This document shows, piece by piece, positions 1 through 64,000 of a stretch of DNA of 64,000 nucleotides. Each line of letters starts with the position of its first letter. Position 1 is the stretch's first letter. Both the position numbers and the translations under genes were made by a program. Source of the DNA: Gemmatimonadota bacterium (GTDB taxonomy: Bacteria; Gemmatimonadota; Gemmatimonadetes; Longimicrobiales; Gaopeijiaceae). Below the pieces are notes generated by a model. The model was not told where the DNA came from, searched no databases, and saw only the letters and a program-made list of their open reading frames with translations. Location: contig JAPPNO010000012.1 of NCBI GenBank assembly GCA_028873845.1, positions 1-64,000 of the forward strand, written 5' to 3'.

Positions 1-614
1 TTAACTCATTCACAAAGGCTCCGCGGAACGGACTTTATCCACGGCCTGCTAGGGCTCCAGTTGCCAGCAACGTTCTTGCGTACCTCCTCATCATAATACT
101 CCTCCATCATTGTGTAGTGGTTCATGCGAGCGCCCGAGACCGAAGTCGATCGAAACGCTGCGGGATTCCCGTGAGTCACACGGGAAGAGACTCCTACCCG
201 ATCTGACGACCGAGTACCGGCCTACATGACGTGCGCGGGCTGGCGGGTCGGGACCGAGCAGTTCCCGCTAGGACCGAAACGGGCCTGGAATGACCCGGTG
301 TCCGTCGCGAATGGAACGAAGGAAGATACTAAAGGCCCCGAACGGTGGAAGGGGCTGGTACAAATTCGTGCGGAGCCCCCCCAAACGCCGCCGCGCCATC
401 CCGCGTCCGCACGACCGTTCCTCCACGGCTTGGCCGAACAGTTACCCTCCAAAGACGTTCGCTACCGTCGATCTACATCCCGGCCAGTAAACATGAACTG
501 ATAGGGGAACAGCAATAACCATACATGATGTAACCCACACATTATCAATATCTTATGAAAATAGAGCCCATCGAGCCATGGGGATGCCCGCCATGGCGAC
601 CGAGACTGTCTGTC
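1..614. other. Left-edge region without a confident gene
   Basis: No recognisable protein family is seen here in either strand. Open frames at 222-501 are present on both strands at once, as expected by chance in high-GC DNA. On the minus strand a 39-codon frame (start 125, stop 6-8) encodes an acidic peptide beginning MNHYTMMEEYYDEEV; it has no clear Shine-Dalgarno and is kept only as a possibility. Positions 495-570 are conspicuously AT-rich for this genome and precede yraN, so they probably hold its promoter, although no convincing -35/-10 pair could be chosen. Confidence 0.4.
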
Positions 615-986
615 ATGCAAAACGCGAAGCAGTCCCTCGGACGCAGGGGCGAGGAGCTGGCGGCCGCCTACCTCGAAGAACGCGGATGGACGGTGCTTGC
701 GCGCAACTACCGGGCCGGCCCCAAGGAGATCGACCTGGTCGTGGCGCGCGATGGTGTGGTTGCCTTCGTGGAGGTGAAGGCGCGCGCCACGCAGACGGGT
801 GGCACCCCGCTGGAGCCGATCCGGTCGCTGAAACGGCGCGCGGTCGAGACGGCGGCCCGGCGCTGGATCCTCGAGAACGGGCGGCCCGGCGGCACCTACC
901 GGTTCGATGCGGTCGCGGTGCGGATCAGGGGGCCGCGCTACGAGATCGAGCACATCCCCGACGCCTGGCGGCCCGGTGAATACTGA
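615..986 (+). CDS. yraN: YraN/UPF0102 family endonuclease-like protein
   Basis: This 123-residue protein matches the UPF0102 (YraN) family, which has a restriction-endonuclease-like fold and is often encoded near replication and rRNA-processing genes; its biological role is unsettled. Visible features are the N-terminal LGRRGEELAA segment, and the PD-(D/E)XK-type core EIDLVVARDGVVAFVEVKAR (about residues 36-55), with Asp, Glu and Lys in the expected order. The start at 615 was preferred over an upstream ATG at 555 because the family begins a few residues before the GRRGE motif and the upstream 20 residues are unlike it. It stands alone, ahead of the SRP RNA and dnaX. Confidence 0.85.
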   Translation: MQNAKQSLGRRGEELAAAYLEERGWTVLARNYRAGPKEIDLVVARDGVVAFVEVKARATQTGGTPLEPIRSLKRRAVETAARRWILENGRPGGTYRFDAVAVRIRGPRYEIEHIPDAWRPGEY

Positions 987-1160
987 GTCCGGCGGAACGG
1001 GGAGACCGGGCGCAAGCCCCCCGACATGCGAGTGGCATTGTCCGCGGATGACCTGGCTCCTTCCCGTTCTCCCGGGTCGCGATCCCGGCCAATGGGCCGC
1101 CATGAGCCACAGCCATGGGCCGCAGCGTTGACGCCCCGTCCCGTGTCCGGGTAGCTTTGC

Positions 1161-1265
1161 GGGTGCCCCAGGTCCGTGGGGCGGAAGCCCATGAACCCCG
1201 TCAGGACCTTGCCGGTAGCAGCGGTAAGTGAGGTGACCGTCGCCGCGGAGTGCCTGGGGCACCTC
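1161..1265 (+). ncRNA. ffs: Bacterial small signal recognition particle RNA (4.5S)
   Basis: The SRP RNA partners the Ffh GTPase in co-translational membrane targeting. The terminal helix is plain: GGTGCCCCAGG at 1162-1172 is complementary to CCTGGGGCACC at 1253-1263. The conserved Ffh-binding domain lies at 1191-1230, with AACCCCGTCAGG on the 5' side and GTAGCAGCGGTAAG on the 3' side, giving the diagnostic CAGG/AGCA internal loop. Length, about 105 nt, fits the short 4.5S type without an Alu domain. Position directly before dnaX is the classic bacterial arrangement. The apical loop reads TTGCC closed by ACC/GGT, not the usual GGAA tetraloop. Exact ends are estimated from the helix. The remaining 174 bases between yraN and this RNA show nothing else. 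Confidence 0.88.
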
Positions 1266-1308
1266 GCGCCCCCTGATTCGGCCTCCACGCAACCTCCGTC
1301 ACGACCTC

Positions 1309-2991
1309 TTGTCCTACCTCGCCCTGGCCCGGAAATACCGGCCCCGCCGCTTCGGCGAGGTGCAGACCCAGGAGCACGTATCGGAGACGCTGAAGCGGGC
1401 GGTCTCCGGGAACCGGGTCGGACACGCGTACCTTTTCTGTGGACCCCGCGGCGTGGGCAAGACCACGCTGGCTCGCATCCTGGCCATGGCGCTCAACTGT
1501 CCCCGCCGCTCCCCGGATGGCGAACCGTGCGGGGAGTGCGAGGACTGCGAGCGAATCTGGGCCGGGCACACCTCCCTGGACGTGGTGGAGATCGACGCGG
1601 CCTCCAACCGGGGCGTGGACGACGCGCGCGAACTCCGGGAGCGGGCCATGTATGCGCCCTCGGAGGAGGAGCGGTACAAGGTCTACATCCTCGACGAGGC
1701 GCACATGCTGACCCGGGAGGCGTGGAACGCGCTTCTGAAGATCCTGGAGGAGCCGCCGCCGAGGGTCATCTTCGTCTTCGCCACCACCGAGGCCCGCAAG
1801 ATCCAGCAGACCGCCTCACCCATCCTGTCGCGCTGCCAGCGCTTCGACTTCCGGCGCATCGGCACCGGCGACATCATGAGCAGGCTGCGCGGCGTGCTGG
1901 ACAACGAGGGCATCGCCGGCGACCGCGAGGCACTGCGCGCCATCGCCCGCAAGGCGAACGGGGGCATGCGGGACGGGCTCTCGCTCCTCGACCAGGTTCT
2001 CGCGCTCTCCGACGAGGAGGTCTCGGTGGACACGGTGGTGCGGGTGTTGGGCGTGGTCGCCGAGGAACGCTACCTGGAACTCTTCGACCTGGTCGCCGGG
2101 CACCGGCACGGCGCCCTGTTCGACTTCGTGGAGACACTGATCGACGAAGGGCACGACCTGGTCGAATTCTACCATGGCCTGGCGGAGAAGCTGCGCCTGT
2201 TGCTGCGACTGTCGCTCGACCCCGGCTTCACCCCCGGGAGCATGACCGGTGAAATGCGCGATGCCTACGCACGCCGCGCCGAGGCCTTCTCCCCCGGCGA
2301 CCTGGTGAGGATGCTGGCGATGTCCTCGAGCCTGGAGAGCGACGGCAGCCTGAGGCGCACTGGCAGACCGCGCGTGCTCATCGAGATGCTGCTGCTCCGC
2401 ATGAGCTACCTGGATCGCACCGTGGAGCTGGAGGAGATCATCCGGGCCCTCGGGGGGGCACCCGCGCCGGAACCGGCCTCGCCGCCGGAACCGCGATCTT
2501 CCCCCGACCCCGTCGCGCCGCCGAATTCGCCGGCGGTCCCGCAAGCCGGTGCTTCTCCGTCCCCTGAACCGTCGCCCACGGAGCCGTCCGGGCCCATCCC
2601 CCTTGCCGACGGCTGGAAGGCGGTGGTGGCGGACGGACGGCGGATCGCGCGGGGATTGTCGCCGATTCTGCACGCCGCGACCGTGGTCGAAGAGACGGGC
2701 GACGGGGAGCTCGTGCTCCACGTGCCCGGAGCGCTGGGCAGCGAATGGCTGGCAGGTTCGGACGTGCTTCCGAGGCTCGAGGAGGCGCTGGCCCTTCATT
2801 CGGGGCGCGAATATGCCAAGATTTCAATCGCTGCCGGGGACGGAGGCGCCGACGATGGTTCGGCGGCCGCAACGGCCCCGGCGAGGGTCAGCCAGGAAAC
2901 GGTCCGGGCAACCCGGCTCGAGGAGCTGGTCCGGAAAGCCCCTTTTCTCGAACGGGCCGTTGCCGAACTCGATCTCGAGTTCGTGGACTGA
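1309..2991 (+). CDS. dnaX: DNA polymerase III subunit gamma/tau
   Basis: DnaX is the AAA+ motor of the clamp loader, placing the sliding clamp on primed DNA and, in its tau form, tethering polymerase cores. The 560-residue product has a Walker A motif GPRGVGKT (residues 45-52), a four-cysteine zinc site (the run from CPRRSP to CEDC just after it), Walker B with ILDEAHML, and the sensor segment FATTEARKI. A proline-rich linker (around residues 385-440) leads to a C-terminal domain, so this is a tau-length protein. The chosen start is TTG, the only start that gives the conserved SYLALARKYRPR N-terminus; no strong Shine-Dalgarno is visible. No slippery A-run for gamma frameshifting was noticed. 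Confidence 0.95.
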   Translation: MSYLALARKYRPRRFGEVQTQEHVSETLKRAVSGNRVGHAYLFCGPRGVGKTTLARILAMALNCPRRSPDGEPCGECEDCERIWAGHTSLDVVEIDAASNRGVDDARELRERAMYAPSEEERYKVYILDEAHMLTREAWNALLKILEEPPPRVIFVFATTEARKIQQTASPILSRCQRFDFRRIGTGDIMSRLRGVLDNEGIAGDREALRAIARKANGGMRDGLSLLDQVLALSDEEVSVDTVVRVLGVVAEERYLELFDLVAGHRHGALFDFVETLIDEGHDLVEFYHGLAEKLRLLLRLSLDPGFTPGSMTGEMRDAYARRAEAFSPGDLVRMLAMSSSLESDGSLRRTGRPRVLIEMLLLRMSYLDRTVELEEIIRALGGAPAPEPASPPEPRSSPDPVAPPNSPAVPQAGASPSPEPSPTEPSGPIPLADGWKAVVADGRRIARGLSPILHAATVVEETGDGELVLHVPGALGSEWLAGSDVLPRLEEALALHSGREYAKISIAAGDGGADDGSAAATAPARVSQETVRATRLEELVRKAPFLERAVAELDLEFVD

Positions 2992-3066
2992 GCCGCGGAA
3001 GCGGGTTCGACACAAGCGAACGCAACAGCGAATCATGGAAGATTCAAGGAGTATCAGAAGCGGATC

Positions 3067-3384
3067 ATGACCAATATTCAACAGTTGATGAAGATGGGGC
3101 AGCAGCTCCAGAACAGGATCAAGGAGCTTCAGGACAGCCTGCAGACGGAGGAGCTGGCCGCTTCCGCGGGAGGTGGGATGGTTACGGCCCGAGTGACGGG
3201 CAAGGGGGATCTCAAGAGCATCGCGATCGACCCCGAGGTGATCGATCCGGAGGACCCCGAGATGCTCGAGGACCTCGTGGTGGCGGCGGTGGCGGAGGCG
3301 CAGAGCCGCGCCCGCGACTTCTCGGAGGAGCGGATGCGGGGGGCGGCGGGCGGGTTGCCGGTCAACCTGCCCGGACTGTTCTAG
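3067..3384 (+). CDS. ybaB: YbaB/EbfC family nucleoid-associated protein
   Basis: A 105-residue DNA-binding protein of the YbaB/EbfC family, which forms homodimers that bind and bridge DNA. The family hallmarks are an N-terminal Met/Gln-rich helix (LMKMGQQLQNRIKELQ), the central GGGMVTARVTGKGDLKSI strand pair, and IDPEVIDPEDPEMLEDLV. It sits between dnaX and recR as in most bacteria, 75 bases after dnaX and 22 before recR, consistent with co-transcription and a replication/repair connection. Length is normal for the family. Confidence 0.95.
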   Translation: MTNIQQLMKMGQQLQNRIKELQDSLQTEELAASAGGGMVTARVTGKGDLKSIAIDPEVIDPEDPEMLEDLVVAAVAEAQSRARDFSEERMRGAAGGLPVNLPGLF

Positions 3385-3406
3385 CGGTCCGGTCGCCGGC
3401 CCGCCC

Positions 3407-4015
3407 GTGTCCGCGATCGATGACCTGACCCGGGAGTTGCGCCGGCTCCCGGGGATCGGAACCAAGACGGCACAGCGGCTCGCCTATCACATGCTGAAGG
3501 GTCCGAAGGAGGACATTCATCGCCTTGCCGGCGCGCTGGCCCAGGTCGCGGAACGGATCCATCCCTGCCCGCGCTGCGGGAACTACTGCAGCGCCGAGGT
3601 GTGCTCGGTGTGCCGCGATCCGTCCCGCGACCGGAGTGTAATCTGCGTCGTGGAGGAAGCGTACGAAGTCGGGGCGATCGAGCGTACCGGACGCTACGGG
3701 GGGCTCTTCCATGTCCTTGGCGGCCGTCTCTCGCCGCTCGACGGGGTGGGGCCCGGCCAACTCGACATCGACGGCCTGCTGGAGCGGGTGAGCGACCCGG
3801 AGACAAAGCCGAAGGAGGTCATTCTGGCGACCAATGCGAGCGTGGAGGGCGAGGCCACCGCAGTCTATGTGGAGACGCTGCTGCGCCCGCACGGTCTGCG
3901 CATCACGCGCCTGGCCAGAGGGATTCCGGTAGGGAGCGACCTGGAGTACGTGGACGGGACGACGATCGCCGAGGCGCTGGCGGGCCGGCGGGAAGTTGGA
4001 GACGGTCCATCATGA
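3407..4015 (+). CDS. recR: Recombination mediator protein RecR
   Basis: RecR works with RecO (and RecF) to load RecA onto gapped single-stranded DNA. The 202-residue product shows the N-terminal helix-hairpin-helix (LRRLPGIGTKTAQRLAYH), a C4 zinc finger (CPRCGNYCSAEVCSVC, residues about 54-69), a Toprim domain starting ICVVEEAYEVGAIE, and the C-terminal ITRLARGIPVGSDLEYVD Walker B-like segment. The start is GTG. Its stop overlaps the next start in ATGA, so the downstream membrane protein gene is probably translationally coupled. Confidence 0.96.
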   Translation: MSAIDDLTRELRRLPGIGTKTAQRLAYHMLKGPKEDIHRLAGALAQVAERIHPCPRCGNYCSAEVCSVCRDPSRDRSVICVVEEAYEVGAIERTGRYGGLFHVLGGRLSPLDGVGPGQLDIDGLLERVSDPETKPKEVILATNASVEGEATAVYVETLLRPHGLRITRLARGIPVGSDLEYVDGTTIAEALAGRREVGDGPS

Positions 4016-4311
4016 GCCGCCGTGCGCGCCGCATCGGACTGTTCCTCCTCGGGGTCGGAGCGGTGGCGGCGTTGGGAGCGCTCATCCTGCGCGACCAGGT
4101 CGTGCGGCATCAGCGGGACCTGTTCAGCTCGAACCCGGTCCGCCGCCTGGCCGCGCTCCGGCACCTGAACGGCGAACCCGCCTCGGTGGATGCGGTGACC
4201 GTCCTGCGCGACTTCAGGGCCTGGGAGCCGCGCCGGCTCCTGAGAAACCAGGCGGCGGCCGTGCTCGAACGCATGGAGTCGGAGCTTCGGCACGGAGCGC
4301 GAACCGCGTGA
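4012..4311 (+). CDS. Small membrane-anchored protein of unknown function
   Basis: This 99-residue protein is not recognised as a named family. It has one N-terminal transmembrane segment (IGLFLLGVGAVAALGALIL, about residues 8-26) preceded by arginines, implying a cytoplasmic N-terminus, then a soluble helical part with a HEAT-like pattern (RLAALRHL, DAVTVLRDF, NQAAAVLERME). The ATG lies in an ATGA overlap with the recR stop, and its own stop overlaps the pgsA start in GTGA, so it is translated as a link in the recR-pgsA chain. GC-rich third positions and the double overlap support it being real. A scaffold or lipid-synthesis accessory role would be a guess. Confidence 0.7.
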   Translation: MSRRARRIGLFLLGVGAVAALGALILRDQVVRHQRDLFSSNPVRRLAALRHLNGEPASVDAVTVLRDFRAWEPRRLLRNQAAAVLERMESELRHGARTA

Positions 4312-4937
4312 ACGTGCCCAATGCCATCAGCGTGGCACGGATCGCGGCGTGTCCGGCAATCTCCTACCTCGCCCTCTCGCCCGGCGTCGCGAGCCGTTAC
4401 GCGGCCTTCGTCCTCTTCGTGGTGGCGGCGCTGTCGGACGTCTGGGACGGCCACCTCGCACGCAAGCACGGGTGGATCACGGATACCGGCAAGCTGCTGG
4501 ATCCGGTCGCGGACAAGCTCCTGCTGGCCAGCACCTTCATCCCCTTCTACTTCATTACCCGCAGACCCGGCGCCGTGGGCGAGATACCCTGGTGGGGAGC
4601 CATGCCCGTGTGGGTTCTGGTCGTGGTCTTCGGCCGGGAACTCTTCATGACCCTGTTTCGCGGCTACGCGGCCCGCCGCGGTGTGGTGATCGCGGCCGGC
4701 AAGTCGGGGAAGTACAAGGCGCTCATGCAGAATCTGTTCATCGGCGGGCTGCTCCTCTGGTATCCGATCATGAGCTCGGCGGCCGACCGCGGCTGGTCGG
4801 GCGGAATCTGGAACGCCTGGAGGCACTTCAATTCCGCGTGGGTCGGCCTGATGCTGGCCGTGGCCGTCGGTCTCACCGTCTTCTCCATGGGCGACTACCT
4901 GTGGCGCTACCGGACCCTGGTCAGGGACCATGCGTGA
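4308..4937 (+). CDS. pgsA: CDP-diacylglycerol-glycerol-3-phosphate 3-phosphatidyltransferase
   Basis: PgsA makes phosphatidylglycerol phosphate from CDP-diacylglycerol and glycerol 3-phosphate in the inner membrane. The 209-residue product carries the CDP-alcohol phosphatidyltransferase signature DG(x2)AR(x8)G(x3)D(x3)D, seen as DGHLARKHGWITDTGKLLD plus PVADK, and several hydrophobic helices. The N-terminus NVPNAISVARI is typical. GTG at 4308 was chosen because it gives this N-terminus and overlaps the previous stop by 4 bases. A related CDP-alcohol transferase with another head group cannot be fully excluded by eye. Confidence 0.88.
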   Translation: MNVPNAISVARIAACPAISYLALSPGVASRYAAFVLFVVAALSDVWDGHLARKHGWITDTGKLLDPVADKLLLASTFIPFYFITRRPGAVGEIPWWGAMPVWVLVVVFGRELFMTLFRGYAARRGVVIAAGKSGKYKALMQNLFIGGLLLWYPIMSSAADRGWSGGIWNAWRHFNSAWVGLMLAVAVGLTVFSMGDYLWRYRTLVRDHA

Positions 4938-5469
4938 CCTGGCAGCCCGTGGACATTATCCCCCCGGCATTCGAGCGGCGCGCGCGCGCGAGCTCGCGTC
5001 ACGACTGTCCACCGCGGCGGTCGCCGGCGGAATGAGAGTCGCCACCGCCGAGAGCTGCACCGGCGGGCTCCTGTCCGCCGCGCTGACCGACGTGCCGGGT
5101 GCGTCCGCATACTACGCGGGCGGCGTTGTGGCCTACGCCGACGACGTCAAGGTCCGGCACCTCGGTGTCGATCCGGACACTCTGAGCATACATGGTGCCG
5201 TCTCGGAGACGGTGGCCCTGCAGATGGCCGCCGGCGCGTGCCGCCGATTCGCGGCCGATGTGGCCATGGCGGTTACCGGAATCGCCGGACCGGGGGGAGG
5301 TACTCCCGAAAAGCCGGTGGGAACGGTCTGGATGGCGGTGGGTACCTCCGATGGGTCCGTCAGCGCGAAACGGATGCGTTTCCGGGGCGATCGCACGGCC
5401 GTGCGCGGCCGAAGCGTCGAGAAGGTCCTGTCCATGGCCCTGGAGGTTCTCACGCACGATGGCCTCTGA
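4930..5469 (+). CDS. pncC: Nicotinamide-nucleotide amidase (CinA C-terminal domain)
   Basis: PncC deamidates NMN to nicotinate mononucleotide, recycling the by-product of NAD-dependent DNA ligase. The 179-residue protein is a stand-alone CinA C-terminal domain: ATAESCTGGLLSAALTDVPG, a YAGGVVAYADDVKV strand, and VTGIAGPGGGTPEKPVGTV, the substrate-binding region. The N-terminal COG1058 half of CinA is absent. It overlaps pgsA by 8 bases. About 15 residues at the N-terminus, before ARARELASRL, are extra relative to the family, so translation might start slightly later. Confidence 0.9.
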   Translation: MRDLAARGHYPPGIRAARARELASRLSTAAVAGGMRVATAESCTGGLLSAALTDVPGASAYYAGGVVAYADDVKVRHLGVDPDTLSIHGAVSETVALQMAAGACRRFAADVAMAVTGIAGPGGGTPEKPVGTVWMAVGTSDGSVSAKRMRFRGDRTAVRGRSVEKVLSMALEVLTHDGL

Positions 5470-5617
5470 GCCGCCGGACAGCCCGGGCGAGCCGGGCACC
5501 CCGCTGTTCCCGGTGCACGGCGCAGGCATGGCCCGCGGACGGCTCCCGAAGTGGACCGGGAGCGGCGATTCCACCAAGTTGGAGCACACCCTTGACGGAG
5601 CCGCGCGAATAAGATGA
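5459..5617 (+). CDS. Putative small protein (52 residues) between pncC and grpE
   Basis: A 52-codon frame runs from an ATG inside the end of pncC to a TGA that overlaps the grpE start in ATGA, so it fills the gap exactly and would couple translation to grpE. The peptide is proline/glycine-rich at first (MASEPPDSPGEPGTPLFP) and basic at the end. Roughly four in five of its third codon positions are G or C, as in neighbouring genes. A GGAGG lies 12 bases before the ATG. No family is recognised. It could also be a non-coding leader of grpE that is open by chance. Confidence 0.4.
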   Translation: MASEPPDSPGEPGTPLFPVHGAGMARGRLPKWTGSGDSTKLEHTLDGAARIR

Positions 5618-6294
5618 ACTCCTCCGAACACGACGCCCCGGGCCAGGCAGCCGGGGCAGAGTCCGATCCACGTTACGACCGGGGCGCAACCGGCGACGAA
5701 GCCGGCGCGTCCCCCGATGACGCGGTCGGGGACACGGTGGACCCCGAAACCGATTCCAGCCCCGAGTCCGAGGCGGACGCGGGAGACAACGAGCCGTCGG
5801 ACGAATCCTCCGCCAGCGGCGAAGACGCCGCTCCCGTCGCGGAACACCTCGACGAATTGCGGGTCGAACGGGACCGGGCCAGGGACCGCCACCTGCGTCT
5901 GGCCGCGGACTTCGACAACTACCGCAAGCGGACCGAGGACAGGCTGCGCCAGCGCTGGGACCGCGCCCAGGCGGATCTGGTCTCCCGCATGCTCGAGCCG
6001 CTGGACGATCTCCTGCGGGTGACGGCGCTGGAGCCCGAGAGCGCATCGGTCGAGGCGATCGTGGAGGGGGTGGACCTGGTCGAGCGCAAGTTCTTCCGCG
6101 TGCTCGAGGAGGCCGGCGTCGAAATCGTCGACCCGGAGGGCGAGGAGTTCGATCCGAACACGATGGAAGCCATGATGCGCGTGCCGGCCGGGGTGGAAGA
6201 GGACGACGACACGGTGGAGCGGGTGTTCCAGAGGGGCTACACCTTCAAGGGCCTGCTCGTTCGTCCCGCGCGCGTCAGCGTCTACAAGGCGTAG
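5614..6294 (+). CDS. grpE: Nucleotide exchange factor GrpE
   Basis: GrpE drives ADP release from DnaK in the Hsp70 cycle. The 226-residue protein begins with an unusually acidic, low-complexity tail of about 75 residues rich in Asp, Glu, Ser and Ala, then the coiled coil (HLDELRVERDRARDRHLRLAADFDNYRKRT), the four-helix region and the beta domain ending QRGYTFKGLLVRPARVSV. It is followed by dnaJ 80 bases on, but dnaK is not in this window. No CIRCE or heat-shock promoter was identified upstream. Confidence 0.95.
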   Translation: MNSSEHDAPGQAAGAESDPRYDRGATGDEAGASPDDAVGDTVDPETDSSPESEADAGDNEPSDESSASGEDAAPVAEHLDELRVERDRARDRHLRLAADFDNYRKRTEDRLRQRWDRAQADLVSRMLEPLDDLLRVTALEPESASVEAIVEGVDLVERKFFRVLEEAGVEIVDPEGEEFDPNTMEAMMRVPAGVEEDDDTVERVFQRGYTFKGLLVRPARVSVYKA

Positions 6295-6374
6295 GGGCCG
6301 ATGGAGCAATCCGGTCCCACGCCCGGGCGGCCACGCATCCGCGCTGATTCATACACGGACTGTCCGCGGCGACC

Positions 6375-7484
6375 ATGACCAAGGCCGACAAGGACTACTA
6401 CGCGATCCTCGGGGTCGACGAGAAGGCCGACGCCGCGGCGATCAAGAAGGCCTACCGCGCGCTGGCCAAGCAGTATCACCCGGATGCGAACCCGGGGAAC
6501 CCGCGGGCGGCCGAGCGATTCAAGGAGGTCGGCGAGGCGAACGGGGTCCTCTCCGACCCGCAGAAACGCAAGAAATACGACCAGATGCGCAAGCTGGGCG
6601 CATTCGGCTTCGGTGGACCCCGGGCGGGCTCCCGGCCCGAGGCGACCGCCCAGCCGGGGTTCTCGTTCGAGGATCTGGGCGGGCTCGGTGGATTCTCGGA
6701 GATCTTCTCCTCCATCTTCGACCGCGGCCGCAAGAGCCAGCCTTCGCGTCCCTCCGGTCCCCTCAGGGGAGACCACGTCGAACTCGACGTCGAGGTCCCC
6801 TTCATGACGGCGGTGAAGGGGGGCAGGGTCCCCGTCTCCGTCTCCATCAACGAGGAGTGCGCCACCTGTCTGGGTTCGGGCGGGGCGCCGGGAACGACCT
6901 GGAAGAAGTGCGCGGAGTGCAAGGGATCGGGGAGCGTATCGTTCGGACAGGGAGGGTTCGCGGTCAATCGTCCGTGCCCCGCATGCATGGGACGGAGCGA
7001 ACAACCCGCCAAGGAGTGCGGGGCGTGCGCCGGGTCCGGCAAGGTTCACCAGAAGCGCAAGATCCAGGTCTCGGTTCCGGTCGGCGTCAAGTCCGGCGCC
7101 AAGGTCCGCCTGACGGGACAGGGCGAGCGCGGCCGGAAGGGCGGGAGCCCCGGCGACCTGATCATCACCTTCGAGGTCGAGCCGCATCGTTTCTTCGAGC
7201 GCGAAGGAGCCGACATTCACGTGACGGTGCCGGTCAACCTGGCTCAGGCGACGCTCGGTTCCCGGATCCGCGTGGGTACGATCTGGCGGAAGAAGGTGGT
7301 GTTGCGCGTCCCCGCGGGCACGCAGCCGGGCACCCGCTTCAGAATCGCCGGCCAGGGAATCAATCGCGACGGAAAGACGGGGGACCAGTACGTCGAGATC
7401 AAGGTCGAGATCCCCGAGTCCCTCACCGAGGAGCAGGAAGCCCGGATCCGGGAGTTCGCGACGGCGGCCGAAATGAAGTGGTAG
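6375..7484 (+). CDS. dnaJ: Molecular chaperone DnaJ (type I Hsp40)
   Basis: DnaJ delivers unfolded clients to DnaK and stimulates its ATPase. The 369-residue protein has an N-terminal J domain (DYYAILGVDEKAD) with the invariant HPD in QYHPDANPG, a Gly/Phe linker (FGFGGP), four CxxCxGxG-like zinc repeats between about residues 160 and 225, and the C-terminal substrate domains. The second and third zinc repeats are loose (CAECKGSG, CPACMGRS, CGACAGSG), a common variation. It closes the grpE-dnaJ pair and converges on mnmA, whose stop lies 20 bases away on the other strand. Confidence 0.94.
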   Translation: MTKADKDYYAILGVDEKADAAAIKKAYRALAKQYHPDANPGNPRAAERFKEVGEANGVLSDPQKRKKYDQMRKLGAFGFGGPRAGSRPEATAQPGFSFEDLGGLGGFSEIFSSIFDRGRKSQPSRPSGPLRGDHVELDVEVPFMTAVKGGRVPVSVSINEECATCLGSGGAPGTTWKKCAECKGSGSVSFGQGGFAVNRPCPACMGRSEQPAKECGACAGSGKVHQKRKIQVSVPVGVKSGAKVRLTGQGERGRKGGSPGDLIITFEVEPHRFFEREGADIHVTVPVNLAQATLGSRIRVGTIWRKKVVLRVPAGTQPGTRFRIAGQGINRDGKTGDQYVEIKVEIPESLTEEQEARIREFATAAEMKW

Positions 7485-7503
7485 GACGGCCCGCCGTCGT
7501 GCT

Positions 7504-8592
7504 TCAGTAGCCCGTATTCGTGACCCGGTCGATGCGCCCGCCGCCCACCACCCGGTCTCCATCGAAGAGAACGCTCGACTGCCCCGGAGTGACCGCCCGC
7601 GCGGGCTCATCGAAGCGCAGTTCGATCCCGTCCCGGTTCAACGCCGCGACCGTGCACGCGAGCGCGGGCGACCGGTACCGGATCTGAACCTGCAGATTCC
7701 TGCCCGGCTCCGGCGGGGCGGTCAGCCAGTTCAGTTCCCCGACCACGACGCCGCCGACCTCGAGCAGCTCCCGCGGCCCCACCACGACCTCGCGCGTTGC
7801 GGGCCGGATCTCGAGAACGTGATACCGTTCCGCGCGCCCCCCGCCGATGCCCCTGCGCTGCCCGACGGTGTAGCCCGAGTAGCCGTTGTGGCGCCCCACA
7901 ATGCGGCCCCGCGTGTCCACAATGGCGCCGGGAGAGAGGGCGGGATGGGTCGGCAGCAGCTTCTTCGCCAGCAGGTCCCGGTAGTTCCCGGTGGGGACGA
8001 AGCAGATCTCCTGGGACTCCGGCTTGTCGGCGGTCTCCAGCCCCAGCTGCCGCGCCCGCGAGCGCACCTCCGGCTTGGTGAGTTCGCCCAGCGGGAAGTG
8101 AAGAAGACCCAGGAGGTCGGCCGGGAGCCCCCAGAGGAAGTAGGACTGGTCCTTGGAACGGTCGCGGCCGCGGAGCAGCATCGGCTCCCCGTTGTTCCGC
8201 TCGAGGCGGGCGTAGTGGCCCGAGGCGACCCCGTCGCAGCCCAGGACGCGCCCGCGCTTCAGCAGATCCCGGAACTTCGTGTTCGAGTTGCAGCGCACGC
8301 ACGGGTTCGGGGTGCGCCCCCGCCCGTACTCGGACACGAAATCGTCGATCACATCGCGGGTGAACTCGTCCTCGACATCGAAGACGTAGTGGGCAATCCC
8401 GAGCCGGTCCGCGACCAGCCGCGCGTCCCGGATCCCCTCCAGTCCGCAGCACGTCTTCCTGCTCTCGGCCGCCTCGCCGCTGTAGCAGAATGTCTTCATC
8501 GTTGCGCCGACCACGTCGTGACCGGCCTCCACGAGCATGGCCGCGGCGACGGACGAGTCGACCCCGCCGGACATCGCGACCAGGATGCGCAT
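7504..8592 (-). CDS. mnmA: tRNA-specific 2-thiouridylase MnmA
   Basis: MnmA inserts sulfur at C2 of the wobble uridine of tRNA-Lys, -Glu and -Gln using ATP and a persulfide relay. The 362-residue product starts MRILVAMSGGVDSSVAA with the PP-loop, and holds the catalytic cysteines in NPCVRCN and QEICFVP; GYSGYTVGQRRGIG marks the central domain. A GTG at 8613 would add 7 residues and overlaps the desulfurase stop in GTGA; ATG at 8592 matches the family start. The upstream partner gene supplies the sulfur, so the pair forms a natural two-gene operon. Confidence 0.95.
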   Translation of the reverse strand: MRILVAMSGGVDSSVAAAMLVEAGHDVVGATMKTFCYSGEAAESRKTCCGLEGIRDARLVADRLGIAHYVFDVEDEFTRDVIDDFVSEYGRGRTPNPCVRCNSNTKFRDLLKRGRVLGCDGVASGHYARLERNNGEPMLLRGRDRSKDQSYFLWGLPADLLGLLHFPLGELTKPEVRSRARQLGLETADKPESQEICFVPTGNYRDLLAKKLLPTHPALSPGAIVDTRGRIVGRHNGYSGYTVGQRRGIGGGRAERYHVLEIRPATREVVVGPRELLEVGGVVVGELNWLTAPPEPGRNLQVQIRYRSPALACTVAALNRDGIELRFDEPARAVTPGQSSVLFDGDRVVGGGRIDRVTNTGY

Positions 8593-8609
8593 GCGGTTCG
8601 GCCGGGTAT

Positions 8610-9773
8610 TCACGGCGACACGAGGGAGAGGGTCCGGTCGACGGCTTCGGCGACGGCCAGGACCACCGGCGCGGCATCCCGGCTCCGGTTGAGCCGCCCG
8701 AAGCTGAGACGCAGCGCGGCCGCGCCGTCGCCCGGGTAGAGCGCCGCAAGGGTGCCGCTGGGCGCGCTCGAGCCGCTGGCGCACGCCGACCCCCCCGACG
8801 CGGCGATTCCCGACGCGTCCAGCGCCGCCAGAAGCGTGTCGGAGTCCGCTCCGGGAAGTCCCAGCGAGAGGATGTGCGGCGCCCGTGGCAGGGAGCCCGC
8901 ATTGACCCTCGCGCCCGGTATGCGCGCCAGCAGCCCGGTCTCCACCGCATCCCGCAGGGCCCCGAGCCTGGCCGACTCGGCGGGTGCCTCGGCGACCGCC
9001 AACCGCACGGCTTCCGCGAGACCCGCCGCCCCGGCTACGTCCTCGGTCCCGGGGCGCAGCCCGCGCTCCTGCCCCCCGCCGAAGTGGAGCGGCCGCAGGG
9101 TGCCGAAGTCCCGCGCGATGAGCGCACCCGTTCCCTTGGGCCCGTAGATCTTGTGACCGGTGAGAGTCAGAAGGTCCGCCGGCGCCTCCGCCCATTCGAA
9201 CGGAATCTTCCCCACCGCCTGGACCGCGTCGCTGTGGAGCGGAACGCCGTGGCGCCGGCACAGCAACCCGATCTCCGCAATCGGCAACACCAGGCCCGTC
9301 TCGTTGTTCACCCACATGCAGGAAACCAGACCGGGGCGGTCGTCCCGGAGCGTCCCCTCCAGGGCGTCCAGGTCGAAGGCCCCGGCGCGAAAGCCGATCA
9401 CGGTATGGCGGCCGCCCTCCCGCCGCGCCCGCTCCGCCGCCTCCAGGACGGCGGGGTGCTCGACGGCGGAGGTCACGACATGGGGAACGACCCCGGCCTC
9501 CAGGTCGTGCCGGATCCGTCCCAGCACGGCCAGGTTGTCCGATTCGGTGCCCCCGCGAGTGAACAGGACCCGGTCCGGGGTGACGCCCAGCGACGCCGCC
9601 ACCGATGCCCGCGCCGCCTCGAGGCGGCCTCGCGCTCGGCGCCCCCACGCGTGCCCGCTGGAGGGATTGCCGAAGTCCTCCGCCAACGATGCCGACATGG
9701 CGGCGGCCACTTCCGGGCGCACCGGCGTGGTGGCCGCGTGGTCCAGGTAGATGGGCGGTGATATGCCGGGCAC
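8610..9773 (-). CDS. iscS: Cysteine desulfurase, NifS/IscS type
   Basis: A pyridoxal-phosphate enzyme that removes sulfur from cysteine as a persulfide for tRNA thiolation and Fe-S clusters. The 387-residue product begins PIYLDHAATTPVRPEV, has the NNETG segment, the PLP lysine in TGHKIYGPKG and the mobile-loop cysteine in GGSACASGS. GTG at 9773 is the start because a GGAGG lies 9 bases ahead and no family residues precede it. No iscU follows; the downstream mnmA suggests a tRNA-modification role. NifS and IscS cannot be told apart with certainty here. Confidence 0.92.
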   Translation of the reverse strand: MPGISPPIYLDHAATTPVRPEVAAAMSASLAEDFGNPSSGHAWGRRARGRLEAARASVAASLGVTPDRVLFTRGGTESDNLAVLGRIRHDLEAGVVPHVVTSAVEHPAVLEAAERARREGGRHTVIGFRAGAFDLDALEGTLRDDRPGLVSCMWVNNETGLVLPIAEIGLLCRRHGVPLHSDAVQAVGKIPFEWAEAPADLLTLTGHKIYGPKGTGALIARDFGTLRPLHFGGGQERGLRPGTEDVAGAAGLAEAVRLAVAEAPAESARLGALRDAVETGLLARIPGARVNAGSLPRAPHILSLGLPGADSDTLLAALDASGIAASGGSACASGSSAPSGTLAALYPGDGAAALRLSFGRLNRSRDAAPVVLAVAEAVDRTLSLVSP

Positions 9774-9870
9774 CTGCGGATGCCTCCGGTTCGGGGGACG
9801 ATCCCTCAATATGGCGAACTGCGGCCCTGCGCGGGACGGAGCGGCCAGCCCATTTGTTCCCAACACAAGG

Positions 9871-9898
9871 TTGCGAGAGAGACGGCGGGGGCTATCGT
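9871..9898 (+). promoter_or_regulatory. Candidate sigma-70-type promoter for the propeller lipoprotein gene
   Basis: TTGCGA (9871-9876) and TATCGT (9893-9898) are separated by 16 bases, about 70 bases ahead of the GTG at 9967. The 193-base gap is divergent (cysteine desulfurase on the other strand), so promoters are expected here. Confidence 0.35.
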
Positions 9899-9966
9899 TG
9901 GGCGCGTTCCGGGACCGACCGCGACCGGAGAAAAGACAGGTACACCCCAGGGACAAGGGAGCCACG

Positions 9967-10718
9967 GTGACCCCTCCACCGCAGCAACCGGTCCGCAATG
10001 CGCCGAGCCGTCGACGCGGACGCTGCGCTTACCTGGTTGGCGCCGTCCTTGCTTTGGCTTGTGGTGAAGGTGAGCCCGGCTCCGTCAACTCCATGGCATG
10101 GCTCACCGAAGGCGAATACCGGTTCAGTGGGGATCCGGATCGCAATGTGCTCTTCTCACAGATTCCGGTCCTGCGGGCGGATCCGCATCGGGACCGCGTG
10201 TTCGTACTCGACTTGCAGGACGCGGAATTGAGCGTGTGGACGCATGACGGCTCGCTGGCCTTCGTACTCGGGGGGGCGGGCGAGGGTCCGGGAGAGTTCA
10301 CATTCCCGACACGTGTGGAATTCACGGACGGCGGCGGGTTCTATGTGCGCGAGGGATGGGGATCCCGGTTCACCTTCTACGGGGCGGACGGCACCCTGGA
10401 ACGGACCGACGCCGGCGGGACAACCGCGCTCCGGTACCAGGATCACGGAGTGACACTGGAGGCGCCGACAGGCCGCGATGGCTACTTCGCCGTTCCATCG
10501 ATCGGATCGAGTGTTTTCGTGGAGCGGAAAATCGATCGTTATCCGCTACTGCGCGTGCGTCGTTCGGACAGCGGCGGTTGGCGTGTCGGGTTCTGCTGCC
10601 GGAATCCATATCGTTTCGCGATGCGACGGACACCCACGTCTGGGGGATATGGAAGGATTCGCTGGGCGTGCCCCATGTTGTGGGCCGAAGGCTCGTGGCG
10701 ATCCCCGTGAGCCGGTAG
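9967..10718 (+). pseudogene. Frameshifted remnant of a 6-bladed beta-propeller lipoprotein
   Basis: Starting from GTG 9967 (AGGGAG just upstream), the frame gives a basic N-terminus, a hydrophobic segment ending in a lipobox-like ALAC, then propeller-type sequence (VFVLDLQDAELSVWTHDGSL, GGAGEGPGEF). Such proteins end with a conserved strand pair. Here that ending, DTHVWGIWKDSLGVPHVV followed by GRRLVAIP, is found in a different frame (stop at 10718), while the original frame runs into atypical sequence and stops at 10710. The total of about 250 residues is also far short of the roughly 350 expected, so an internal deletion plus a frameshift is likely. A sequencing error could explain the shift but not the missing length. 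Confidence 0.65.
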
Positions 10719-10858
10719 CCCGTGCCGGGGCCATGAGCCTCGCGAAGAGGAGGACGCGACGGGGTTCCGTCTCCAGACAGCGGTTGCCACGGTGCCCCGG
10801 GGACCGTCCGCGCGCGGGAATCCCGCCTGCCCTTGCCGGGGACGCTGCCGAGGGGTGC

Positions 10859-10886
10859 TTGATGCGCACGCGTTTCCCGGTAACTT
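10859..10886 (+). promoter_or_regulatory. Candidate promoter for sucCD
   Basis: TTGATG (10859-10864) and TAACTT (10881-10886) lie 16 bases apart, about 90 bases before the sucC ATG at 10979. The rest of the 260-base gap after the propeller remnant shows no gene. Confidence 0.4.
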
Positions 10887-10978
10887 CATGACGCCTGGAC
10901 CGGCGTCGCACGCCCCGACGGTTCCCCATCGGCCGGGGACCGAGTTCAGTCCCCTTCTTCCGAAAGACCCGCCCTTCC

Positions 10979-12109
10979 ATGAACCTTCACGAATACCAGG
11001 CCAAGGAACTCTTCCGCGCCGCCGGCATGGCGGTGAACCCCGGCGAAGTCGCCCGCGACCCCGGCGCCGCGCGGGCTCTGGCGCAGTCGTACGGGGGCAG
11101 CGCGGTCGTCAAGGCCCAGGTGCACTCGGGGGGCCGGGGGAAGGCCGGCGGGGTCAGGCTCGCGCACTCTCCGGCCGAGGCCGAGCGACACGCCGGAGCC
11201 ATTCTGGGAATGACCATCAACGGGCTCGTCGTCCACGAGGTCCTGGTGTCCCCCATCGAGAGTATCGAGTCGGAGGCCTACGTCGGAGTCCTGGTCGACC
11301 GCGAGGGGCAGTGTCCCGTTTTCATGGTCTCCGCAGAGGGGGGCGTCGACATCGAGGAGGTCGCGGCCACGAACCCCGCCGCCATCCACCGTCTCCGGGT
11401 CGATCCCCGCTACGGGCTGCTGGCCCACCAGGCCTACGGACTCGCCACCCGTCTGTACAGCGACTCCGGTCTGGCGCGGCAGGGTGCACGGGTCATCTCG
11501 CAGCTCTACGACGTCCTTGTCGACAACGGTGCGTCGATGGCCGAGATCAACCCGCTGATTTCCACGACCGAAGGGCAGGTCAAGGCGATCGACGCCAAGG
11601 TGAGCATCGACGACAACGAGCTGTTCCGCCGCCCCACCATCGCCGCATTGCGCGACCCCGGCTCTGAGTCACCCGCAGACCTGCAGGCCCGGGAGGCCGG
11701 ACTGAGCTTCGTCAAGCTGGACGGGAACGTGGGATGCTGCGTGAACGGGGCGGGGCTCGCGATGGCGACGATGGACCTGGTCAAGTACTACGGCGGCGAA
11801 CCCGCCAACTTCCTCGACATCGGAGGCTCGTCCAATCCGGACAAGGTCGTGGCGGCGCTGGAGATCATCACCTCGGATCCCGGGGTGAAGGTCATCCTCT
11901 TCAACATCTTCGGCGGAATCACGCGCTGCGACGATGTGGCCAACGGGATCGTCGAGGCCGTCCGCCGGATCGACATGGGGGTCCCGCTCGTGATCCGCCT
12001 GACGGGCACCAACGAGGAACTCGCGCGAGAGATTCTGGCCGGGGCCGGACTCGCGGCGGTGGCGTCCATGGACGAAGTGGTCGAGCAGGCGGTGCGGCTG
12101 GCCGGATGA
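10979..12109 (+). CDS. sucC: Succinate-CoA ligase (ADP-forming) subunit beta
   Basis: SucC, with SucD, converts succinyl-CoA to succinate with ATP or GTP formation in the citric acid cycle. The 376-residue product starts MNLHEYQAKELFRAAG, has the ATP-grasp glycine-rich loop VHSGGRGKAGGVRL, the AEINPL segment, and the C-terminal ligase domain with NFLDIGGSS and FNIFGGITRCDDVA. Length is slightly below the usual 385-400. sucD follows after 69 bases, completing the heterodimer genes. Confidence 0.97.
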   Translation: MNLHEYQAKELFRAAGMAVNPGEVARDPGAARALAQSYGGSAVVKAQVHSGGRGKAGGVRLAHSPAEAERHAGAILGMTINGLVVHEVLVSPIESIESEAYVGVLVDREGQCPVFMVSAEGGVDIEEVAATNPAAIHRLRVDPRYGLLAHQAYGLATRLYSDSGLARQGARVISQLYDVLVDNGASMAEINPLISTTEGQVKAIDAKVSIDDNELFRRPTIAALRDPGSESPADLQAREAGLSFVKLDGNVGCCVNGAGLAMATMDLVKYYGGEPANFLDIGGSSNPDKVVAALEIITSDPGVKVILFNIFGGITRCDDVANGIVEAVRRIDMGVPLVIRLTGTNEELAREILAGAGLAAVASMDEVVEQAVRLAG

Positions 12110-12178
12110 CGGGAACCGCACCGAGACACTCATGGCCGCTCGGCACGGCGGCCGCACCGGGACCATCCAGGGAGACTC

Positions 12179-13066
12179 ATGTCGATATTCGTTGACGGGA
12201 ACAGCCGCGTGGTGGTGCAGGGGATCACGGGCCGCGACGGTTCGTTTCACACGCGCCAGATGATGGCGTACGGCACCCGCGTAGTGGCGGGGGTGACGCC
12301 GGGCAAGGGCGGCCGGGATTTCGAAGGCCCGGAAGGCCGGGAGGTGCCGATCTTCGACACCGTCGCCGACGCGGTGGCCGAAACCGGTGCCGACAGTGCG
12401 GTGGTGTACGTGCCTCCGGCCTTCGCGGCGGGCGCGATCATGGAGGCCGCCGACGCCGGGGTCGGCTTCATCGTCTGCGTGACCGAGGGGATTCCGGTTC
12501 TGGACATGACCCGCGCCCACGCGCTGGCCCGGGATCGCGGCAGCCGCGTGCTCGGCCCCAACTGTCCGGGCATCATCTGCCCCGGCAAGACCACGCTGGG
12601 GATCATTCCGGGCCGGATGGTGACCCCGGGGCCGGTAGGACTCGTTTCACGGTCCGGCACCCTCACCTACGAGGCCGTCCACCACCTCACCCGCGACGGC
12701 CTCGGCCAGACGACCTGCGTCGGGATCGGGGGCGATCCCCTGATCGGGACGAGCTTCGTGGACTGCCTTGCCGCCTTCGCCGAGGACGCGGACACCGAGG
12801 CGGTGGTTCTGATCGGGGAGATCGGCGGAACGGCCGAACAGGAAGCCGCCGCCTGGGTGAGTGCGAACCTCGACATCCCCGTTGTCGGATTCATCGCGGG
12901 GCGAACGGCTCCGCCGGGGACGCGCATGGGTCACGCGGGTGCTATTATCAGCGGATCGTCCGGCACCGCCGCCGAAAAGACCCAGGCTTTCGAGGACAAT
13001 GGCATCCAGGTCGCGAAGCGCCCAGTGGAAATCTCCGCTCTCGTTGGAGCGGCGCTGGCACGCTAG
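12179..13066 (+). CDS. sucD: Succinate-CoA ligase subunit alpha
   Basis: The alpha subunit binds CoA and carries the phosphohistidine intermediate. The 295-residue product has the CoA-binding N-terminus ([15 protein letters not shown]), [23 protein letters not shown], and the active-site histidine in [12 protein letters not shown]. The ATG at 12179 has a GGGAGA upstream. It pairs with sucC and is followed 40 bases later by a CBS-domain gene that may be co-transcribed. Confidence 0.97.
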
Positions 13067-13105
13067 CCGTCCGCGCATGATGGCGGGTTACCGCCCTGTC
13101 GACCC

Positions 13106-13939
13106 GTGAGACTTCGCCGGCTTCTGCCCACGCCCCCGATCCTGACGAGTTCCGGGAACGATGCCTGGGAGTTCCTGTGCAGCCATGCGGCGGGACTCGA
13201 TCCGGATCATCGCTTGCGCCTGTCGGTCAGCCGGGTCGTCCAGGGCGGGGGAACGCCGCGCCTCGGGTCCCTGGCCTGTCGCGTGGACCTCCTCGATCTG
13301 GGCGGTGACAGCGTACCGCCCGGTCTGATTCTGTGCCTGGACGAGAGGGGCGGGGGGGATGGGGGGCGCCTCGCCCGCGCGACCTGGGTGGCGTGGGGGC
13401 TGCCACGACCCTCGGTGAACCTGTTCCTGGTGCCGCTGCTCGCTCGGGCGTCCGCCGAAATGCACGACGCCGATACTCAGGCAATACATGAGATCATATT
13501 ATCTAACACGTTTTTAGAAAATAATATACCGTCAAGGGTGACCGTAGAGGATGCCCTCACGCCGTTGAGCTATCGGATCTACCCGGACTCGCCCATTGCC
13601 GAAATCCAGCAGCTGATGATGCGCCGGGGCGTGGCGGCGCTCCCGGTCGTAGGCGCCAACCATGAACTGCTGGGAATCATCACGAGCGCCGATGTGCTGA
13701 CTCACACTCTGTCGGGCCGGGAGTCCGGCGGCCCGGCCGGGAGGAACGCGCCGGTGGCCCGGGATCTGATGACCCGTTCGGTGCTGTGCGTTTCCGAGGA
13801 CGAATCGCTCCTCGTGGCCAGCCGGTCCATGATCTCGCGGGGGGCTTCGATGCTGCCGGTCGTGCGGGACGGAGAAATCATAGGATTCCTCACGCGCGGG
13901 ACGGTCATGCGAGCCTTTGCCGAGGCCATCGTCATCTAG
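13106..13939 (+). CDS. CBS-domain pair protein with novel N-terminal region
   Basis: The 277-residue product ends in two CBS domains (about residues 147-205 and 215-275; DALTPLSYRIYPDSPIAEI and ARDLMTRSVLCVSEDESLL begin them), which usually bind adenine nucleotides. The first 140 residues are not recognised; they have alternating hydrophobic strands and no transmembrane segment. The start is GTG. Between the two halves is a short stretch with very unusual AT-rich codons (listed separately). Its place between sucCD and ndk suggests energy-charge sensing, but that is inference. Confidence 0.7.
   Translation: MRLRRLLPTPPILTSSGNDAWEFLCSHAAGLDPDHRLRLSVSRVVQGGGTPRLGSLACRVDLLDLGGDSVPPGLILCLDERGGGDGGRLARATWVAWGLPRPSVNLFLVPLLARASAEMHDADTQAIHEIILSNTFLENNIPSRVTVEDALTPLSYRIYPDSPIAEIQQLMMRRGVAALPVVGANHELLGIITSADVLTHTLSGRESGGPAGRNAPVARDLMTRSVLCVSEDESLLVASRSMISRGASMLPVVRDGEIIGFLTRGTVMRAFAEAIVI
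13476..13545. other. AT-rich islet inside the CBS-protein gene
   Basis: About 60 bases in frame use codons almost absent nearby (ATA, TTA, TTT, AAT) while the flanks are GC-rich. It contains a perfect 7-base inverted repeat, ATATTAT at 13496-13502 and ATAATAT at 13521-13527, 18 bases apart. It encodes the hinge between the unknown N-terminal part and the CBS pair. It could be an internal promoter/operator, a low-GC linker insertion, or neutral. Confidence 0.5.
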
Positions 13940-14002
13940 TTTCTACGCGTTGAAAACTCCCCCCCCACTGACCCGCAACCATCCTCCACCAGACGAAACC
14001 GA

Positions 14003-14419
14003 ATGAGCCAGACCCTCGCAATCATCAAGCCCGATGCCGCCGGCAGCGGCCGGACCGGCCGGATCATCGCCCACCTCGAATCGGCGGGCTTCACACTCAG
14101 GGCCGCGCGCATGGTCACGATGACCCGGGCCCAGGCCCGGGCCTTCTACGACGTGCACCGCGAGCGCCCCTTCTACGACTCCCTGGTCGCGTTCATGACC
14201 TCCGGTCCCTGCATCCCCATTGTGCTGGAAGCACCGGGCGCGGTGCGGCGGCTGCGCGAAGTGATAGGAGCCACGGATCCGGCAGAAGCGGACGCGGGCA
14301 CGGTCAGGGCGCTTCACGCCGAGTCGAAGGAACGCAACGCCATACACGGTTCCGACTCGGACGAGAATGCCCGCCGGGAGATCGGCTTCTTCTTCCCGGA
14401 GTGCGACCGGCTTCCGTAG
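14003..14419 (+). CDS. ndk: Nucleoside diphosphate kinase
   Basis: Ndk transfers the gamma phosphate between nucleoside triphosphates and diphosphates through a phosphohistidine. The 138-residue product begins QTLAIIKPDAA, and the catalytic histidine lies in NAIHGSDSDENARREI near residue 115; FFPE closes the fold. Length is standard. The 63-base spacer from the CBS gene has a run of C but no clear promoter. Confidence 0.97.
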   Translation: MSQTLAIIKPDAAGSGRTGRIIAHLESAGFTLRAARMVTMTRAQARAFYDVHRERPFYDSLVAFMTSGPCIPIVLEAPGAVRRLREVIGATDPAEADAGTVRALHAESKERNAIHGSDSDENARREIGFFFPECDRLP

Positions 14420-14494
14420 GCGAAAACGTGGTGTGACGTCGCGTTACCGACCGCCTCCCGACAGTGCCTCGCCCGACCGTGACTCGAGTGTGGG

Positions 14495-14524
14495 TTGACC
14501 GAACTCCCTCGTTCTGTCTATGGT
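14495..14524 (+). promoter_or_regulatory. Promoter of the DUF177-rpmF-plsX-fab operon, apparently giving a leaderless start
   Basis: TTGACC (14495-14500) and TATGGT (14519-14524) are separated by 18 bases. A transcript would begin near 14531, one or two bases before the ATG at 14533, so the first gene is probably translated from a leaderless mRNA. No Shine-Dalgarno is present. Confidence 0.55.
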
Positions 14525-14532
14525 AAGGATCT

Positions 14533-15039
14533 ATGTTGCAAATCGATCTGCGGCACCTGCGGCGAACCAGGACGCTCCCCATCGAGGCACGGATCGACTC
14601 GGACAACGAGGTCTGGACCGGGTCTCAACTGACCTTTGCCAACCCGGTGGAGATAGCCGGTTCAGCCGCGCCGACCGCCGATGGGGGCGTCATCGTACGG
14701 GGCTCCTGGAAGGTGTCGCTGCTTTACGATTGCAGCCGTTGTCTGCAACAACTGAAGGTCGTGGTGACGCGGCCGCTCACCCTGGTCTACACACCGGCCG
14801 ACGGGTGGGAGGCGGCGGATCCGGATGTGCGAACCATCGGGTACCGGCAGACGATGCTGGACCTGACGGACGCGATCCGGGAGGAAATCGTGCTGGAGGT
14901 GCCGCGGTACCTTCTGCCGAAGGAGGAAGAGGGTCGTTGCGTGGAATGCGGCGACCCCGTAGATCGATTCAACCAAGTGATCGAAGAAACCGGCATCGAC
15001 CCTCGGTGGTCGGCCCTTCAATCCCTGAAAACCGACTAG
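14533..15039 (+). CDS. DUF177/YceD family protein
   Basis: A 168-residue member of the DUF177 (YceD) family, linked in other bacteria and plastids to 23S rRNA accumulation and almost always encoded just before rpmF. It shows the cysteine pairs CSRC (about residue 69) and CVECG (about 136), and the ending IDPRWSALQSLKTD, whose WSALQ-L pattern is highly characteristic. It is the first gene of the ribosome/lipid operon, 12 bases ahead of rpmF. Confidence 0.9.
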   Translation: MLQIDLRHLRRTRTLPIEARIDSDNEVWTGSQLTFANPVEIAGSAAPTADGGVIVRGSWKVSLLYDCSRCLQQLKVVVTRPLTLVYTPADGWEAADPDVRTIGYRQTMLDLTDAIREEIVLEVPRYLLPKEEEGRCVECGDPVDRFNQVIEETGIDPRWSALQSLKTD

Positions 15040-15051
15040 GAAAGACATCTC

Positions 15052-15234
15052 ATGGCCGTTCCCAAGAAACGCGTGTCCAAGCAGAGGAAGCGGAAGCGGC
15101 GGACCCACTACAAGGCCTCGGAGGCAACGCTGGGGACCTGTTCCCAAACCGGTGATCCCAAGCTCCGCCACCGGGTTTGCCCCACTTCGGGCGTCTACCG
15201 CGGGAAGGCGGTCTACGAAGTCGCCGAAGACTAG
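15052..15234 (+). CDS. rpmF: 50S ribosomal protein L32 (bL32)
   Basis: A 60-residue, very basic ribosomal protein: MAVPKKRVSKQRKRKRRTHY, then CSQTGDPKLRHRVCPTSGVYRGK. Only two of the four zinc-binding cysteine positions are present (C in GTCSQ and in RVCPT), with Ser/Thr at the others, so it looks like the partly zinc-free variety. AGGAAAG lies before the ATG. The rpmF-plsX neighbourhood is conserved widely. Confidence 0.97.
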   Translation: MAVPKKRVSKQRKRKRRTHYKASEATLGTCSQTGDPKLRHRVCPTSGVYRGKAVYEVAED

Positions 15235-15271
15235 CCGTGCCGGCTCGCCACCGCGCATGCCAGTCCGCCAC

Positions 15272-16249
15272 ATGAGGATCGCACTCGACGCGATGGGGAC
15301 GGACGAGGCCCCATCCAGTGAAGTTGCGGGCGCCGTGGCGGCGGTGGGGTCCGATCCGGATGTGCAGGTCATGCTGGTGGGAGACGAGGCCGCGCTGGCG
15401 GACTCGTTGAGCCGCTATCCCCGCCAGAACCGGATCACGGTGGTCCACGCGCCGGACCGCATCATGGATTCGGACGCCCCGACTTCCGCGCTCCGCAGGC
15501 CCCGCTCCTCCATCAATGTGGGGCTCAGCCTGCAGAAGGACGGAGAGGCGGACGCCTTCGTGTCGGCGGGCTCGACGGGTGCCGTCATGGCGGCATCCGT
15601 AGTACTGCTGCGCCCATTGCGGGGTGTGGACCGTCCGCCGGTGGCCACCGTGTTCCCGACCGATCACGGCCTGACCCTGGTTGCGGACGTGGGTGCCAAC
15701 ATCGAGTGCAAGCCACGCCAGCTTGTGGAGTTCGCACGTCTCGGCGCGATCTACATGCAGGACCTCCAGGGACTCGAGAACCCGAGCGTCGGGTTGTTGA
15801 ATGTGGGGACCGAATCCGGGAAGGGCACCGAGGTGCTCCAGGCGGCACACAGGCTCCTGGGCGAGAGCGACCTCAATTTCATCGGCAACGTCGAAGGCGG
15901 CGACATCCTGCGCCACGCCTGCGACGTGGCGGTATGCGATGGCTTTACCGGCAACATCCTGTTGAAGTTCTACGAATCGGTGGCGGCCTTCGTGGTCCGC
16001 AAGCTCACGCCCGGTTTGCGCGGGAACGGTCTGCGTGCAGAGATTCAGGATCGCCTGCGCGACCTCGACTACGCCGAGCACGGCGGCGCGCCGCTCCTTG
16101 GAGTCAATGGCGTGAGTGTGATCTGCCACGGGAAGTCTTCTCCCCGGGCGATCAAGGCGGGAATCGGCGTGGCCGCGCGGGCGGTGCGCAGCGGCCTGGT
16201 AGCCCACATGGCGCGGGATCTCGCCGCAGCCAGAGAGGGTCGGTTATGA
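15272..16249 (+). CDS. plsX: Phosphate acyltransferase PlsX
   Basis: PlsX makes acyl-phosphate from acyl-ACP, the first step of phospholipid synthesis with PlsY. The 325-residue protein starts MRIALDAMGTDEAPS, has the SAGSTGAVMA motif, VADVGANIECKP, GNVEGGDI and CDGFTGNILLK, all family hallmarks. An in-frame ATG at 15257 would add 5 residues. The stop overlaps fabH in ATGA. Confidence 0.96.
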   Translation: MRIALDAMGTDEAPSSEVAGAVAAVGSDPDVQVMLVGDEAALADSLSRYPRQNRITVVHAPDRIMDSDAPTSALRRPRSSINVGLSLQKDGEADAFVSAGSTGAVMAASVVLLRPLRGVDRPPVATVFPTDHGLTLVADVGANIECKPRQLVEFARLGAIYMQDLQGLENPSVGLLNVGTESGKGTEVLQAAHRLLGESDLNFIGNVEGGDILRHACDVAVCDGFTGNILLKFYESVAAFVVRKLTPGLRGNGLRAEIQDRLRDLDYAEHGGAPLLGVNGVSVICHGKSSPRAIKAGIGVAARAVRSGLVAHMARDLAAAREGRL

Positions 16250-17241
16250 AAAACGGAGCCCCGGTGGCGAAGATTTCGGCTGCCGCCAGGTATCTGCCGG
16301 ACCGTGTGATGACCAATGCGGATCTGGAACGGATGGTCGACACCAGCGACTCCTGGATCCGGGAACGCACTGGAATCGTGGAGCGCCGGATCGCGGCGGA
16401 GGGGGAGTCCACGACCGAAATGGGTGCTCGCGCGGCCAACCGCGCTCTCGCCAAGGCCGGACTCGAGCCGTCGGATGTGGACCTGATCATCGTCACAACC
16501 GCGACGCCCGACCGGTGGCTGCCCTCGACCGCCTGCGAGGTCCAGTCGCGCATCGGCGCTTCCCGGAGTTCCCTGGCCTTCGATCTCCATGCGGCCTGCA
16601 CGGGCTTCCTCTATGCGGTGTCGATGGCCGAGGGGTACGTGGCGGCCGGGCGTGGCGAAGTGGTGCTGGTCGTATCGTCCGAGAAGATGTCCTCCATCCT
16701 GAACTGGGAGGACAGGGCCACCTGCGTCCTTTTCGGCGACGGGGCCGGGGCGGTGGTCGTACAGCCCTCCGAGAACGGGGAGGGGATTCTCTCCAGCTTC
16801 CACCGCTCCGACGGAGACATGGCCGACCTGCTGCAGCGCCCCGCGGGCGGAGCTGCGCGCCCCCTGGACGAGACGGTGCTGCGCGAAAAGGAACACCTGA
16901 TGCAGATGTCCGGGCGCGAGGTCTTCAAGTCGGCCGTTCGATCCATGGCCAAAGCCGGCAGAACGGTGCTCGGCGAGGCCGGTCTGAACTCGGACCACGT
17001 GGACCTGATGGTCCCGCACCAGGCCAACATCCGCATCATCGAGTCCACGGCCCGGTACTCGCGGATACCGATGGAGAAGGTCTTCGTCAACCTCGACCGC
17101 TACGGCAACATCTCTTCCGCGACGATACCCGTGGGTCTGGACGAGGCCGAAGAGGCAGGGTTGATCGGCCCCGGTTCGCTGGTACTCATGACCTCGTTCG
17201 GTGCCGGTCTCACCTGGGGCGCCATGGCGATGCGCTGGTAG
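16246..17241 (+). CDS. fabH: 3-oxoacyl-ACP synthase III
   Basis: FabH starts fatty acid synthesis by condensing acetyl-CoA with malonyl-ACP. The 331-residue product has the thiolase-fold triad: Cys in HAACTGFLYA, His in MVPHQANIRI and Asn in RYGNISSATIP. The SWIRERTGI region is also typical. It overlaps plsX by 4 bases. The following 147 bases contain a 44-codon open frame that looks non-coding (mixed third positions) before fabD. Confidence 0.97.
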   Translation: MKNGAPVAKISAAARYLPDRVMTNADLERMVDTSDSWIRERTGIVERRIAAEGESTTEMGARAANRALAKAGLEPSDVDLIIVTTATPDRWLPSTACEVQSRIGASRSSLAFDLHAACTGFLYAVSMAEGYVAAGRGEVVLVVSSEKMSSILNWEDRATCVLFGDGAGAVVVQPSENGEGILSSFHRSDGDMADLLQRPAGGAARPLDETVLREKEHLMQMSGREVFKSAVRSMAKAGRTVLGEAGLNSDHVDLMVPHQANIRIIESTARYSRIPMEKVFVNLDRYGNISSATIPVGLDEAEEAGLIGPGSLVLMTSFGAGLTWGAMAMRW

Positions 17242-17388
17242 CGCGCACGGGAAATCGGTGAAGCAGTCCGTGTATGGGACCGCCCGGGCGGCGCGTGGAT
17301 TTCTTCCGCGGGTTGCCGGGGTCGCCTGCAGTCCTCCGGCGGAATTCCCGGCACCAGCCGGGGCTGTGCATGCGGCCGGTTTCCCCGG

Positions 17389-18318
17389 GTGAAGACGGGG
17401 CTCCTCTTTCCCGGTCAGGGTTCCCAGCACGTGGGCATGGGACGGACACTGGCCGAACGCTTCCCGGAAGCACGGGATGCCTTCGCGGAGGCGGACGAGG
17501 TCCTGGGTTTCGGCTTGTCGAGGCTTGCGTGGGAGGGGCCGGAGGAGGCGCTTACCGCCACCGAGAACGCGCAGCCGGCGCTATACGTGCACTCTCTGGC
17601 GGCCTACCGCGTGGTGCGGACCCGGATCGGGCCGGTGGCGGGGGCCGCGGGACACTCTCTGGGCGAGCTGTCCGCCCACTCGGCCGCTGGCACCTACTCG
17701 TTCGCCGACGGCCTGCTGGCGGTGCGGCGGCGCGGCCTGCTCATGGCGCGGGCGGGTGAACGGACGCCCGGAACCATGGCGGCGATACTGGGCCTGGGGG
17801 TGGCCGAAGTCGGCGAGTTGTGCCGGGAGGCGGCCGGGAAGGGCCACACCCTGGTGGCCGCCAACCTCAACGCCCGGGGCCAGGTCGTGGTGAGCGGCGA
17901 TGTGTGGGGGATCAGCTGGGCCGCCACGGCCGCAAAGAAGAAGGGCGCGAAACGGGTCATGCCGCTCAAGGTCTCCGCCGCCTTCCATTCCCCGCTCATG
18001 GGGCCCGCCGCCGAGGAGTTCGGCACCACCCTGAACGAGATACCGTTCCGGCCGCCGTCCTTTCCCGTCGTGTCCAACGTCACGGCGTGCGCGACCGACG
18101 ACCCGAACCGGATCCGCGAGCTGCTGGTGCGGCAGCTGACCGCCCCGGTGCGCTGGACGGAGTGCATCGGGGAGCTGCTGTCCATGGGCGCCACCCGGTT
18201 CGCCGAGCTGGGTCCGGGGAAGGTGCTTGCGGGGTTGAACCGGCGAAACGCCGGAGGTATACCTACCTTGGCCCTGGGCACGCCCGAGTCGATCGAATCC
18301 ATGGAGGAGAGCAAATGA
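17389..18318 (+). CDS. fabD: Malonyl CoA-ACP transacylase
   Basis: FabD loads malonyl groups on ACP. The 309-residue product has the GLLFPGQGSQHVGMG N-terminus, the nucleophile in GHSLGELSA, the FHSPLM catalytic-histidine region, and the ending FAELGPGKVLAGL. The start is GTG. Stop and fabG start overlap in ATGA. Confidence 0.97.
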   Translation: MKTGLLFPGQGSQHVGMGRTLAERFPEARDAFAEADEVLGFGLSRLAWEGPEEALTATENAQPALYVHSLAAYRVVRTRIGPVAGAAGHSLGELSAHSAAGTYSFADGLLAVRRRGLLMARAGERTPGTMAAILGLGVAEVGELCREAAGKGHTLVAANLNARGQVVVSGDVWGISWAATAAKKKGAKRVMPLKVSAAFHSPLMGPAAEEFGTTLNEIPFRPPSFPVVSNVTACATDDPNRIRELLVRQLTAPVRWTECIGELLSMGATRFAELGPGKVLAGLNRRNAGGIPTLALGTPESIESMEESK

Positions 18319-19064
18319 CCGAGACACCGGAACTCGCCGGCACCGTAGCGATCGTCACGGGTGGATCCCGAGGCATCGGGCTGGGGATCGCGCACGAGCT
18401 GGCACGTGCGGGTGCCCGGATCGCGGTGGTCGCCAGAGACGGCGAGCGGGCGGAGGCCGCCGCCGCCGAACTGGAGGGCGGGGGCCACGCCGCCTACCCG
18501 TGCGACATTGCCGAGTCGAGGGCATGCAGGAAGACGGTCTCCGCGGTCGAGTCCGCCCAGGGTCCGGTCGCCACACTGGTCAACAACGCCGGCATCACCC
18601 GCGACAACATCGTCCTGCGCCTGCGGGACGACGACTGGTCCGGGGTGATCGACACGAATCTCGGCGGAGCGTTCAACATGATTCGCGCGGTAGCCCGGGG
18701 AATGATGAAACGCCGCGCCGGATCCATCGTCAACGTGACGTCGGTCGTCGGCCTCATGGGGAATGCGGGACAGGCCAACTATGCGGCCTCCAAGGCGGGA
18801 CTGCACGGGCTGACCAAGTCGGTGGCCAGGGAGCTGGCGACCCGCAATATTCGCTGCAATGCGGTGGCCCCCGGGTTTATCCGCACGGACATGACGGCGG
18901 ACCTCGCGGAAGCCCGCGTGGCCGAGCTGAAAGACCGGATCCCGGCCGGGCGCCTCGGTGAACCCGAGGACGTGGCCGGAGTGGTCCGGTTCCTTGCGGG
19001 GCCTGCGGCGCGTTACATTACTGGCCAGATTATCGCGGTCGATGGCGGCATGACCATGCAGTAG
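18315..19064 (+). CDS. fabG: 3-oxoacyl-ACP reductase
   Basis: FabG reduces 3-oxoacyl-ACP with NADPH. This 249-residue short-chain dehydrogenase has the dinucleotide motif TGGSRGIG (about residues 15-22), NNAG near residue 88, the catalytic YAASKAG, and the C-terminal [21 protein letters not shown] sits just ahead of the ATG, within the end of fabD, so it is both coupled and well initiated. Confidence 0.97.
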
Positions 19065-19132
19065 CCGGTTGCGGCCACTGTCCGGGGTGCCTGCCCGACC
19101 GTGCCTACACAACCGCATGGAGAGAACAAGCC

Positions 19133-19372
19133 ATGTCCGACACAGCGGAAGCCAGGGTCAAGGAAATCATCGTCGAGGAGCTCGGGGTTGAAGCCGACAA
19201 GGTGACCCCGGATGCCTCGTTCGTCGACGACCTTGGTGCCGACTCCCTTGACACCGTCGAGCTGGTCATGGCGTTCGAAGAGGAGTTCGGGATCGACATT
19301 CCCGACGAGGACGCCGAGCAGATGCGTACGGTTGGCGACGCCATTTCCTACATCGACAAGCACGCCGAATAG
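19133..19372 (+). CDS. acpP: Acyl carrier protein (fatty acid synthesis)
   Basis: A 79-residue acidic carrier protein with the phosphopantetheine serine in [17 protein letters not shown] (Ser about residue 38), the canonical AcpP sequence. It lies between fabG and fabF, as in most bacteria. A second, divergent carrier protein lies at 44151-44387 in the glycan locus. Confidence 0.98.
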
Positions 19373-19480
19373 CGGACCGACCGACCCGGATCGGCGAATG
19401 AACCCCGGAGGGTTTCAGCCCGGCGACGCCCGGGACAATTCTCTCGGGGGTTCTTCACGGTTGGCGCGCTAGCAAGAGTC

Positions 19481-20743
19481 ATGGGCAACGGCGGACACGG
19501 GCGCAGAGTCGCGATCACCGGCATCGGGATGGTATCGCCGGTCGGCCTCGATGTGGAGTCGAGCTGGGAGGCGCTGCTGGCGGGAACGCCCGGTGGAGGC
19601 CCCATCACCGCCTTCGACCCCGAAGGCTACGCGACCCGGATCGCCTGCGAGATCGCAGGTTTCGATCCGTTGAACCATCTGTCCCGCAAGGAAGCCCGCC
19701 GCTACGACCGTTTCGCCCAGATCGGCGTCGCGGCCGCCTCCGAGGCGATGGAGTCGGCGGGACTCACGGGCCCGCCGCCGGGATGCCCCCCGACGGACTT
19801 CGGCGTGATCCTGGGTAGTGGCGTGGGGGGAATCATCACGCTGGAGGCCAACTGCAACATCATGAGGGACAGAGGGCCGGGCAGGGTGAGCCCCTTCTTC
19901 ATCCCCATGTTCATACCCGACATCATCGCCGGGCTCGTCTCGATCCGGTACGGACTCCGCGGACCCAACTACGCTACGGTGTCGGCGTGCGCCTCGGGCG
20001 CGCACGCGATCGGCGACGCCGCCCGGTACATCCGGCGAGGCGAGGCCACCATCATGCTGGCGGGAGGCTCGGAGGCGGCGGTAACCCCCATCTGCATTGC
20101 CGGATTCTCGGCCATGAAGGCCATGTCGCGGCGCAACGACGACCCCGCCGGAGCCAGCCGTCCCTTCGACGCGGGGCGCGACGGCTTCGTCATCGGCGAG
20201 GGCGCGGGCGTTCTGGTACTCGAAGAGATGGAGCACGCCCGGGCCCGGGACGCCGAGATCCTGGGGGAGCTGGCCGGTTTCGGCGCCACCGGCGACGCCT
20301 ACCACATCACGGCCCCTCCTCCCGAGGCGGAGGGCGCCCGGGAAGCCATGCAGGCGGCCGTCGAGGACGCCGGACTCGCACCCGGCGACATCGACTACAT
20401 CAATGCGCACGGCACCTCCACCCCGGCGAACGATCCGTCCGAGACCGCGGCCATCAAGTCCTTCCTCGGCCCCCGCGCCTACGAAATAGTGGTCGGATCC
20501 ACCAAGTCCATGACGGGACACCTTCTCGGCGCCGCCGGCGCGATCGAGACGGTCATGTGCGTGATGGCCTGCCGGACCGGCCGGATCCCGCCGACCATCA
20601 ACTTTCATGAGAGGGACGACGCCTGCGACCTCGATTACGCGCACGGCGGCATGGTCGAGCGACCGGTGTCGGCGGCGCTGTGCAACTCCTTCGGTTTTGG
20701 CGGGCACAACGCGTGCCTCGTGGTACGGAGATACGAGGAGTAG
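19481..20743 (+). CDS. fabF: 3-oxoacyl-ACP synthase II
   Basis: FabF elongates acyl-ACP chains with malonyl-ACP. The 420-residue protein has the nucleophile in VSACASGAHAIG, the two histidines in NAHGTSTPAND and KSMTGHLLGAAGA, and the FGFGGHNACLV ending. The N-terminus RVAITGIGMVSPVGLD confirms the start. The 108-base gap after acpP shows nothing else. Confidence 0.97.
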   Translation: MGNGGHGRRVAITGIGMVSPVGLDVESSWEALLAGTPGGGPITAFDPEGYATRIACEIAGFDPLNHLSRKEARRYDRFAQIGVAAASEAMESAGLTGPPPGCPPTDFGVILGSGVGGIITLEANCNIMRDRGPGRVSPFFIPMFIPDIIAGLVSIRYGLRGPNYATVSACASGAHAIGDAARYIRRGEATIMLAGGSEAAVTPICIAGFSAMKAMSRRNDDPAGASRPFDAGRDGFVIGEGAGVLVLEEMEHARARDAEILGELAGFGATGDAYHITAPPPEAEGAREAMQAAVEDAGLAPGDIDYINAHGTSTPANDPSETAAIKSFLGPRAYEIVVGSTKSMTGHLLGAAGAIETVMCVMACRTGRIPPTINFHERDDACDLDYAHGGMVERPVSAALCNSFGFGGHNACLVVRRYEE

Positions 20744-20749
20744 CAACCC

Positions 20750-21343
20750 GTGGAGGAAAACCACCCGGAATTCGAACGGGGTCTGTCGAGGGCTGCCGGC
20801 CCGGCCGCGGTTCGCGCGGGCACGGGCTACGATTCCCACCGCTTCGATCCCGCCCGTCCCCTGATCCTCGGCGGGGTGCACTTTCCCGACCACCCCGGGC
20901 TGAGCGGATTCTCGGACGGCGACGCGGTGGCGCACGCGGTGATCGATGCGCTCCTGGGCGCGACCGGCCTGGGTGACATCGGCACGCACTACCCCCCGGG
21001 CGACGAACGGTGGCGCGGGGCCGACTCCATGGGGCTTCTGTCACGGGTCGTGGCGATGCTGCACGCGGAGGACTGGCGCGTGGGCAACATCGACGTCACG
21101 GTCGTGTGCGAGTCCCCCAGGATCGGCCCGCGAGCCGCGGAGTTGCGCCGCCTTCTGGCCGAACGGATGGAGGTGGAGCCGGAGGCGGTATCGGTGAAGG
21201 GCAAGTCCAACGAGAAGATGGGGTGGATCGGACGCGGGGAGGGGATCGCGGTCCACGCGGTGGCCCTTGTCGCGCGCCACGCCGGGGGGACCGGTGACCG
21301 CTCCGTTCCGGGCGGGAAGGCCGCGGCCTCCACGGACCCATAG
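20750..21343 (+). CDS. ispF: 2-C-methyl-D-erythritol 2,4-cyclodiphosphate synthase
   Basis: IspF cyclises CDP-methylerythritol phosphate in the MEP isoprenoid pathway. The core (about residues 22-178) shows GTGYDSHRFDP with the metal ligands, SDGDAVAHAVIDALLGA, GDIGTHYPP and the C-terminal KGKSNEKMGWIGRGEGIA. It carries about 20 extra residues at each end compared with the usual 157. The start is GTG 7 bases after fabF. The partner IspD is not in the window. Confidence 0.95.
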   Translation: MEENHPEFERGLSRAAGPAAVRAGTGYDSHRFDPARPLILGGVHFPDHPGLSGFSDGDAVAHAVIDALLGATGLGDIGTHYPPGDERWRGADSMGLLSRVVAMLHAEDWRVGNIDVTVVCESPRIGPRAAELRRLLAERMEVEPEAVSVKGKSNEKMGWIGRGEGIAVHAVALVARHAGGTGDRSVPGGKAAASTDP

Positions 21344-21349
21344 GGAACC

Positions 21350-21958
21350 GTGGACCGGATACTGTCCTTCCTGAGCGAACTGCCGCCGCTCCTGCTCTAC
21401 CTGTTGCTGGGAGCGGGCGCGGCGGTCGAGAACGTGCTTCCGGTGGTGCCCGCGGACACGATCATCGTGACAGGCGGCTTCGTTGCCGGGCTGGGCGCGG
21501 GGAAAGTCACAGCCGTCTTCCTGAGCGTGTGGGGGTTCAATGTCGCGGGGGCCCTGGCGGTCTACGCCTTCGGACGCAGGTATGGGCCCGAGTTCTTCAC
21601 CACCGGGCGTGGCCGAAACCTGTTGGCCGAGAAGCAGATGCGACGTCTCGAGGCGTTCTATGCGCGCTGGGGTGTGGCCGCGATCTTCGTGGGGCGATTC
21701 CTGCCCGGATTCCGCGCGCTGGTGCCGGTCTTCGCGGGGGTGGCGGGGCTGGGGTGGGCCAGGGTCGTGCCGCCGCTGGCGGTGGCGTCCGCAATCTGGT
21801 ATGGCGCGCTGGTGCGCCTGGGGCATCTTTTCGGGAATAACGTGGATGCGGTGCGCGACGCCATGTCGAAGGCGAACCGCGGTCTCCTCGCGACGTCGGT
21901 GGTACTCGCCGTCGTCCTTGTGGCCGTGTGGTGGCGTGCCCGCCGCAGGACCGGTTAG
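21350..21958 (+). CDS. DedA family (SNARE-associated/VTT domain) membrane protein
   Basis: A 202-residue inner-membrane protein of the DedA superfamily, whose members flip or transport polyprenyl or phospholipid head groups. It has the motif ENVLPVVPADTIIV near residue 28 and the signature FVGRFLPGFRALVPVFAG (about residues 113-130), with four or more hydrophobic stretches. The start is GTG, 7 bases after ispF; the location beside isoprenoid synthesis fits undecaprenyl-phosphate recycling, by inference. Confidence 0.88.
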   Translation: MDRILSFLSELPPLLLYLLLGAGAAVENVLPVVPADTIIVTGGFVAGLGAGKVTAVFLSVWGFNVAGALAVYAFGRRYGPEFFTTGRGRNLLAEKQMRRLEAFYARWGVAAIFVGRFLPGFRALVPVFAGVAGLGWARVVPPLAVASAIWYGALVRLGHLFGNNVDAVRDAMSKANRGLLATSVVLAVVLVAVWWRARRRTG

Positions 21959-21971
21959 GAGCGACGAGCCG

Positions 21972-22898
21972 GTGCCGCGTGAGAGCCAGGCCGAAACGCT
22001 CGCGCGACGGTACTACCTGGAACCGTTTCTGGACTTCCTGGCCCTTGAGCGGGGACTGAGACCGCGGACGCGCGGGGCCTACCGTAGCGACATCGGCCGC
22101 TTCATCGCCTATCTGGAAGAGACCGGAGTCGCCGACCCGGGGGAGGTCGGCCACCAGACCCTCGACGAGTACACCGCCCATCTGCTCCGGCGGGGACTCG
22201 CGGCCACCACGATCCGCCGGGCGCAGTCCGCGCTCCGCGCCTATTTCGGCTTCCTTATGGCCGAGGGCATCGTGCGCGCAGACCCCACCGGGCGCATGGC
22301 CCGTCCCACAGCGGCCAGGAGGCTCCCGGAATTCCTGAGCCAGGACGAGGCCGCGCAATTGGTCGAGGCGGTGGACGCCGATTCTCCCGCGTACTGGAGG
22401 GACCGCGCGGTACTGGAACTCCTCTATGCCACGGGGATGCGTGTCAGCGAGCTGACCGGGATGTCGGTGGGCGACCTCGATGCCGGGCACGGCACCACCC
22501 TGGTCTTCGGGAAGGGGGGAAAGGAACGTCTGGTGCCCGTCGGGGCGCCGGCGCTGATGGTTCTCGGCCGTTACCTGGATTCCGTTCGGCCGCGGCTCGA
22601 CCGGGGGGTGGGCAGAGGAGCGCTCTTCCTGAACCGGCGGGGAACCCGGCTGAGTCGCATGTCGGTGTGGACGATCGTTTCGCGGGCGGCGCAGCGCGCC
22701 GGGATCGAGCGCCGGGTCTCACCGCACACCCTGCGTCATTCGTGCGCCACGCACCTCCTGGAAGGCGGCGCCGACCTGGCGGCGGTGCAGGAGCTTCTCG
22801 GGCACGCCGACATCTCCACCACCCAGATCTACACCCACCTGGACCGGGAACACCTGCGCGAGACGCACCGCCGGTTCCACCCGCGCGGCCGCCTCTGA
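21972..22898 (+). CDS. xerD: Xer-type tyrosine recombinase
   Basis: A 308-residue recombinase for chromosome dimer resolution. The N-terminal SAM-like domain (FLDFLALERGLRPRTRGAYRSD) precedes the catalytic domain with Arg in YATGMRVSEL, Lys in GKGGKERLVP, HTLRHS, LGHADISTTQ and the tyrosine in IYTHLD: all six catalytic residues are present. GTG at 21972 follows an AGGAG. XerC and XerD cannot be separated with certainty; the symbol is provisional. No mobile element surrounds it. Confidence 0.88.
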   Translation: MPRESQAETLARRYYLEPFLDFLALERGLRPRTRGAYRSDIGRFIAYLEETGVADPGEVGHQTLDEYTAHLLRRGLAATTIRRAQSALRAYFGFLMAEGIVRADPTGRMARPTAARRLPEFLSQDEAAQLVEAVDADSPAYWRDRAVLELLYATGMRVSELTGMSVGDLDAGHGTTLVFGKGGKERLVPVGAPALMVLGRYLDSVRPRLDRGVGRGALFLNRRGTRLSRMSVWTIVSRAAQRAGIERRVSPHTLRHSCATHLLEGGADLAAVQELLGHADISTTQIYTHLDREHLRETHRRFHPRGRL

Positions 22899-22988
22899 GT
22901 GCACCGCGTTTGCGCGCCCGGCCTCCCCGTGCCGACCGGGACGCCTGCGCTGCGGACCGTTGCCCCTGGCTAGAGCTACGCGTGCGAC

Positions 22989-24575
22989 CTACCGCCCGGA
23001 CGACCCCGCTGATCCGTCACCCACCAGGGCAAGGAGTTCCGCGGGCGTGCGTGCCGAGCGTGCCAGGCGCAACGCCTCGGCCAGCGCCGTGTCGCGCTCG
23101 GACTGGACCAGCAGGGCGAGACTGCGCGCGTCCGCGCGGTCCAGGTAGCGCACCTGGGTCCTCCAATCGAGGTAGGCCCTGGCCACCGGGTTGTTGACGA
23201 CTTCCGCGTCCATTCCCTCCTCGACCAGCCCGCGCGCGAGTTCGTCGAAGGCCGACGATGGGAGACGGACAGCCCCTCCGGCCGCGATCGCGTCCTTGGC
23301 GAGTTCGAATGCGTACTCCTCGATCCGGACATTGAACGGCAGCTGTGCCCGGTTGGCGTCGTTCAGGAGGGCCAGTTCCTCCGGCCTGGGGTCATCCACC
23401 GCCACTTCGAGATCCGGGAAGACGCCTCCGCCGGTACGGAGCATCCTTCCCGAGGCGGTCGCCACATGCTTCATTTCGGTCTCGTCCTCGGCTACGAGCC
23501 TGCCGTCATGGTGGCGGGCGCGGTGCAGCGACCGGCCCAGCGGCGTGAACCACGATCCTGTCGTGATCCTGATCTGGCGCCCGGCGGGCAGGGGATACAC
23601 CGTCTGCACGACGCCCTTCCCGAATGTGCGCTGACCCACCACGACCGCACGGTCGTAGTCCTGCAGTGCCCCCGCGATGATCTCCGCGGCCGAGGCACTG
23701 TACTCGTCGACCAGGACAATGAACGGCTTGTCGGCGAGCAGGGGTGGAGAACTGGCCTGGAAGCTCTGGCGTTCCACCTCGCCCCACGCGTTGATCCCCT
23801 CGGCGCTCGCCAGCGTCTGCCCGGGAGCGAGGAGGAGGTCGACCAGATCCAGCGCCTCGTCCAGGTAGCCACCGGGGTTGCGCCGCAGATCCATGATCAC
23901 CGAGTGCGCGTCGCCGTATTCCGTGAGGGTCTCCGCGAGTTCGCCGGCCACGCCCCGGGCGATCCGCGCAATGGCGATATGGGCCACCCCGTCTTCAATC
24001 TCGGTGGCCTCCAGAGCCGACACATGTACGTTGTCCCGCATGATATCCATGGGGATCGGATCCTGGATCCCGTCGCGAGCCACGCGGATCCGGACCACCG
24101 TCCCCGGCGGCCCGCGAATCGAGTCCCGCGCCTGGTCCAGAGACCAGTCGGTCGCGTCATGGCCCTCCACCCAGACGATGCGGTCGCCCACAATCATCCC
24201 CGCGCCGTCCGCCGGATAGCCGCGGAACACGGCGGTCACGGTCACCCGCGCGTTGAGCCGTCCGATCTGAACGCCGATTCCGGCGTAATTCCCGGTGGTC
24301 TGCTCGCGGAACTGGTCGTATTCGACCGGGGTGAAGACGGTTGCGTAGGGATCGTCGAGCTGCTCGATCAATCCCTGCAGGGCGCGTTCCCAGAGTGCCG
24401 AATCGCCGAGTGCCGACGAGTGGAACCGGGAGATGGTGCGAAATGCTTCGAGGAATACCTGGGCCTCGTCGGTCTCCAGGACGCCTCTGCGGGCCTCTGT
24501 CTCCTGGCCGGCAACCGGGGGCCCGAGAAGCGACAGGACGGCCGGAACAACCAGTAAAGGGCGGATTCTAAGCAT
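22989..24575 (-). CDS. C-terminal processing peptidase (S41 family)
   Basis: An exported 528-residue carboxyl-terminal protease. It has a signal peptide (residues 1-23, ending PVAGQ), a lead helical region, a PDZ domain (about 95-175, with GIGVQIG and ADGAGMIVGDRIVWVEG), and the S41 core with Ser in DEYSASAAEIIAGAL and Lys in RTFGKGVVQT, forming the Ser-Lys dyad. A long C-terminal helical extension of about 130 residues follows. It faces xerD tail to tail and is divergent from nadE. Confidence 0.92.
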   Translation of the reverse strand: MLRIRPLLVVPAVLSLLGPPVAGQETEARRGVLETDEAQVFLEAFRTISRFHSSALGDSALWERALQGLIEQLDDPYATVFTPVEYDQFREQTTGNYAGIGVQIGRLNARVTVTAVFRGYPADGAGMIVGDRIVWVEGHDATDWSLDQARDSIRGPPGTVVRIRVARDGIQDPIPMDIMRDNVHVSALEATEIEDGVAHIAIARIARGVAGELAETLTEYGDAHSVIMDLRRNPGGYLDEALDLVDLLLAPGQTLASAEGINAWGEVERQSFQASSPPLLADKPFIVLVDEYSASAAEIIAGALQDYDRAVVVGQRTFGKGVVQTVYPLPAGRQIRITTGSWFTPLGRSLHRARHHDGRLVAEDETEMKHVATASGRMLRTGGGVFPDLEVAVDDPRPEELALLNDANRAQLPFNVRIEEYAFELAKDAIAAGGAVRLPSSAFDELARGLVEEGMDAEVVNNPVARAYLDWRTQVRYLDRADARSLALLVQSERDTALAEALRLARSARTPAELLALVGDGSAGSSGR

Positions 24576-24586
24576 GGAACTTTCGA

Positions 24587-24614
24587 TTGTGGGTGACGGC
24601 GGACCTTCTAGATT
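24587..24614 (+). promoter_or_regulatory. Candidate promoter for the NAD synthetase gene
   Basis: TTGTGG (24587-24592) and TAGATT (24609-24614) are 16 bases apart in the 104-base divergent gap, giving an mRNA leader of about 60 bases. Confidence 0.35.
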
Positions 24615-24679
24615 AGGGAATATCGCACGCGACGGGTACCACCCCGTTGCAATCCCCCTCCCGCAAGGTCGAGGAAGAC

Positions 24680-26464
24680 ATGGAAGACGGGCATTCGCTC
24701 CGGGCCGTACTCTGCCAGGTGAAGCCCCGCAAGGGCAATGTCCAGGCGAACATCGCGGCCGTGCGCGAGGCGCTGGTGCCGGGTGCCGACATCTCGGTCT
24801 TTCCGGAGACGGTGCTCTCCGGATACTTCGTCGAGGGAGCGGCACTCGAAGTCGCCCTCTCGCCCGGCGGGCTGGTGGATGAGCTCGGCCCGCCGCCCGA
24901 CGGATGCGGCGGCGACGTGGTGATCGGCTTCTACGAGCGGGGCCGGACCAGCGTGCGGAACAGCATGGCGTACCTGACGCCCGGCGACGGCCGGTACGAG
25001 ATCGTCCACATCCACCGGAAGGTGTTCCTGCCCACCTACGGAATCTTCGAAGAGGCCAGGTTCGTGGAGCCGGGCCGCGAGGTCCACGCGTTCGAGACGC
25101 GCTTCGGCCGGGTGGGGATGCTGATCTGCGAGGACCTCTGGCACTCGATGACCCCGACGATACTGGCCCTCGACGGCGCCGACCTGCTTCTGTGCGGCTG
25201 TGCGTCGCCGGCTCGCGGGTACGAGGCTTCCCGGTCGCGCCCGGCCAACCTGGCCGAGTGGGACCGGATCGCGGCACGCACCGCCAAGGAGCACGGAATC
25301 TTCGTCCTGCTGTCGCATCTGGCGGGGTCCGAGGGCGGCAAGCTCTTCGCGGGAGGGTCGACCGCGTGGGGACCGGACGGGACACTGCTGGGGCGCGGAC
25401 CGCTCTTCGGGGACGGCAGCACCCCCGTCACCCTGGATCTTCACGAGATCACCCGCGCCCGGACCGAGTCACCCTTCCTGTCCGACCTGAGGACGGCGCT
25501 GCCGCACCTCCAGCGCTCCCTCGACGAATCCCGGGTGGGGGATCGATCACGCGACAGGGCAAGCGCGGCGCCACCGGCCGCGGCGAAGTCCACCCCGGTC
25601 CGGCGGCCGGCCGAAGGCGCCGGCGACCGGCCCAGCGAGGTGGACCGCGGGCTGCTCGCCATCCAGCCTGCGCTGGTCGAGGCGGCTCTCGTGGAGTTCA
25701 TACGCGAGGAGGTGGCCCGCCATCGAGGATTCTCCAGGGTCGTGGTCGGAGTATCGGGCGGCGTGGACTCGGCGGTGTCGCTATTCCTCGCGTGCCGGGC
25801 GCTGGGCCCGCAGAACGTGTTCGCCTTCCGCCTCCCCTACGCAACCTCCAGTCCCGACAGCCTCTCCCATGGGGCGCTGGTGATCGACGCGGCGGGGGCG
25901 CGGGAACGCACGATCGACATCACCGGCGCGGTGGACGCGTATATCGAGGCCCACGAGCCCGACGTGACCGACATGCGCCGGGGGAACATCGCGGCACGCC
26001 AGCGCGCGGTGGTCCTCTTCGACCAGTCGGCCAAGCTGGATGCGCTTCCGCTCGGAACGGGAAACAAGAGCGAGCGCCTGCTCGGCTACTTCACCTGGCA
26101 CGCGGACGATTCGCCCCCGATCAACCCGTTGGGCGACCTCCTCAAGACGCAGGTGTGGGCGCTGGCCCGCTACCTCGGGGTTCCGTCGGTGGTAGTGGAC
26201 AAACCGGCCAGCGCCGACCTGGTTCGGGGGATCCACGACGAGGACGAGCTCGGCATTTCGTACCACCTGGCGGATCCGATTCTGCACTGGCTGCTGAAGG
26301 GCCGCGACATCGATGCGATGGTCCGGCTCGGCTTCCGCCGGGACGAGGTGGCGATCGTGTGGAAACGGCTGTCGTCGACGCATTGGAAGCGCGAACTGCC
26401 CACCGTGGCGCTGCTCTCCGAGAGCGCGATCGGGGAAGGGTATCTTAGGCCGGTGGATTACTAG
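24680..26464 (+). CDS. nadE: Glutamine-hydrolysing NAD+ synthetase
   Basis: This 594-residue enzyme completes NAD synthesis by amidating deamido-NAD with ammonia channelled from glutamine. The N-terminal nitrilase-type domain (1-270) has Glu in VFPETVLSG, Lys in HRKVFLPT and Cys in LICEDLWHS. The synthetase domain has the PP-loop VGVSGGVDSAVS and GTGNKSERLLGYFT. A low-complexity, charged linker of about 60 residues (around 290-345) joins them. ATG 24680 with GAGGAAG just ahead was chosen over TTG 24647. Confidence 0.94.
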   Translation: MEDGHSLRAVLCQVKPRKGNVQANIAAVREALVPGADISVFPETVLSGYFVEGAALEVALSPGGLVDELGPPPDGCGGDVVIGFYERGRTSVRNSMAYLTPGDGRYEIVHIHRKVFLPTYGIFEEARFVEPGREVHAFETRFGRVGMLICEDLWHSMTPTILALDGADLLLCGCASPARGYEASRSRPANLAEWDRIAARTAKEHGIFVLLSHLAGSEGGKLFAGGSTAWGPDGTLLGRGPLFGDGSTPVTLDLHEITRARTESPFLSDLRTALPHLQRSLDESRVGDRSRDRASAAPPAAAKSTPVRRPAEGAGDRPSEVDRGLLAIQPALVEAALVEFIREEVARHRGFSRVVVGVSGGVDSAVSLFLACRALGPQNVFAFRLPYATSSPDSLSHGALVIDAAGARERTIDITGAVDAYIEAHEPDVTDMRRGNIAARQRAVVLFDQSAKLDALPLGTGNKSERLLGYFTWHADDSPPINPLGDLLKTQVWALARYLGVPSVVVDKPASADLVRGIHDEDELGISYHLADPILHWLLKGRDIDAMVRLGFRRDEVAIVWKRLSSTHWKRELPTVALLSESAIGEGYLRPVDY

Positions 26465-26524
26465 TGTCATGTCACACCTCACACGTCGGGGGGATACCCG
26501 CCGCACCGTCTTACGACATGTCAA

Positions 26525-27589
26525 CTATGGCTGCCTATCTCTGCTTTCATCCACACGAATCAGCGCATTTGATTTCGTCCGTGACCCGTGTCGCCCCCGA
26601 ATGGGCAGAATCGTCAACTCCCCGTCCATGATCCCTGCCAGCTCCTCCTCCCGGCGCCAGTGCGCCTCGAGCTCGGCCACCTCCATCGACAGCAGGCGCG
26701 ACTCGTTCTCTTCATGGACCGCGATCTCCAGCGCCACCCGCCCGACCCGCCCGACATCGCCGAGCTGTGTCGGTTTGCGCAGGATGCGCGCGGGCAGCCG
26801 GGCAGGCCCGCCCGCGGCATCGATGAGTCTGGCCGCCCTGTCGACACGCTTCTCCGAAGCGCCCGCGAAATGGTGGTAGGCGAGGAGCTTTCTCATCGTG
26901 CGGTTCGCCTCCTGGCCCCGCAGTTGAAATCCCCTCTCGTCGCTTGCCCCGCAAAACGGACAGAAGACCAGAATCCGGACCGAGTCGTTCGCGGCCTGCA
27001 ACACCACATCCTGCCGACTCGAGTACGCCACCCGGTGGATCGCGCGGCCGCATCGCGCACACTCGCCGTCGCCACGCCATGCGGTGCGTCCGAAACGCAG
27101 CAGCCGCGCTCCCCTGGTGACAAGCCCCGGGACATTCTCCCACAGGAGCCACGCGCCGATGAAACTCAGACCGCCCGTAGCCCAGGAGCTCCCGATCGCC
27201 ACTGCCGCGCCGACGCTGCCCGCCACCGACAGCTTCCGGAACCGCTCCTTCCGCCGGCGCAGTTCCTGGCCGTAGCGCCACCACGCCTCCTCCCGGAGCT
27301 CCGCCCTGCCGACGCGCACGATCTCGAGCGGTCCGGCGCGGAGCAGCGCCACATTGTCGGTGCTTGACAGCATGCGGCCCTGGTCCGTCACGAGCTTCTC
27401 CAGCTCCTCGAGCGCCTCCCAGCGCGACTCCATCGGCACCAGCGACCAGCGGGAGCACCCGCGGCAGATGAGCCAGAGACGGCCCTTCACGGGGTCGTAG
27501 GCGACGCGGCGGCCCCGGTCGAGGTGCTCGAGGGCGTCGTTGGGGGCGAAGTCGCGCCCGCAGACCAGGCATTTGCGGTACATGCTCAT
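26525..27589 (-). CDS. Zinc-ribbon membrane-associated protein of unknown function
   Basis: No named family is recognised in this 354-residue protein. It has an N-terminal zinc ribbon (CLVCGRDF with ICRGCSRW), a hydrophobic segment near residue 125-160 (SVGAAVAIGSSWATGG, FIGAWLLWENVPG), a second ribbon (CARCGRAIH with CPFCGAS) and a helical, charged C-terminal half. Met codons at 27601, 27589 and 27583 are all possible starts; a TATAAT lies 13 bases ahead of 27589, so the message is probably leaderless. The last 25 residues are poorly conserved-looking and rich in Arg. Confidence 0.65.
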   Translation of the reverse strand: MSMYRKCLVCGRDFAPNDALEHLDRGRRVAYDPVKGRLWLICRGCSRWSLVPMESRWEALEELEKLVTDQGRMLSSTDNVALLRAGPLEIVRVGRAELREEAWWRYGQELRRRKERFRKLSVAGSVGAAVAIGSSWATGGLSFIGAWLLWENVPGLVTRGARLLRFGRTAWRGDGECARCGRAIHRVAYSSRQDVVLQAANDSVRILVFCPFCGASDERGFQLRGQEANRTMRKLLAYHHFAGASEKRVDRAARLIDAAGGPARLPARILRKPTQLGDVGRVGRVALEIAVHEENESRLLSMEVAELEAHWRREEELAGIMDGELTILPIRGRHGSRTKSNALIRVDESRDRQP

Positions 27590-27601
27590 GATGAACTGCA
27601 T

Positions 27602-27607
27602 ATTATA
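27602..27607 (-). promoter_or_regulatory. Consensus -10 element for the zinc-ribbon protein gene
   Basis: Read on the minus strand this is a perfect TATAAT. Transcription would start near 27595, within a few bases of the candidate start codons at 27589 and 27583. The -35 region is weak. Confidence 0.5.
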
Positions 27608-27651
27608 CGCGGCGGGACATCCACGCGTTCGGAATCCGGATCGGAGCGGCC

Positions 27652-28233
27652 ATGCTGGCGGTCATCGACAACTACGACTCCTTCACCTGGAACCTCGTCC
27701 AGATCCTGGGCGAGCTGGGCGAGGAACCGCGGGTCTTCCGCAACGACACGGTCACTCCCGCCGAGTTGAAGCGCCTGGGAATCAGGCGGCTGGTCGTGTC
27801 GCCGGGGCCGTGCACTCCGGCGGAGGCAGGCGTCAGCGTGGAGGCCGTTCGCGAGCTGGGACCGTCGACTCCCACGCTCGGTGTCTGCCTCGGCCACCAG
27901 TCCATCGCCGAGGCGTACGGGGGGCGCACAGTCCGCGCCGCCCGCACCGTCCACGGCAAGGTCTCGCCGATCCGGCACAACGGCGACCCGATCTTCGCCG
28001 GGATCCCCTCGCCGATGCGGGTGACCCGCTACCATTCGCTGGTCGCGTCGTCGCCGCTTCCGCGCGGACTCGAGCCGATCGCCTGGAGCAACGATCCGGC
28101 CGACGGGGGCGAGATCCAGGCCCTTCGGCACCGTGCACACCCGGTCTGGGGGGTTCAGTTCCACCCCGAGTCCTGGTTCACCGAGGGCGGCCGCCGGCTG
28201 CTGCGGAACTTTCTCGGCCTCGCCCGCACCTGA
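27652..28233 (+). CDS. pabA: Glutamine amidotransferase, anthranilate/aminodeoxychorismate synthase component II
   Basis: This 193-residue class I amidotransferase supplies ammonia to anthranilate synthase (TrpE) or aminodeoxychorismate synthase (PabB). It has IDNYDSFTWNLVQ at the N-terminus, VVSPGPCTP, the nucleophile in GVCLGHQSIAE, and His/Glu in WGVQFHPESW. No trpE or pabB lies nearby, so it may serve both pathways; the symbol is provisional (trpG is equally possible). Confidence 0.9.
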   Translation: MLAVIDNYDSFTWNLVQILGELGEEPRVFRNDTVTPAELKRLGIRRLVVSPGPCTPAEAGVSVEAVRELGPSTPTLGVCLGHQSIAEAYGGRTVRAARTVHGKVSPIRHNGDPIFAGIPSPMRVTRYHSLVASSPLPRGLEPIAWSNDPADGGEIQALRHRAHPVWGVQFHPESWFTEGGRRLLRNFLGLART

Positions 28234-28255
28234 CCCGCGAACCCCCACTCTCCCG

Positions 28256-28284
28256 TTGCCAGCGGGCCCGCTCGCGGGTAGATT
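28256..28284 (+). promoter_or_regulatory. Promoter of the kds-lpt-rpoN envelope operon
   Basis: TTGCCA (28256-28261) and TAGATT (28279-28284) have the ideal 17-base spacing. Transcription would begin near 28291. All genes up to rpoN (38638) run in the same direction with short or overlapping junctions, so this is the likely main promoter. Confidence 0.6.
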
Positions 28285-28291
28285 CAGGTCC

Positions 28292-28341
28292 GTGATTCGC
28301 ACTAACGATCCGGGTCTTCGCGCCCCCTCCGGGGCGCTTTC

Positions 28342-28345
<4 letters not shown>
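28292..28345 (+). CDS. Possible 17-residue leader peptide overlapping kdsB
   Basis: The frame GTG...TGA encodes MIRTNDPGLRAPSGALS. It starts at or next to the predicted transcription start and its TGA overlaps the kdsB GTG in a GTGA junction. Its last codons run through the hairpin at 28320-28337, so its translation would open that hairpin and hand ribosomes to kdsB. Proof of translation is lacking. Confidence 0.35.
28320..28337 (+). promoter_or_regulatory. GC hairpin immediately before the kdsB start
   Basis: GCGCCCC, a CTCC loop and GGGGCGC form a perfect 7-pair stem followed by TTTC and then the GTG at 28342. It occupies the place of a ribosome-binding site, which kdsB otherwise lacks. 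It could be a translational gate, a weak attenuator or the end of the preceding transcript. Confidence 0.5.
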
Positions 28346-30892
<2,547 letters not shown>

Positions 30893-30898
30893 CGGGCC

Positions 30899-31756
30899 GT
30901 GGTGGATTCCAGTCCGGCGGGTCGCATGGTCCTGGACGATGCATCGTTCCGAGCCGGGGGCGGGGATTTCTTCCTCATTGCGGGCCCCTGCGTGCTGGAG
31001 GACGACGAGCTCAACGTTGCCGTGGCGAGGGCCGTTCGGAGCGCGGGCCGCGAGCTGGGCATTCGGGTCGTCTTCAAGGCTTCCTTCGACAAGGCGAACC
31101 GGTCCCGCCTCGCCTCCGCGCGGGGTCCGGGGCTGTGCCGCGGCCTCGAGAAGCTCGCTGCGGTTCGCAAGGAGACCGGACTCCCGGTCCTGACCGACAT
31201 CCACGAGCCGGCACAGGCCGGCCCCGCCGCCGAGGTGGCCGACGTGCTGCAGATCCCCGCCTTCCTGTGCCGCCAGACGGCGCTCCTCGTGGCGGCGGGG
31301 GAAACGGGGAGGGCGGTGAACATCAAGAAGGGCCAGTGGATGTCGCCCGGGGCGATGGCCGGTGCGGTTGAGAAGGTGCGCGCCGGCGGTTCCGGCCAGG
31401 TGCTGGTGACCGAACGGGGAACGTCCTTCGGTTACGGGGACCTTGTCGTCGACATGCGGAACTTCTCCCGAATCCGCAAGGCCACCGGCGCCCCCGTGGT
31501 ATTCGACGGCACGCACTCGGTGCAGCGGCCGGCGGGATTGGCGGACGGGTCCACGGGCGGGTCGCCGGAACACATCGGCGCGCTGGTCCGGGGAGCGGTG
31601 GCGGCGGGGTGCGACGGACTCTTCCTCGAAGTGCACCCGAACCCGCCGGCCGCACCCTCCGACGCGACCAGCATGCTCCCGCTCGACGGGCTGATTCCGC
31701 TGTTGCGAGAGGTGGTGGCCATCCGCGCGGCCGTGGCCCGGGTGGCGGCCGAATGA
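30899..31756 (+). CDS. kdsA: 3-deoxy-8-phosphooctulonate synthase
   Basis: KdsA condenses arabinose 5-phosphate with phosphoenolpyruvate to Kdo-8-phosphate. The 285-residue TIM-barrel protein shows LIAGPCVLE, FKASFDKANRS, LTDIHEP, IPAFLCRQTALL, NIKKGQWMSP, TERGTSFGYGDLVVDMR, FDGTHSVQRP and FLEVHPNP. The start is GTG 6 bases after pyrG, and the stop overlaps kdsC in ATGA. Confidence 0.97.
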   Translation: MVDSSPAGRMVLDDASFRAGGGDFFLIAGPCVLEDDELNVAVARAVRSAGRELGIRVVFKASFDKANRSRLASARGPGLCRGLEKLAAVRKETGLPVLTDIHEPAQAGPAAEVADVLQIPAFLCRQTALLVAAGETGRAVNIKKGQWMSPGAMAGAVEKVRAGGSGQVLVTERGTSFGYGDLVVDMRNFSRIRKATGAPVVFDGTHSVQRPAGLADGSTGGSPEHIGALVRGAVAAGCDGLFLEVHPNPPAAPSDATSMLPLDGLIPLLREVVAIRAAVARVAAE

Positions 31757-32316
31757 CCCGGGCCACGATGGAGATTCCGGAGGCAACCGCGCGGCGCGTT
31801 CGGCTGGTCGTACTGGACGTGGACGGTGTTCTCACGGATGGCGGAATCTACATTGGTGTCAGCAACGGAGATGAGTGCGAGTTCAAGCGGTTCGACGTGC
31901 AGGATGGCCTGGGAGTCAGGATGATGCGCGATGCGGGCATACACGTGGCGATCGTGTCGGGGAGGGTCTCGGCGGCGACGGACATCCGCGCCGCCGAACT
32001 CGGTATCGAGGACGTGTACCAGGACGCCGGTGCGCGCAAGGTGCCCGTACTCGAGAAGCTCCTCGCCGCGCGCAGCGTCGGGTGGGAGGAGGTTGCTCTG
32101 CTGGGCGACGACCTGGCCGATCTTCCGGCGCTCAGGCGCGTGGGTCTGGCGGCGACGGTGGCGAACGGGGTGCTGGAGGTGCGCCGGGTCGCCACCTGGC
32201 AGAGCTCGCGGGAAGGGGGGCGGGGGGCGGTTCGGGAATTCGCCGAGGCGCTCCTGCGTGCCCGCGGACAATGGGACGGACTGGTCGATGGGTACTGTCG
32301 CAAGCGCGGCGGCTGA
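31753..32316 (+). CDS. kdsC: Kdo-8-phosphate phosphatase (HAD family)
   Basis: KdsC removes the phosphate from Kdo-8-phosphate. The 187-residue HAD protein is of the small cap-less type: nucleophile and acid/base in VVLDVDGVLTDGGIYIG, Ser in AIVSGR, Lys in AGARKVPVLEKLL and the acidic LLGDDLADLPAL. It is coupled to kdsA by a 4-base overlap and overlaps the next gene by 29 bases. Confidence 0.93.
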   Translation: MTRATMEIPEATARRVRLVVLDVDGVLTDGGIYIGVSNGDECEFKRFDVQDGLGVRMMRDAGIHVAIVSGRVSAATDIRAAELGIEDVYQDAGARKVPVLEKLLAARSVGWEEVALLGDDLADLPALRRVGLAATVANGVLEVRRVATWQSSREGGRGAVREFAEALLRARGQWDGLVDGYCRKRGG

Positions 32317-33331
32317 CGGGGTGGCCGGTGCCGGTGCGAAGGCCGGCGGGAAGGACGCTCCGGCGCGCCTGAGGGACAGGGGCCTTCTCGAGGAAGGGCG
32401 CCGCGTGTTGCGCCTGGAGGCCGAGGCGGTGGCCGGGCTGGCCGAACGCCTGGGGGACGGCTTCGTGCGCGCGGCGGACCTCATCGCCGCATGCCGGGGC
32501 AGGGTGGTGGTGTCGGGGATCGGCAAGTCGGGACTGGTGGCCCGCAAGGTGGCCGCGACCCTGACCTCGACGGGCACGCCGGCCGTGTTCCTGCACCCGG
32601 TCGAGGGACTCCATGGGGACTTGGGCATCGTCGAAGGCGGGGACGTCATGATCGTGCTCTCGAAGAGCGGCGCCACCCGTGAACTGGAAGGGATGCTGGC
32701 GTTCGCCGATACGCACTCGGTCCCGGTCGTGGCGCTGACCGGCCGCCCGGATTCTCCCCTGGGACGCCGGGCCGCGGCGGTGCTCGACTGTGGCGCGGCC
32801 GCCGAGGCGTGCCCCCTCGATCTCGCCCCGACCACCTCCACCACCGCCGCCCTCGCCATGGGGGACGCGCTCGCCGTCGCGCTGCTCAAGCGGCGGGGAT
32901 TCGATTCGGGCGACTTCGCGCGCATCCATCCCGGCGGCTCGCTGGGCCGCCGCCTGACTCTGCGCGTCCGGGACGTGATGGAGGCCGACGACTACCCCGC
33001 GGTCGCGCCGCGCTGCACGGCGCGCGAGGTCATCGGGCCGCTCGCTCGAATGCGCGGGACCGTGCCGGTGGTCGGCGGGGACGATTCGGTGGTGGGCGTT
33101 GTGACAGCGGGAGATTTGACCAGATTCATGGAGCGCAACGAGGACTTCCGGGATTCGCCGGTCTCCGATTTCATGACCCGGTCGCCGAAGGTGGCGTCAC
33201 CGGAGGAACCGGGAGCGGTTGCGGTGCACAGAATGGAGGAACACGGAATCATGGCTTTGCCCGTCGTCGATTCGGGCCGGCTCGTCGGAGTCGTTCACCT
33301 GCACGACCTCCTGCGGGCCGGAGCAGTGTAA
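32288..33331 (+). CDS. kdsD: Arabinose-5-phosphate isomerase
   Basis: KdsD (KpsF/GutQ family) makes arabinose 5-phosphate from ribulose 5-phosphate, feeding KdsA. The 347-residue product has an SIS domain (VVVSGIGKSGLVARKVAATLTSTG, LSKSGATREL, DLAPTTSTTAALAMGDAL), FARIHPGGSLGRRL, then two CBS domains (about 215-345). The ATG at 32288 adds about 40 loosely conserved residues and lies within kdsC; a GTG slightly further on is an alternative. With kdsA, B and C the complete Kdo pathway is present. Confidence 0.94.
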   Translation: MGTVASAAADGVAGAGAKAGGKDAPARLRDRGLLEEGRRVLRLEAEAVAGLAERLGDGFVRAADLIAACRGRVVVSGIGKSGLVARKVAATLTSTGTPAVFLHPVEGLHGDLGIVEGGDVMIVLSKSGATRELEGMLAFADTHSVPVVALTGRPDSPLGRRAAAVLDCGAAAEACPLDLAPTTSTTAALAMGDALAVALLKRRGFDSGDFARIHPGGSLGRRLTLRVRDVMEADDYPAVAPRCTAREVIGPLARMRGTVPVVGGDDSVVGVVTAGDLTRFMERNEDFRDSPVSDFMTRSPKVASPEEPGAVAVHRMEEHGIMALPVVDSGRLVGVVHLHDLLRAGAV

Positions 33332-33897
33332 TGGCGGCTCGAAACAGACCGCCGCGGTCACTGCCGGCGTGGCCGGCCAGGTTTGCCGCATTCGCCGCCC
33401 TTGCCGCCGCGGCGTGCCTGAACGCCGCCGACGACACCGCCGGCACGGAGTTCGAGGAGGCCTCCGCCGACGACGTCATGTACGTCGTGTCGCACAACAT
33501 GTCCAAGGACGGCATTCGGGAAGCGCGGCTGGAGGCGGACAGCATGTTGATGTGGAACGACTCCACCCACAGCTGGGTGATGCGGATGACCCTGCGGGTC
33601 TACGACGAGCGGGGTGGCCAGCGGGCCACCATCACCGCCGACCGGGGGCGTTTCGACATGGCCACGAACGAGCTGATGGCCGTCGGAAACGCGGTGCTCA
33701 GCATCCCCGGCCAGGACCGGGAGATCCGCACCGAGGTGCTCAACGTCTCACAGGACTCCGATCGGGTGTGGAGTGATGTGACCGTGGTCATGCGAGAGGC
33801 GGGATGCGAGATCGAGGGCGATCGCCTGGAGTCGGACATTTCATTCAACCAGGTGAAGCTTTGGGGCACGCGGGAACGGGATTGTCCCGAACGATGA
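33331..33897 (+). CDS. lptC: LPS export protein LptC, lipoprotein-like variant
   Basis: LptC passes lipopolysaccharide from the LptBFG transporter to LptA. The 188-residue protein has an N-terminal hydrophobic stretch ending in AAAAC, so it may be lipid-anchored and not membrane-spanning as in Enterobacteria. The beta-jellyroll pattern is visible (MLMWNDSTHSWVMRMTLRVYDERGGQRATITADRG, ELMAVGNAVL, WSDVTVVM, LESDISF). It starts in a TAATG junction with kdsD. Confidence 0.82.
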   Translation: MAARNRPPRSLPAWPARFAAFAALAAAACLNAADDTAGTEFEEASADDVMYVVSHNMSKDGIREARLEADSMLMWNDSTHSWVMRMTLRVYDERGGQRATITADRGRFDMATNELMAVGNAVLSIPGQDREIRTEVLNVSQDSDRVWSDVTVVMREAGCEIEGDRLESDISFNQVKLWGTRERDCPER

Positions 33898-36272
33898 CGC
33901 GACGGGAAGAACCGGACGGGGCATGTCCGCATCCGGCAGGTTCCGGAAGTCCGCCGGGACGGCCGGGGTGGCGGCGGGGACGGCCGGGTGCCGGCCGCGC
34001 CAATGTCGGCGCCGTTGCGGCCACTCTTCTGGGGATCTTCCTCTGGCCGGGCCTGGCGCCCGCACAGGAAAGGGATTGCCAGCTCGTCAAGGTGGGTGGC
34101 TACACCGAGAGCCGGCGCCAGGACTCCATCAACTACACGCACCGGGCGTCGGGCGGTGTGGACTATCGATGTACGGACGGCACTCGGATCCTGGCCGATT
34201 CCGCCGTGGTCTGGGAGCACAGCGGAAACGCCTTCTTCTTCGGCAGCGTTCACTTCGAGGATCCGGACACCGAACTCGACGCCGACTCCGCGCGCTACCT
34301 GGACATTACCCGGGAACTGATCGCGTACTCCAACGTGGTGCTTACGGACCGCAAGGGTGGCGCGGTCATCCGGGGGCAGACGCTCAGCTACCTTTCCGAG
34401 TCCCGATTCAGGAACGAGGACCGGATCCTGGTGTACGGCGGCAGTCCTCGTGCCGTCGTCTATCCGGCGCGGCGTCCGGCAGCGCCCGTTTCGGTGGCTG
34501 AGACGGACCCCGCCGAGGAGGGCGCCGGCGGGCAGGGCGAAGATCCCGCCGCGGACAGTCTGACGGGTGAGGCAGGGGATCCGGCCGAGGACAGCATTGC
34601 CGAGCAGGCCGGGCCGGTTTCCGACAGCGCGGACGCAACGGTCGTTCCGGAGGACGACAGCCTTCAGGCCGGCACCGGTGATCCGGTGGAGGACAGCCTG
34701 GCGGGACTCCCGGGACGCGCGCCGGGCGCGGGCCTCGAGGACGAGTTCGCCGAGCTCGCCAGGTTGGACAGCCTCGCGGGAATCACGGCCGAGCCATCCG
34801 CGGAAACGGACGCCGAACCCGGGGCGGATGCCGTTTCCGCGGGAGCCGCCGTGGATTCGGTCACTCCGCTCCCCTACGAGGTCGAAGCGCCCCGGATCAT
34901 GATCGACGGACGCCGGTTCTTCCGTGCGGGCGGTGGGGTGGTGGTGACGCGCGATTCCCTCCGCGCCGCCGGCGATTCGCTCGACTACGACCAGGACGTC
35001 GGTGCGATGCTGATCCTGGGTGAGGCGAGCGTCGAGGACAGCGGTTTTCGCTTGAAGGGACTTTCCGTCGCCGTGACGCCGACCGCCGGCCTCGACGAGG
35101 AGATCCTCGCCAGGGAGGACGCCGAGTTGACCGGCGAAGAGGTCCTCATGACGGCACCGGCCATCCGCCTCTTTCTGGAGGACGGCCAGGTGGGCCGGCT
35201 CGTGGCGCTTCCGACGGTTCCGCGCTTCGCGGACGACGGCGCGGAGGTGTTGGACACCGCGGGTCTGACGCCGGGTGACGCCGAGCGGGTACGCGCAATG
35301 GCCGAGGCGGCGGCCGCCGCGGCAGCGGAGGAGGATTCGCTGAACAGTCCGGATTCGCTGCCCCGGCCCTCCGTCGTCGCCGCGGAATTCAACCTGACCG
35401 GAGACTCGATCGAAGTCCTGTCGCCGGGTCAGTTGCTGGATGTCGTCACGGCGGTGGGAGCGGCCCGTGCCGACGCGATGGGCCAGGATTCGCTGGCCGG
35501 TGAAGACCTTCCCGAGATCGCCAGGAACGACTGGATGGAAGGGGAGACGATCATCGCCCGGTTCGCACCGGCGGATTCCGGAGAGGATTCGGCCGCCGCC
35601 GATCCCGGTCCCGCCGGTACGCGTGCACGGCTCGAAACGCTGACAGCGGTCACCGATGCGCGCAGCTTCTACCGTCTCTACACTTCGGACACGACACAGG
35701 CGGATGCGGACACCACCGGTGCGGCACCCGTCGCGAACCCGGATGAACCCGATCCGGCACCGGAGGAACTCCCGGCGGCCACGGAAGAAGCCACCACAGC
35801 CACGGAGGAAGCCGCCACAGACTCCGAAGAGCCCGACCCGGCTGCGCAGGAGGATGGCGCGGCCGCGGAGGAGTGTGACACCACCGGGGCTGATGATGAA
35901 GGTCGTCCGGAGTTACACTACGTGAGCGGCAATCAGATCACGATCTTCCTGGAGGGACGCCAGGTGGTGAAGATGGAGGTGACGGGCCAAACCAGGGGCT
36001 ACCACTTCGAGCCGGTGCCCCCTGACTGCGAGTCGGCCGCCGAAGACTCGGCCGCCGTGGCCCCCGACACCGACACCGTCCCTCCCGATACGCTCTCCAC
36101 CCCACCCGACACCACCCGCCCCCCACCCCACCTCTCGACCGCTGCCCAACGATACACCCTGTCGGCACGGGCAGCCCGCGGAACGGGCCCCCGCCCCATC
36201 CCCACGACGAGGCCACCGCGCCGGGCCCCGCCGCCCTCCCGCCCGATCCGCCTCCCGGGAGCCCCGGCATGA
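33894..36272 (+). CDS. Very large LptA/OstA-like periplasmic protein with acidic linkers
   Basis: This 792-residue exported protein (signal peptide about residues 35-58, ending APAQ) contains OstA/LptA-like beta-jellyroll sequence around residues 60-190 ([29 protein letters not shown]), and again at about 325-450 and 490-590. Usual LptA is near 180 residues. Between the folded parts lie acidic repeats built on PAEDS/PEDDS/PVEDS (about 200-320) and a Thr/Glu-rich run (about 615-680). The C-terminus turns Pro/Arg-rich. It is coupled to lptC and lptB by ATGA overlaps. Most likely it forms an extended periplasmic LPS conduit; the OM partner LptD is not in the window. Confidence 0.7.
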
Positions 36273-37129
36273 ACCCCGAAACCTCCATCCCCCCCCTGCC
36301 CGGCGACATCGCTCCGCCCGCTTCCGGCGCGGAAACCGTTGCCGTCGCCGATCCGGTGTTGGGCGCGCCACCGTCCTCCACGCTCAGCGGCTGCGGCCTG
36401 ACCAAGATCTACAAGAAGCGCAAGGTCGTGTCGGAGGTGGACATCGAGGTCCGCCAACGCGAAATCGTCGCACTGCTGGGGCCCAACGGAGCGGGGAAGA
36501 CCACCACCTTCTACATGCTCGTCGGCCTGATCGCGCCCAACGGCGGCAGGGTCTACCTGGACGATGCGGAGCTGACCTCCACCCCCATGTACAAGCGCGC
36601 CAGAATGGGGGTCGGCTACCTCGCGCAGGAGCCGTCGGTCTTTCGCAGACTGACCGTGGCCCAGAACGTGATGGCAATTCTCGAGACGCTCGACCTGACG
36701 CGAAAGGAGCGCGCCGAGAGGCTGGAGGAGCTGCTGGCCGAGCTTTCCATCGGGCATCTGCGGGGTGCGAAGGCCTTCTCCCTGTCGGGCGGCGAGCGCC
36801 GCAGGCTGGAAATCACGCGGGCGCTGGTCCAGCGACCCAAGTTCATGCTGCTGGACGAACCCTTCGCGGGAATCGACCCCATCGCGCTGCACGACATTCA
36901 GGAGATCGTCTCGGAGCTCAAGAACCGGGACATCGGCGTCATCATCTCGGACCACAACGTCGAGCAGACGCTGGAGATCGTCGATCGCGCGTACATCATG
37001 TACGAGGGGCGGATCCGGGTCAGCGGAACCGTCTCGGAACTCGTGTGGAACGACGAAGTGGCCGACCTCTACCTGGGACCTTCGCTGACGGCGCGCATGA
37101 GATCGAGGTTCCCTCGTCCCGGAAGTTGA
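36269..37129 (+). CDS. lptB: LPS export ABC transporter ATP-binding protein LptB
   Basis: LptB powers extraction of lipopolysaccharide from the inner membrane. The 286-residue protein has about 40 extra N-terminal residues, then [18 protein letters not shown], Walker [20 protein letters not shown]-loop [10 protein letters not shown], signature [11 protein letters not shown] and Walker [17 protein letters not shown], with [12 protein letters not shown] after it. These are LptB-specific. The membrane partners LptF/LptG are encoded elsewhere. Confidence 0.95.
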
Positions 37130-37135
37130 ACGGCA

Positions 37136-38638
37136 GTGAGCGATTTGAAGTCCGGGCTCTACAGCGAGGCCCGCCTGCGGCAGATCTCGAAGACCAATCC
37201 GCGCCTCTACCAGGCGATGGACCTCCTCTACATGCCGCTCCCGGAACTCCAGGGCAGGCTGGAGCAGGAACTCTCCGAGAATCCCTTCCTGGAACTGTCC
37301 GAGCCTGACAGCGAGGAAGACCTGCAGGTGGACGAGGAGGGTCAGGAGGACGCGGACGATGAGGTGGACTGGGAAGAGGTCATGCTGGACGACTACGACG
37401 CGGGCGGGCCGAGCACTCCGTACGAACCGCGGGAGTACCTGGAACCGGTGGTGGTGGAGGACCGGCATCTGCACGACTACCTGGCCGAGCAGATCGGGCT
37501 GCTCCACCTCGACGAGCGGCAACTCCAGATCGCCGGTGAGATCGTCGGCAACATCGACGACGACGGTCTCCTGTCGTGCTCTCTGGAGGACGTGGCCGGG
37601 GGGGTTGAAGCCGCCCTCGCGTCCGTGCGCGACAAGCTCTTCGACGACGCACGGGAGATCGACGGGGCCGACGCGCGCGAGGCCGAGCTGGCGGCGCTGA
37701 ACCGGCTCTTCGCGCCGGTGGCCATGGAGGACGTCGAATCGGCGCTGCGGGTGGTGCAGTCGCTCGATCCGCCGGGCGTGGGTGCCAGGGACCTGCGGGA
37801 ATGCCTGATGATCCAGCTGTCCCGGCTCGGCCGGGAGGACACGCTGGCCCGGCGTATCGTGGACGAGCACTTCGACGAGCTCGCCAACCGGCGGTGGAAG
37901 GACATCGGGCGGGAGCTGGAGGTCTCGCGGAAGAAGGTCCAGGAAGCCGCCGACGAGATCGCCAGGCTCGATCCGCGGCCGGGCGGCCGGTACGCCGCCG
38001 CTCCCGAGCAGTACGTGATTCCCGACCTGATCGTGGAGCTGATCGGGGGCGAGTACATGGTGTTCGCGAACGACACGGGCCTGCCGCGCCTCCGCTTTTC
38101 CCGCTCCTACCGGGACGTCGTGGCGAACAAGGAGAAGTTCGTGGGCGCCAACAGGGAGTTCATCGCCAACAAGCTCAATGCGGCGCAGTGGCTGATCCGG
38201 GTCATCGAGCAGCGCCGCCGGACCATGCTCGAAGTCATGCGGTTCATCGTGGCCAGCCAGCGCGACTTCTTCGAGCGGGGCGTACAGTATCTGAAGCCGC
38301 TGACGCTGCGCGAGGTCGCTACCCACATCGAGATGGCCGAATCCACCGTCTCGCGCGTCACGAACGAGAAGTACGTACAGACGCCGGGCGGCGTCTATTC
38401 CCTCAAGTTCTTCTTCTCCGGGGGACTGCCGACGGTGATGGGAGGGGACATCTCCACCCGCGGCGTCCAGGCCAGGATCCGGAACCTGGTCGACGACGAG
38501 GACACGCGGCGCCCCTTGACGGACCAGGCGCTGGTCAACCTTCTCAAGAGCGAAGGGATCAAGATCGCCCGCCGCACCGTGGCCAAGTACCGGGACCAGC
38601 TGGGGATCCTGCCCGCCCGGATGAGAAAGCGCGTATAG
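37136..38638 (+). CDS. rpoN: RNA polymerase sigma-54 factor
   Basis: Sigma-54 directs polymerase to -24/-12 promoters with enhancer-binding ATPases. The 500-residue protein shows the Gln/Leu-rich region I (LRQISKTNPRLYQAMDLLYMPLPELQGRLEQELSENPFLEL), an acidic region II (about 55-90), the core-binding domain, the helix-turn-helix and the RpoN box ARRTVAKYR (about 480). The location after lptB is conserved in many Gram-negative genomes. No -24/-12 promoter was recognised in this window. Confidence 0.97.
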   Translation: MSDLKSGLYSEARLRQISKTNPRLYQAMDLLYMPLPELQGRLEQELSENPFLELSEPDSEEDLQVDEEGQEDADDEVDWEEVMLDDYDAGGPSTPYEPREYLEPVVVEDRHLHDYLAEQIGLLHLDERQLQIAGEIVGNIDDDGLLSCSLEDVAGGVEAALASVRDKLFDDAREIDGADAREAELAALNRLFAPVAMEDVESALRVVQSLDPPGVGARDLRECLMIQLSRLGREDTLARRIVDEHFDELANRRWKDIGRELEVSRKKVQEAADEIARLDPRPGGRYAAAPEQYVIPDLIVELIGGEYMVFANDTGLPRLRFSRSYRDVVANKEKFVGANREFIANKLNAAQWLIRVIEQRRRTMLEVMRFIVASQRDFFERGVQYLKPLTLREVATHIEMAESTVSRVTNEKYVQTPGGVYSLKFFFSGGLPTVMGGDISTRGVQARIRNLVDDEDTRRPLTDQALVNLLKSEGIKIARRTVAKYRDQLGILPARMRKRV

Positions 38639-38645
38639 CAAGCCC

Positions 38646-39677
38646 GTGGAGAAAACCCCCTCGACACACGAGACCGGCGGCGGCCTTCGCGCAGTGGCCC
38701 GCGACGAGCGCGCGCCGTGGTCCCCTCCCCGCGCCTACCGCGACTTCGCCCTCGTCGTGCCCGCGTACAACGAGGCGCCCAACATCCCCCATCTCATCCC
38801 CGAAGTGCGGGCCGCCTTCGAGGAGTTCGGACTGGCCGGCGAGGTCATCCTGGTGGACGACGGTTCGACCGACGGAACGGCCGAACTGGCGGAGTCGGAG
38901 GGCGACGGATGGGACCGCCTGCGGGTGCTGCGCCACCGGGTGAACCTGGGCAAGACCGAGGCGCTGCTCACGGCCGCCGGTGCGACCGACCGGCGGTACC
39001 TGGTGCTCTTCGACGCCGACCTTCAGCACCTTCCGGCCGAAATCCCCCGCTACCTGGACAAGCTCGAGGAAGGCTGGGACATCGTCACCGGGCGAAAGGT
39101 GGGGCGGTACGACAAGCGCGCGGTATCGTCGATCTACAACGCGCTCAGCCGCCGCATCTTCAAGGTGCCGGTCAGCGACCTCAACTCCATGAAGGCCTTC
39201 CGCGCCGACGTGCTGAAGGCGGTTCGGCTGCGCCATGACTGGCACCGCTTCTTCGTGGTGCTCGCGCACCGCAAGGGTTTCAGCGCCACCGAGATCGACA
39301 TCGAGCTGCACCCCCGCCGCGCGGGCGAGCCGAAGTACTCGGGGAAGAGCCGCATTGTCGGGGGCGTGCTCGATCTGATGGCGGTCTGGTTCCAGCTGCG
39401 CTTCTCCCGCAAGCCGATGGTCGCCTTCGGCCTGCCCGGGGTGTTCATGATGGCGGCGGGAGTGCTCACCGGGCTGGCGGCGCTCTATCTGCGGTTCGTG
39501 GTGGGGCAGGGGTTCCGGCCGCTCCTGTACCTGGTCGTGCTGCTGATCACGGTGGGGGTTCTCTGTTTTGCGGCGGGGATGCTCGGCGAGATGGTCGCGT
39601 CGGTTCATGACGAGCTGGACGCGATGCGGCGGGAGCGGGGGGACGGGGGACGGGGACGCGGGGCGGGGGAAGGGTAG
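38646..39677 (+). CDS. GT2 family polyprenyl-phosphate glycosyltransferase
   Basis: The 343-residue protein has a GT-A domain (VVPAYNEAPNIPHLIPE, LVDDGSTDGTAEL, DADLQHLPAEIP with the DxD-type motif) and two C-terminal transmembrane helices (about 255-320), the architecture of dolichol/undecaprenyl-phosphate sugar transferases. LNSMKAFRADVL and LHPRRAGEPKYSGKSR are typical. GTG start 7 bases after rpoN opens the glycan locus. The sugar transferred (glucose, mannose or a GlcNAc type) cannot be read from sequence. Confidence 0.85.
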   Translation: MEKTPSTHETGGGLRAVARDERAPWSPPRAYRDFALVVPAYNEAPNIPHLIPEVRAAFEEFGLAGEVILVDDGSTDGTAELAESEGDGWDRLRVLRHRVNLGKTEALLTAAGATDRRYLVLFDADLQHLPAEIPRYLDKLEEGWDIVTGRKVGRYDKRAVSSIYNALSRRIFKVPVSDLNSMKAFRADVLKAVRLRHDWHRFFVVLAHRKGFSATEIDIELHPRRAGEPKYSGKSRIVGGVLDLMAVWFQLRFSRKPMVAFGLPGVFMMAAGVLTGLAALYLRFVVGQGFRPLLYLVVLLITVGVLCFAAGMLGEMVASVHDELDAMRRERGDGGRGRGAGEG

Positions 39678-39678
39678 C

Positions 39679-40863
39679 TTGGCCCGCTCCGAAACGGCGG
39701 GCGCGGGAGGTGGCGCCTCACGCCGTCCCCGCATCCTCTCGGTCGTCGGCACCCGGCCGGAGGCCATCAAGATGGCGCCCGTCGTCGGTGCGCTGGCGGA
39801 CCGGGGCGGATGCGTCCACAGGCTCGCCCTGACCGGGCAGCATACGGACATGGTCGACCAGGTGCTGGACGTCTTCGGACTCGAGGCGGACTACGACCTC
39901 GACCTCATGAAGCCGGGCCAGACTCTCTACGACGTGGGACACGCCTGCATGGACGGCCTGCGCGGGGTGGCGGAGGATTTCGTCCCCGACGTGACCATCG
40001 TGCAGGGCGACACGGCCACGGTCTTCTTCGCGGGAGTGGTCGCCTTCTTCCAGCAGGGAATGCTGGCGCATGTGGAGGCGGGGCTGCGCAGCCGCCGCAA
40101 GTGGTCGCCCTTCCCGGAGGAGATGCTGCGCCGCATGACGGACACCCTCTCCGACTTCTGCTTCGCGCCCACCCGGGAAGCGGCGGACAACCTGGCCGCC
40201 GAGGGGGTCGCCGGGGAACGCATCTTCGTGACCGGCAACACGGTCGTGGACGCGCTCCACCGCATGCGGGCCCGGCCCGCTCCCCTGAGCAATCCCTGCG
40301 CCGCCGGGCTGGTCGCGTCGCGGCGGCGCCTTGTCCTCCTGACCGCCCACCGCCGCGAGTCGTTCGGCACCCCGCTGGAGCGCGCCTTCGGAGCCGTGGC
40401 CGCGCTGGCGGAGCGCTTCGAGGACATCGAGATCCTCTACCCGGTGCACCCGAATCCCCGCGTACTCGAACCCGCCCGCCGCATCCTGGGCGGCCGGCCC
40501 CGCGTCCACCTCACCGACCCCCTCGACTACGGCGACCTCGTGACCGTGCTGGGCCGCGCAAGCCTGGTTCTGACCGACTCCGGCGGCATCCAGGAGGAGG
40601 CGCCCGCCTTCGGGGTGCACACGCTCGTCCTGCGCGAGGTCACCGAGCGGCCGGAGGGGGTACGGGCGGGCGCGGCCACCCTGGTCGGCACCGACGCGGA
40701 CCTCATCCTCAACGAGGCCACCGCCCACCTGAACGGCGCCCGCGACGCCTGTCCGGCCGGAAACCCCTACGGCGACGGCCGCGCGGGGGCGCGCATCGCC
40801 GACATCCTGCTCGCGGAGCTCACCGGGACGCCCCGCCGGCTCGAAGACTGGAACGCACCGTGA
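39679..40863 (+). CDS. wecB: UDP-N-acetylglucosamine 2-epimerase (non-hydrolysing)
   Basis: WecB interconverts UDP-GlcNAc and UDP-ManNAc. The 394-residue protein has ILSVVGTRPEAIKMAPVV, TGQHTDMVDQVLD, VQGDTATVFFAG, HVEAGLRSRRKWSPFPEE, TAHRRESFG, YPVHPNP and LTDSGGIQEEAPAFG, all diagnostic. The start is TTG 39679 with GGAAGG ahead; no ATG or GTG gives a plausible N-terminus. It starts one base after the previous stop and overlaps the next gene in GTGA. UDP-ManNAc is a precursor of several surface polysaccharides. Confidence 0.94.
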   Translation: MARSETAGAGGGASRRPRILSVVGTRPEAIKMAPVVGALADRGGCVHRLALTGQHTDMVDQVLDVFGLEADYDLDLMKPGQTLYDVGHACMDGLRGVAEDFVPDVTIVQGDTATVFFAGVVAFFQQGMLAHVEAGLRSRRKWSPFPEEMLRRMTDTLSDFCFAPTREAADNLAAEGVAGERIFVTGNTVVDALHRMRARPAPLSNPCAAGLVASRRRLVLLTAHRRESFGTPLERAFGAVAALAERFEDIEILYPVHPNPRVLEPARRILGGRPRVHLTDPLDYGDLVTVLGRASLVLTDSGGIQEEAPAFGVHTLVLREVTERPEGVRAGAATLVGTDADLILNEATAHLNGARDACPAGNPYGDGRAGARIADILLAELTGTPRRLEDWNAP

Positions 40864-41969
40864 AGATCGTCGTCCACTGCGTGTACTTTCCTCCCGAGGT
40901 CGGGGGTCTGGAGAGCCACGTCCACTATCTCTGTCGCGGACTGGCGGCGCGCGGCCACGAAGTCACCGTCGTCACCTCACTGTCCCAGCCGGATCTGGCA
41001 CGGCATGAAGTGATGGACGGTATCCACATATACCGCACGCCTTTGCCTTCCCGCACGCCGCTCGGCTGGTCCATTCACGCGGCCGGCTCCACGCCGCGCA
41101 CCCGCGCAGTCGTCGCGGGGGCCGACATCGTTCACGCCCAGGCCTTCCCCTCGCTGCTGCCCTGCGCACTGGCGCTGGCGGGGATGAGCACGCCGCTGGT
41201 GTGTACCATACACACTTCGCATTTCCTGCGCCTGGCCGCCAATCCCGTCGTCGCCCCGGCACTTGGCAAACTGATTGAACTGAGTGATTACAACTTCGCT
41301 GCCAGCAAGGAGATAGCAGATGTGGGCGAGAGTCTCGGGCCGACCATCTCGGTCGAAACGCTCGTCAACGGCGTCGACACCGGGATCTTCAGGCCGGTCG
41401 ATGGCGCCATTCCGCGTGCCGATGGCCGCCGGCGACTCGTGGTGCCGCGAAGGCTCTTCCCGAAGAACGGCGTGGAGTACTTCGTGCGGGCGTTGCCGCT
41501 GATCGTGGCCGGGGCTGACGTGGACGTGATCGTCATCGGGGACGGGCCGGAGAGGGAGCGGATGGAAGGGCTGGCGGCCGAGCTCGGGGTGGCGGACCGG
41601 ATCGAGTTCCTGGGCGCGCGGCCCCACGCCGAGATGCCGGGGCTGCTCTGTTCGGGGGACATGGCGGTGTTTCCGTCGCTCGTGGAGGCCACATCGGTGG
41701 CTGCGCTGGAGTGCATGGCGTGCGGACTACCGGTGGCGGCGTCGGCGGTGGGGGGGCTGCCCCAGATCGTGAACGACTCGGTGGGAGGGCTGTTTCCGGC
41801 GGGGGATCCGGAAGGGCTTGCGGGCAAGGTGCTGGAGTTGCTCGGGGACGAGGGGCTGGGGGGGCGGGGGACGGTGGGGCGGGGGACGGTGGTGGCGAAG
41901 TGGAGCAACGAGCGGCTGGTGGACCGGCATGAGGAGGTGTATGGGGGGTTGCTGGGGGGGATGGGATGA
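40860..41969 (+). CDS. GT4 family glycosyltransferase
   Basis: A 369-residue retaining glycosyltransferase with GT-B fold: N-terminal Rossmann domain (VYFPPEVGGLESHVHYLCRGLAARGHEV) and the C-terminal nucleotide-sugar domain (VPRRLFPKNGVEYFVRALP, IGDGPERERME, VFPSLVEATSVAALECMACGLPVAAS with the EX7E motif). Acceptor and donor unknown. Near the C-terminus a 15-base unit is repeated in tandem (about 41862-41892), giving GRGTVGRGTV. The middle (41200-41320) is more AT-rich than the rest. Confidence 0.9.
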   Translation: MKIVVHCVYFPPEVGGLESHVHYLCRGLAARGHEVTVVTSLSQPDLARHEVMDGIHIYRTPLPSRTPLGWSIHAAGSTPRTRAVVAGADIVHAQAFPSLLPCALALAGMSTPLVCTIHTSHFLRLAANPVVAPALGKLIELSDYNFAASKEIADVGESLGPTISVETLVNGVDTGIFRPVDGAIPRADGRRRLVVPRRLFPKNGVEYFVRALPLIVAGADVDVIVIGDGPERERMEGLAAELGVADRIEFLGARPHAEMPGLLCSGDMAVFPSLVEATSVAALECMACGLPVAASAVGGLPQIVNDSVGGLFPAGDPEGLAGKVLELLGDEGLGGRGTVGRGTVVAKWSNERLVDRHEEVYGGLLGGMG

Positions 41970-42793
41970 AGAAGACGACAGCACCCTGGACGGGCCGCAG
42001 GGCAGGGGGCGGCAGCGGCATTGCACAGATGGCCGCGCGCCTGAGGAACGCGCTCGTGAAGATTGCCCGGAATCCGGTCACGGCCTGGAGAATGCTCTGG
42101 CCGCGCTACGGGCCCTTCGCCGCCAAGGCTCCCGACACCGAGTTTCGCCGCGCGATCCGCTGGTCGTTCGGGGACCTCGGGAGGGAGCCCCTCAACGCGG
42201 TCTTCCCGGGTATCGAACACATCGACGTGCGCGTCGTCCGCTGCTACGACCGGGAACCGCTCCTGTCGATGACCCCGTCCGAGGTGCTGGCCATTGGGGC
42301 GATGGTGCGTTTCCTCCGGCCCGAGCGGATTCTCGAGATCGGCACCTTCGAAGGGAACACGACGGTCAACCTGGCCGCCAACGCCCCCGCTTCAGCCCGC
42401 GTCTTCACGCTCGATCTGCCGCCCGACTGGGCCCGGCGCTACGCGCTGGACGTTCCCGACATCCACTACAACGCCGCCACCGGAAACCATACGGGGAGGC
42501 AGTTCATCGAAACGCCGCATGCGGACAGGATCACCCAGCTGTGGGGGGATTCCGCCGCGTTCGAGTGGGACGAGCACGGTCCCTTCGACTTCATCCTGAT
42601 CGATGGCTGCCACACCTACGAGTACGCGGTTTCCGATACCCTGAACGCGCTGCGGGTCATCCGGCCCGGAGGGGCGATCGTGTGGCACGACTACGGGATG
42701 CTGGAAGACGTCAGCCGGGCGGTCGACGAGTGTGCACGGGGCATCAAGGCCCGGGCGATTCAGGGGACCCGGCTGGCGGTGGGGTTTCCGTAA
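41966..42793 (+). CDS. Class I SAM-dependent methyltransferase
   Basis: This 275-residue protein has methyltransferase motif I (RILEIGTFEGNTTVNLA, about residues 119-135), an acidic motif II region (LDLPPDW), and FDFILIDGCHTYEYAVSDTLNALRVIRPGGAIVWHDYG typical of the Methyltransf_24 type found in glycan loci. The N-terminal 100 residues are helical and unassigned. It overlaps the GT4 gene by 4 bases and converges on the acyltransferase gene with a 50-base tail-to-tail overlap. Confidence 0.85.
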   Translation: MKKTTAPWTGRRAGGGSGIAQMAARLRNALVKIARNPVTAWRMLWPRYGPFAAKAPDTEFRRAIRWSFGDLGREPLNAVFPGIEHIDVRVVRCYDREPLLSMTPSEVLAIGAMVRFLRPERILEIGTFEGNTTVNLAANAPASARVFTLDLPPDWARRYALDVPDIHYNAATGNHTGRQFIETPHADRITQLWGDSAAFEWDEHGPFDFILIDGCHTYEYAVSDTLNALRVIRPGGAIVWHDYGMLEDVSRAVDECARGIKARAIQGTRLAVGFP

Positions 42794-43238
42794 CCGCCGG
42801 TCCCTCGTCCGCCTCCGCATGCGGACGTATCATCATCACGCGCCCCGGCACGCCCAGTACGACGGCGTAGGGCGGCACGTCCGCGATGACCAGGGTATTG
42901 GCTCCCACCGTCGCCATGCGCCCTATCCGCACGCCCGGCACGATCGTCGCCTTGACCCCGATATAGGCGTCGTCCTCGATCACGACCTCGGCCGTCTTGC
43001 GGATTCCGTAGGCCTCCTCCAGGCGGGAGTGGACGGCGGTGACCTCGCCGAGGATCGAGACCGCGTTGCAGATCGTGACCCTCGACCCGACCACCACCAT
43101 GTCGGGCCGCGTCACCTGGACGTTGCGGTCGATGGTCACCCTGGATCCGATCCGCATCCCGCTCAACCGGTACAGGGAAGGGCGCATTCCCTGCGGGAAC
43201 GGCAGCATCGAGGCGAGATAGCGAATGATCCTGCCCAT
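42744..43238 (-). CDS. Hexapeptide-repeat (left-handed beta-helix) acyltransferase
   Basis: The 164-residue protein is a WbbJ-type O- or N-acyltransferase: it has the short helical lead (LPFPQGMRPSLYRLSGMRIG), hexapeptide repeats (IEDDAYIGVKATIVPGVRIGRMATVGANTLV) and the closing DVPPYAVVLGVPGR. The catalytic histidine may be the one in VTAVHSRLEE. It is the last gene of the minus-strand cassette, sharing its start base with the deacetylase stop. In context it could transfer an acyl group from CoA or from the dedicated carrier protein to a sugar. Confidence 0.85.
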   Translation of the reverse strand: MGRIIRYLASMLPFPQGMRPSLYRLSGMRIGSRVTIDRNVQVTRPDMVVVGSRVTICNAVSILGEVTAVHSRLEEAYGIRKTAEVVIEDDAYIGVKATIVPGVRIGRMATVGANTLVIADVPPYAVVLGVPGRVMMIRPHAEADEGPAVTETPPPAGSPESPGP

Positions 43239-44146
43239 CAGACCGTCCTCTCCTTCCAGCGTCGCAGGTATTCCTCGACGGTGACCACGTCGTAGTCGCC
43301 CGCCACCTCTGATAGTATCGCGGCGAGTGGCCGTAGGTGAACGCCCTCGACGTAGGGGTGGCCGTACATGAGGGCAAAGGGGCGGGCCCTGATCCGGTCG
43401 AGGGCGTCCCGCACGATGTGCTCGTCGGATTGGCCGCGGGCGAGTCCCTGCTCGATGACGGGCGTCCGGCGCTCCCCGATCACGTTGACGGGTACCTGGA
43501 AGTGGGAATGGCGGGACGCGCCATCGGAGCGATCAGGTCGGAAGGGGATCTCCCCGGCCATGTCCGAGCCGTACTCGAAGCCCTCCGCGTCGAGGAGATC
43601 GAGGACACCCGCGTTGTATCGGAATCCCGGGCTCGCGAACCCCCGGGGCCGCCCGTAGCGATCGCGAAAACTCCTGAACGCCGGGCGAAAGAGCCGCTCG
43701 AGTCCGTCATCTCCAAGCCGGTCGAGGGAGTACTGCCATGCCGGATGGTCGGAGCCTCCGTGGAGCCCCAGTTCGTGGCCCTCCCGGTGCAGCAGGTCCA
43801 TCGTGGAGCGAAATCTGCGTCCCAGACGCGGATTGAACAGCGCCGTCCTCAACGTGCCGCCCCAGCCCAGCTTTCGCCTGGCCGACAGCTTGTACGGCGC
43901 CGGCGCATCCGCCGAATCCGCTCCGCGCCCATGGTTCCGCCTTCGCCGCAGCACGTTGACCGTCGTGTGCCGCCAACTGAAGCTCCGCCCCATGTTCACG
44001 AAGAAGGTGAAGCGAACGCCGTGACGGTCGCCGAGTCGCAACAGGTTGGGGACTCCCTGCTCGAGGCAGATGAGCGAATCGACGTCGAGACGGAACGCGA
44101 ACGTACGACGCCGGCGTGGAGACAAGTCGCGCTCTCCGGCCGTCAC
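43238..44146 (-). CDS. Polysaccharide deacetylase family protein
   Basis: The 302-residue product fits the NodB-homology/ArnD-like branch of carbohydrate esterase 4: FAFRLDVDSLICLEQGVPNLLRL (metal Asp), VRFTFFVNMGRSF, GHELGLHGGSDHPAWQ (HxxxxH-type ligands), FASPGFRYNAG and LMYGHPYVEG. An insert of about 40 residues after the second motif is rich in Arg. GTG start. It follows the carrier protein by 4 bases, and may free an amino sugar so the next enzyme can re-acylate it. Confidence 0.82.
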   Translation of the reverse strand: MTAGERDLSPRRRRTFAFRLDVDSLICLEQGVPNLLRLGDRHGVRFTFFVNMGRSFSWRHTTVNVLRRRRNHGRGADSADAPAPYKLSARRKLGWGGTLRTALFNPRLGRRFRSTMDLLHREGHELGLHGGSDHPAWQYSLDRLGDDGLERLFRPAFRSFRDRYGRPRGFASPGFRYNAGVLDLLDAEGFEYGSDMAGEIPFRPDRSDGASRHSHFQVPVNVIGERRTPVIEQGLARGQSDEHIVRDALDRIRARPFALMYGHPYVEGVHLRPLAAILSEVAGDYDVVTVEEYLRRWKERTV

Positions 44147-44150
44147 CCGT

Positions 44151-44387
44151 TCACCGGCGGCCCTCGACCAGCTTCACCATGCCCCCGAAGGAACGCACCG
44201 CGGTCGCCTCCTCGGGGGTCATCATGAACCGGAATTCCTGCTCGACGGCGAGGATCAGGTTCAGATGAGCGATGGAATCCCACCCGCCGTGGGAGTCCAT
44301 GGACAGCGTCGTGACCTCCGTCTCCGGCCTCACTTTGAGCACGCTCCGGAAGATGCGCTCCAGCGTCTGCGACGTGTCCCCGGTCAT
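44151..44387 (-). CDS. Dedicated acyl carrier protein
   Basis: A 78-residue carrier protein distinct from AcpP at 19133. The phosphopantetheine serine lies in GGWDSIAHLNLILAVEQEF (about residue 37), with W-D-S replacing the usual A-D-S of AcpP, as in carrier proteins that serve small specialised acyl groups. It overlaps the FkbH-like gene stop in ATGA, which strongly implies the two work together. Confidence 0.92.
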   Translation of the reverse strand: MTGDTSQTLERIFRSVLKVRPETEVTTLSMDSHGGWDSIAHLNLILAVEQEFRFMMTPEEATAVRSFGGMVKLVEGRR

Positions 44388-46297
44388 TGCAACGATCCCT
44401 TTCGCGATACCCTGAACAGCTCCGGACCGACCCCGTGGCCGGGACCGCCGCGGCAGTCACCCCTGTGGGGCGAGTTGGTGCCGGGAGGAGGGGAGCAGGG
44501 AGAGACCTCGAACCGGAGCACTTCGTCGGACTGTTCGGTCAGTTTGAATCCGTGCCCGGGAAGGAACTCCCGGCTCATTCCATTCTTCGCCGTGGGCCTG
44601 TAGCAGGCCCGTACCGCGCGGGCGCCCGCTGCGTGGGCATCGTCCAGAACGGTTCTGAGCAACTCGCCCTCGATCCCCCGGCCGAAGGCCCGGCAGCTCA
44701 ACATGAAGGAGTCGATCTCCCAGCTTTCGCCCACCGTGTCCGCCACGATGGCCACGCCCACGATCCCGTAGTCGGAGAAGCGGTCCTCCATGCTCATGGT
44801 GTACACGACACCGCCGTCCATGAGGCCTTCGATGTCGCCCGGGCTGTAGCGTCTGGTGGTCAGATTGAATTGATTGGTGCGTTGCGTGAGCTGGCTCACG
44901 CGCGGGATCGCGGCACGGTTCTGCCGTTCGATCACCAGCCTGATTTCAAGGCTCCGGACAAAGGCCTCCGGATCCGGCGCACCGCGCTGGAGGCGTTGCC
45001 GCCTGGCGTTCGCGCGCAGCGACTCCGCCCTTTTCAGATCCTCGACCTCGACACGCAGGCGCTGCGTGCCCCTCATGCCGCTGATGAACCCGGGAATCTC
45101 CGCGGGATTGGACGGAAACCGTTCCACCAGGACTTCGGGAAACGCCGACCGTATCCTGGCGCACTCGACCGGACTGTCATCCACGAAGATCATCGAATCG
45201 AGGCCGATGTTCATCTCCTCCGCGAGCTCGGCCAGGTTCGCCCCCTTGTCCTTCCAGTTGATGCGGTGTGCCGTGAAGTCACCGGGACGCAGGACCATAT
45301 CCGGTGACTCGGCCAGGAAGGACAGCGCGTCGGCCTCGTCGTTCTTGCTGTTGATTGCCAGGAGGAACCCCCTGCGTCCGAGCCCGGCCAGGAACTGCTG
45401 GAACTCCCGGTACGCCTCGCCGGGATAGTCCGTGCCGATCGCGACGCGTTCCGGCCCATCCTCGCCCAGCACCCCGCCCCAAAGGGTGTTGTCGCAGTCC
45501 ACGACCACGCACTTTCGGGGCGGGACGGCGGCAACGGCCGCGATGTCCGCGAATGCCCGCCCCAGGTGCGGCAGGAAGTCCACGGCGAAAGGGCTTCGGG
45601 CCATCAGGTACATGCGCGGGTCGAAGGCGCGCCCGGCCCCGTACTCCGCGACGATCCGGTCGAGATCCAGAATCGCCACGCGGGGTCCGGTGTGGAAACC
45701 GTCGAGTAGCGCGGTGTTGACGCGCCGTCGCAGCTGGGGCCAGCTGCCGGGATTCTGGTCCGCATGCAGCTGGTGAAACCGGATCGGGTCCGGCGCCAGG
45801 TTGGCAACCACTATCGTCGCGCCGGTGCCTTCCAGCAGCCCGGCCACGATCGCGTCCACGCGGGCCACGATCGAATCCGCGATGTCCGGCGGAGGCTCGT
45901 GGCGGGCGTCACCCACCAGGGCGGCGGGTTCGAAGTAGAGGAGGAAGATGTCCGGCGGCGGTTCGCCCAGCTCCGCGGGAGAGGCGGCGTAGCGCTCGTA
46001 GACCCCGAAGTCGCCCACGTTGAAGTCCGCCTTGATCCCCTCGTTGAGCAGAGCCGCGTACATCTCCGGCAGCCACGGCTCCACGGTCGCGTTCCGGAGC
46101 ACACCGACGGTCAGATCGCGAAGGCCCTCGACCGAGTCCGGGGCCTGCCGGCCAATCCCGAACAGCTCATTCGCCTTCGCGTGGGACGGTGCGGCGGCCA
46201 GCTCAGCGGCTGCCCGGCGAAGCAACTCGCCCCACTCGGCGGAGGATGACGGGCGGCCGCCCGGACGCGGCTCCGAGGACCCGCTCACGTCAGCCAT
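44384..46297 (-). CDS. FkbH-like HAD-IIIC protein with C-terminal acyltransferase-like domain
   Basis: FkbH enzymes take 1,3-bisphosphoglycerate, remove phosphate and load a glyceryl group on an ACP. This 637-residue protein has an SGNH-like N-terminal half, the HAD-IIIC signature CVVVDCDNTLWGGVLGEDG (DCDNT at 267-271), INSKNDEADAL, IFVDDSPVECARI, and a C-terminal GNAT-like part (QLTQRTNQFNLTTRRY, FSDYGIVGVAIV, SCRAFGRGIEGELL). The last 35 residues are low complexity. The family also contains members of unproven substrate, so glyceryl loading is an expectation. It overlaps the MaoC gene by 8 bases and the carrier protein by 4. Confidence 0.9.
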   Translation of the reverse strand: MADVSGSSEPRPGGRPSSSAEWGELLRRAAAELAAAPSHAKANELFGIGRQAPDSVEGLRDLTVGVLRNATVEPWLPEMYAALLNEGIKADFNVGDFGVYERYAASPAELGEPPPDIFLLYFEPAALVGDARHEPPPDIADSIVARVDAIVAGLLEGTGATIVVANLAPDPIRFHQLHADQNPGSWPQLRRRVNTALLDGFHTGPRVAILDLDRIVAEYGAGRAFDPRMYLMARSPFAVDFLPHLGRAFADIAAVAAVPPRKCVVVDCDNTLWGGVLGEDGPERVAIGTDYPGEAYREFQQFLAGLGRRGFLLAINSKNDEADALSFLAESPDMVLRPGDFTAHRINWKDKGANLAELAEEMNIGLDSMIFVDDSPVECARIRSAFPEVLVERFPSNPAEIPGFISGMRGTQRLRVEVEDLKRAESLRANARRQRLQRGAPDPEAFVRSLEIRLVIERQNRAAIPRVSQLTQRTNQFNLTTRRYSPGDIEGLMDGGVVYTMSMEDRFSDYGIVGVAIVADTVGESWEIDSFMLSCRAFGRGIEGELLRTVLDDAHAAGARAVRACYRPTAKNGMSREFLPGHGFKLTEQSDEVLRFEVSPCSPPPGTNSPHRGDCRGGPGHGVGPELFRVSRKGSLQ

Positions 46298-46733
46298 CCT
46301 CGTTTGCGAGCGCGGCTTCGGCCGGCACATGCGGAATCTTCACCGTCGCCGATCCCTGCATCGCGGTGACGAGATCGTGCTCGCGCCGCGCGGTGAACTC
46401 GAGCAGCACCACGCCCGCGGCTTCCGACCGGTGCGCCACGACCGTCTCGAAAAGGACCGATTCCCCGACGGAAACGGGAGCCGTGAAGTCGAAGTGGTAC
46501 GATACGCACACGGCCCCCGGGCCCGGCAGGTGAACACCGATGATGCGGCTGACCTCGGCAAGCAGCAGACCCGCATAGGCCATCTGTTCCGGATGGCCGA
46601 AGTCCCGTGCCGACTGCCGGTCCATGTGGATGGGATTCGTGTCGCCCGACAGAGCGGTAAAGGCCGCCATTCGGTCCGGTGTCACCGTAATCCGGGATCG
46701 ATGGGTGTGGGACGGCTCCCGACCGGCGTTCAT
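46290..46733 (-). CDS. MaoC-like hotdog-fold dehydratase
   Basis: A 147-residue single-hotdog protein with the (R)-specific enoyl hydratase signature FTALSGDTNPIHMDRQSARDFGHPEQMAYAGLLLAEV, including catalytic Asp and His. Such enzymes interconvert enoyl and 3-hydroxyacyl thioesters. Here it is encoded directly before the FkbH-like gene and carrier protein, so its substrate is probably an ACP thioester made for the glycan. A thioesterase function is the main alternative. Confidence 0.85.
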   Translation of the reverse strand: MNAGREPSHTHRSRITVTPDRMAAFTALSGDTNPIHMDRQSARDFGHPEQMAYAGLLLAEVSRIIGVHLPGPGAVCVSYHFDFTAPVSVGESVLFETVVAHRSEAAGVVLLEFTARREHDLVTAMQGSATVKIPHVPAEAALANEDG

Positions 46734-46775
46734 GGGGTGGTGGCAGAATCGCTTCTCGCAGGTGAACTCTGGACT

Positions 46776-46788
46776 TTACACAATGTAA
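46776..46788. promoter_or_regulatory. Small palindrome ahead of the MaoC-FkbH-ACP genes
   Basis: TTACA and TGTAA flank CAA in the 95-base gap between the minus-strand methyltransferase and MaoC genes. It could be an operator or part of a -10 region (TACATT on the minus strand). One copy only. Confidence 0.2.
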
Positions 46789-46828
46789 GCCCTGCTCGAC
46801 AGCGTGTGGGGTTGAAACACCGGCGATG

Positions 46829-47686
46829 TCAGCATTCCGCCGCCGGATCCGCGGAGCGGCCTCCACTCAGGCAGCAGACGGTCAGGAGCGGCGGCCACGG
46901 CACTAGACGGCGGTTGGCCAGGGATGACTTGAGGCGGTGGAGCAACGGCGGGCCTCTCCACGGAAGAAGGCGGGGGTCGACCGCCCGGGTGGTCAGGATG
47001 TCGGGATTCGACAGCTGCCGCTTCACCGTTCGGCCGTGGTCCGGACCCTCGTCGAAGACGGTCTCCAGCGCCTTCAACAAGCGGTCGAGATCCTCCATGC
47101 GCATGTCTCGCGTGCCGTCCAGGCCGACATCGAAGGTGATCGCCATCCCGGCCCCGTTCGAGACCCTCGAAAACTCGTTCAGGATGTCCTCGTAGCTGTC
47201 GGTGTGCTCGAGCACGGAAACGCAATAGATCAGGTCGAACGACCGGTCGCGGTACGGCAGCTCCCTGATGTCCGCGGCGGAGAACTCGACATCGCCCTTC
47301 ATGTTGCCGTTGAGCGAGGCGAAGACATCCGTCAGGGTGTCGTCGGTATCGCAACAGGCGACCGTCGTTCCCTCGAAGCAGCGCCGGAGATAGAAGGGCA
47401 TGAAGGTCGCGCCCGAGCCCGCATCCAGGATCCGGGCCCGGGGGCGTGCTCGAACGACTTCGGCCACCTTGCCGAACACGTAGGGGTACTCCCATTGCCG
47501 ACTCCACGAGTGGAGGGGGTTGTCCGCTCCCCATTTCGCGTTGTAGCCCGCGAGGACGCCGCGATTCATCTCCAGGAAATCCGTGGAAAAGGTGTCCATT
47601 TCACGGAAGGCCGCCGATTGCAGCACGGCGTCGCACTCGTCCTTGCGGGGAACTCCATCTCGAAGCTGGAGGGAGGCGGGCGGCAT
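46829..47686 (-). CDS. SAM-dependent methyltransferase (Methyltransf_11 type)
   Basis: The 285-residue protein has motif I RILDAGSGATFMPFYLRR (about residues 85-102), DTDD for ribose binding, AADIRELPYRDRSFDLIYCVSVLEHT and a long C-terminal part. It heads the minus-strand cassette. The ATG at 47686 follows AAGGAACC and is preferred to an upstream start. Substrate unknown; a sugar or lipid-linked intermediate is likely from context. The C-terminal 40 residues, after DILTTRAVD, are atypical. Confidence 0.85.
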   Translation of the reverse strand: MPPASLQLRDGVPRKDECDAVLQSAAFREMDTFSTDFLEMNRGVLAGYNAKWGADNPLHSWSRQWEYPYVFGKVAEVVRARPRARILDAGSGATFMPFYLRRCFEGTTVACCDTDDTLTDVFASLNGNMKGDVEFSAADIRELPYRDRSFDLIYCVSVLEHTDSYEDILNEFSRVSNGAGMAITFDVGLDGTRDMRMEDLDRLLKALETVFDEGPDHGRTVKRQLSNPDILTTRAVDPRLLPWRGPPLLHRLKSSLANRRLVPWPPLLTVCCLSGGRSADPAAEC

Positions 47687-47783
47687 CGGGTTGGTTCCTT
47701 GAGGGGGCGTGCACGCCAGGGACAACAGTGGCGTGGCGAAGGTATGCGGCCGGGAGGGGCACTCACAAGGGACCCATGCAACC

Positions 47784-47810
47784 TTGAACCCACGACCCCC
47801 CGACTATAGT
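47784..47810 (+). promoter_or_regulatory. Candidate promoter for the YfhO-flippase-GT2 operon
   Basis: TTGAAC (47784-47789) and TATAGT (47805-47810) are 15 bases apart, within the divergent gap between the minus-strand methyltransferase and the YfhO gene. Confidence 0.4.
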
Positions 47811-47890
47811 GTCAGGACTTGCCCCTGCCGTCCGCGCAACGCCCCGGCCTGCCCGCCCATCCACCCTCCCGGACACGGAGTTCACGCCCC

Positions 47891-50335
47891 ATGGCCACCA
47901 GCGACCGGAACCCCGTCCCGATCCAGTGGTGGCTTCCGGGCGCGCTGTTCGTGCTGGCCACCGTTGTCCTCTTCGGCGGATTCATCTTCTCCGACCGGAT
48001 GCTCTACGGCGAGGACATCCTCGCCCTCGGCTACATGGGACGGGACTTCTTCGCCGAACGGCTGTCGGCGGGCGACTTTCCACTGTGGGCCCCGCGTCTG
48101 CTGGGAGGCGTGCCGACGCTCGAGTCCATTTCGGCGGCGGACGGGGTGTACCCGACGAGCCTTCTCTACTTCGTCATGGACAGTTACCGCGCGGTCGGTT
48201 GGAGGATGGTCCTGCACGTGCTCGCGGCCGGTTTCTTCATGTACGGCTGGGCGCGCAGCCTGGGGCTGAGCCGCGCGGCCGCCACGGTCGGCGGGCTGGG
48301 CTGGCTGATGGCCCCGGTCATGGTCACCCTGGTGCTGCCCGGCAACGACGGGAAGCTCATGGTGGCCGCGCTGACCCCGCTGGTCTTCTGGGCCGCCGAG
48401 GCGGTGCTCCGAGCGCCGTCGGGCCGCACGATCGCGGGTATGGCCGGCGCGGTCGCGGTGGTCTGCCTGGTCACCCAGTTCCAGACCGCGTACTTCCTTT
48501 TCGGCTCTGCGGGCGCGTACGCCCTCTTCCGCGGGGTGCAGATGTGGCGTGCGGGCGACACCGCGAGCAGGGCGGCGGGTGCCCGGCGGGCCCTGCTGCC
48601 CTTCGGGGTCTTCCTGGGTGCGTCGCTCCTGGGAGGGGGGATCGCCGCGTTCCAGGTCCTGCCCGCCGGTACCTACGTCGGCGAGTCCTCGCGGCGCACC
48701 GCGACCACGGTGGACGCGACTCCCGAGGCGAAGATCGCCTACTCCAGTTCCTGGTCCTTCCACCCGGAAGAGGCGGTTTCGCTGGTCGTTCCGGAGTTCG
48801 TCGGCAACAGCGCCGCCGACGCCGAGTGGGCTCGTGGCACGTACTGGGGACGCAACTCGATCAAGCTGAACCACGAGTATCTTGGGGTTTCGGTCGTGGT
48901 TCTGGCGCTCTTCGGGCTGCTGGGACGGCGGAGAAGGGGACTGAGGTGGTTCATGGCCGCGGTGAGCGGCGTCTGGCTTCTCTACGCGCTCGGCACCCAC
49001 ACGCCCGTATGGCGGATCTTCTACGAGATCGTACCCGGGATGAGCCTCTTTCGGGTCCCGGCGATCTGCATGTTCCTGGTGAGTTTCGGGGTGACCACCC
49101 TGTTCGCGATGGGCGTGGACGACCTGGTGCGGGAAGCGCCGGGGCGCGAACCGTTCCTGCGGACGCGGCGAGGGCGGGTGCTGCTCGGTTTTGCGGGACT
49201 GCTCCTGCTGGGGGCGCTGCTTCAGGCCTCGGGTGCGCTGACGGACATCTGGACGAACACGCTGTACGCCGACGCGGGGCAGCGCCAGCTGGCGGCCCTC
49301 GCCGTGGCCACCCCCTTCATCACGCGCGGCTTCGGCATCGCGCTGCTGATCGCGGGGCTCGCCGTCGCGGGGATCTGGGCGGCGCAATACCGCAAGATCC
49401 CCTTCACGGCCGCGCTGGCGGGCCTGGCGGCGCTGGTCGCCGTCGATCTCGGCCGGGTCGATCGGGCCTTCATCCGCACCCTGGACTTTCACGAGTGGGC
49501 GGCCCCGGACGAGAACATCCGCTACCTGCAGGCCCGCCGCGACGAGGGCCAGCCGTTCAGGGTCGCGGACATGCGCGGCAGCGAGCAGAACGTCGACCTG
49601 GCCATGCACGGACTCGACATCATGGTCGGGCACCACCCCAACGACCTGGCGCGGTACAGGTCGCTGCTGGGACTCCAGGCCAGCGTGCGGCAGGGCGACA
49701 ACACCCGCAATCCCACCTTGCTCAGGATGATGAACGTGAAGTACCTGGCCTGGCCGCTCCAGGCCGCGGGAGGTCCCCCCTGGGAGGGGGCGCAGGCCGC
49801 GAGCACCGCGCGGACATCGCGGGGCGTGGAGGCGGTGTACGCCTATCCCGGTCTGGACAAGGCGTGGCTGGCGGGTACGGCCACGGTGCTGGACGACGAA
49901 GCCGCGCTGGCGAGGATCCTGTCCGGCGCATTCGATCCGGCGCGCGAGGTGGTGCTGGCCGAACCCGCGTCGCTGGCGCCGGATCCATCCGTCACCGGCA
50001 CCGTCGCCTGGGCACTCGGCGATCCTGACGAGCGCCGCCTGCGCGTCACCACGACCGGGCCGGCGTTCCTGGTCGTGTCCGAGAACTGGTTCCCTGGCTG
50101 GGTGGCCGAGGTGGACGGTGAGCCAGCCGAGGTGCGCCGGGCGAACCTCACGCTCCAGGTCGTGGAGATCCCGTCGGCGGGCGAGCACACGGTCACGCTC
50201 CGGTACACGGCGCCGACGGTGAAGAGCGCGCTCCGGCTCAGCGTCGTCGCGTCGTTGATCACGATCCTTCTGTTCGGGCTGTCGTTCGTGCGCGGGCTGC
50301 CTGTGTGGCTGCCGCTCGGGCGACGGTCGCAGTGA
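47891..50335 (+). CDS. YfhO-family multi-pass membrane protein
   Basis: An 814-residue inner-membrane protein of the YfhO/GT-C-like superfamily, whose Gram-positive members add sugars to cell-envelope polymers from undecaprenyl-phosphate donors. It has about 12 predicted membrane helices in the first 560 residues, an acidic first periplasmic loop (DRMLYGEDILALGYMGRDFF), and a C-terminal soluble domain with the characteristic VVSENWFPGWVAEVDGEPAEV. ATG 47891 was chosen; a TTG at 47819 could extend it. It overlaps the next gene in GTGA. Confidence 0.85.
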   Translation: MATSDRNPVPIQWWLPGALFVLATVVLFGGFIFSDRMLYGEDILALGYMGRDFFAERLSAGDFPLWAPRLLGGVPTLESISAADGVYPTSLLYFVMDSYRAVGWRMVLHVLAAGFFMYGWARSLGLSRAAATVGGLGWLMAPVMVTLVLPGNDGKLMVAALTPLVFWAAEAVLRAPSGRTIAGMAGAVAVVCLVTQFQTAYFLFGSAGAYALFRGVQMWRAGDTASRAAGARRALLPFGVFLGASLLGGGIAAFQVLPAGTYVGESSRRTATTVDATPEAKIAYSSSWSFHPEEAVSLVVPEFVGNSAADAEWARGTYWGRNSIKLNHEYLGVSVVVLALFGLLGRRRRGLRWFMAAVSGVWLLYALGTHTPVWRIFYEIVPGMSLFRVPAICMFLVSFGVTTLFAMGVDDLVREAPGREPFLRTRRGRVLLGFAGLLLLGALLQASGALTDIWTNTLYADAGQRQLAALAVATPFITRGFGIALLIAGLAVAGIWAAQYRKIPFTAALAGLAALVAVDLGRVDRAFIRTLDFHEWAAPDENIRYLQARRDEGQPFRVADMRGSEQNVDLAMHGLDIMVGHHPNDLARYRSLLGLQASVRQGDNTRNPTLLRMMNVKYLAWPLQAAGGPPWEGAQAASTARTSRGVEAVYAYPGLDKAWLAGTATVLDDEAALARILSGAFDPAREVVLAEPASLAPDPSVTGTVAWALGDPDERRLRVTTTGPAFLVVSENWFPGWVAEVDGEPAEVRRANLTLQVVEIPSAGEHTVTLRYTAPTVKSALRLSVVASLITILLFGLSFVRGLPVWLPLGRRSQ

Positions 50336-51402
50336 GCGGTCGCGAGGTGGTGGGGGAGGGGGGGAAGGGGGACCGGGCCGCGCGGAAGCGGTGGTGGGTG
50401 CTGCCGGTCAAGCTGCTGCTCACCGTGGGCGTTACGTGGCTGATTCTGCGGGGTGCCGGGATCAGGCTGGGCGAGGTGGGGACGGTGGACTGGGCGCTGG
50501 TGCGGCTGGATGTGCCGTACCTGGTTCTCTCCGTGGCGCTGCTCTTCGTGACGTTCGGCATCGCGGCCGTGCTGTGGTCGCGGAACCTGGTGGAGTTCGG
50601 GGAGCGCAGGGTGGGCGTGGTCGAGGGGGCGTCGATCCTCCTGATCGCGAACCTGGGCCGGTACGTGCCCGGGAAGATCCTTGCGCTCGCGGGGGTGGCC
50701 GTGCTGGCGCGCCGCAGGGGAATGTCGGGCGTGCGGGCGACCGGGGCGGCGGTGACGGCGCAGATGGTCAACCTGCTGGGGGCGGCGGTGGTGGGGGTGT
50801 GGGTGGCGGTGTGGTCGGCGGGTCTCTCCGAGGCGTGGAAGATTGCGGTGGGCGTGGCGATCGTCGCCGGGCTGGCCGGGTTTCTGTACTTCGGCGGGGC
50901 AGGGACCCTGCTCCGGTGGGTCCTGCGCCGAAGCGGCCACGCCGGGGAGCTGCCGAACACCAGTGGCCGCAACCTGCTGCGGCTGCTTCCCGGCTACATC
51001 GTCAACTGGGTCGTCCATGGCGCCGCCTTCGTCTGCCTGAGTCGAGGCATCGGCCTGGACATCGGTTTCGGGGTCGGGACGACGGCGTTTGCGGCCGCAT
51101 ACTTCATGGGGTACGTGGTCATGTTCGCGCCGGGGGGGATCGGCATCCGGGAGTCCGGCCTGGCCCTGTTCCTGACCCCGATCCTCGGAATGGAGGCAGC
51201 CGCGCTGGCCCTTGCCGTTCTCCAGCGGGTCTGGATCACCGCCGTGGAGCTGGTAGGGGCCGTGGTGGGTGCTGTCGTGCTGCGCCGGCCTGCGGTGCCC
51301 TCGCCTGCCGACGCCGGGACGGGGATCGCCGAACCGGCCACAATCTCTTCCCCCCAATCCGAAACCGACGCCGCCGAACTCGCCACCGAGGGCCCCGCAT
51401 GA
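50332..51402 (+). CDS. Flippase-like membrane protein (LPG synthase TM/UPF0104 domain)
   Basis: This 356-residue protein has about eight hydrophobic segments and the family motifs NLGRYVPGKILALAGVAVLARRRGMS and APGGIGIRESGLALFLTPILG, matching the lysylphosphatidylglycerol synthase transmembrane region without the aminoacyl-transfer domain. Such stand-alone proteins accompany glycosyltransferases and may flip lipid-linked sugars. The C-terminal 40 residues are a soluble, Pro/Ala-rich tail. Coupled at both ends by 4-base overlaps. Confidence 0.85.
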   Translation: MSGREVVGEGGKGDRAARKRWWVLPVKLLLTVGVTWLILRGAGIRLGEVGTVDWALVRLDVPYLVLSVALLFVTFGIAAVLWSRNLVEFGERRVGVVEGASILLIANLGRYVPGKILALAGVAVLARRRGMSGVRATGAAVTAQMVNLLGAAVVGVWVAVWSAGLSEAWKIAVGVAIVAGLAGFLYFGGAGTLLRWVLRRSGHAGELPNTSGRNLLRLLPGYIVNWVVHGAAFVCLSRGIGLDIGFGVGTTAFAAAYFMGYVVMFAPGGIGIRESGLALFLTPILGMEAAALALAVLQRVWITAVELVGAVVGAVVLRRPAVPSPADAGTGIAEPATISSPQSETDAAELATEGPA

Positions 51403-52127
51403 GCCCCCAACAGCGCGTCCTGGTGATCGTCCCCACCTACAACGAACGCGACAACCTGCCGCGTGTCGTCCCGCTCATCCTTGGCCAGGGCGATGCCTTC
51501 CACGTCCTGGTCGTGGACGACAACTCCCCCGACGGGACCGGGGACGTCGCCGACGCGATGGCCGCGCACGATGAGCGGGTCAATGTCCTCCACCGGCCGG
51601 GAAAGCAGGGCCTGGGCGCAGCCTACGTGGCCGGGTTCGGGTGGGGACTTCAGCGCGGCTTCGACGTCCTCATCGAGATGGACGCGGATCTGTCCCACCC
51701 CGCCGACCGCCTGCCGGCGCTGGTCGCGGCCCTCGAGGATGTGGACGTCGCGGTGGGATCCCGGTACGTCGGGGGCAACATCACGGTGGTCAACTGGCCG
51801 CTCCGGAGGCTGATGATCAGCCTCTTCGGCTCGTGGTACGCCCGCATGATCACGCGGCTTCCCGTCAACGACGCCACCGGCGGCTTCAACGCCTTCCGCC
51901 GGGGGGTTCTGGAAACGGTCGGGCTCGAGAAGATCCAGTCGAACGGGTACAGCTTCCAGATCGAACTCAAGCTGCGGGCCTGGCGGGCGGGATTCGCGCT
52001 GTGCGAGGTCCCGATCGTCTTCACCGAGCGCGACAGCGGCGAATCGAAGATGTCCGGCAGGATCATCCGCGAGGCCGTGTGGCGCGTGTGGAAGCTGCGC
52101 CTGCTCGACCTGCTGGGGAAGTTGTAG
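51399..52127 (+). CDS. Polyprenol-phosphate mannose synthase-like glycosyltransferase
   Basis: The 242-residue GT2 protein closely resembles Dpm1/Ppm1: VIVPTYNERDNLPRVVPLIL, VVDDNSPDGTGDVAD, EMDADLSHPADRLPALV with the DAD metal motif, VGSRYVGGN, VNDATGGFNAFRR and FTERDSGESKMSGRIIREAVWRVW. It lacks membrane helices, unlike the one at 38646. It likely provides the polyprenyl-phosphate sugar used by the YfhO protein two genes upstream. Confidence 0.9.
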   Translation: MSPQQRVLVIVPTYNERDNLPRVVPLILGQGDAFHVLVVDDNSPDGTGDVADAMAAHDERVNVLHRPGKQGLGAAYVAGFGWGLQRGFDVLIEMDADLSHPADRLPALVAALEDVDVAVGSRYVGGNITVVNWPLRRLMISLFGSWYARMITRLPVNDATGGFNAFRRGVLETVGLEKIQSNGYSFQIELKLRAWRAGFALCEVPIVFTERDSGESKMSGRIIREAVWRVWKLRLLDLLGKL

Positions 52128-52140
52128 GGGGGCAGGGGAC

Positions 52141-52755
52141 TTGGCGCTCGTCGACCTCTGCTACCGCTGTCCGGAGTGCGGCCACGACCCGATGAGCGGG
52201 GCGGGGGACGCCGCCTGGTGCGATTCGTGCGGGGTGCGGATCGAGCGCCAGCGCGGGCGAATCCTCGCATCGATTCCGGGAAACGATATACAATTCGATA
52301 TCAAATCCGCTGATCTATATAGAAAAATATATGAACTCGGCGGTCCCATGCCCCGGGCGACTCGCGCCGACGGGACCGTGGAGTACTCGGCCCGGGCCGA
52401 GATCTGCTGGCGCACTGCCGAGGAGCCCGTATGGTACCGGGGCGCTCTGCTGGGGTTCGCCGAGAGCATGGGGCCGAAGGCTACGGGCACCATCACGGTC
52501 GACGGTGAGGCCGTAGTCGTCGATGACGGCCGTCCCGAGAGCGGCCGCTGGCGCCTTCTCGACGTTCGCGCCGTCCAGGCCGCGTCGAAGTCGCTGCAGC
52601 TGTCGCTGCCCGGGGACCGGCTCGTGCAGCTCGGCTTCCGGACCGATTCGCCGAGACGGTGGGAGGTCCTGATGCGGCACCTCATCGCAGACGCGTACGA
52701 GCGGGCCGGCCGCGGCAGGGTGATCGAGTTCCAGCCACGGATCGTGACAGGGTAG
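52141..52755 (+). CDS. Zinc-ribbon protein of unknown function
   Basis: The 204-residue protein starts with a C4 zinc ribbon (CYRCPECG and CDSCG within the first 33 residues); the rest is not recognised, but has a beta-rich pattern (TGTITVDGEAVVV, WRLLDVRAVQAASKSLQLSL) that could be a PH-like fold. The start is TTG after a G-rich run. Codons 46-65 lie in an AT-rich islet. Located between the mannosyltransferase and plsC, probably co-transcribed. Confidence 0.65.
   Translation: MALVDLCYRCPECGHDPMSGAGDAAWCDSCGVRIERQRGRILASIPGNDIQFDIKSADLYRKIYELGGPMPRATRADGTVEYSARAEICWRTAEEPVWYRGALLGFAESMGPKATGTITVDGEAVVVDDGRPESGRWRLLDVRAVQAASKSLQLSLPGDRLVQLGFRTDSPRRWEVLMRHLIADAYERAGRGRVIEFQPRIVTG
52281..52336. 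other. AT-rich islet inside the zinc-ribbon protein gene
   Basis: About 55 bases, in frame, use ATA, TAT, AAA and GAT codons in a GC-rich gene. They include the repeated GATAT and an inverted pair ATATA/TATAT around GAAAAA (52316-52331). The islet encodes the junction between the zinc ribbon and the beta-rich domain, in the same kind of position as the islet at 13476-13545. Confidence 0.5.
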
Positions 52756-52761
52756 GAAACC

Positions 52762-53421
52762 GTGTCCTGGTATTCCTTCTTCCGCATGGTGTCGAAGGTC
52801 GTCGCGTGGAGACTCGTGCGCCTGAAGGTGGCGGGCAGGGGACACGTCCCCCGCGAGGGGCCGTTCCTCCTGATCGTGAACCATCTGAGCTTCCTGGACC
52901 CGATTCTGGTCGCGGTGGCCTGCCCCCGGCGCGTCCACGCCCTTGCCAAGAGCACCCAATTCGCCTCCAGCCGGTTCTACGCCTGGTTTCTGCCCCGCGT
53001 CCTCGCGATCCCCACGCGCCGCTACAAGGTCGATCCCCAGGTGGTTCGCACGGTGCTGCGCCTCCTGCAGGCGGGTGAAGGCGTGTGCATCTACCCGGAG
53101 GGCGAGCGCAGCTGGGACGGCACTGCGCAGCCCCTGCGGCGCGGATCGGTGCGGCTGCTGCTGAAGGCGGGGGTGCCGGTGGTCCCCTGCGGCATCTCGG
53201 GGTCCTTCGAGGCGAAACCACGCTGGAGCCCTTCGCGTCACCGGGGCCGCGTATCGCTCCGCTTCGGCGAGCCCATCGAATTCGGTCTCCACGATACGCG
53301 CGCGGAGAGAGAGAAAGCGTTCGATGCGGCCGCCGACCGGATTGCGTCGTCTCTGGCGCGGCTGAGCGGGTCCCCGGATGCTGGCGCCGGGGGGATCGGG
53401 AAACCAGTTTCAGCCCCATGA
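52762..53421 (+). CDS. plsC: 1-acyl-sn-glycerol-3-phosphate acyltransferase family protein
   Basis: A 219-residue PlsC-type acyltransferase making phosphatidic acid or acylating a related lipid. It has the catalytic NHLSFLDP (H-x4-D), the phosphate-binding IYPEGERSWDG, and VPVVPCGISGSFEA. The N-terminus is amphipathic (FFRMVSKVVAWRLVRLK). GTG start. The stop overlaps proline dehydrogenase in ATGA. Substrate may be a specialised glycolipid given the upstream locus. Confidence 0.88.
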   Translation: MSWYSFFRMVSKVVAWRLVRLKVAGRGHVPREGPFLLIVNHLSFLDPILVAVACPRRVHALAKSTQFASSRFYAWFLPRVLAIPTRRYKVDPQVVRTVLRLLQAGEGVCIYPEGERSWDGTAQPLRRGSVRLLLKAGVPVVPCGISGSFEAKPRWSPSRHRGRVSLRFGEPIEFGLHDTRAEREKAFDAAADRIASSLARLSGSPDAGAGGIGKPVSAP

Positions 53422-54359
53422 TGCGCTCCACCCTCCTCTGGATCTCGGAAAACGGCTGGTGCAAGGACACGCTGCCCAGGTACGGCTTCGTACGGCGGGC
53501 GGTGCGCCGCTTCATGCCCGGCGAGACGCTCGACGAGGCACTCGACGCCGCGCGCACCCTGGAGAACGGACGCAGGATCCCGTCCCTCATCACCTTCCTG
53601 GGCGAGAACGTAGCCGACGAGGCTGAGGCGCGTGAGGTGGCGGACCACTACGTCGACGCCGCCGCGCAGGTCGCAGCCCGCGGCCTGGACGCGGAGATCT
53701 CGCTGAAACCCACCCACCTGGGCCTCGACCTGGGGTTCGCCGTGGCCGAGGAGAACATCCGCCGGATCACCGCCGCCGCCGAGGCCCACGGCAACTGGGT
53801 GTGGATGGACATGGAGTACAGCCGCTACGTCGATCCCACCCTCGATCTGTACCGGGCCATCCGCTCCGATCACCCGCATTTCGGGATCTGCCTGCAGGCC
53901 TACCTCCACCGGACGCCCGCGGACCTCGAGGCGCTGATGCCGCTGGGCCCCGCGATCCGGCTGGTGAAGGGGGCCTACGCCGAGCCGCCGGATGTCGCCC
54001 TGCCGGTCAAGGCCGATGTCGACCAGGCCTTCTACGACCTGTCGGCGCGCATGCTGGGGCCCGACGCGCGTGCGGCGGGGCTGCGCGCGGGTCTCGCGAC
54101 CCACGACACGGCGCTCATCCGGCGCATCGACGCGTGGGCCGAAGCGAATGGCGTGGGACGGGATGCGTACGAGTACCAGATGCTCTACGGCATCTCCGAG
54201 AATGAACAGCACCGGCTGGCGGGGGAGGGGCGGGGGATCCGGGTCCTGATCAGCTACGGGAGGCACTGGTTCCCATGGTACGTGCGCCGATTGGCGGAAC
54301 GGCCGGCCAACGTTGGTTTTGTCCTGCGCAGCATGGTTCCGTTCGGAGGGAGATCGTGA
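53418..54359 (+). CDS. Proline dehydrogenase (monofunctional)
   Basis: A 313-residue FAD-dependent enzyme oxidising proline to pyrroline-5-carboxylate. The TIM-barrel core shows SLKPTHLGLDLG, WMDMEYSRYVDPTLDLYR, GICLQAYLHRTPADLE, IRLVKGAYAEPP, ATHDTALIRRI and YEYQMLYGI, all family motifs. No pyrroline-5-carboxylate dehydrogenase lies adjacent. Two Met codons (53418, 53421) begin the frame. It overlaps the neighbours at both ends. Confidence 0.93.
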   Translation: MMRSTLLWISENGWCKDTLPRYGFVRRAVRRFMPGETLDEALDAARTLENGRRIPSLITFLGENVADEAEAREVADHYVDAAAQVAARGLDAEISLKPTHLGLDLGFAVAEENIRRITAAAEAHGNWVWMDMEYSRYVDPTLDLYRAIRSDHPHFGICLQAYLHRTPADLEALMPLGPAIRLVKGAYAEPPDVALPVKADVDQAFYDLSARMLGPDARAAGLRAGLATHDTALIRRIDAWAEANGVGRDAYEYQMLYGISENEQHRLAGEGRGIRVLISYGRHWFPWYVRRLAERPANVGFVLRSMVPFGGRS

Positions 54360-55543
54360 TGCGGGGCGTGAAACGGGGATCCCGCTGCGCGTGGCGGACG
54401 GTTGTCGACGATCGGATGGGGCCGGCGGCCCGCCGGGCGTTCGCATTCGCTTTGCTGCTGGTGCCCGGCTGCAGCCAGCCGGAGGGCGACCGGCCTGCGG
54501 GCGCGGGCTACGAATCACCCCATGCCGAAGCGATCGAAGAAGCCCGGGCGCTGCTCGATTCCCTCATGCTGGCGGAGGCCATTCCCGGACTGTCCGTGGC
54601 CATCGGACGTGGCACGCAACTTATTTGGTCGGAAGGACTTGGATTTTCTGACATGACACATGACGTTATGGTCACACCGTTGACCAGGTTCAGGGTCGGC
54701 AGCGTGTCGAAACCCATCACGGCGGCCGCTCTTGGTGTCCTGGTGGAGGCGGGTGCGCTCGACCTGGATGCCCCGGTCCAGGACTACGTCCCATCCTTCC
54801 CGGAGAAGCGCTGGCCGGTGACCACGCGGCAACTCGCAGGCCACCTGGGCGGCATCCGCCACTACCGCGGTCTGGAGAACTTCTCTCGCACGCGCTATCC
54901 CACCGTGCTGTCGGGACTTGCGATCTTCGCGGACGACTCGCTGATCAACGAGCCGGGGACCGAGTTCTCGTATTCCTCCTACGCCTGGAACCTGATCAGC
55001 GCGGTCGTGGAAGGGGCCAGCGGGGTGGACTTCCTGGAGTACATGGACAGCGTCGTCTTCGACCCGCTGGGGATGGACCGCACGGAAGCCGACTGGAACG
55101 CGCCGATCATCCGGGACCGCACCCGATTCTACATGGCGGATTCGGCGGGACAGGTCTTCAACGCCCCCTACGTGGACAACAGCTACAAGTGGGCAGGGGG
55201 CGGATTCCTCTCCACGCCAGAGGACATGCTCGTCTTCGCCAACGCTCACCTGGAGCCGGGATTCCTGCAGGCCGAGACGTTGGAGATGCTGTTTGCCTCG
55301 CAACGGCTCCGTGACGGTACCGAAACGGGTTACGGCGTCGGCTGGCGCTCCGCGACGAACGAGCACGGTGAGAGGATCGTGTCGCACACCGGGGGATCGG
55401 TGGGGGGACGCACGGTGCTTACGCTCAACCGCGACACCGGGTTGATCGTGGCGATCGTGGCGAACCTGTCGGGTGCGCCGATCAGCAATGCGTTGGCGGG
55501 GCGGGTCGAGGAGATCTTTCGGGCCGGAGTGGAGGCGAACTGA
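54359..55543 (+). CDS. Serine hydrolase lipoprotein (beta-lactamase/class C family)
   Basis: The 394-residue exported protein has a hydrophobic segment ending VPGC (Cys 38), so it is probably lipid-anchored. The penicillin-binding-like fold shows VGSVSKPITAAAL (SxxK nucleophile), YSSYAWNL at the YxN position, GGGFLSTPEDM and the HTGG triad loop near the end. Starts at 54356, 54359 (GGAGG ahead) or 54416 are all possible; the last gives the neatest signal peptide. Likely a peptidase or esterase; a role in resistance is not implied. Confidence 0.85.
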   Translation: MRGVKRGSRCAWRTVVDDRMGPAARRAFAFALLLVPGCSQPEGDRPAGAGYESPHAEAIEEARALLDSLMLAEAIPGLSVAIGRGTQLIWSEGLGFSDMTHDVMVTPLTRFRVGSVSKPITAAALGVLVEAGALDLDAPVQDYVPSFPEKRWPVTTRQLAGHLGGIRHYRGLENFSRTRYPTVLSGLAIFADDSLINEPGTEFSYSSYAWNLISAVVEGASGVDFLEYMDSVVFDPLGMDRTEADWNAPIIRDRTRFYMADSAGQVFNAPYVDNSYKWAGGGFLSTPEDMLVFANAHLEPGFLQAETLEMLFASQRLRDGTETGYGVGWRSATNEHGERIVSHTGGSVGGRTVLTLNRDTGLIVAIVANLSGAPISNALAGRVEEIFRAGVEAN

Positions 55544-55638
55544 GGGAGCGCCCGGTAGGGGAGAGGGTGGTGAGGAAGGGGTGCGGGGAGAAGACAGAGG
55601 CTACCGTGCAACGTGACGACGATTCCTGAAGCAACTTT

Positions 55639-55654
55639 ACATAATACATATTAT
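55639..55654. repeat. AT-rich palindrome in a convergent intergenic gap
   Basis: CATAATA and TATTATG flank CA, a perfect 7-base inverted repeat in a 174-base gap between the serine hydrolase and TPR genes. It could act as an operator or a bidirectional end signal, though there is no GC-rich stem. Confidence 0.45.
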
Positions 55655-55717
55655 GCGACCTTCAGAACGTACCATCGGGTCATGTACGGCTTTCGCCGTG
55701 GGGGCTTGCGAGTCTTC

Positions 55718-56416
55718 TTACCGTGCCATCGCGACGACCTCGGCCCGGCGCATCTCGACCACGCCACGGCCCGGGTCCATCTCGTCCATCTCGGCGAGAA
55801 GCCGGTCGTAGTGGGTCAGCGCCCCGGCGGGATCGCCCTGCGCGTAACGAAGGCGTGCCGCACTGGCCAGCGCATCGCGCCGCTGGAACCCCAACCGGGC
55901 CCCGTCGGCCAATCGCTCGTAGAGCCCTTCGGCCATCTGGAGGTCGCCCATGTCCTCCGCTATGGCGGCAAGCATGGCCGCGGCCTGTGCACCGAGAGGG
56001 TTCCCCACATCGCCGGCCAGCGGCCTCAGGACTTCCGCGGCACCCTCCCGGTCGCCCAGGTCGGTGTTGACCTGGGCCAGGGTGACGCGGGCCTCGCCGG
56101 CGAAGGGCGTGCCGGAGAAGCGGTCCAGGTAGAGTTCAAGGTCGGTCTGGAGAGTGGCGGGGTCGCCCGCGGCCAGGCGCAACTGCATCTCTTCGAGCTG
56201 TAGGGCCGCGTTGGTGCGAAGCGTGTCCCGGTAGCGCCCGTAGTACACGAAGGCCGCGACTCCGAGGCCCAGCACGACCACGCCCAGGGTCACGATCGGA
56301 CGGTTCTTCTGGGCCCAGTTGCTTGCCTCGAGCGTGGCGGCGACGAAGGCGTCTTCCTGGTCGACCGGGCTTTCCGGCTTCGGGGGACGTGTTCCCGGCT
56401 TGCGATAGCTTGACAT
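55718..56416 (-). CDS. TPR-repeat, membrane-anchored protein (YfgM-like)
   Basis: A 232-residue protein with a single N-terminal transmembrane helix (PIVTLGVVVLGLGVAAFVYYG, about residues 40-60) followed by tetratricopeptide-like helices, as in YfgM/TPR_21 periplasmic chaperone-type proteins. LEEMQLRLAAGDPATLQTDLELYLDRFSGTPFAGEARVTLA and GDLQMAEGLYERLAD are typical repeats. The function is probably envelope protein quality control, by analogy. Confidence 0.75.
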   Translation of the reverse strand: MSSYRKPGTRPPKPESPVDQEDAFVAATLEASNWAQKNRPIVTLGVVVLGLGVAAFVYYGRYRDTLRTNAALQLEEMQLRLAAGDPATLQTDLELYLDRFSGTPFAGEARVTLAQVNTDLGDREGAAEVLRPLAGDVGNPLGAQAAAMLAAIAEDMGDLQMAEGLYERLADGARLGFQRRDALASAARLRYAQGDPAGALTHYDRLLAEMDEMDPGRGVVEMRRAEVVAMAR

Positions 56417-56585
56417 GTGTTGACCCGGCTCGATCCGCTCGCTGTCTGGAATTGCAAAGGCTGACCGAGAACATTAATCGCGGCCCGGAACCGCGGTCAA
56501 CCGCAACCGCCACCGCAACCGCCGCCGGCGTCCGCCACCGGCGTGTCCGGCGCACCGCCCCGCCTAATGGACACGGCGGTATTTC

Positions 56586-56615
56586 TTGTCGCACGCCGCA
56601 CGAACACGCTATCGT
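56586..56615 (+). promoter_or_regulatory. Candidate promoter for the metallopeptidase lipoprotein gene
   Basis: TTGTCG (56586-56591) and TATCGT (56610-56615) are 18 bases apart, about 60 bases before the ATG at 56678. The -10 sequence is identical to the one proposed at 9893-9898, ahead of another lipoprotein gene. The same 261-base divergent gap has a short CAACCGC-type tandem run near 56508-56540. Confidence 0.4.
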
Positions 56616-56677
56616 GGAGCATTGGCGCGGCCGGATCCGGTTCGCGCACCCCGAAAACGGGGAGTGGAGAGTGCACT

Positions 56678-59194
56678 ATGGACCGCGCCGCTTGCTCCGG
56701 CTTACTGCTTCTCGCCGCGGGTCTGGCCGCGTGCGAGACGCCGCCGGTCCCCACGGCGGTCGAGATCGGTCCCGAGGTCGGCACGGCGGACGCGATCGGG
56801 GCGACGGTGCAGTTCTCCGCCCGGGTCCTGGACGATCGGGGAGCCGTGATCCCGGGCGCCGAGGTCGAGTGGTGGGTCAGGGGGATGGACGTGGCCACGA
56901 TCTCGGCCTCGGGTCTGGCCACCATCGTCGGACCGGGACGGGTGACCGTGGGCGCCAGCCACGGGCCGGTGACCGGCCATGCGGTGCTGGTCGTCCGGCT
57001 CAGACCGGCCGGCGTGAAGATCGTATCGGGTGACGGACAGACGGGCACCGCGCTGCGAGCGCTCGCGGACAGGCCAACGCTCTTTGTCCACGATGCCGGC
57101 GGGACTCCGATTGCGGACATCGAAGTGGCGTTCGATGCTTCCGACGACGGCTTTGCCATGCCGCCGAAGACCACCACGAACGACGACGGCGAGGTGTCCA
57201 CCACGTGGGTTCTCGGACTGCCCACCGGTACCCAGACGCTGCGCGCGCATGTGCACTCCCTGGCAATCGAATTCACGGCGACGGCCACGGATCCGCCGCT
57301 GTCCATTCCTTCCTTCGTCCTGTCACGCGGCCGGTTGACCGTTCCCTACCGCCAGGCCATCGAGGCCCAGGGAGGCACCCCGCCCCTCTTCTGGTCACTC
57401 GCTTCCGGATCGATGCCGGCCGGTCTGTTCCTTGATTCGGCCGGGGTGATTGCGGGCACTCCCACGGAGATCGACCGAACGACCTTCAGGGTTCGCGTGC
57501 GCGACGCGGCGGGCAACGAGGCCTCGCGCGCGATGGAGTTCCGGGTGTGCGAGGGTCCCCTCCGGATGGATCCCGGAGAGACCGTCGTGGACAACCCGGT
57601 GGGTATCTCTCCGTGTCCGCCTTTCCTGCCCGCCGGCGAGGAGGGCGACCGGTACAGGGTTGCGGTCGTTCGCACCGAGGTGGTCGACGACCCAACCCGC
57701 ATCTCGGTCGTGGTCAAGGTCGACAGGGCGGATTCGGAGGCTTCGCGTGGTTTGCTGACCGCACCCGCGCTTCCGGCGCGTCCCGCCCCCCGGCTGTTTC
57801 CCGGCCTGTCGGCGGGCCTGCGGATCGCCGACGAGTCATCCCGGATGCACGCTCGGCTCGTCGCCGACGCCGAGCGCATCATCCGCGAGCTGGGGACCGG
57901 GGCGGTGCTGCCGGACAGGCGGCCGGAGGTGAGCCGGAGCGGCCCCGGTGGCCCGATGGGCCGGGATCCGCCCCCCGACCGGAGGGTTTTTCGCCCCTAC
58001 CTCGACTATCGGGAGTCCTGCGAGGACCCACCGCCCGCCCTGAAGCCCGCCTACCTCGTGGCCTACAGCGACCACCTGGCGATCTACCAGGACTCGGTCC
58101 AACAGGGCCTCGACCCCATCCGCGGGGCGGATGCGCGGCAGGTGCTGGACTACTACGAGGACTACGGCGCCGAGACGATCGAGGAGTACTTCGGCACCGT
58201 CCCCGACATCAACGGCGACGGGCGGGTGAACGTATTCGTGTCCCCGGTGGTCCCGCCGTGGGTCGCCGGTTTCGTCTGGGCGGGTGACTTCCTTTCGAGC
58301 GAGGAGTGTTCCTGGTCCAACGAGATGGAGCTGGTCTACTACAACGAGCACCTGTTCGACCTGCTGGAGCAGGCCCCGGACAGCGGCCACTACCAGGCGC
58401 TGCCCACGATGGTGCACGAGGTCAAACACCTGAACTCGCTGTACATCAGGACACGCCTGGGAGCGTACCAGCCGAGCTGGATCGAAGAGGGGACGGCCGA
58501 GATCGCAGCCGAGATCTCGTCGCGCAGGGCGATGGAGGCGGCCGGCGGCATAGCCCGGGGCGCCCGGCTGGACCGGGACGCGTATCCGGCGCGGCCGGGT
58601 ACGATCATCACCCCCGAGAACTACGGGGTGCTGTTGAGGCTGGCGAGGATGACGATGTCGTATTCGGGAGTCCTGAACTCCATCAGCGTGAACCCCACCG
58701 AGGAACACACGTACTACGGCACGTCGTGGCACTTTCACCGTTTCCTGGGGGACGCCCATGGCAACGCGGCGGCCAGGGGCGACGGATCTTTCTTCACCGC
58801 CCTGAACGACAGCACCACCCCGCGTGGCACCGCCGGCATCGTAGTGGTCACCGGCAGGAGCATGTCCGAACTTCTGGTACAATACACCGCGGCGATGATG
58901 CTCAACGGGACGGAAGCCCCGGAGCCGGAGCACGGCTTCACGACCTACGACCTGCCATCCGCGACCTTCGAACTGCTCCGCCCGGAATTCCAGCCGGAGG
59001 GGCTATACCCCTGGCTCCATACCGGCCCCGAGCCGGTCGGTTTCGACGATGCCTTCTACAGCGGCACGCTGGCGCCGGGCGGCATCCGGTTCCACGAGTT
59101 CGAGTCCGATGGCACGGGCACGGGAATCGAAGTGGAAGTCTCGACGAGCGATGCGATCGGCGCGGTCCGCGTGGTGATTGTTCGCATGCGCTGA
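56678..59194 (+). CDS. Ig-domain lipoprotein with zinc-metallopeptidase domain (M30-like)
   Basis: The 838-residue protein has a signal peptide with lipobox LAAC (Cys 19), two or three bacterial Ig-like domains (about 25-105, 110-215) and a putative-Ig repeat (PSFVLSRGRLTVPYRQAIEAQGG to AGTPTEI, about 220-290). After a linker comes a peptidase-like domain: a calcium-site-like DINGDGRVN (about 510), then zinc motif HEVKH at 580-584 and WIEEGTAEIAAE downstream supplying a third ligand. This resembles hyicolysin-type M30 peptidases. GGAGAG precedes the ATG at 56678. It is probably a surface protease. Confidence 0.75.
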   Translation: MDRAACSGLLLLAAGLAACETPPVPTAVEIGPEVGTADAIGATVQFSARVLDDRGAVIPGAEVEWWVRGMDVATISASGLATIVGPGRVTVGASHGPVTGHAVLVVRLRPAGVKIVSGDGQTGTALRALADRPTLFVHDAGGTPIADIEVAFDASDDGFAMPPKTTTNDDGEVSTTWVLGLPTGTQTLRAHVHSLAIEFTATATDPPLSIPSFVLSRGRLTVPYRQAIEAQGGTPPLFWSLASGSMPAGLFLDSAGVIAGTPTEIDRTTFRVRVRDAAGNEASRAMEFRVCEGPLRMDPGETVVDNPVGISPCPPFLPAGEEGDRYRVAVVRTEVVDDPTRISVVVKVDRADSEASRGLLTAPALPARPAPRLFPGLSAGLRIADESSRMHARLVADAERIIRELGTGAVLPDRRPEVSRSGPGGPMGRDPPPDRRVFRPYLDYRESCEDPPPALKPAYLVAYSDHLAIYQDSVQQGLDPIRGADARQVLDYYEDYGAETIEEYFGTVPDINGDGRVNVFVSPVVPPWVAGFVWAGDFLSSEECSWSNEMELVYYNEHLFDLLEQAPDSGHYQALPTMVHEVKHLNSLYIRTRLGAYQPSWIEEGTAEIAAEISSRRAMEAAGGIARGARLDRDAYPARPGTIITPENYGVLLRLARMTMSYSGVLNSISVNPTEEHTYYGTSWHFHRFLGDAHGNAAARGDGSFFTALNDSTTPRGTAGIVVVTGRSMSELLVQYTAAMMLNGTEAPEPEHGFTTYDLPSATFELLRPEFQPEGLYPWLHTGPEPVGFDDAFYSGTLAPGGIRFHEFESDGTGTGIEVEVSTSDAIGAVRVVIVRMR

Positions 59195-59307
59195 AGCGCC
59201 GCGGCGCGGTGGGTGGACGTTCGGCTCAGCGTGGGCGCCCTGCTCTGCGGACGTGCGCGGCCGGGGTGACCCGGAGGGGATTCCGGGGGTGCGGAGCTCA
59301 AGGGACG

Positions 59308-60330
59308 CTACCCTGATTCGTGGTCGTGGGGGGCGGGTGGACCGGATGGGCGCAGTGCTGCGAGAGTCACCAGCAGGCGCCCGTCGATGTTGCCGCCCGA
59401 AACGACCACCGCCGCACGCCCCCGTGGCCGGTAGCGGCCCGACCAGAGCGCCGCCAGGCCCACCGCACCCCCACCCTCGACAACCAGCCGGCACTCCCGG
59501 AAGGCGCGCCGCACGGCCGAGCGAATGTCACCTTCGCCGACGGCCACGTGTTCGTCGATGACCCGTCCGCAGAGATCGAAACTGAACCGGTTGCCCGGTC
59601 CGATCCCCCCGGAGAGCGCCGACGCGACCGTCTCCTCCTCGGGCAGCTCGACCGGGTGCCCCCGCTCGAGGCTCCGCGCCATGACCGAGGCCCGCCCCGC
59701 GGAGACGGCCACCACCCGCACCCCGCGGTCCCTCACGGCCAGCCCGATCCCCGCCACCAGTCCCCCGCCCGAGAGCGGCACGATCACCTCTTCCACGCCC
59801 GGCAGCTGGCGGACCACTTCCAACCCCACCGTCCCCTGCCCTTCGATGACGTCCATGTCGTCGAAGGGGTGAACGGGCGTGAGGCCCCCCCGCGCCGCCA
59901 GTTCCGCCGCCCGTTCTTCGGCGTGGTCGTAGGTGGGACCGGACCGCACGACCTGGGCCCCGGCGGCGACGATGGCGCGGAGCTTGACCGGGTCCACCCA
60001 GTCGGGTACGCACACGGTGGCGCGGATCCCGAGACGCCCCGCCACCTCCGCCACTGCCCTGCCGTGGTTCCCGGACGAGGCGGCGACCACCCCCCTTCCC
60101 CGCTGCCCCGCGCCGAGCTTGAGCAGCCGGTTGGAGGCGCCGCGCACCTTGAAGGAGCCCGTGTGCTGGAGCGACTCGAGCTTGATGTGGGTGGGCGGCA
60201 CGCCCGGGAGTTCCAGCGGCACCACCGGCGTCTCCCACGCGAGCCGGCGGATCCGGCGGAGCGCCGCCGCGAAGTCCGGGGCACACCCTCCTTCGGTCGA
60301 CGCGGCCACGGCTCGCGGAGTCTCCACCAC
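59308..60330 (-). CDS. Threonine dehydratase/serine racemase-like PLP enzyme
   Basis: A 340-residue fold-type II PLP enzyme. It has the PLP lysine in HTGSFKVRGASN, ASSGNHGRAVAEVAGRLG, the glycine-rich phosphate cradle VPLSGGGLVAGIG and VVVSGGNIDGRLL at the end. It lacks the ACT regulatory domain, so it is either a catabolic threonine dehydratase or a serine/threonine racemase-like enzyme. GTG start. It lies 7 bases after the LVIVD gene, but the two are functionally unrelated. Confidence 0.85.
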   Translation of the reverse strand: MVETPRAVAASTEGGCAPDFAAALRRIRRLAWETPVVPLELPGVPPTHIKLESLQHTGSFKVRGASNRLLKLGAGQRGRGVVAASSGNHGRAVAEVAGRLGIRATVCVPDWVDPVKLRAIVAAGAQVVRSGPTYDHAEERAAELAARGGLTPVHPFDDMDVIEGQGTVGLEVVRQLPGVEEVIVPLSGGGLVAGIGLAVRDRGVRVVAVSAGRASVMARSLERGHPVELPEEETVASALSGGIGPGNRFSFDLCGRVIDEHVAVGEGDIRSAVRRAFRECRLVVEGGGAVGLAALWSGRYRPRGRAAVVVSGGNIDGRLLVTLAALRPSGPPAPHDHESG

Positions 60331-60336
60331 CGGATT

Positions 60337-62220
60337 CTACGAGATGATCCGCTGCGCCTCGATCAGCTTGACCACCCACAGCCCCGAGTTCAGGTCGGAG
60401 GTGAAGATGTGGCCCTTGTGGATCTGCGCGCCCCACGTCATCCCCCAGTTGGGGACGGTGGTCTCGCTGTCGGTGGTCTTGAGGACGGCGATCTCCCTGC
60501 CCTGCCGGTACAGGTCGCCCCGCAGCTCGCCGGAGATGTCGACCACGCGAAGGCCGGCCTGGTAGTAGCCCACATAGAGACGGTCACCCTCCACCCAGAT
60601 GTTGTGCGCACCGGCTTCGGGGACCTCGTAGCGGGCCACCTCGACGGGGTTCTCCGGATCCTCCATGTCGAGCACGTGGATGTAGCCCCGCGCCTCGATC
60701 GCCGCGTCGGCGTTCCAGTCGTCGGGGAAGATCTCGTCGCCCACGAAGAGGTAGCGTCCGGCGCGCCAGGCGGTGTGCGTGTTGCCCGCGGGGTACTTGT
60801 AGCGCGACACGAAGGCGGGCTCGGTGGGCGTGCCGCCGTGCGTGCCCGCGCCCACGTCGAGCATGACCGCGCCGTCGTCCCAGTAGGACAGGTAGGCGTA
60901 CCCGTCCTGGACGATCACGTCGTGCAGCGACTTGGTGTCCGAGGGGGGCAGTCCCCAGCGCCCGACCTCGTCGGGGTTGGCCGGATCGGAGATGTCGATG
61001 ATGTGGATGTCGCGGGTGCCGTTGTGGACGGCGTAGACCAGGTCGCCCTCGACCCAGACGTTGTGGACGCCCCCCGGCACCGTGCGCTTGTACTCGGAGA
61101 TGATGGCCGGGTGGGCAGGCTCGGAGAGGTCCAGGATGACGATGCCGTTGCGGCGGTCCGAGGCGCCCTCGCGGGTCAGGATGCCGATGCGGTTGTTCGG
61201 GTGGATCTTGACGTCGTTGATGCGGCGCGCGTCGAGCTGCACCGAGTCGGTGAGGACCGGGGCGCCCGGATCGGTCACGTCCCAGACCTTCATCCAGTCG
61301 TACATGAAGGTGCCGACATAGGCGTAGTCGCGGCCGTTGGCGCCCTCGAAGACCCAGGTGTCGCCCGAGTGGTGATCGGCGGCGGCGCCCCGGCCGACGC
61401 GGACGAGTTCGGCCTCTTCGATACGGGTCGTGATGGTGGCCGTCGCGACGGCGACCCGACCCTCGCCGTACATGGCGGTGATGCGGTAGGTGCCGGGTTC
61501 CTCGGCCACGAAGACGCCCTCGGGGCCGTCGGCCTCGATCTGGGCGCCGCTGCCGCCGACGCTCCATTCGGGGTAGAGGGGGGTCGAGGCTTCGGCTCGG
61601 AAGCGGATGACATCGCCGGTGCGGGCCTGGGCTTCGGCCGGGATGACGGTGACGGCGCCCGGGTCGCCGGCGGTGACGGTGGCGGTGACGGTGGCGCGCG
61701 CCCGGCCTGCGGTGACGACGATGGTCGCCTGCCCTGCGGCGCGTGCGTAGACGCGTCCGGTGGCGTCCACGTAGGCGACGGATTGGTCGCTGGAGGAGAA
61801 GGTGAGGACGGGGTTGCGGACGGGCTCGCCGTCGGGTGCGGTGGCTTTGACCAGGACGGGGGCGCCGGTGCCGGTGACCAGGGTGGCCTGCGGGAGAGAG
61901 GCTTCGATGGCGGCGACCGGGAGGGCCCGCACGATGACGGTCGCGAACCCCATGATGTTGCCGGCGCGGGCGGCGATGCGGGCCTCGCCGGGTGAGATAC
62001 CGGTCACCTGGCCGGTCTGGTCGACGGCGGCCACCTCGGGGTTCATCGCAATCCAGCGCACGGGTGGGTCCGGGAGCATGGTCCCGTCTTCGTCATAGGC
62101 GGTGGCGGTTACGGAGACGGTTTCTCCGGCGTCGATGGTCATGCTGGCCGGGGTGAGTTCGATGCGGTCGGGGCCGGGGAGGGTGGTGGCCAGCAGGAGA
62201 AGGAGGGTGCTGGTGGTCAT
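60337..62220 (-). CDS. Secreted Ig-like/LVIVD-repeat protein
   Basis: The 627-residue exported protein has a short signal peptide, two to three Big-2-like Ig domains (about 18-190; MTIDAGETVSVTATAYDEDG, VAYVDATGRVYARAAGQATIVV), an Ig-like linker, and then LVIVD propeller repeats (about 285-627), for example YVGTFMYDWMKVWDVTDPGAP, GGVHNVWVEGDLVYAV, DIHIIDISDPANPDEVGRW, AHNIWVEGDRLYVGYYQAGLRVVDIS. These repeats build surface propellers in environmental bacteria. ATG 62220 follows AGGAAC and was preferred to an upstream Met. Confidence 0.8.
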   Translation of the reverse strand: MTTSTLLLLLATTLPGPDRIELTPASMTIDAGETVSVTATAYDEDGTMLPDPPVRWIAMNPEVAAVDQTGQVTGISPGEARIAARAGNIMGFATVIVRALPVAAIEASLPQATLVTGTGAPVLVKATAPDGEPVRNPVLTFSSSDQSVAYVDATGRVYARAAGQATIVVTAGRARATVTATVTAGDPGAVTVIPAEAQARTGDVIRFRAEASTPLYPEWSVGGSGAQIEADGPEGVFVAEEPGTYRITAMYGEGRVAVATATITTRIEEAELVRVGRGAAADHHSGDTWVFEGANGRDYAYVGTFMYDWMKVWDVTDPGAPVLTDSVQLDARRINDVKIHPNNRIGILTREGASDRRNGIVILDLSEPAHPAIISEYKRTVPGGVHNVWVEGDLVYAVHNGTRDIHIIDISDPANPDEVGRWGLPPSDTKSLHDVIVQDGYAYLSYWDDGAVMLDVGAGTHGGTPTEPAFVSRYKYPAGNTHTAWRAGRYLFVGDEIFPDDWNADAAIEARGYIHVLDMEDPENPVEVARYEVPEAGAHNIWVEGDRLYVGYYQAGLRVVDISGELRGDLYRQGREIAVLKTTDSETTVPNWGMTWGAQIHKGHIFTSDLNSGLWVVKLIEAQRIIS

Positions 62221-62417
62221 CTTGGGAGTTCCTGTTGTGGTCGGGGATCGCCGTGGGGACGGGTGGGGCCGGTGGGGGGACGGCGTGCGCGGCATCATCG
62301 TGTTGTCGGCCGGAAAGATAGGGTTTCGGGGTTCGGGCGTCACGGTGGTGGATCGGCGCAGCGTACGGGAAGCGGCCCCGGAGACGCGATCCCCGATCCG
62401 GAGCGACTCACACGCCC

Positions 62418-62446
62418 TTGTCCCCACACCGCACCGCTTCGATCTT
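62418..62446 (+). promoter_or_regulatory. Candidate promoter for the tRNA-Arg gene
   Basis: TTGTCC (62418-62423) and GATCTT (62441-62446) lie 17 bases apart, placing transcription start about 10 bases before the tRNA 5' end. Confidence 0.35.
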
Positions 62447-62453
62447 CGAAGCG
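62435..62453 (+). repeat. Perfect inverted repeat before the tRNA fragment
   Basis: CGCTTCGA, TCT and TCGAAGCG form an 8-pair stem ending 9 bases before the tRNA. It overlaps the proposed -10, so it may be a regulator or recombinase site. Confidence 0.45.
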
Positions 62454-62462
62454 CTGTAGCGC

Positions 62463-62501
<39 letters not shown>

Positions 62502-62526
62502 TCCTGCCAAAGGGACCGCGAATCAC

Positions 62527-62579
62527 GGCAAGAAATCACTGTAAGTCTAACTGGGACTGCACGATCTGCGCTTCTTGCC
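62527..62579. repeat. Inverted repeats between tRNA fragment and DUF429 gene
   Basis: GGCAAGAA (62527-62534) and TTCTTGCC (62572-62579) are perfect inverted copies 37 bases apart. Just beyond (about 62619-62657), CCAAATG, CATTTGG and a second CATTTGG follow in order. Such short repeats next to a broken tRNA fit recombinase arm sites or a transcript end for the minus-strand gene. Confidence 0.4.
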
Positions 62580-62664
62580 ATTGGGGCGTGTCAGGGTCTG
62601 CCGGGCCGAAAAAGCCGGAAAATCGGGCCAAATGGCAGACATTTGGATGGCATTTGGAGGTGCT

Positions 62665-63456
62665 TCACTGATCCCATTCGCGGGTGTGTGGATGCGGGTC
62701 CGCCAAGTACACCATTTCCATCGGAAGATCGTGCGAGTCTTTGGTCGGGTGTGCCGGTAGAGTCTTGAGCGCCACCGGATCGGCCGAGGCGGTGATAGCT
62801 GCGGCCATGGCGTCCAAGATGTCGTCGTCGGCCACGTCCCAGCATCGGAATTCGGTTCGAATCCGGGCGAACTCCTCACCGACGGATGGACGGAACCCCT
62901 CCAGCAACGCGAACCGTTCGTCAAAGCCGCCGCCCGTCTTCTTGCCGTTTCTCAACCGGCTACGTCCTGCGAGCGCCCAAAAGCAGATCTCCGGGTGCAC
63001 CTCCCGGACCATGTGGCGGGCTTTTTCGCTATTCCGTAGCAGGCAGTCCACTTCCCTGACCCTCGGCAGGATCGCGAAGGTCTGCCGTGTCATCCCCCTT
63101 CCGGTTTCCTCCCGGCTGATCCTGTTCGCATCCTCGTAGGTGTCCGCAGTCAGCGCTGCACGCACCGGAGCCGGGAAGACGGAGCCAGCGCGACGCGCCC
63201 CCAGCCTCCTGCGCGCCTCCCTATCGCAGAGGCGCCGCTCGGAACCGTTCGGTAGCCCGATCGGAATGTCAACGAAGATTCGGTCCGAATCGTCTGCTCT
63301 GGAAACCAACTCCTCGATAGCTCCGACTACGCCCCATCTGGAATCTCCAGAACGACCAAAGCCGAAGTAAAGCCAGCCCGCGCGGCAACCGTCGATTCCG
63401 TACGCCGTCCCAGACGCCGGGTTCGGTCGGCCAGCTTCAGTACCCCGGTGATTCAT
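62665..63456 (-). CDS. DUF429 domain protein
   Basis: A 263-residue DUF429 protein, a family with an RNase H-like fold predicted to be a nuclease. Visible signatures are AYGIDGCRAGWLYFGFG (about residues 18-34), IFVDIPIGLP, RRAGSVFPAPVRAAL, MVREVHPEICFWALAG and DDILDAMAAAITA. The ATG at 63456 was chosen because it is the nearest start before the conserved GIDGCRAGW. It ends 163 bases from the broken tRNA. DUF429 genes often occur in islands; the function is unproven. Confidence 0.85.
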   Translation of the reverse strand: MNHRGTEAGRPNPASGTAYGIDGCRAGWLYFGFGRSGDSRWGVVGAIEELVSRADDSDRIFVDIPIGLPNGSERRLCDREARRRLGARRAGSVFPAPVRAALTADTYEDANRISREETGRGMTRQTFAILPRVREVDCLLRNSEKARHMVREVHPEICFWALAGRSRLRNGKKTGGGFDERFALLEGFRPSVGEEFARIRTEFRCWDVADDDILDAMAAAITASADPVALKTLPAHPTKDSHDLPMEMVYLADPHPHTREWDQ

Positions 63457-63647
63457 GACACGGATTCTATCGCCGACCCCCAAGTCCGTCGAGGAAGCTC
63501 CAAGCGAACATGGACCGGACCCCACGGGTGAAATAGCGACTCTGGGCGGCACGGGCATCACTACCGGCATCGGCTGACCGCGAAAGGCAGGAGGATGTTG
63601 CCGCGAGACGAACGGCGGCGGGCGAGCGCTTGAGTCCAGTGGGCCCC

Positions 63648-63675
63648 TTGCCCCAAAGATCAGCGCTGGTACACT
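63648..63675 (+). promoter_or_regulatory. Candidate promoter for the SIR2-like gene
   Basis: TTGCCC (63648-63653) and TACACT (63670-63675) are 16 bases apart in the 277-base divergent gap, leaving a leader of about 50 bases that ends in GGGAGAAG. Nothing else is seen in this gap. Confidence 0.4.
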
Positions 63676-63733
63676 ACTGGAGCCCTGAATCAGGTACAGA
63701 GACCTCAACCACCCCCCCGAAGGGAGAAGACTG

Positions 63734-64000
63734 ATGGCGACCGACCTGATTTCACGCGACCCTGACGCGTGGAAGAACCACATCGTGTGGGCAGGACCGC
63801 ACCGCCAGTACTCGATTGAGCAGCCAGCCGTCGAGACACATCGTGACCGCGTCGAGCCATGGCTCTCGGCGCTTCTCCAAGCAGAGCACCTCAACCTCCT
63901 GGTCGGAAGCGGCCTGCCAGCAGCGATCGCCAAGAGCGCGGAGGTGCCCGCCGCCGACATGAGTTTAGCGCCTCTCGACTCTGATTTCGCGGATGCCGTG
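63734..64000 (+). CDS. N-terminus of a SIR2-like protein (runs past the window end)
   Basis: Only 89 residues are in the window. The protein starts MATDLISRDPDAWKNHIVWAGPH, with a GGGAG Shine-Dalgarno. HLNLLVGSGLPAAIAK (about residues 54-69) resembles the GAGxS-type NAD-binding loop that opens SIR2 domains in anti-phage proteins (for example those paired with HerA). Only this one motif is available, so the assignment is tentative; a different Rossmann-type protein is possible. Location next to a broken tRNA supports an island gene. Confidence 0.45.
   Translation, partial: MATDLISRDPDAWKNHIVWAGPHRQYSIEQPAVETHRDRVEPWLSALLQAEHLNLLVGSGLPAAIAKSAEVPAADMSLAPLDSDFADAV

Follow-up and report, generated by a model that had tools for sequence, protein, structure and literature searches.

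A conserved FkbH, carrier protein, deacetylase and acyltransferase cassette in a Gemmatimonadota surface-glycosylation block, with a possible role in acyl exchange on a lipid-linked amino sugar

Antibiotic pathways are the familiar setting of FkbH enzymes. What, then, might an FkbH-like enzyme do among surface-glycan genes? This question is raised by five minus-strand genes at positions 42744-46733 of a 64,000-nucleotide window (the whole stretch of DNA analyzed here) from a Gemmatimonadota MAG. The initial annotation described them as a MaoC hotdog protein, an FkbH-like enzyme, an acyl carrier protein (ACP), a deacetylase and a hexapeptide acyltransferase, and our analysis confirms that all five are present and intact. 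It also described tight packing with overlaps of 4-8 bases. This is accurate for MaoC/FkbH, where the overlap is 8 bases if the FkbH start is placed at 46297, as chosen from relatives (the open reading frame reaches an upstream ATG at 46330), and for FkbH/ACP, where it is 4 bases. However, the ACP and deacetylase genes do not overlap but are separated by 4 bases, and the deacetylase and hexapeptide transferase genes share a single base.

The core of the cassette consists of the FkbH, ACP, deacetylase and hexapeptide acyltransferase genes. Of 23 congeneric genomes, 10 carry all four in identical order, and the remaining 13 have none of them. FkbH and the deacetylase, followed individually, are present in the same 10 and absent from the same 13, as are close homologues of the hexapeptide transferase. 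The order FkbH-ACP-deacetylase-hexapeptide transferase is conserved in 11 loci of the genus, and the core four recur, rearranged, in two further genera (G072 and G060). Given this conserved order across 11 loci, the cluster is not a product of chance. Thus, the genes are conserved together, and the view that FkbH, a private ACP, a deacetylase and an acyltransferase form one module within a surface-glycan block is upheld. Beyond these genomes, a scan of genome contigs matched only three very close Gemmatimonadota loci. In a plasmid search, the deacetylase matched only a Pantoea ArnD and FkbH matched in other contexts; a PHROGs search returned no matches.

The fifth gene, maoC (46290..46733, minus strand; PF01575, 53.7 bits), encodes a predicted (R)-enoyl hydratase/dehydratase with a hotdog fold. 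Its D-x4-H catalytic pair, D31/H36, aligns with that of the (R)-hydratase 1iq6 and is invariant in 8 of these proteins. Nevertheless, 5 of 13 cassettes have a decayed MaoC or none at all: only an N-terminal remnant persists in G007, the gene is frameshifted and partly deleted in G003 and internally deleted at G005:C306, and no copy turned up in G072 or G060, the two other genera with the cassette. Because it has been lost or has decayed in part of the cassettes, MaoC cannot be an obligatory step, and we rejected it as part of the core; the hotdog chemistry originally placed on the main path is therefore not retained. Two SAM methyltransferase genes flank the cassette. One (41966..42793, plus strand; Methyltransf_24, PF13578) is linked to it, with a close homologue in 9 of the 10 cassette genomes and in 0 of the 13 others. 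The second, MT11 (46829..47725, minus strand; PF08241), is loosely linked.

The deacetylase (43238..44146, minus strand) is assigned to the CE4/ArnD-like enzymes from PDB matches, fold and residues; its PF01522 score, just 16.3 bits, lies under the cut-off. Its sole PDB sequence match is the ArnD structure 8t0j. An AlphaFold model (pLDDT 86) retrieves ArnD at the top rank in Foldseek, and VIA-align places ArnD ahead of all other entries, with Z 26.5 and an rmsd of 2.5 over 239 residues. It shares residues D21, D23, H129, H134 and H263 with a true ArnD of the phylum, but its two metal-site histidines are one residue further apart. That is, the deacetylase is a relative of ArnD by both sequence and fold. 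A strict ArnD assignment was rejected: ArnD is the best NCBIfam model, but the score of 65.8 bits is far under its cut-off of 382, and the neighbors are unlike those of Arn. A member of the phylum encoded inside an Arn-like operon scores 241 bits on the same model, likewise under the cut-off. In G022 the deacetylase gene carries a frameshift, and at G005:C306 it has an internal deletion; assembly errors may account for these defects. The defects, the low ArnD score and the extra residue weigh against the acyl-exchange role proposed below.

To place this enzyme in context, we consider the block around it, whose order is constant: lptB-rpoN-GT2-wecB-GT4-[cassette]-YfhO-LPG_TM-GT2, all genes from the first GT2 to wecB and GT4, and from YfhO onward, lying on the plus strand. 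The first GT2 (38646..39677) is predicted to be a polyprenyl-phosphate glycosyltransferase of the three-component type; its best PDB matches are ArnC structures, over residues 33-327 and so nearly its full length, and its best NCBIfam model is ArnC, under cut-off. It is followed by a WecB UDP-GlcNAc 2-epimerase (39568..40863, true start uncertain; TIGR00236, 401.8 bits against a cut-off of 210) and a GT4 glycosyltransferase (40860..41969; PF13692, PF00534). On the other side of the cassette, a putative YfhO-type GT-C membrane glycosyltransferase (47819..50335), which we propose as the final transferase, scores 29.7 bits on PF09586 against a cut-off of 28.5, and its gene is found in all 23 congeners. 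The top Foldseek entries for its model are the GT-C enzymes AftD and OST, which at a pLDDT of 58.6 is no more than a hint of the fold. The next gene encodes an LPG_synthase_TM membrane protein (50305..51402; PF03706), a possible flippase; it is the only flippase candidate among the neighbors, where GtrA or Wzx would be expected. A second, Dpm1-like GT2 follows (51399..52127; PF00535), with PpgS as its best NCBIfam model, under cut-off. In cassette-free genomes, GT4 abuts or nearly abuts YfhO.

The substrate of ArnD is polyprenyl-phosphate-linked. The relatedness of the deacetylase to this enzyme, together with the ArnC-like GT2, the putative YfhO GT-C and the flippase-like protein, therefore indicates a polyprenyl-phosphate-linked sugar as the likely substrate here. 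Neither the kinship to ArnD nor this pointer from the neighbors was noticed in the initial annotation. NaxD/Lgm/Flm are lipid-linked amino-sugar systems in which the carrier-linked sugar is deacylated. Both these and Arn (ArnC, ArnD, ArnT) resemble the present locus in having an ArnC-like GT2 and an ArnD-like amidase beside a GT-C transferase (here a putative one), and in all of them the key step, as proposed here, is deacylation of a carrier-linked amino sugar. Unlike Arn, the cassette locus has WecB and GT4, and no DegT aminotransferase or ArnA was found among the neighboring genes scanned; YfhO takes the place of ArnT, and the amine would be re-acylated from a private ACP. In known bacteria, GlcNAc linked to C55-P is transferred by CsbB/GtcA/YfhO systems (PMC8035078), which combine a polyprenyl-phosphate GT2 with a YfhO GT-C, as the present block is predicted to do. 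The present block differs in being from Gemmatimonadota, in adjoining lptB, in having a PF03706 protein rather than GtrA, and in its added acyl-exchange module.

The deacetylase and acyltransferase might instead act on the product of GT4, a glycolipid or small glycoside, by the logic of MshA/MshB or BshA/BshB, with FkbH-ACP still supplying the acyl group. This idea agrees with the GT4s, which among NCBIfam models match BshA or MshA best, albeit under cut-off. It also agrees with six loci of f4/f7-family genomes in which a deacetylase homologue lies between GT4 and wecB, with no ArnC or YfhO found beside it, a position that suits the GT4 product as substrate; in a sister genus (G126/G130), too, a homologue lies between wecB and GT4. 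On the other hand, in G072 the cassette, YfhO and a flippase-like gene are located some 70 kb away from the GT2/wecB/GT4 block, which itself lacks YfhO, and the deacetylase is closest to ArnD, with its polyprenyl-phosphate-linked substrate. On balance, we regard a GT4 product as an unlikely substrate, albeit one to be taken seriously.

The acyl donor would be supplied by FkbH and the ACP. FkbH (44384..46297, minus strand; TIGR01686, PF21211), a predicted HAD phosphatase/acyl-ACP loading enzyme with an N-terminal extension, passes the curated FkbH model with 285.6 bits against a cut-off of 146.65. The DxD aspartates typical of HAD enzymes are present, and its C-terminal half contains a conserved cysteine: D278/D280 of DCDNTLW and C546 of SCRAFGR (counted from the 46330 start) are invariant in 13 relatives, and we take C546 to be the functional cysteine of FkbH loading enzymes. 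The ACP (44151..44387, minus strand) scores 18.6 bits on PF00550, slightly under the gathering score, and its S38, in a WDS motif, is invariant across 13 relatives. The remaining small ACPs of the genome are located elsewhere, one of them adjoining a ketosynthase at 19154-20239, so that the carrier in the cassette appears dedicated. In polyketide pathways, the accepted role of FkbH enzymes is to load ACPs with glyceryl (PMC7489565), and by analogy the acyl group on the private ACP is probably glyceryl.

The occurrence of FkbH and ACP in polyketide clusters (PMC7489565), along with a type I PKS in the same genome (contig C89), could also be taken to mean that a hydroxyacyl or extender unit for polyketide synthesis is the product of FkbH, ACP and MaoC, the glycan neighbors being coincidental. 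We consider this very improbable: no ketosynthase is found near the cassette, and three genera keep FkbH together with the deacetylase and the hexapeptide transferase, two of them in the vicinity of glycan genes. The tetronate and methoxymalonyl systems share with the cassette an FkbH catalytic domain and a standalone ACP (PMC7489565). Here, however, no FabH-like enzyme, dehydrogenases or PKS adjoin, FkbH carries its N-terminal extension, and the acyl group would pass to a sugar acyltransferase. A methoxymalonyl-type pathway was rejected, as the initial annotation had anticipated, since no dehydrogenases are present among the annotated neighbors.

The enzyme proposed to transfer the ACP-bound group is the hexapeptide acyltransferase (42744..43238, minus strand; PF00132, 32.3 bits), a left-handed beta-helix protein and, with a mean column identity of 77% across 13 loci, the most conserved of the four core proteins. 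Its best single-sequence PDB match is 3mqg, an LPS-biosynthesis acetyltransferase that we take to be the N-acetyltransferase WlbB; its best profile matches are mixed as to N- or O-specificity. Could the acyl group go to a hydroxyl instead, with the deacetylase acting separately, for example to leave a positively charged amine exposed, like lipid A modification of the polymyxin type? Many hexapeptide transferases are O-acetyltransferases, and FkbH-ACP pairs elsewhere adjoin MBOAT-type genes. However, conservation does not extend to the histidine that lines up with the one in galactoside O-acetyltransferase, the genus keeps or loses deacetylase and transferase together, and the sister-genus slot pairs a deacetylase homologue with a formyltransferase. 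O-acylation thus seems improbable to us.

Our preferred reading, to which we assign a probability of roughly 50%, is that the cassette serves as an accessory module for acyl exchange on a polyprenyl-phosphate-linked amino sugar, within a conserved surface glycosylation block of the three-component type. In line with this reading, FkbH and ACP also adjoin acyltransferases of other kinds in members of the Rhodobacteraceae and in S. meliloti. The ArnC-like GT2 would make polyprenyl-phosphate-HexNAc (GlcNAc, or ManNAc via WecB), from which the ArnD-like deacetylase would remove the N-acetyl group on the cytoplasmic side. FkbH would take phosphoglyceryl from 1,3-bisphosphoglycerate, dephosphorylate it and load the private ACP, and the hexapeptide transferase would move the acyl group to the free amine. 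The lipid-linked sugar would then be flipped, and the YfhO-type GT-C would attach it to a glycan or glycolipid of the cell surface. The methyltransferases, and MaoC in those cassettes that have it, may provide optional tailoring.

In G126/G130 the deacetylase homologue in the wecB-GT4 slot overlaps the formyltransferase gene; that is, the deacetylase is paired there with a different acyl-donor enzyme. We tentatively entertain a broader scheme of a plug-in acyl-exchange module, in which an ArnD-type enzyme strips acetyl from a polyprenyl-phosphate amino sugar, and alternative second enzymes add a glycolysis-derived acyl group via FkbH and ACP in one genus and formyl in another; relatives with a common glycosylation machinery would then differ in the N-acyl groups of their surface sugars. 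Alternatively, the formyltransferase and ArnD-like protein could carry out Arn-type formylation followed by deformylation.

A deacetylase followed by an N-acyltransferase whose acyl donor is bound to an ACP is also the logic of LpxC-LpxD in lipid A synthesis, and of NodB-NodA (PMC5080398) with NodE/NodF in Nod factor synthesis. The donors there are fatty acyl groups, whereas here a short hydroxy acid loaded by FkbH is proposed, the deacetylase is of the ArnD type, and the acyltransferase is of the hexapeptide type rather than the NodA family. In Vibrio cholerae O1 an aminotransferase, rather than a deacetylase, supplies the amine of perosamine. The tetronate-acylated perosamine of this organism is likewise a surface amino sugar with a short hydroxy acid on its nitrogen, for which dedicated genes exist (PMC3441752), although the product is an O-antigen polymer. 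The open-access literature searched yielded neither an FkbH-loaded carrier that decorates a surface sugar nor an FkbH-like protein associated with lipopolysaccharide. Thus, the parts are known, and their combination in the cassette appears to be a new variation on known systems. If the proposal is correct, one locus brings together glycolysis, a dedicated ACP and chemistry of the Arn type on lipid-linked sugars, and genomes with no cassette, the formyl variant and the FkbH variant form a natural series for the effects of N-acyl groups on surface-glycan recognition.

The YfhO tree, in which several forks are open, implies no fewer than 2-3 switches between presence and absence of the cassette, by gain or by loss. 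G021 looks like a case of loss, in which the MT11 gene has been kept although the cassette is absent.

The source MAG, a Gemmatimonadota genome of 4.05 Mb in 137 contigs whose closest named relatives are Gemmatimonadota RHO bins, encodes MaoC, FkbH, an acyl carrier protein (ACP), a CE4-type deacetylase and a hexapeptide acyltransferase, in that order, between 46733 and 42744 on the minus strand. From MaoC to the hexapeptide gene, neighboring genes overlap by 8 and 4 bases at the first two junctions, are separated by 4 bases at the third and overlap by 1 base at the fourth; the overlaps of 4-8 bases described in the initial annotation are thus present at two of the four junctions but not at the other two. 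Comparison with relatives favors an FkbH start at 46297 over one at 46330.

Of 23 congeneric genomes, 10 carry both FkbH and the deacetylase and 13 carry neither, and close homologues of the hexapeptide transferase (79-100% identity) occur in those same 10. Because the genomes are related, this split does not represent 23 independent events; on the YfhO tree, it requires two to three changes. The order and strand of FkbH, ACP, deacetylase and hexapeptide transferase are kept in 11 loci of the genus, two of them in one genome, G005. Beyond the genus, FkbH-ACP-deacetylase in G060 is adjoined by the hexapeptide and Methyltransf_24 genes, and G072 has ACP-deacetylase-hexapeptide with FkbH nearby in the opposite orientation. 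The initial annotation had treated these genes as a unit, and they are indeed conserved together, in 10 congeners and in G060 and G072. We conclude that the cassette is real, conserved and modular; the kinds of enzyme are known, and their combination was not found in the literature searched. The deacetylase gene carries a frameshift in G022 (locus L031, about 12205) and, in the second cassette of G005, an internal deletion (L036, 2741-3367), possibly through assembly error or as pseudogenes.

YfhO occurs in every genome of the genus, and the fetched loci contain a block of lptB, rpoN, ArnC-like GT2, wecB, GT4, YfhO, LPG_synthase_TM protein and Dpm1-like GT2; a related block is present in G151, from another family. 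In cassette-free loci, GT4 adjoins YfhO or is separated from it by up to about 1 kb, a gap that contains a methyltransferase in G021 and G006; G021 has kept the MT11 methyltransferase. The G072 block has GT2, wecB, GT4 and the second, Dpm1-like GT2 and lacks YfhO, which, with the LPG_synthase_TM gene, adjoins the cassette about 70 kb away. Because YfhO here travels with the cassette, apart from GT4, the cassette is tied more closely to YfhO than to GT4. The G060 cassette contig, 6.8 kb long, ends short of the block. The LPG_synthase_TM protein is fused to a methyltransferase domain at L030 10524-12230 and L031 4559-6172, and leucine-rich-repeat proteins adjoin the cassette at L028 4912-5874, L030 19011-19781 and L031 12883-13644.

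Salmonella ArnD is the one PDB sequence match of the deacetylase and the first Foldseek match of its AlphaFold model (pLDDT 86). In a separate structural alignment the model fits ArnD at a Z of 26.5 and an rmsd of 2.5 over 239 residues; the next match lies four Z units lower. Residues D21, D23, H129, H134 and H263 align with the ArnD of an Arn-like operon found elsewhere in the phylum; that operon, L139, comprises a DegT aminotransferase, an ArnC-like GT2, a formyltransferase, an epimerase/dehydratase and the ArnD-like protein. The score is, however, far under the curated ArnD cut-off, and the protein is therefore a relative of ArnD, not ArnD itself. The GT2 matches ArnC structures across nearly its full length. 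In G126 and G130, from another genus of the same family, the interval between wecB and GT4 holds a deacetylase homologue (33-35% identity) whose gene overlaps that of a formyltransferase (L100 2604-4267; L101 6691-8375). Here the deacetylase is combined with another acyl-donor enzyme at a similar position, as would be expected of a module that changes an N-acyl group. This pair could alternatively perform Arn-type formylation and then deformylation, but no neighboring aminotransferase was observed. In f4/f7 genomes a homologue lies, without FkbH, between a GT4 and wecB, a position that would suit a deacetylase acting on a GT4 product.

Enzyme identities, residues and gene linkage are observed; the substrates and products are our inference. 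The best supported mechanism is an acyl exchange on a lipid-linked sugar. LpxC and LpxD follow a similar logic, namely deacetylation and then ACP-based re-acylation. The ArnC-like GT2 would make polyprenyl-phosphate-HexNAc, on which the deacetylase would expose a free amine. FkbH would put a glycolysis-derived acyl group on the ACP; glyceryl is the likeliest, by comparison with the FkbH enzymes of polyketide pathways, which are described as loading it (PMC7489565). The hexapeptide enzyme would transfer this group to the amine, and YfhO, which uses C55-P-GlcNAc in Bacillus and Staphylococcus (PMC8035078), would move the sugar onto an outside acceptor. NodB-NodA likewise combines deacetylation with re-acylation from ACP (PMC5080398).

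D31 and H36 of MaoC correspond to the residue pair found in (R)-specific hydratases. Decayed maoC genes precede open fkbH genes at L027 (about 9560-9620), L028 (10973-11210) and L036 (about 500-600): about 19 N-terminal residues are left in G007, the middle is lost with a frameshift in G003, and contig C306 of G005 carries an internal deletion. MaoC was not found in G072 or G060. Where it is decayed or missing, FkbH, ACP and the hexapeptide transferase are still open. MaoC is thus an optional step; speculatively, it might convert glyceryl-ACP by dehydration into pyruvyl-ACP in its enol form.

FkbH residues D278, D280 and C546 are kept in 13 of 13 relatives, and S38 of the ACP is invariant. Another small ACP of the genome adjoins a ketosynthase at about 19.2-20.2 kb, and the cassette ACP therefore looks dedicated. 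Conservation among the four core proteins is highest for the hexapeptide transferase. Its His70, which aligns with the histidine of galactoside acetyltransferase, is replaced by Asn or Ser in four of the relatives, a variability that weakly favors an amine as the acceptor. Pairing of FkbH-ACP with acyltransferases seems to recur. On S. meliloti pSymB, with an MBOAT gene nearby, an ACP adjoins a long FkbH protein, and on a Rhodobacteraceae plasmid such a pair lies beside MBOAT and another acyltransferase (loci L151 6520-8692 and L152 6509-12296). Outside the window, the source genome also carries a type I polyketide synthase ORF of 3462 codons with two ketosynthases (contig C89, about 8600-21900).
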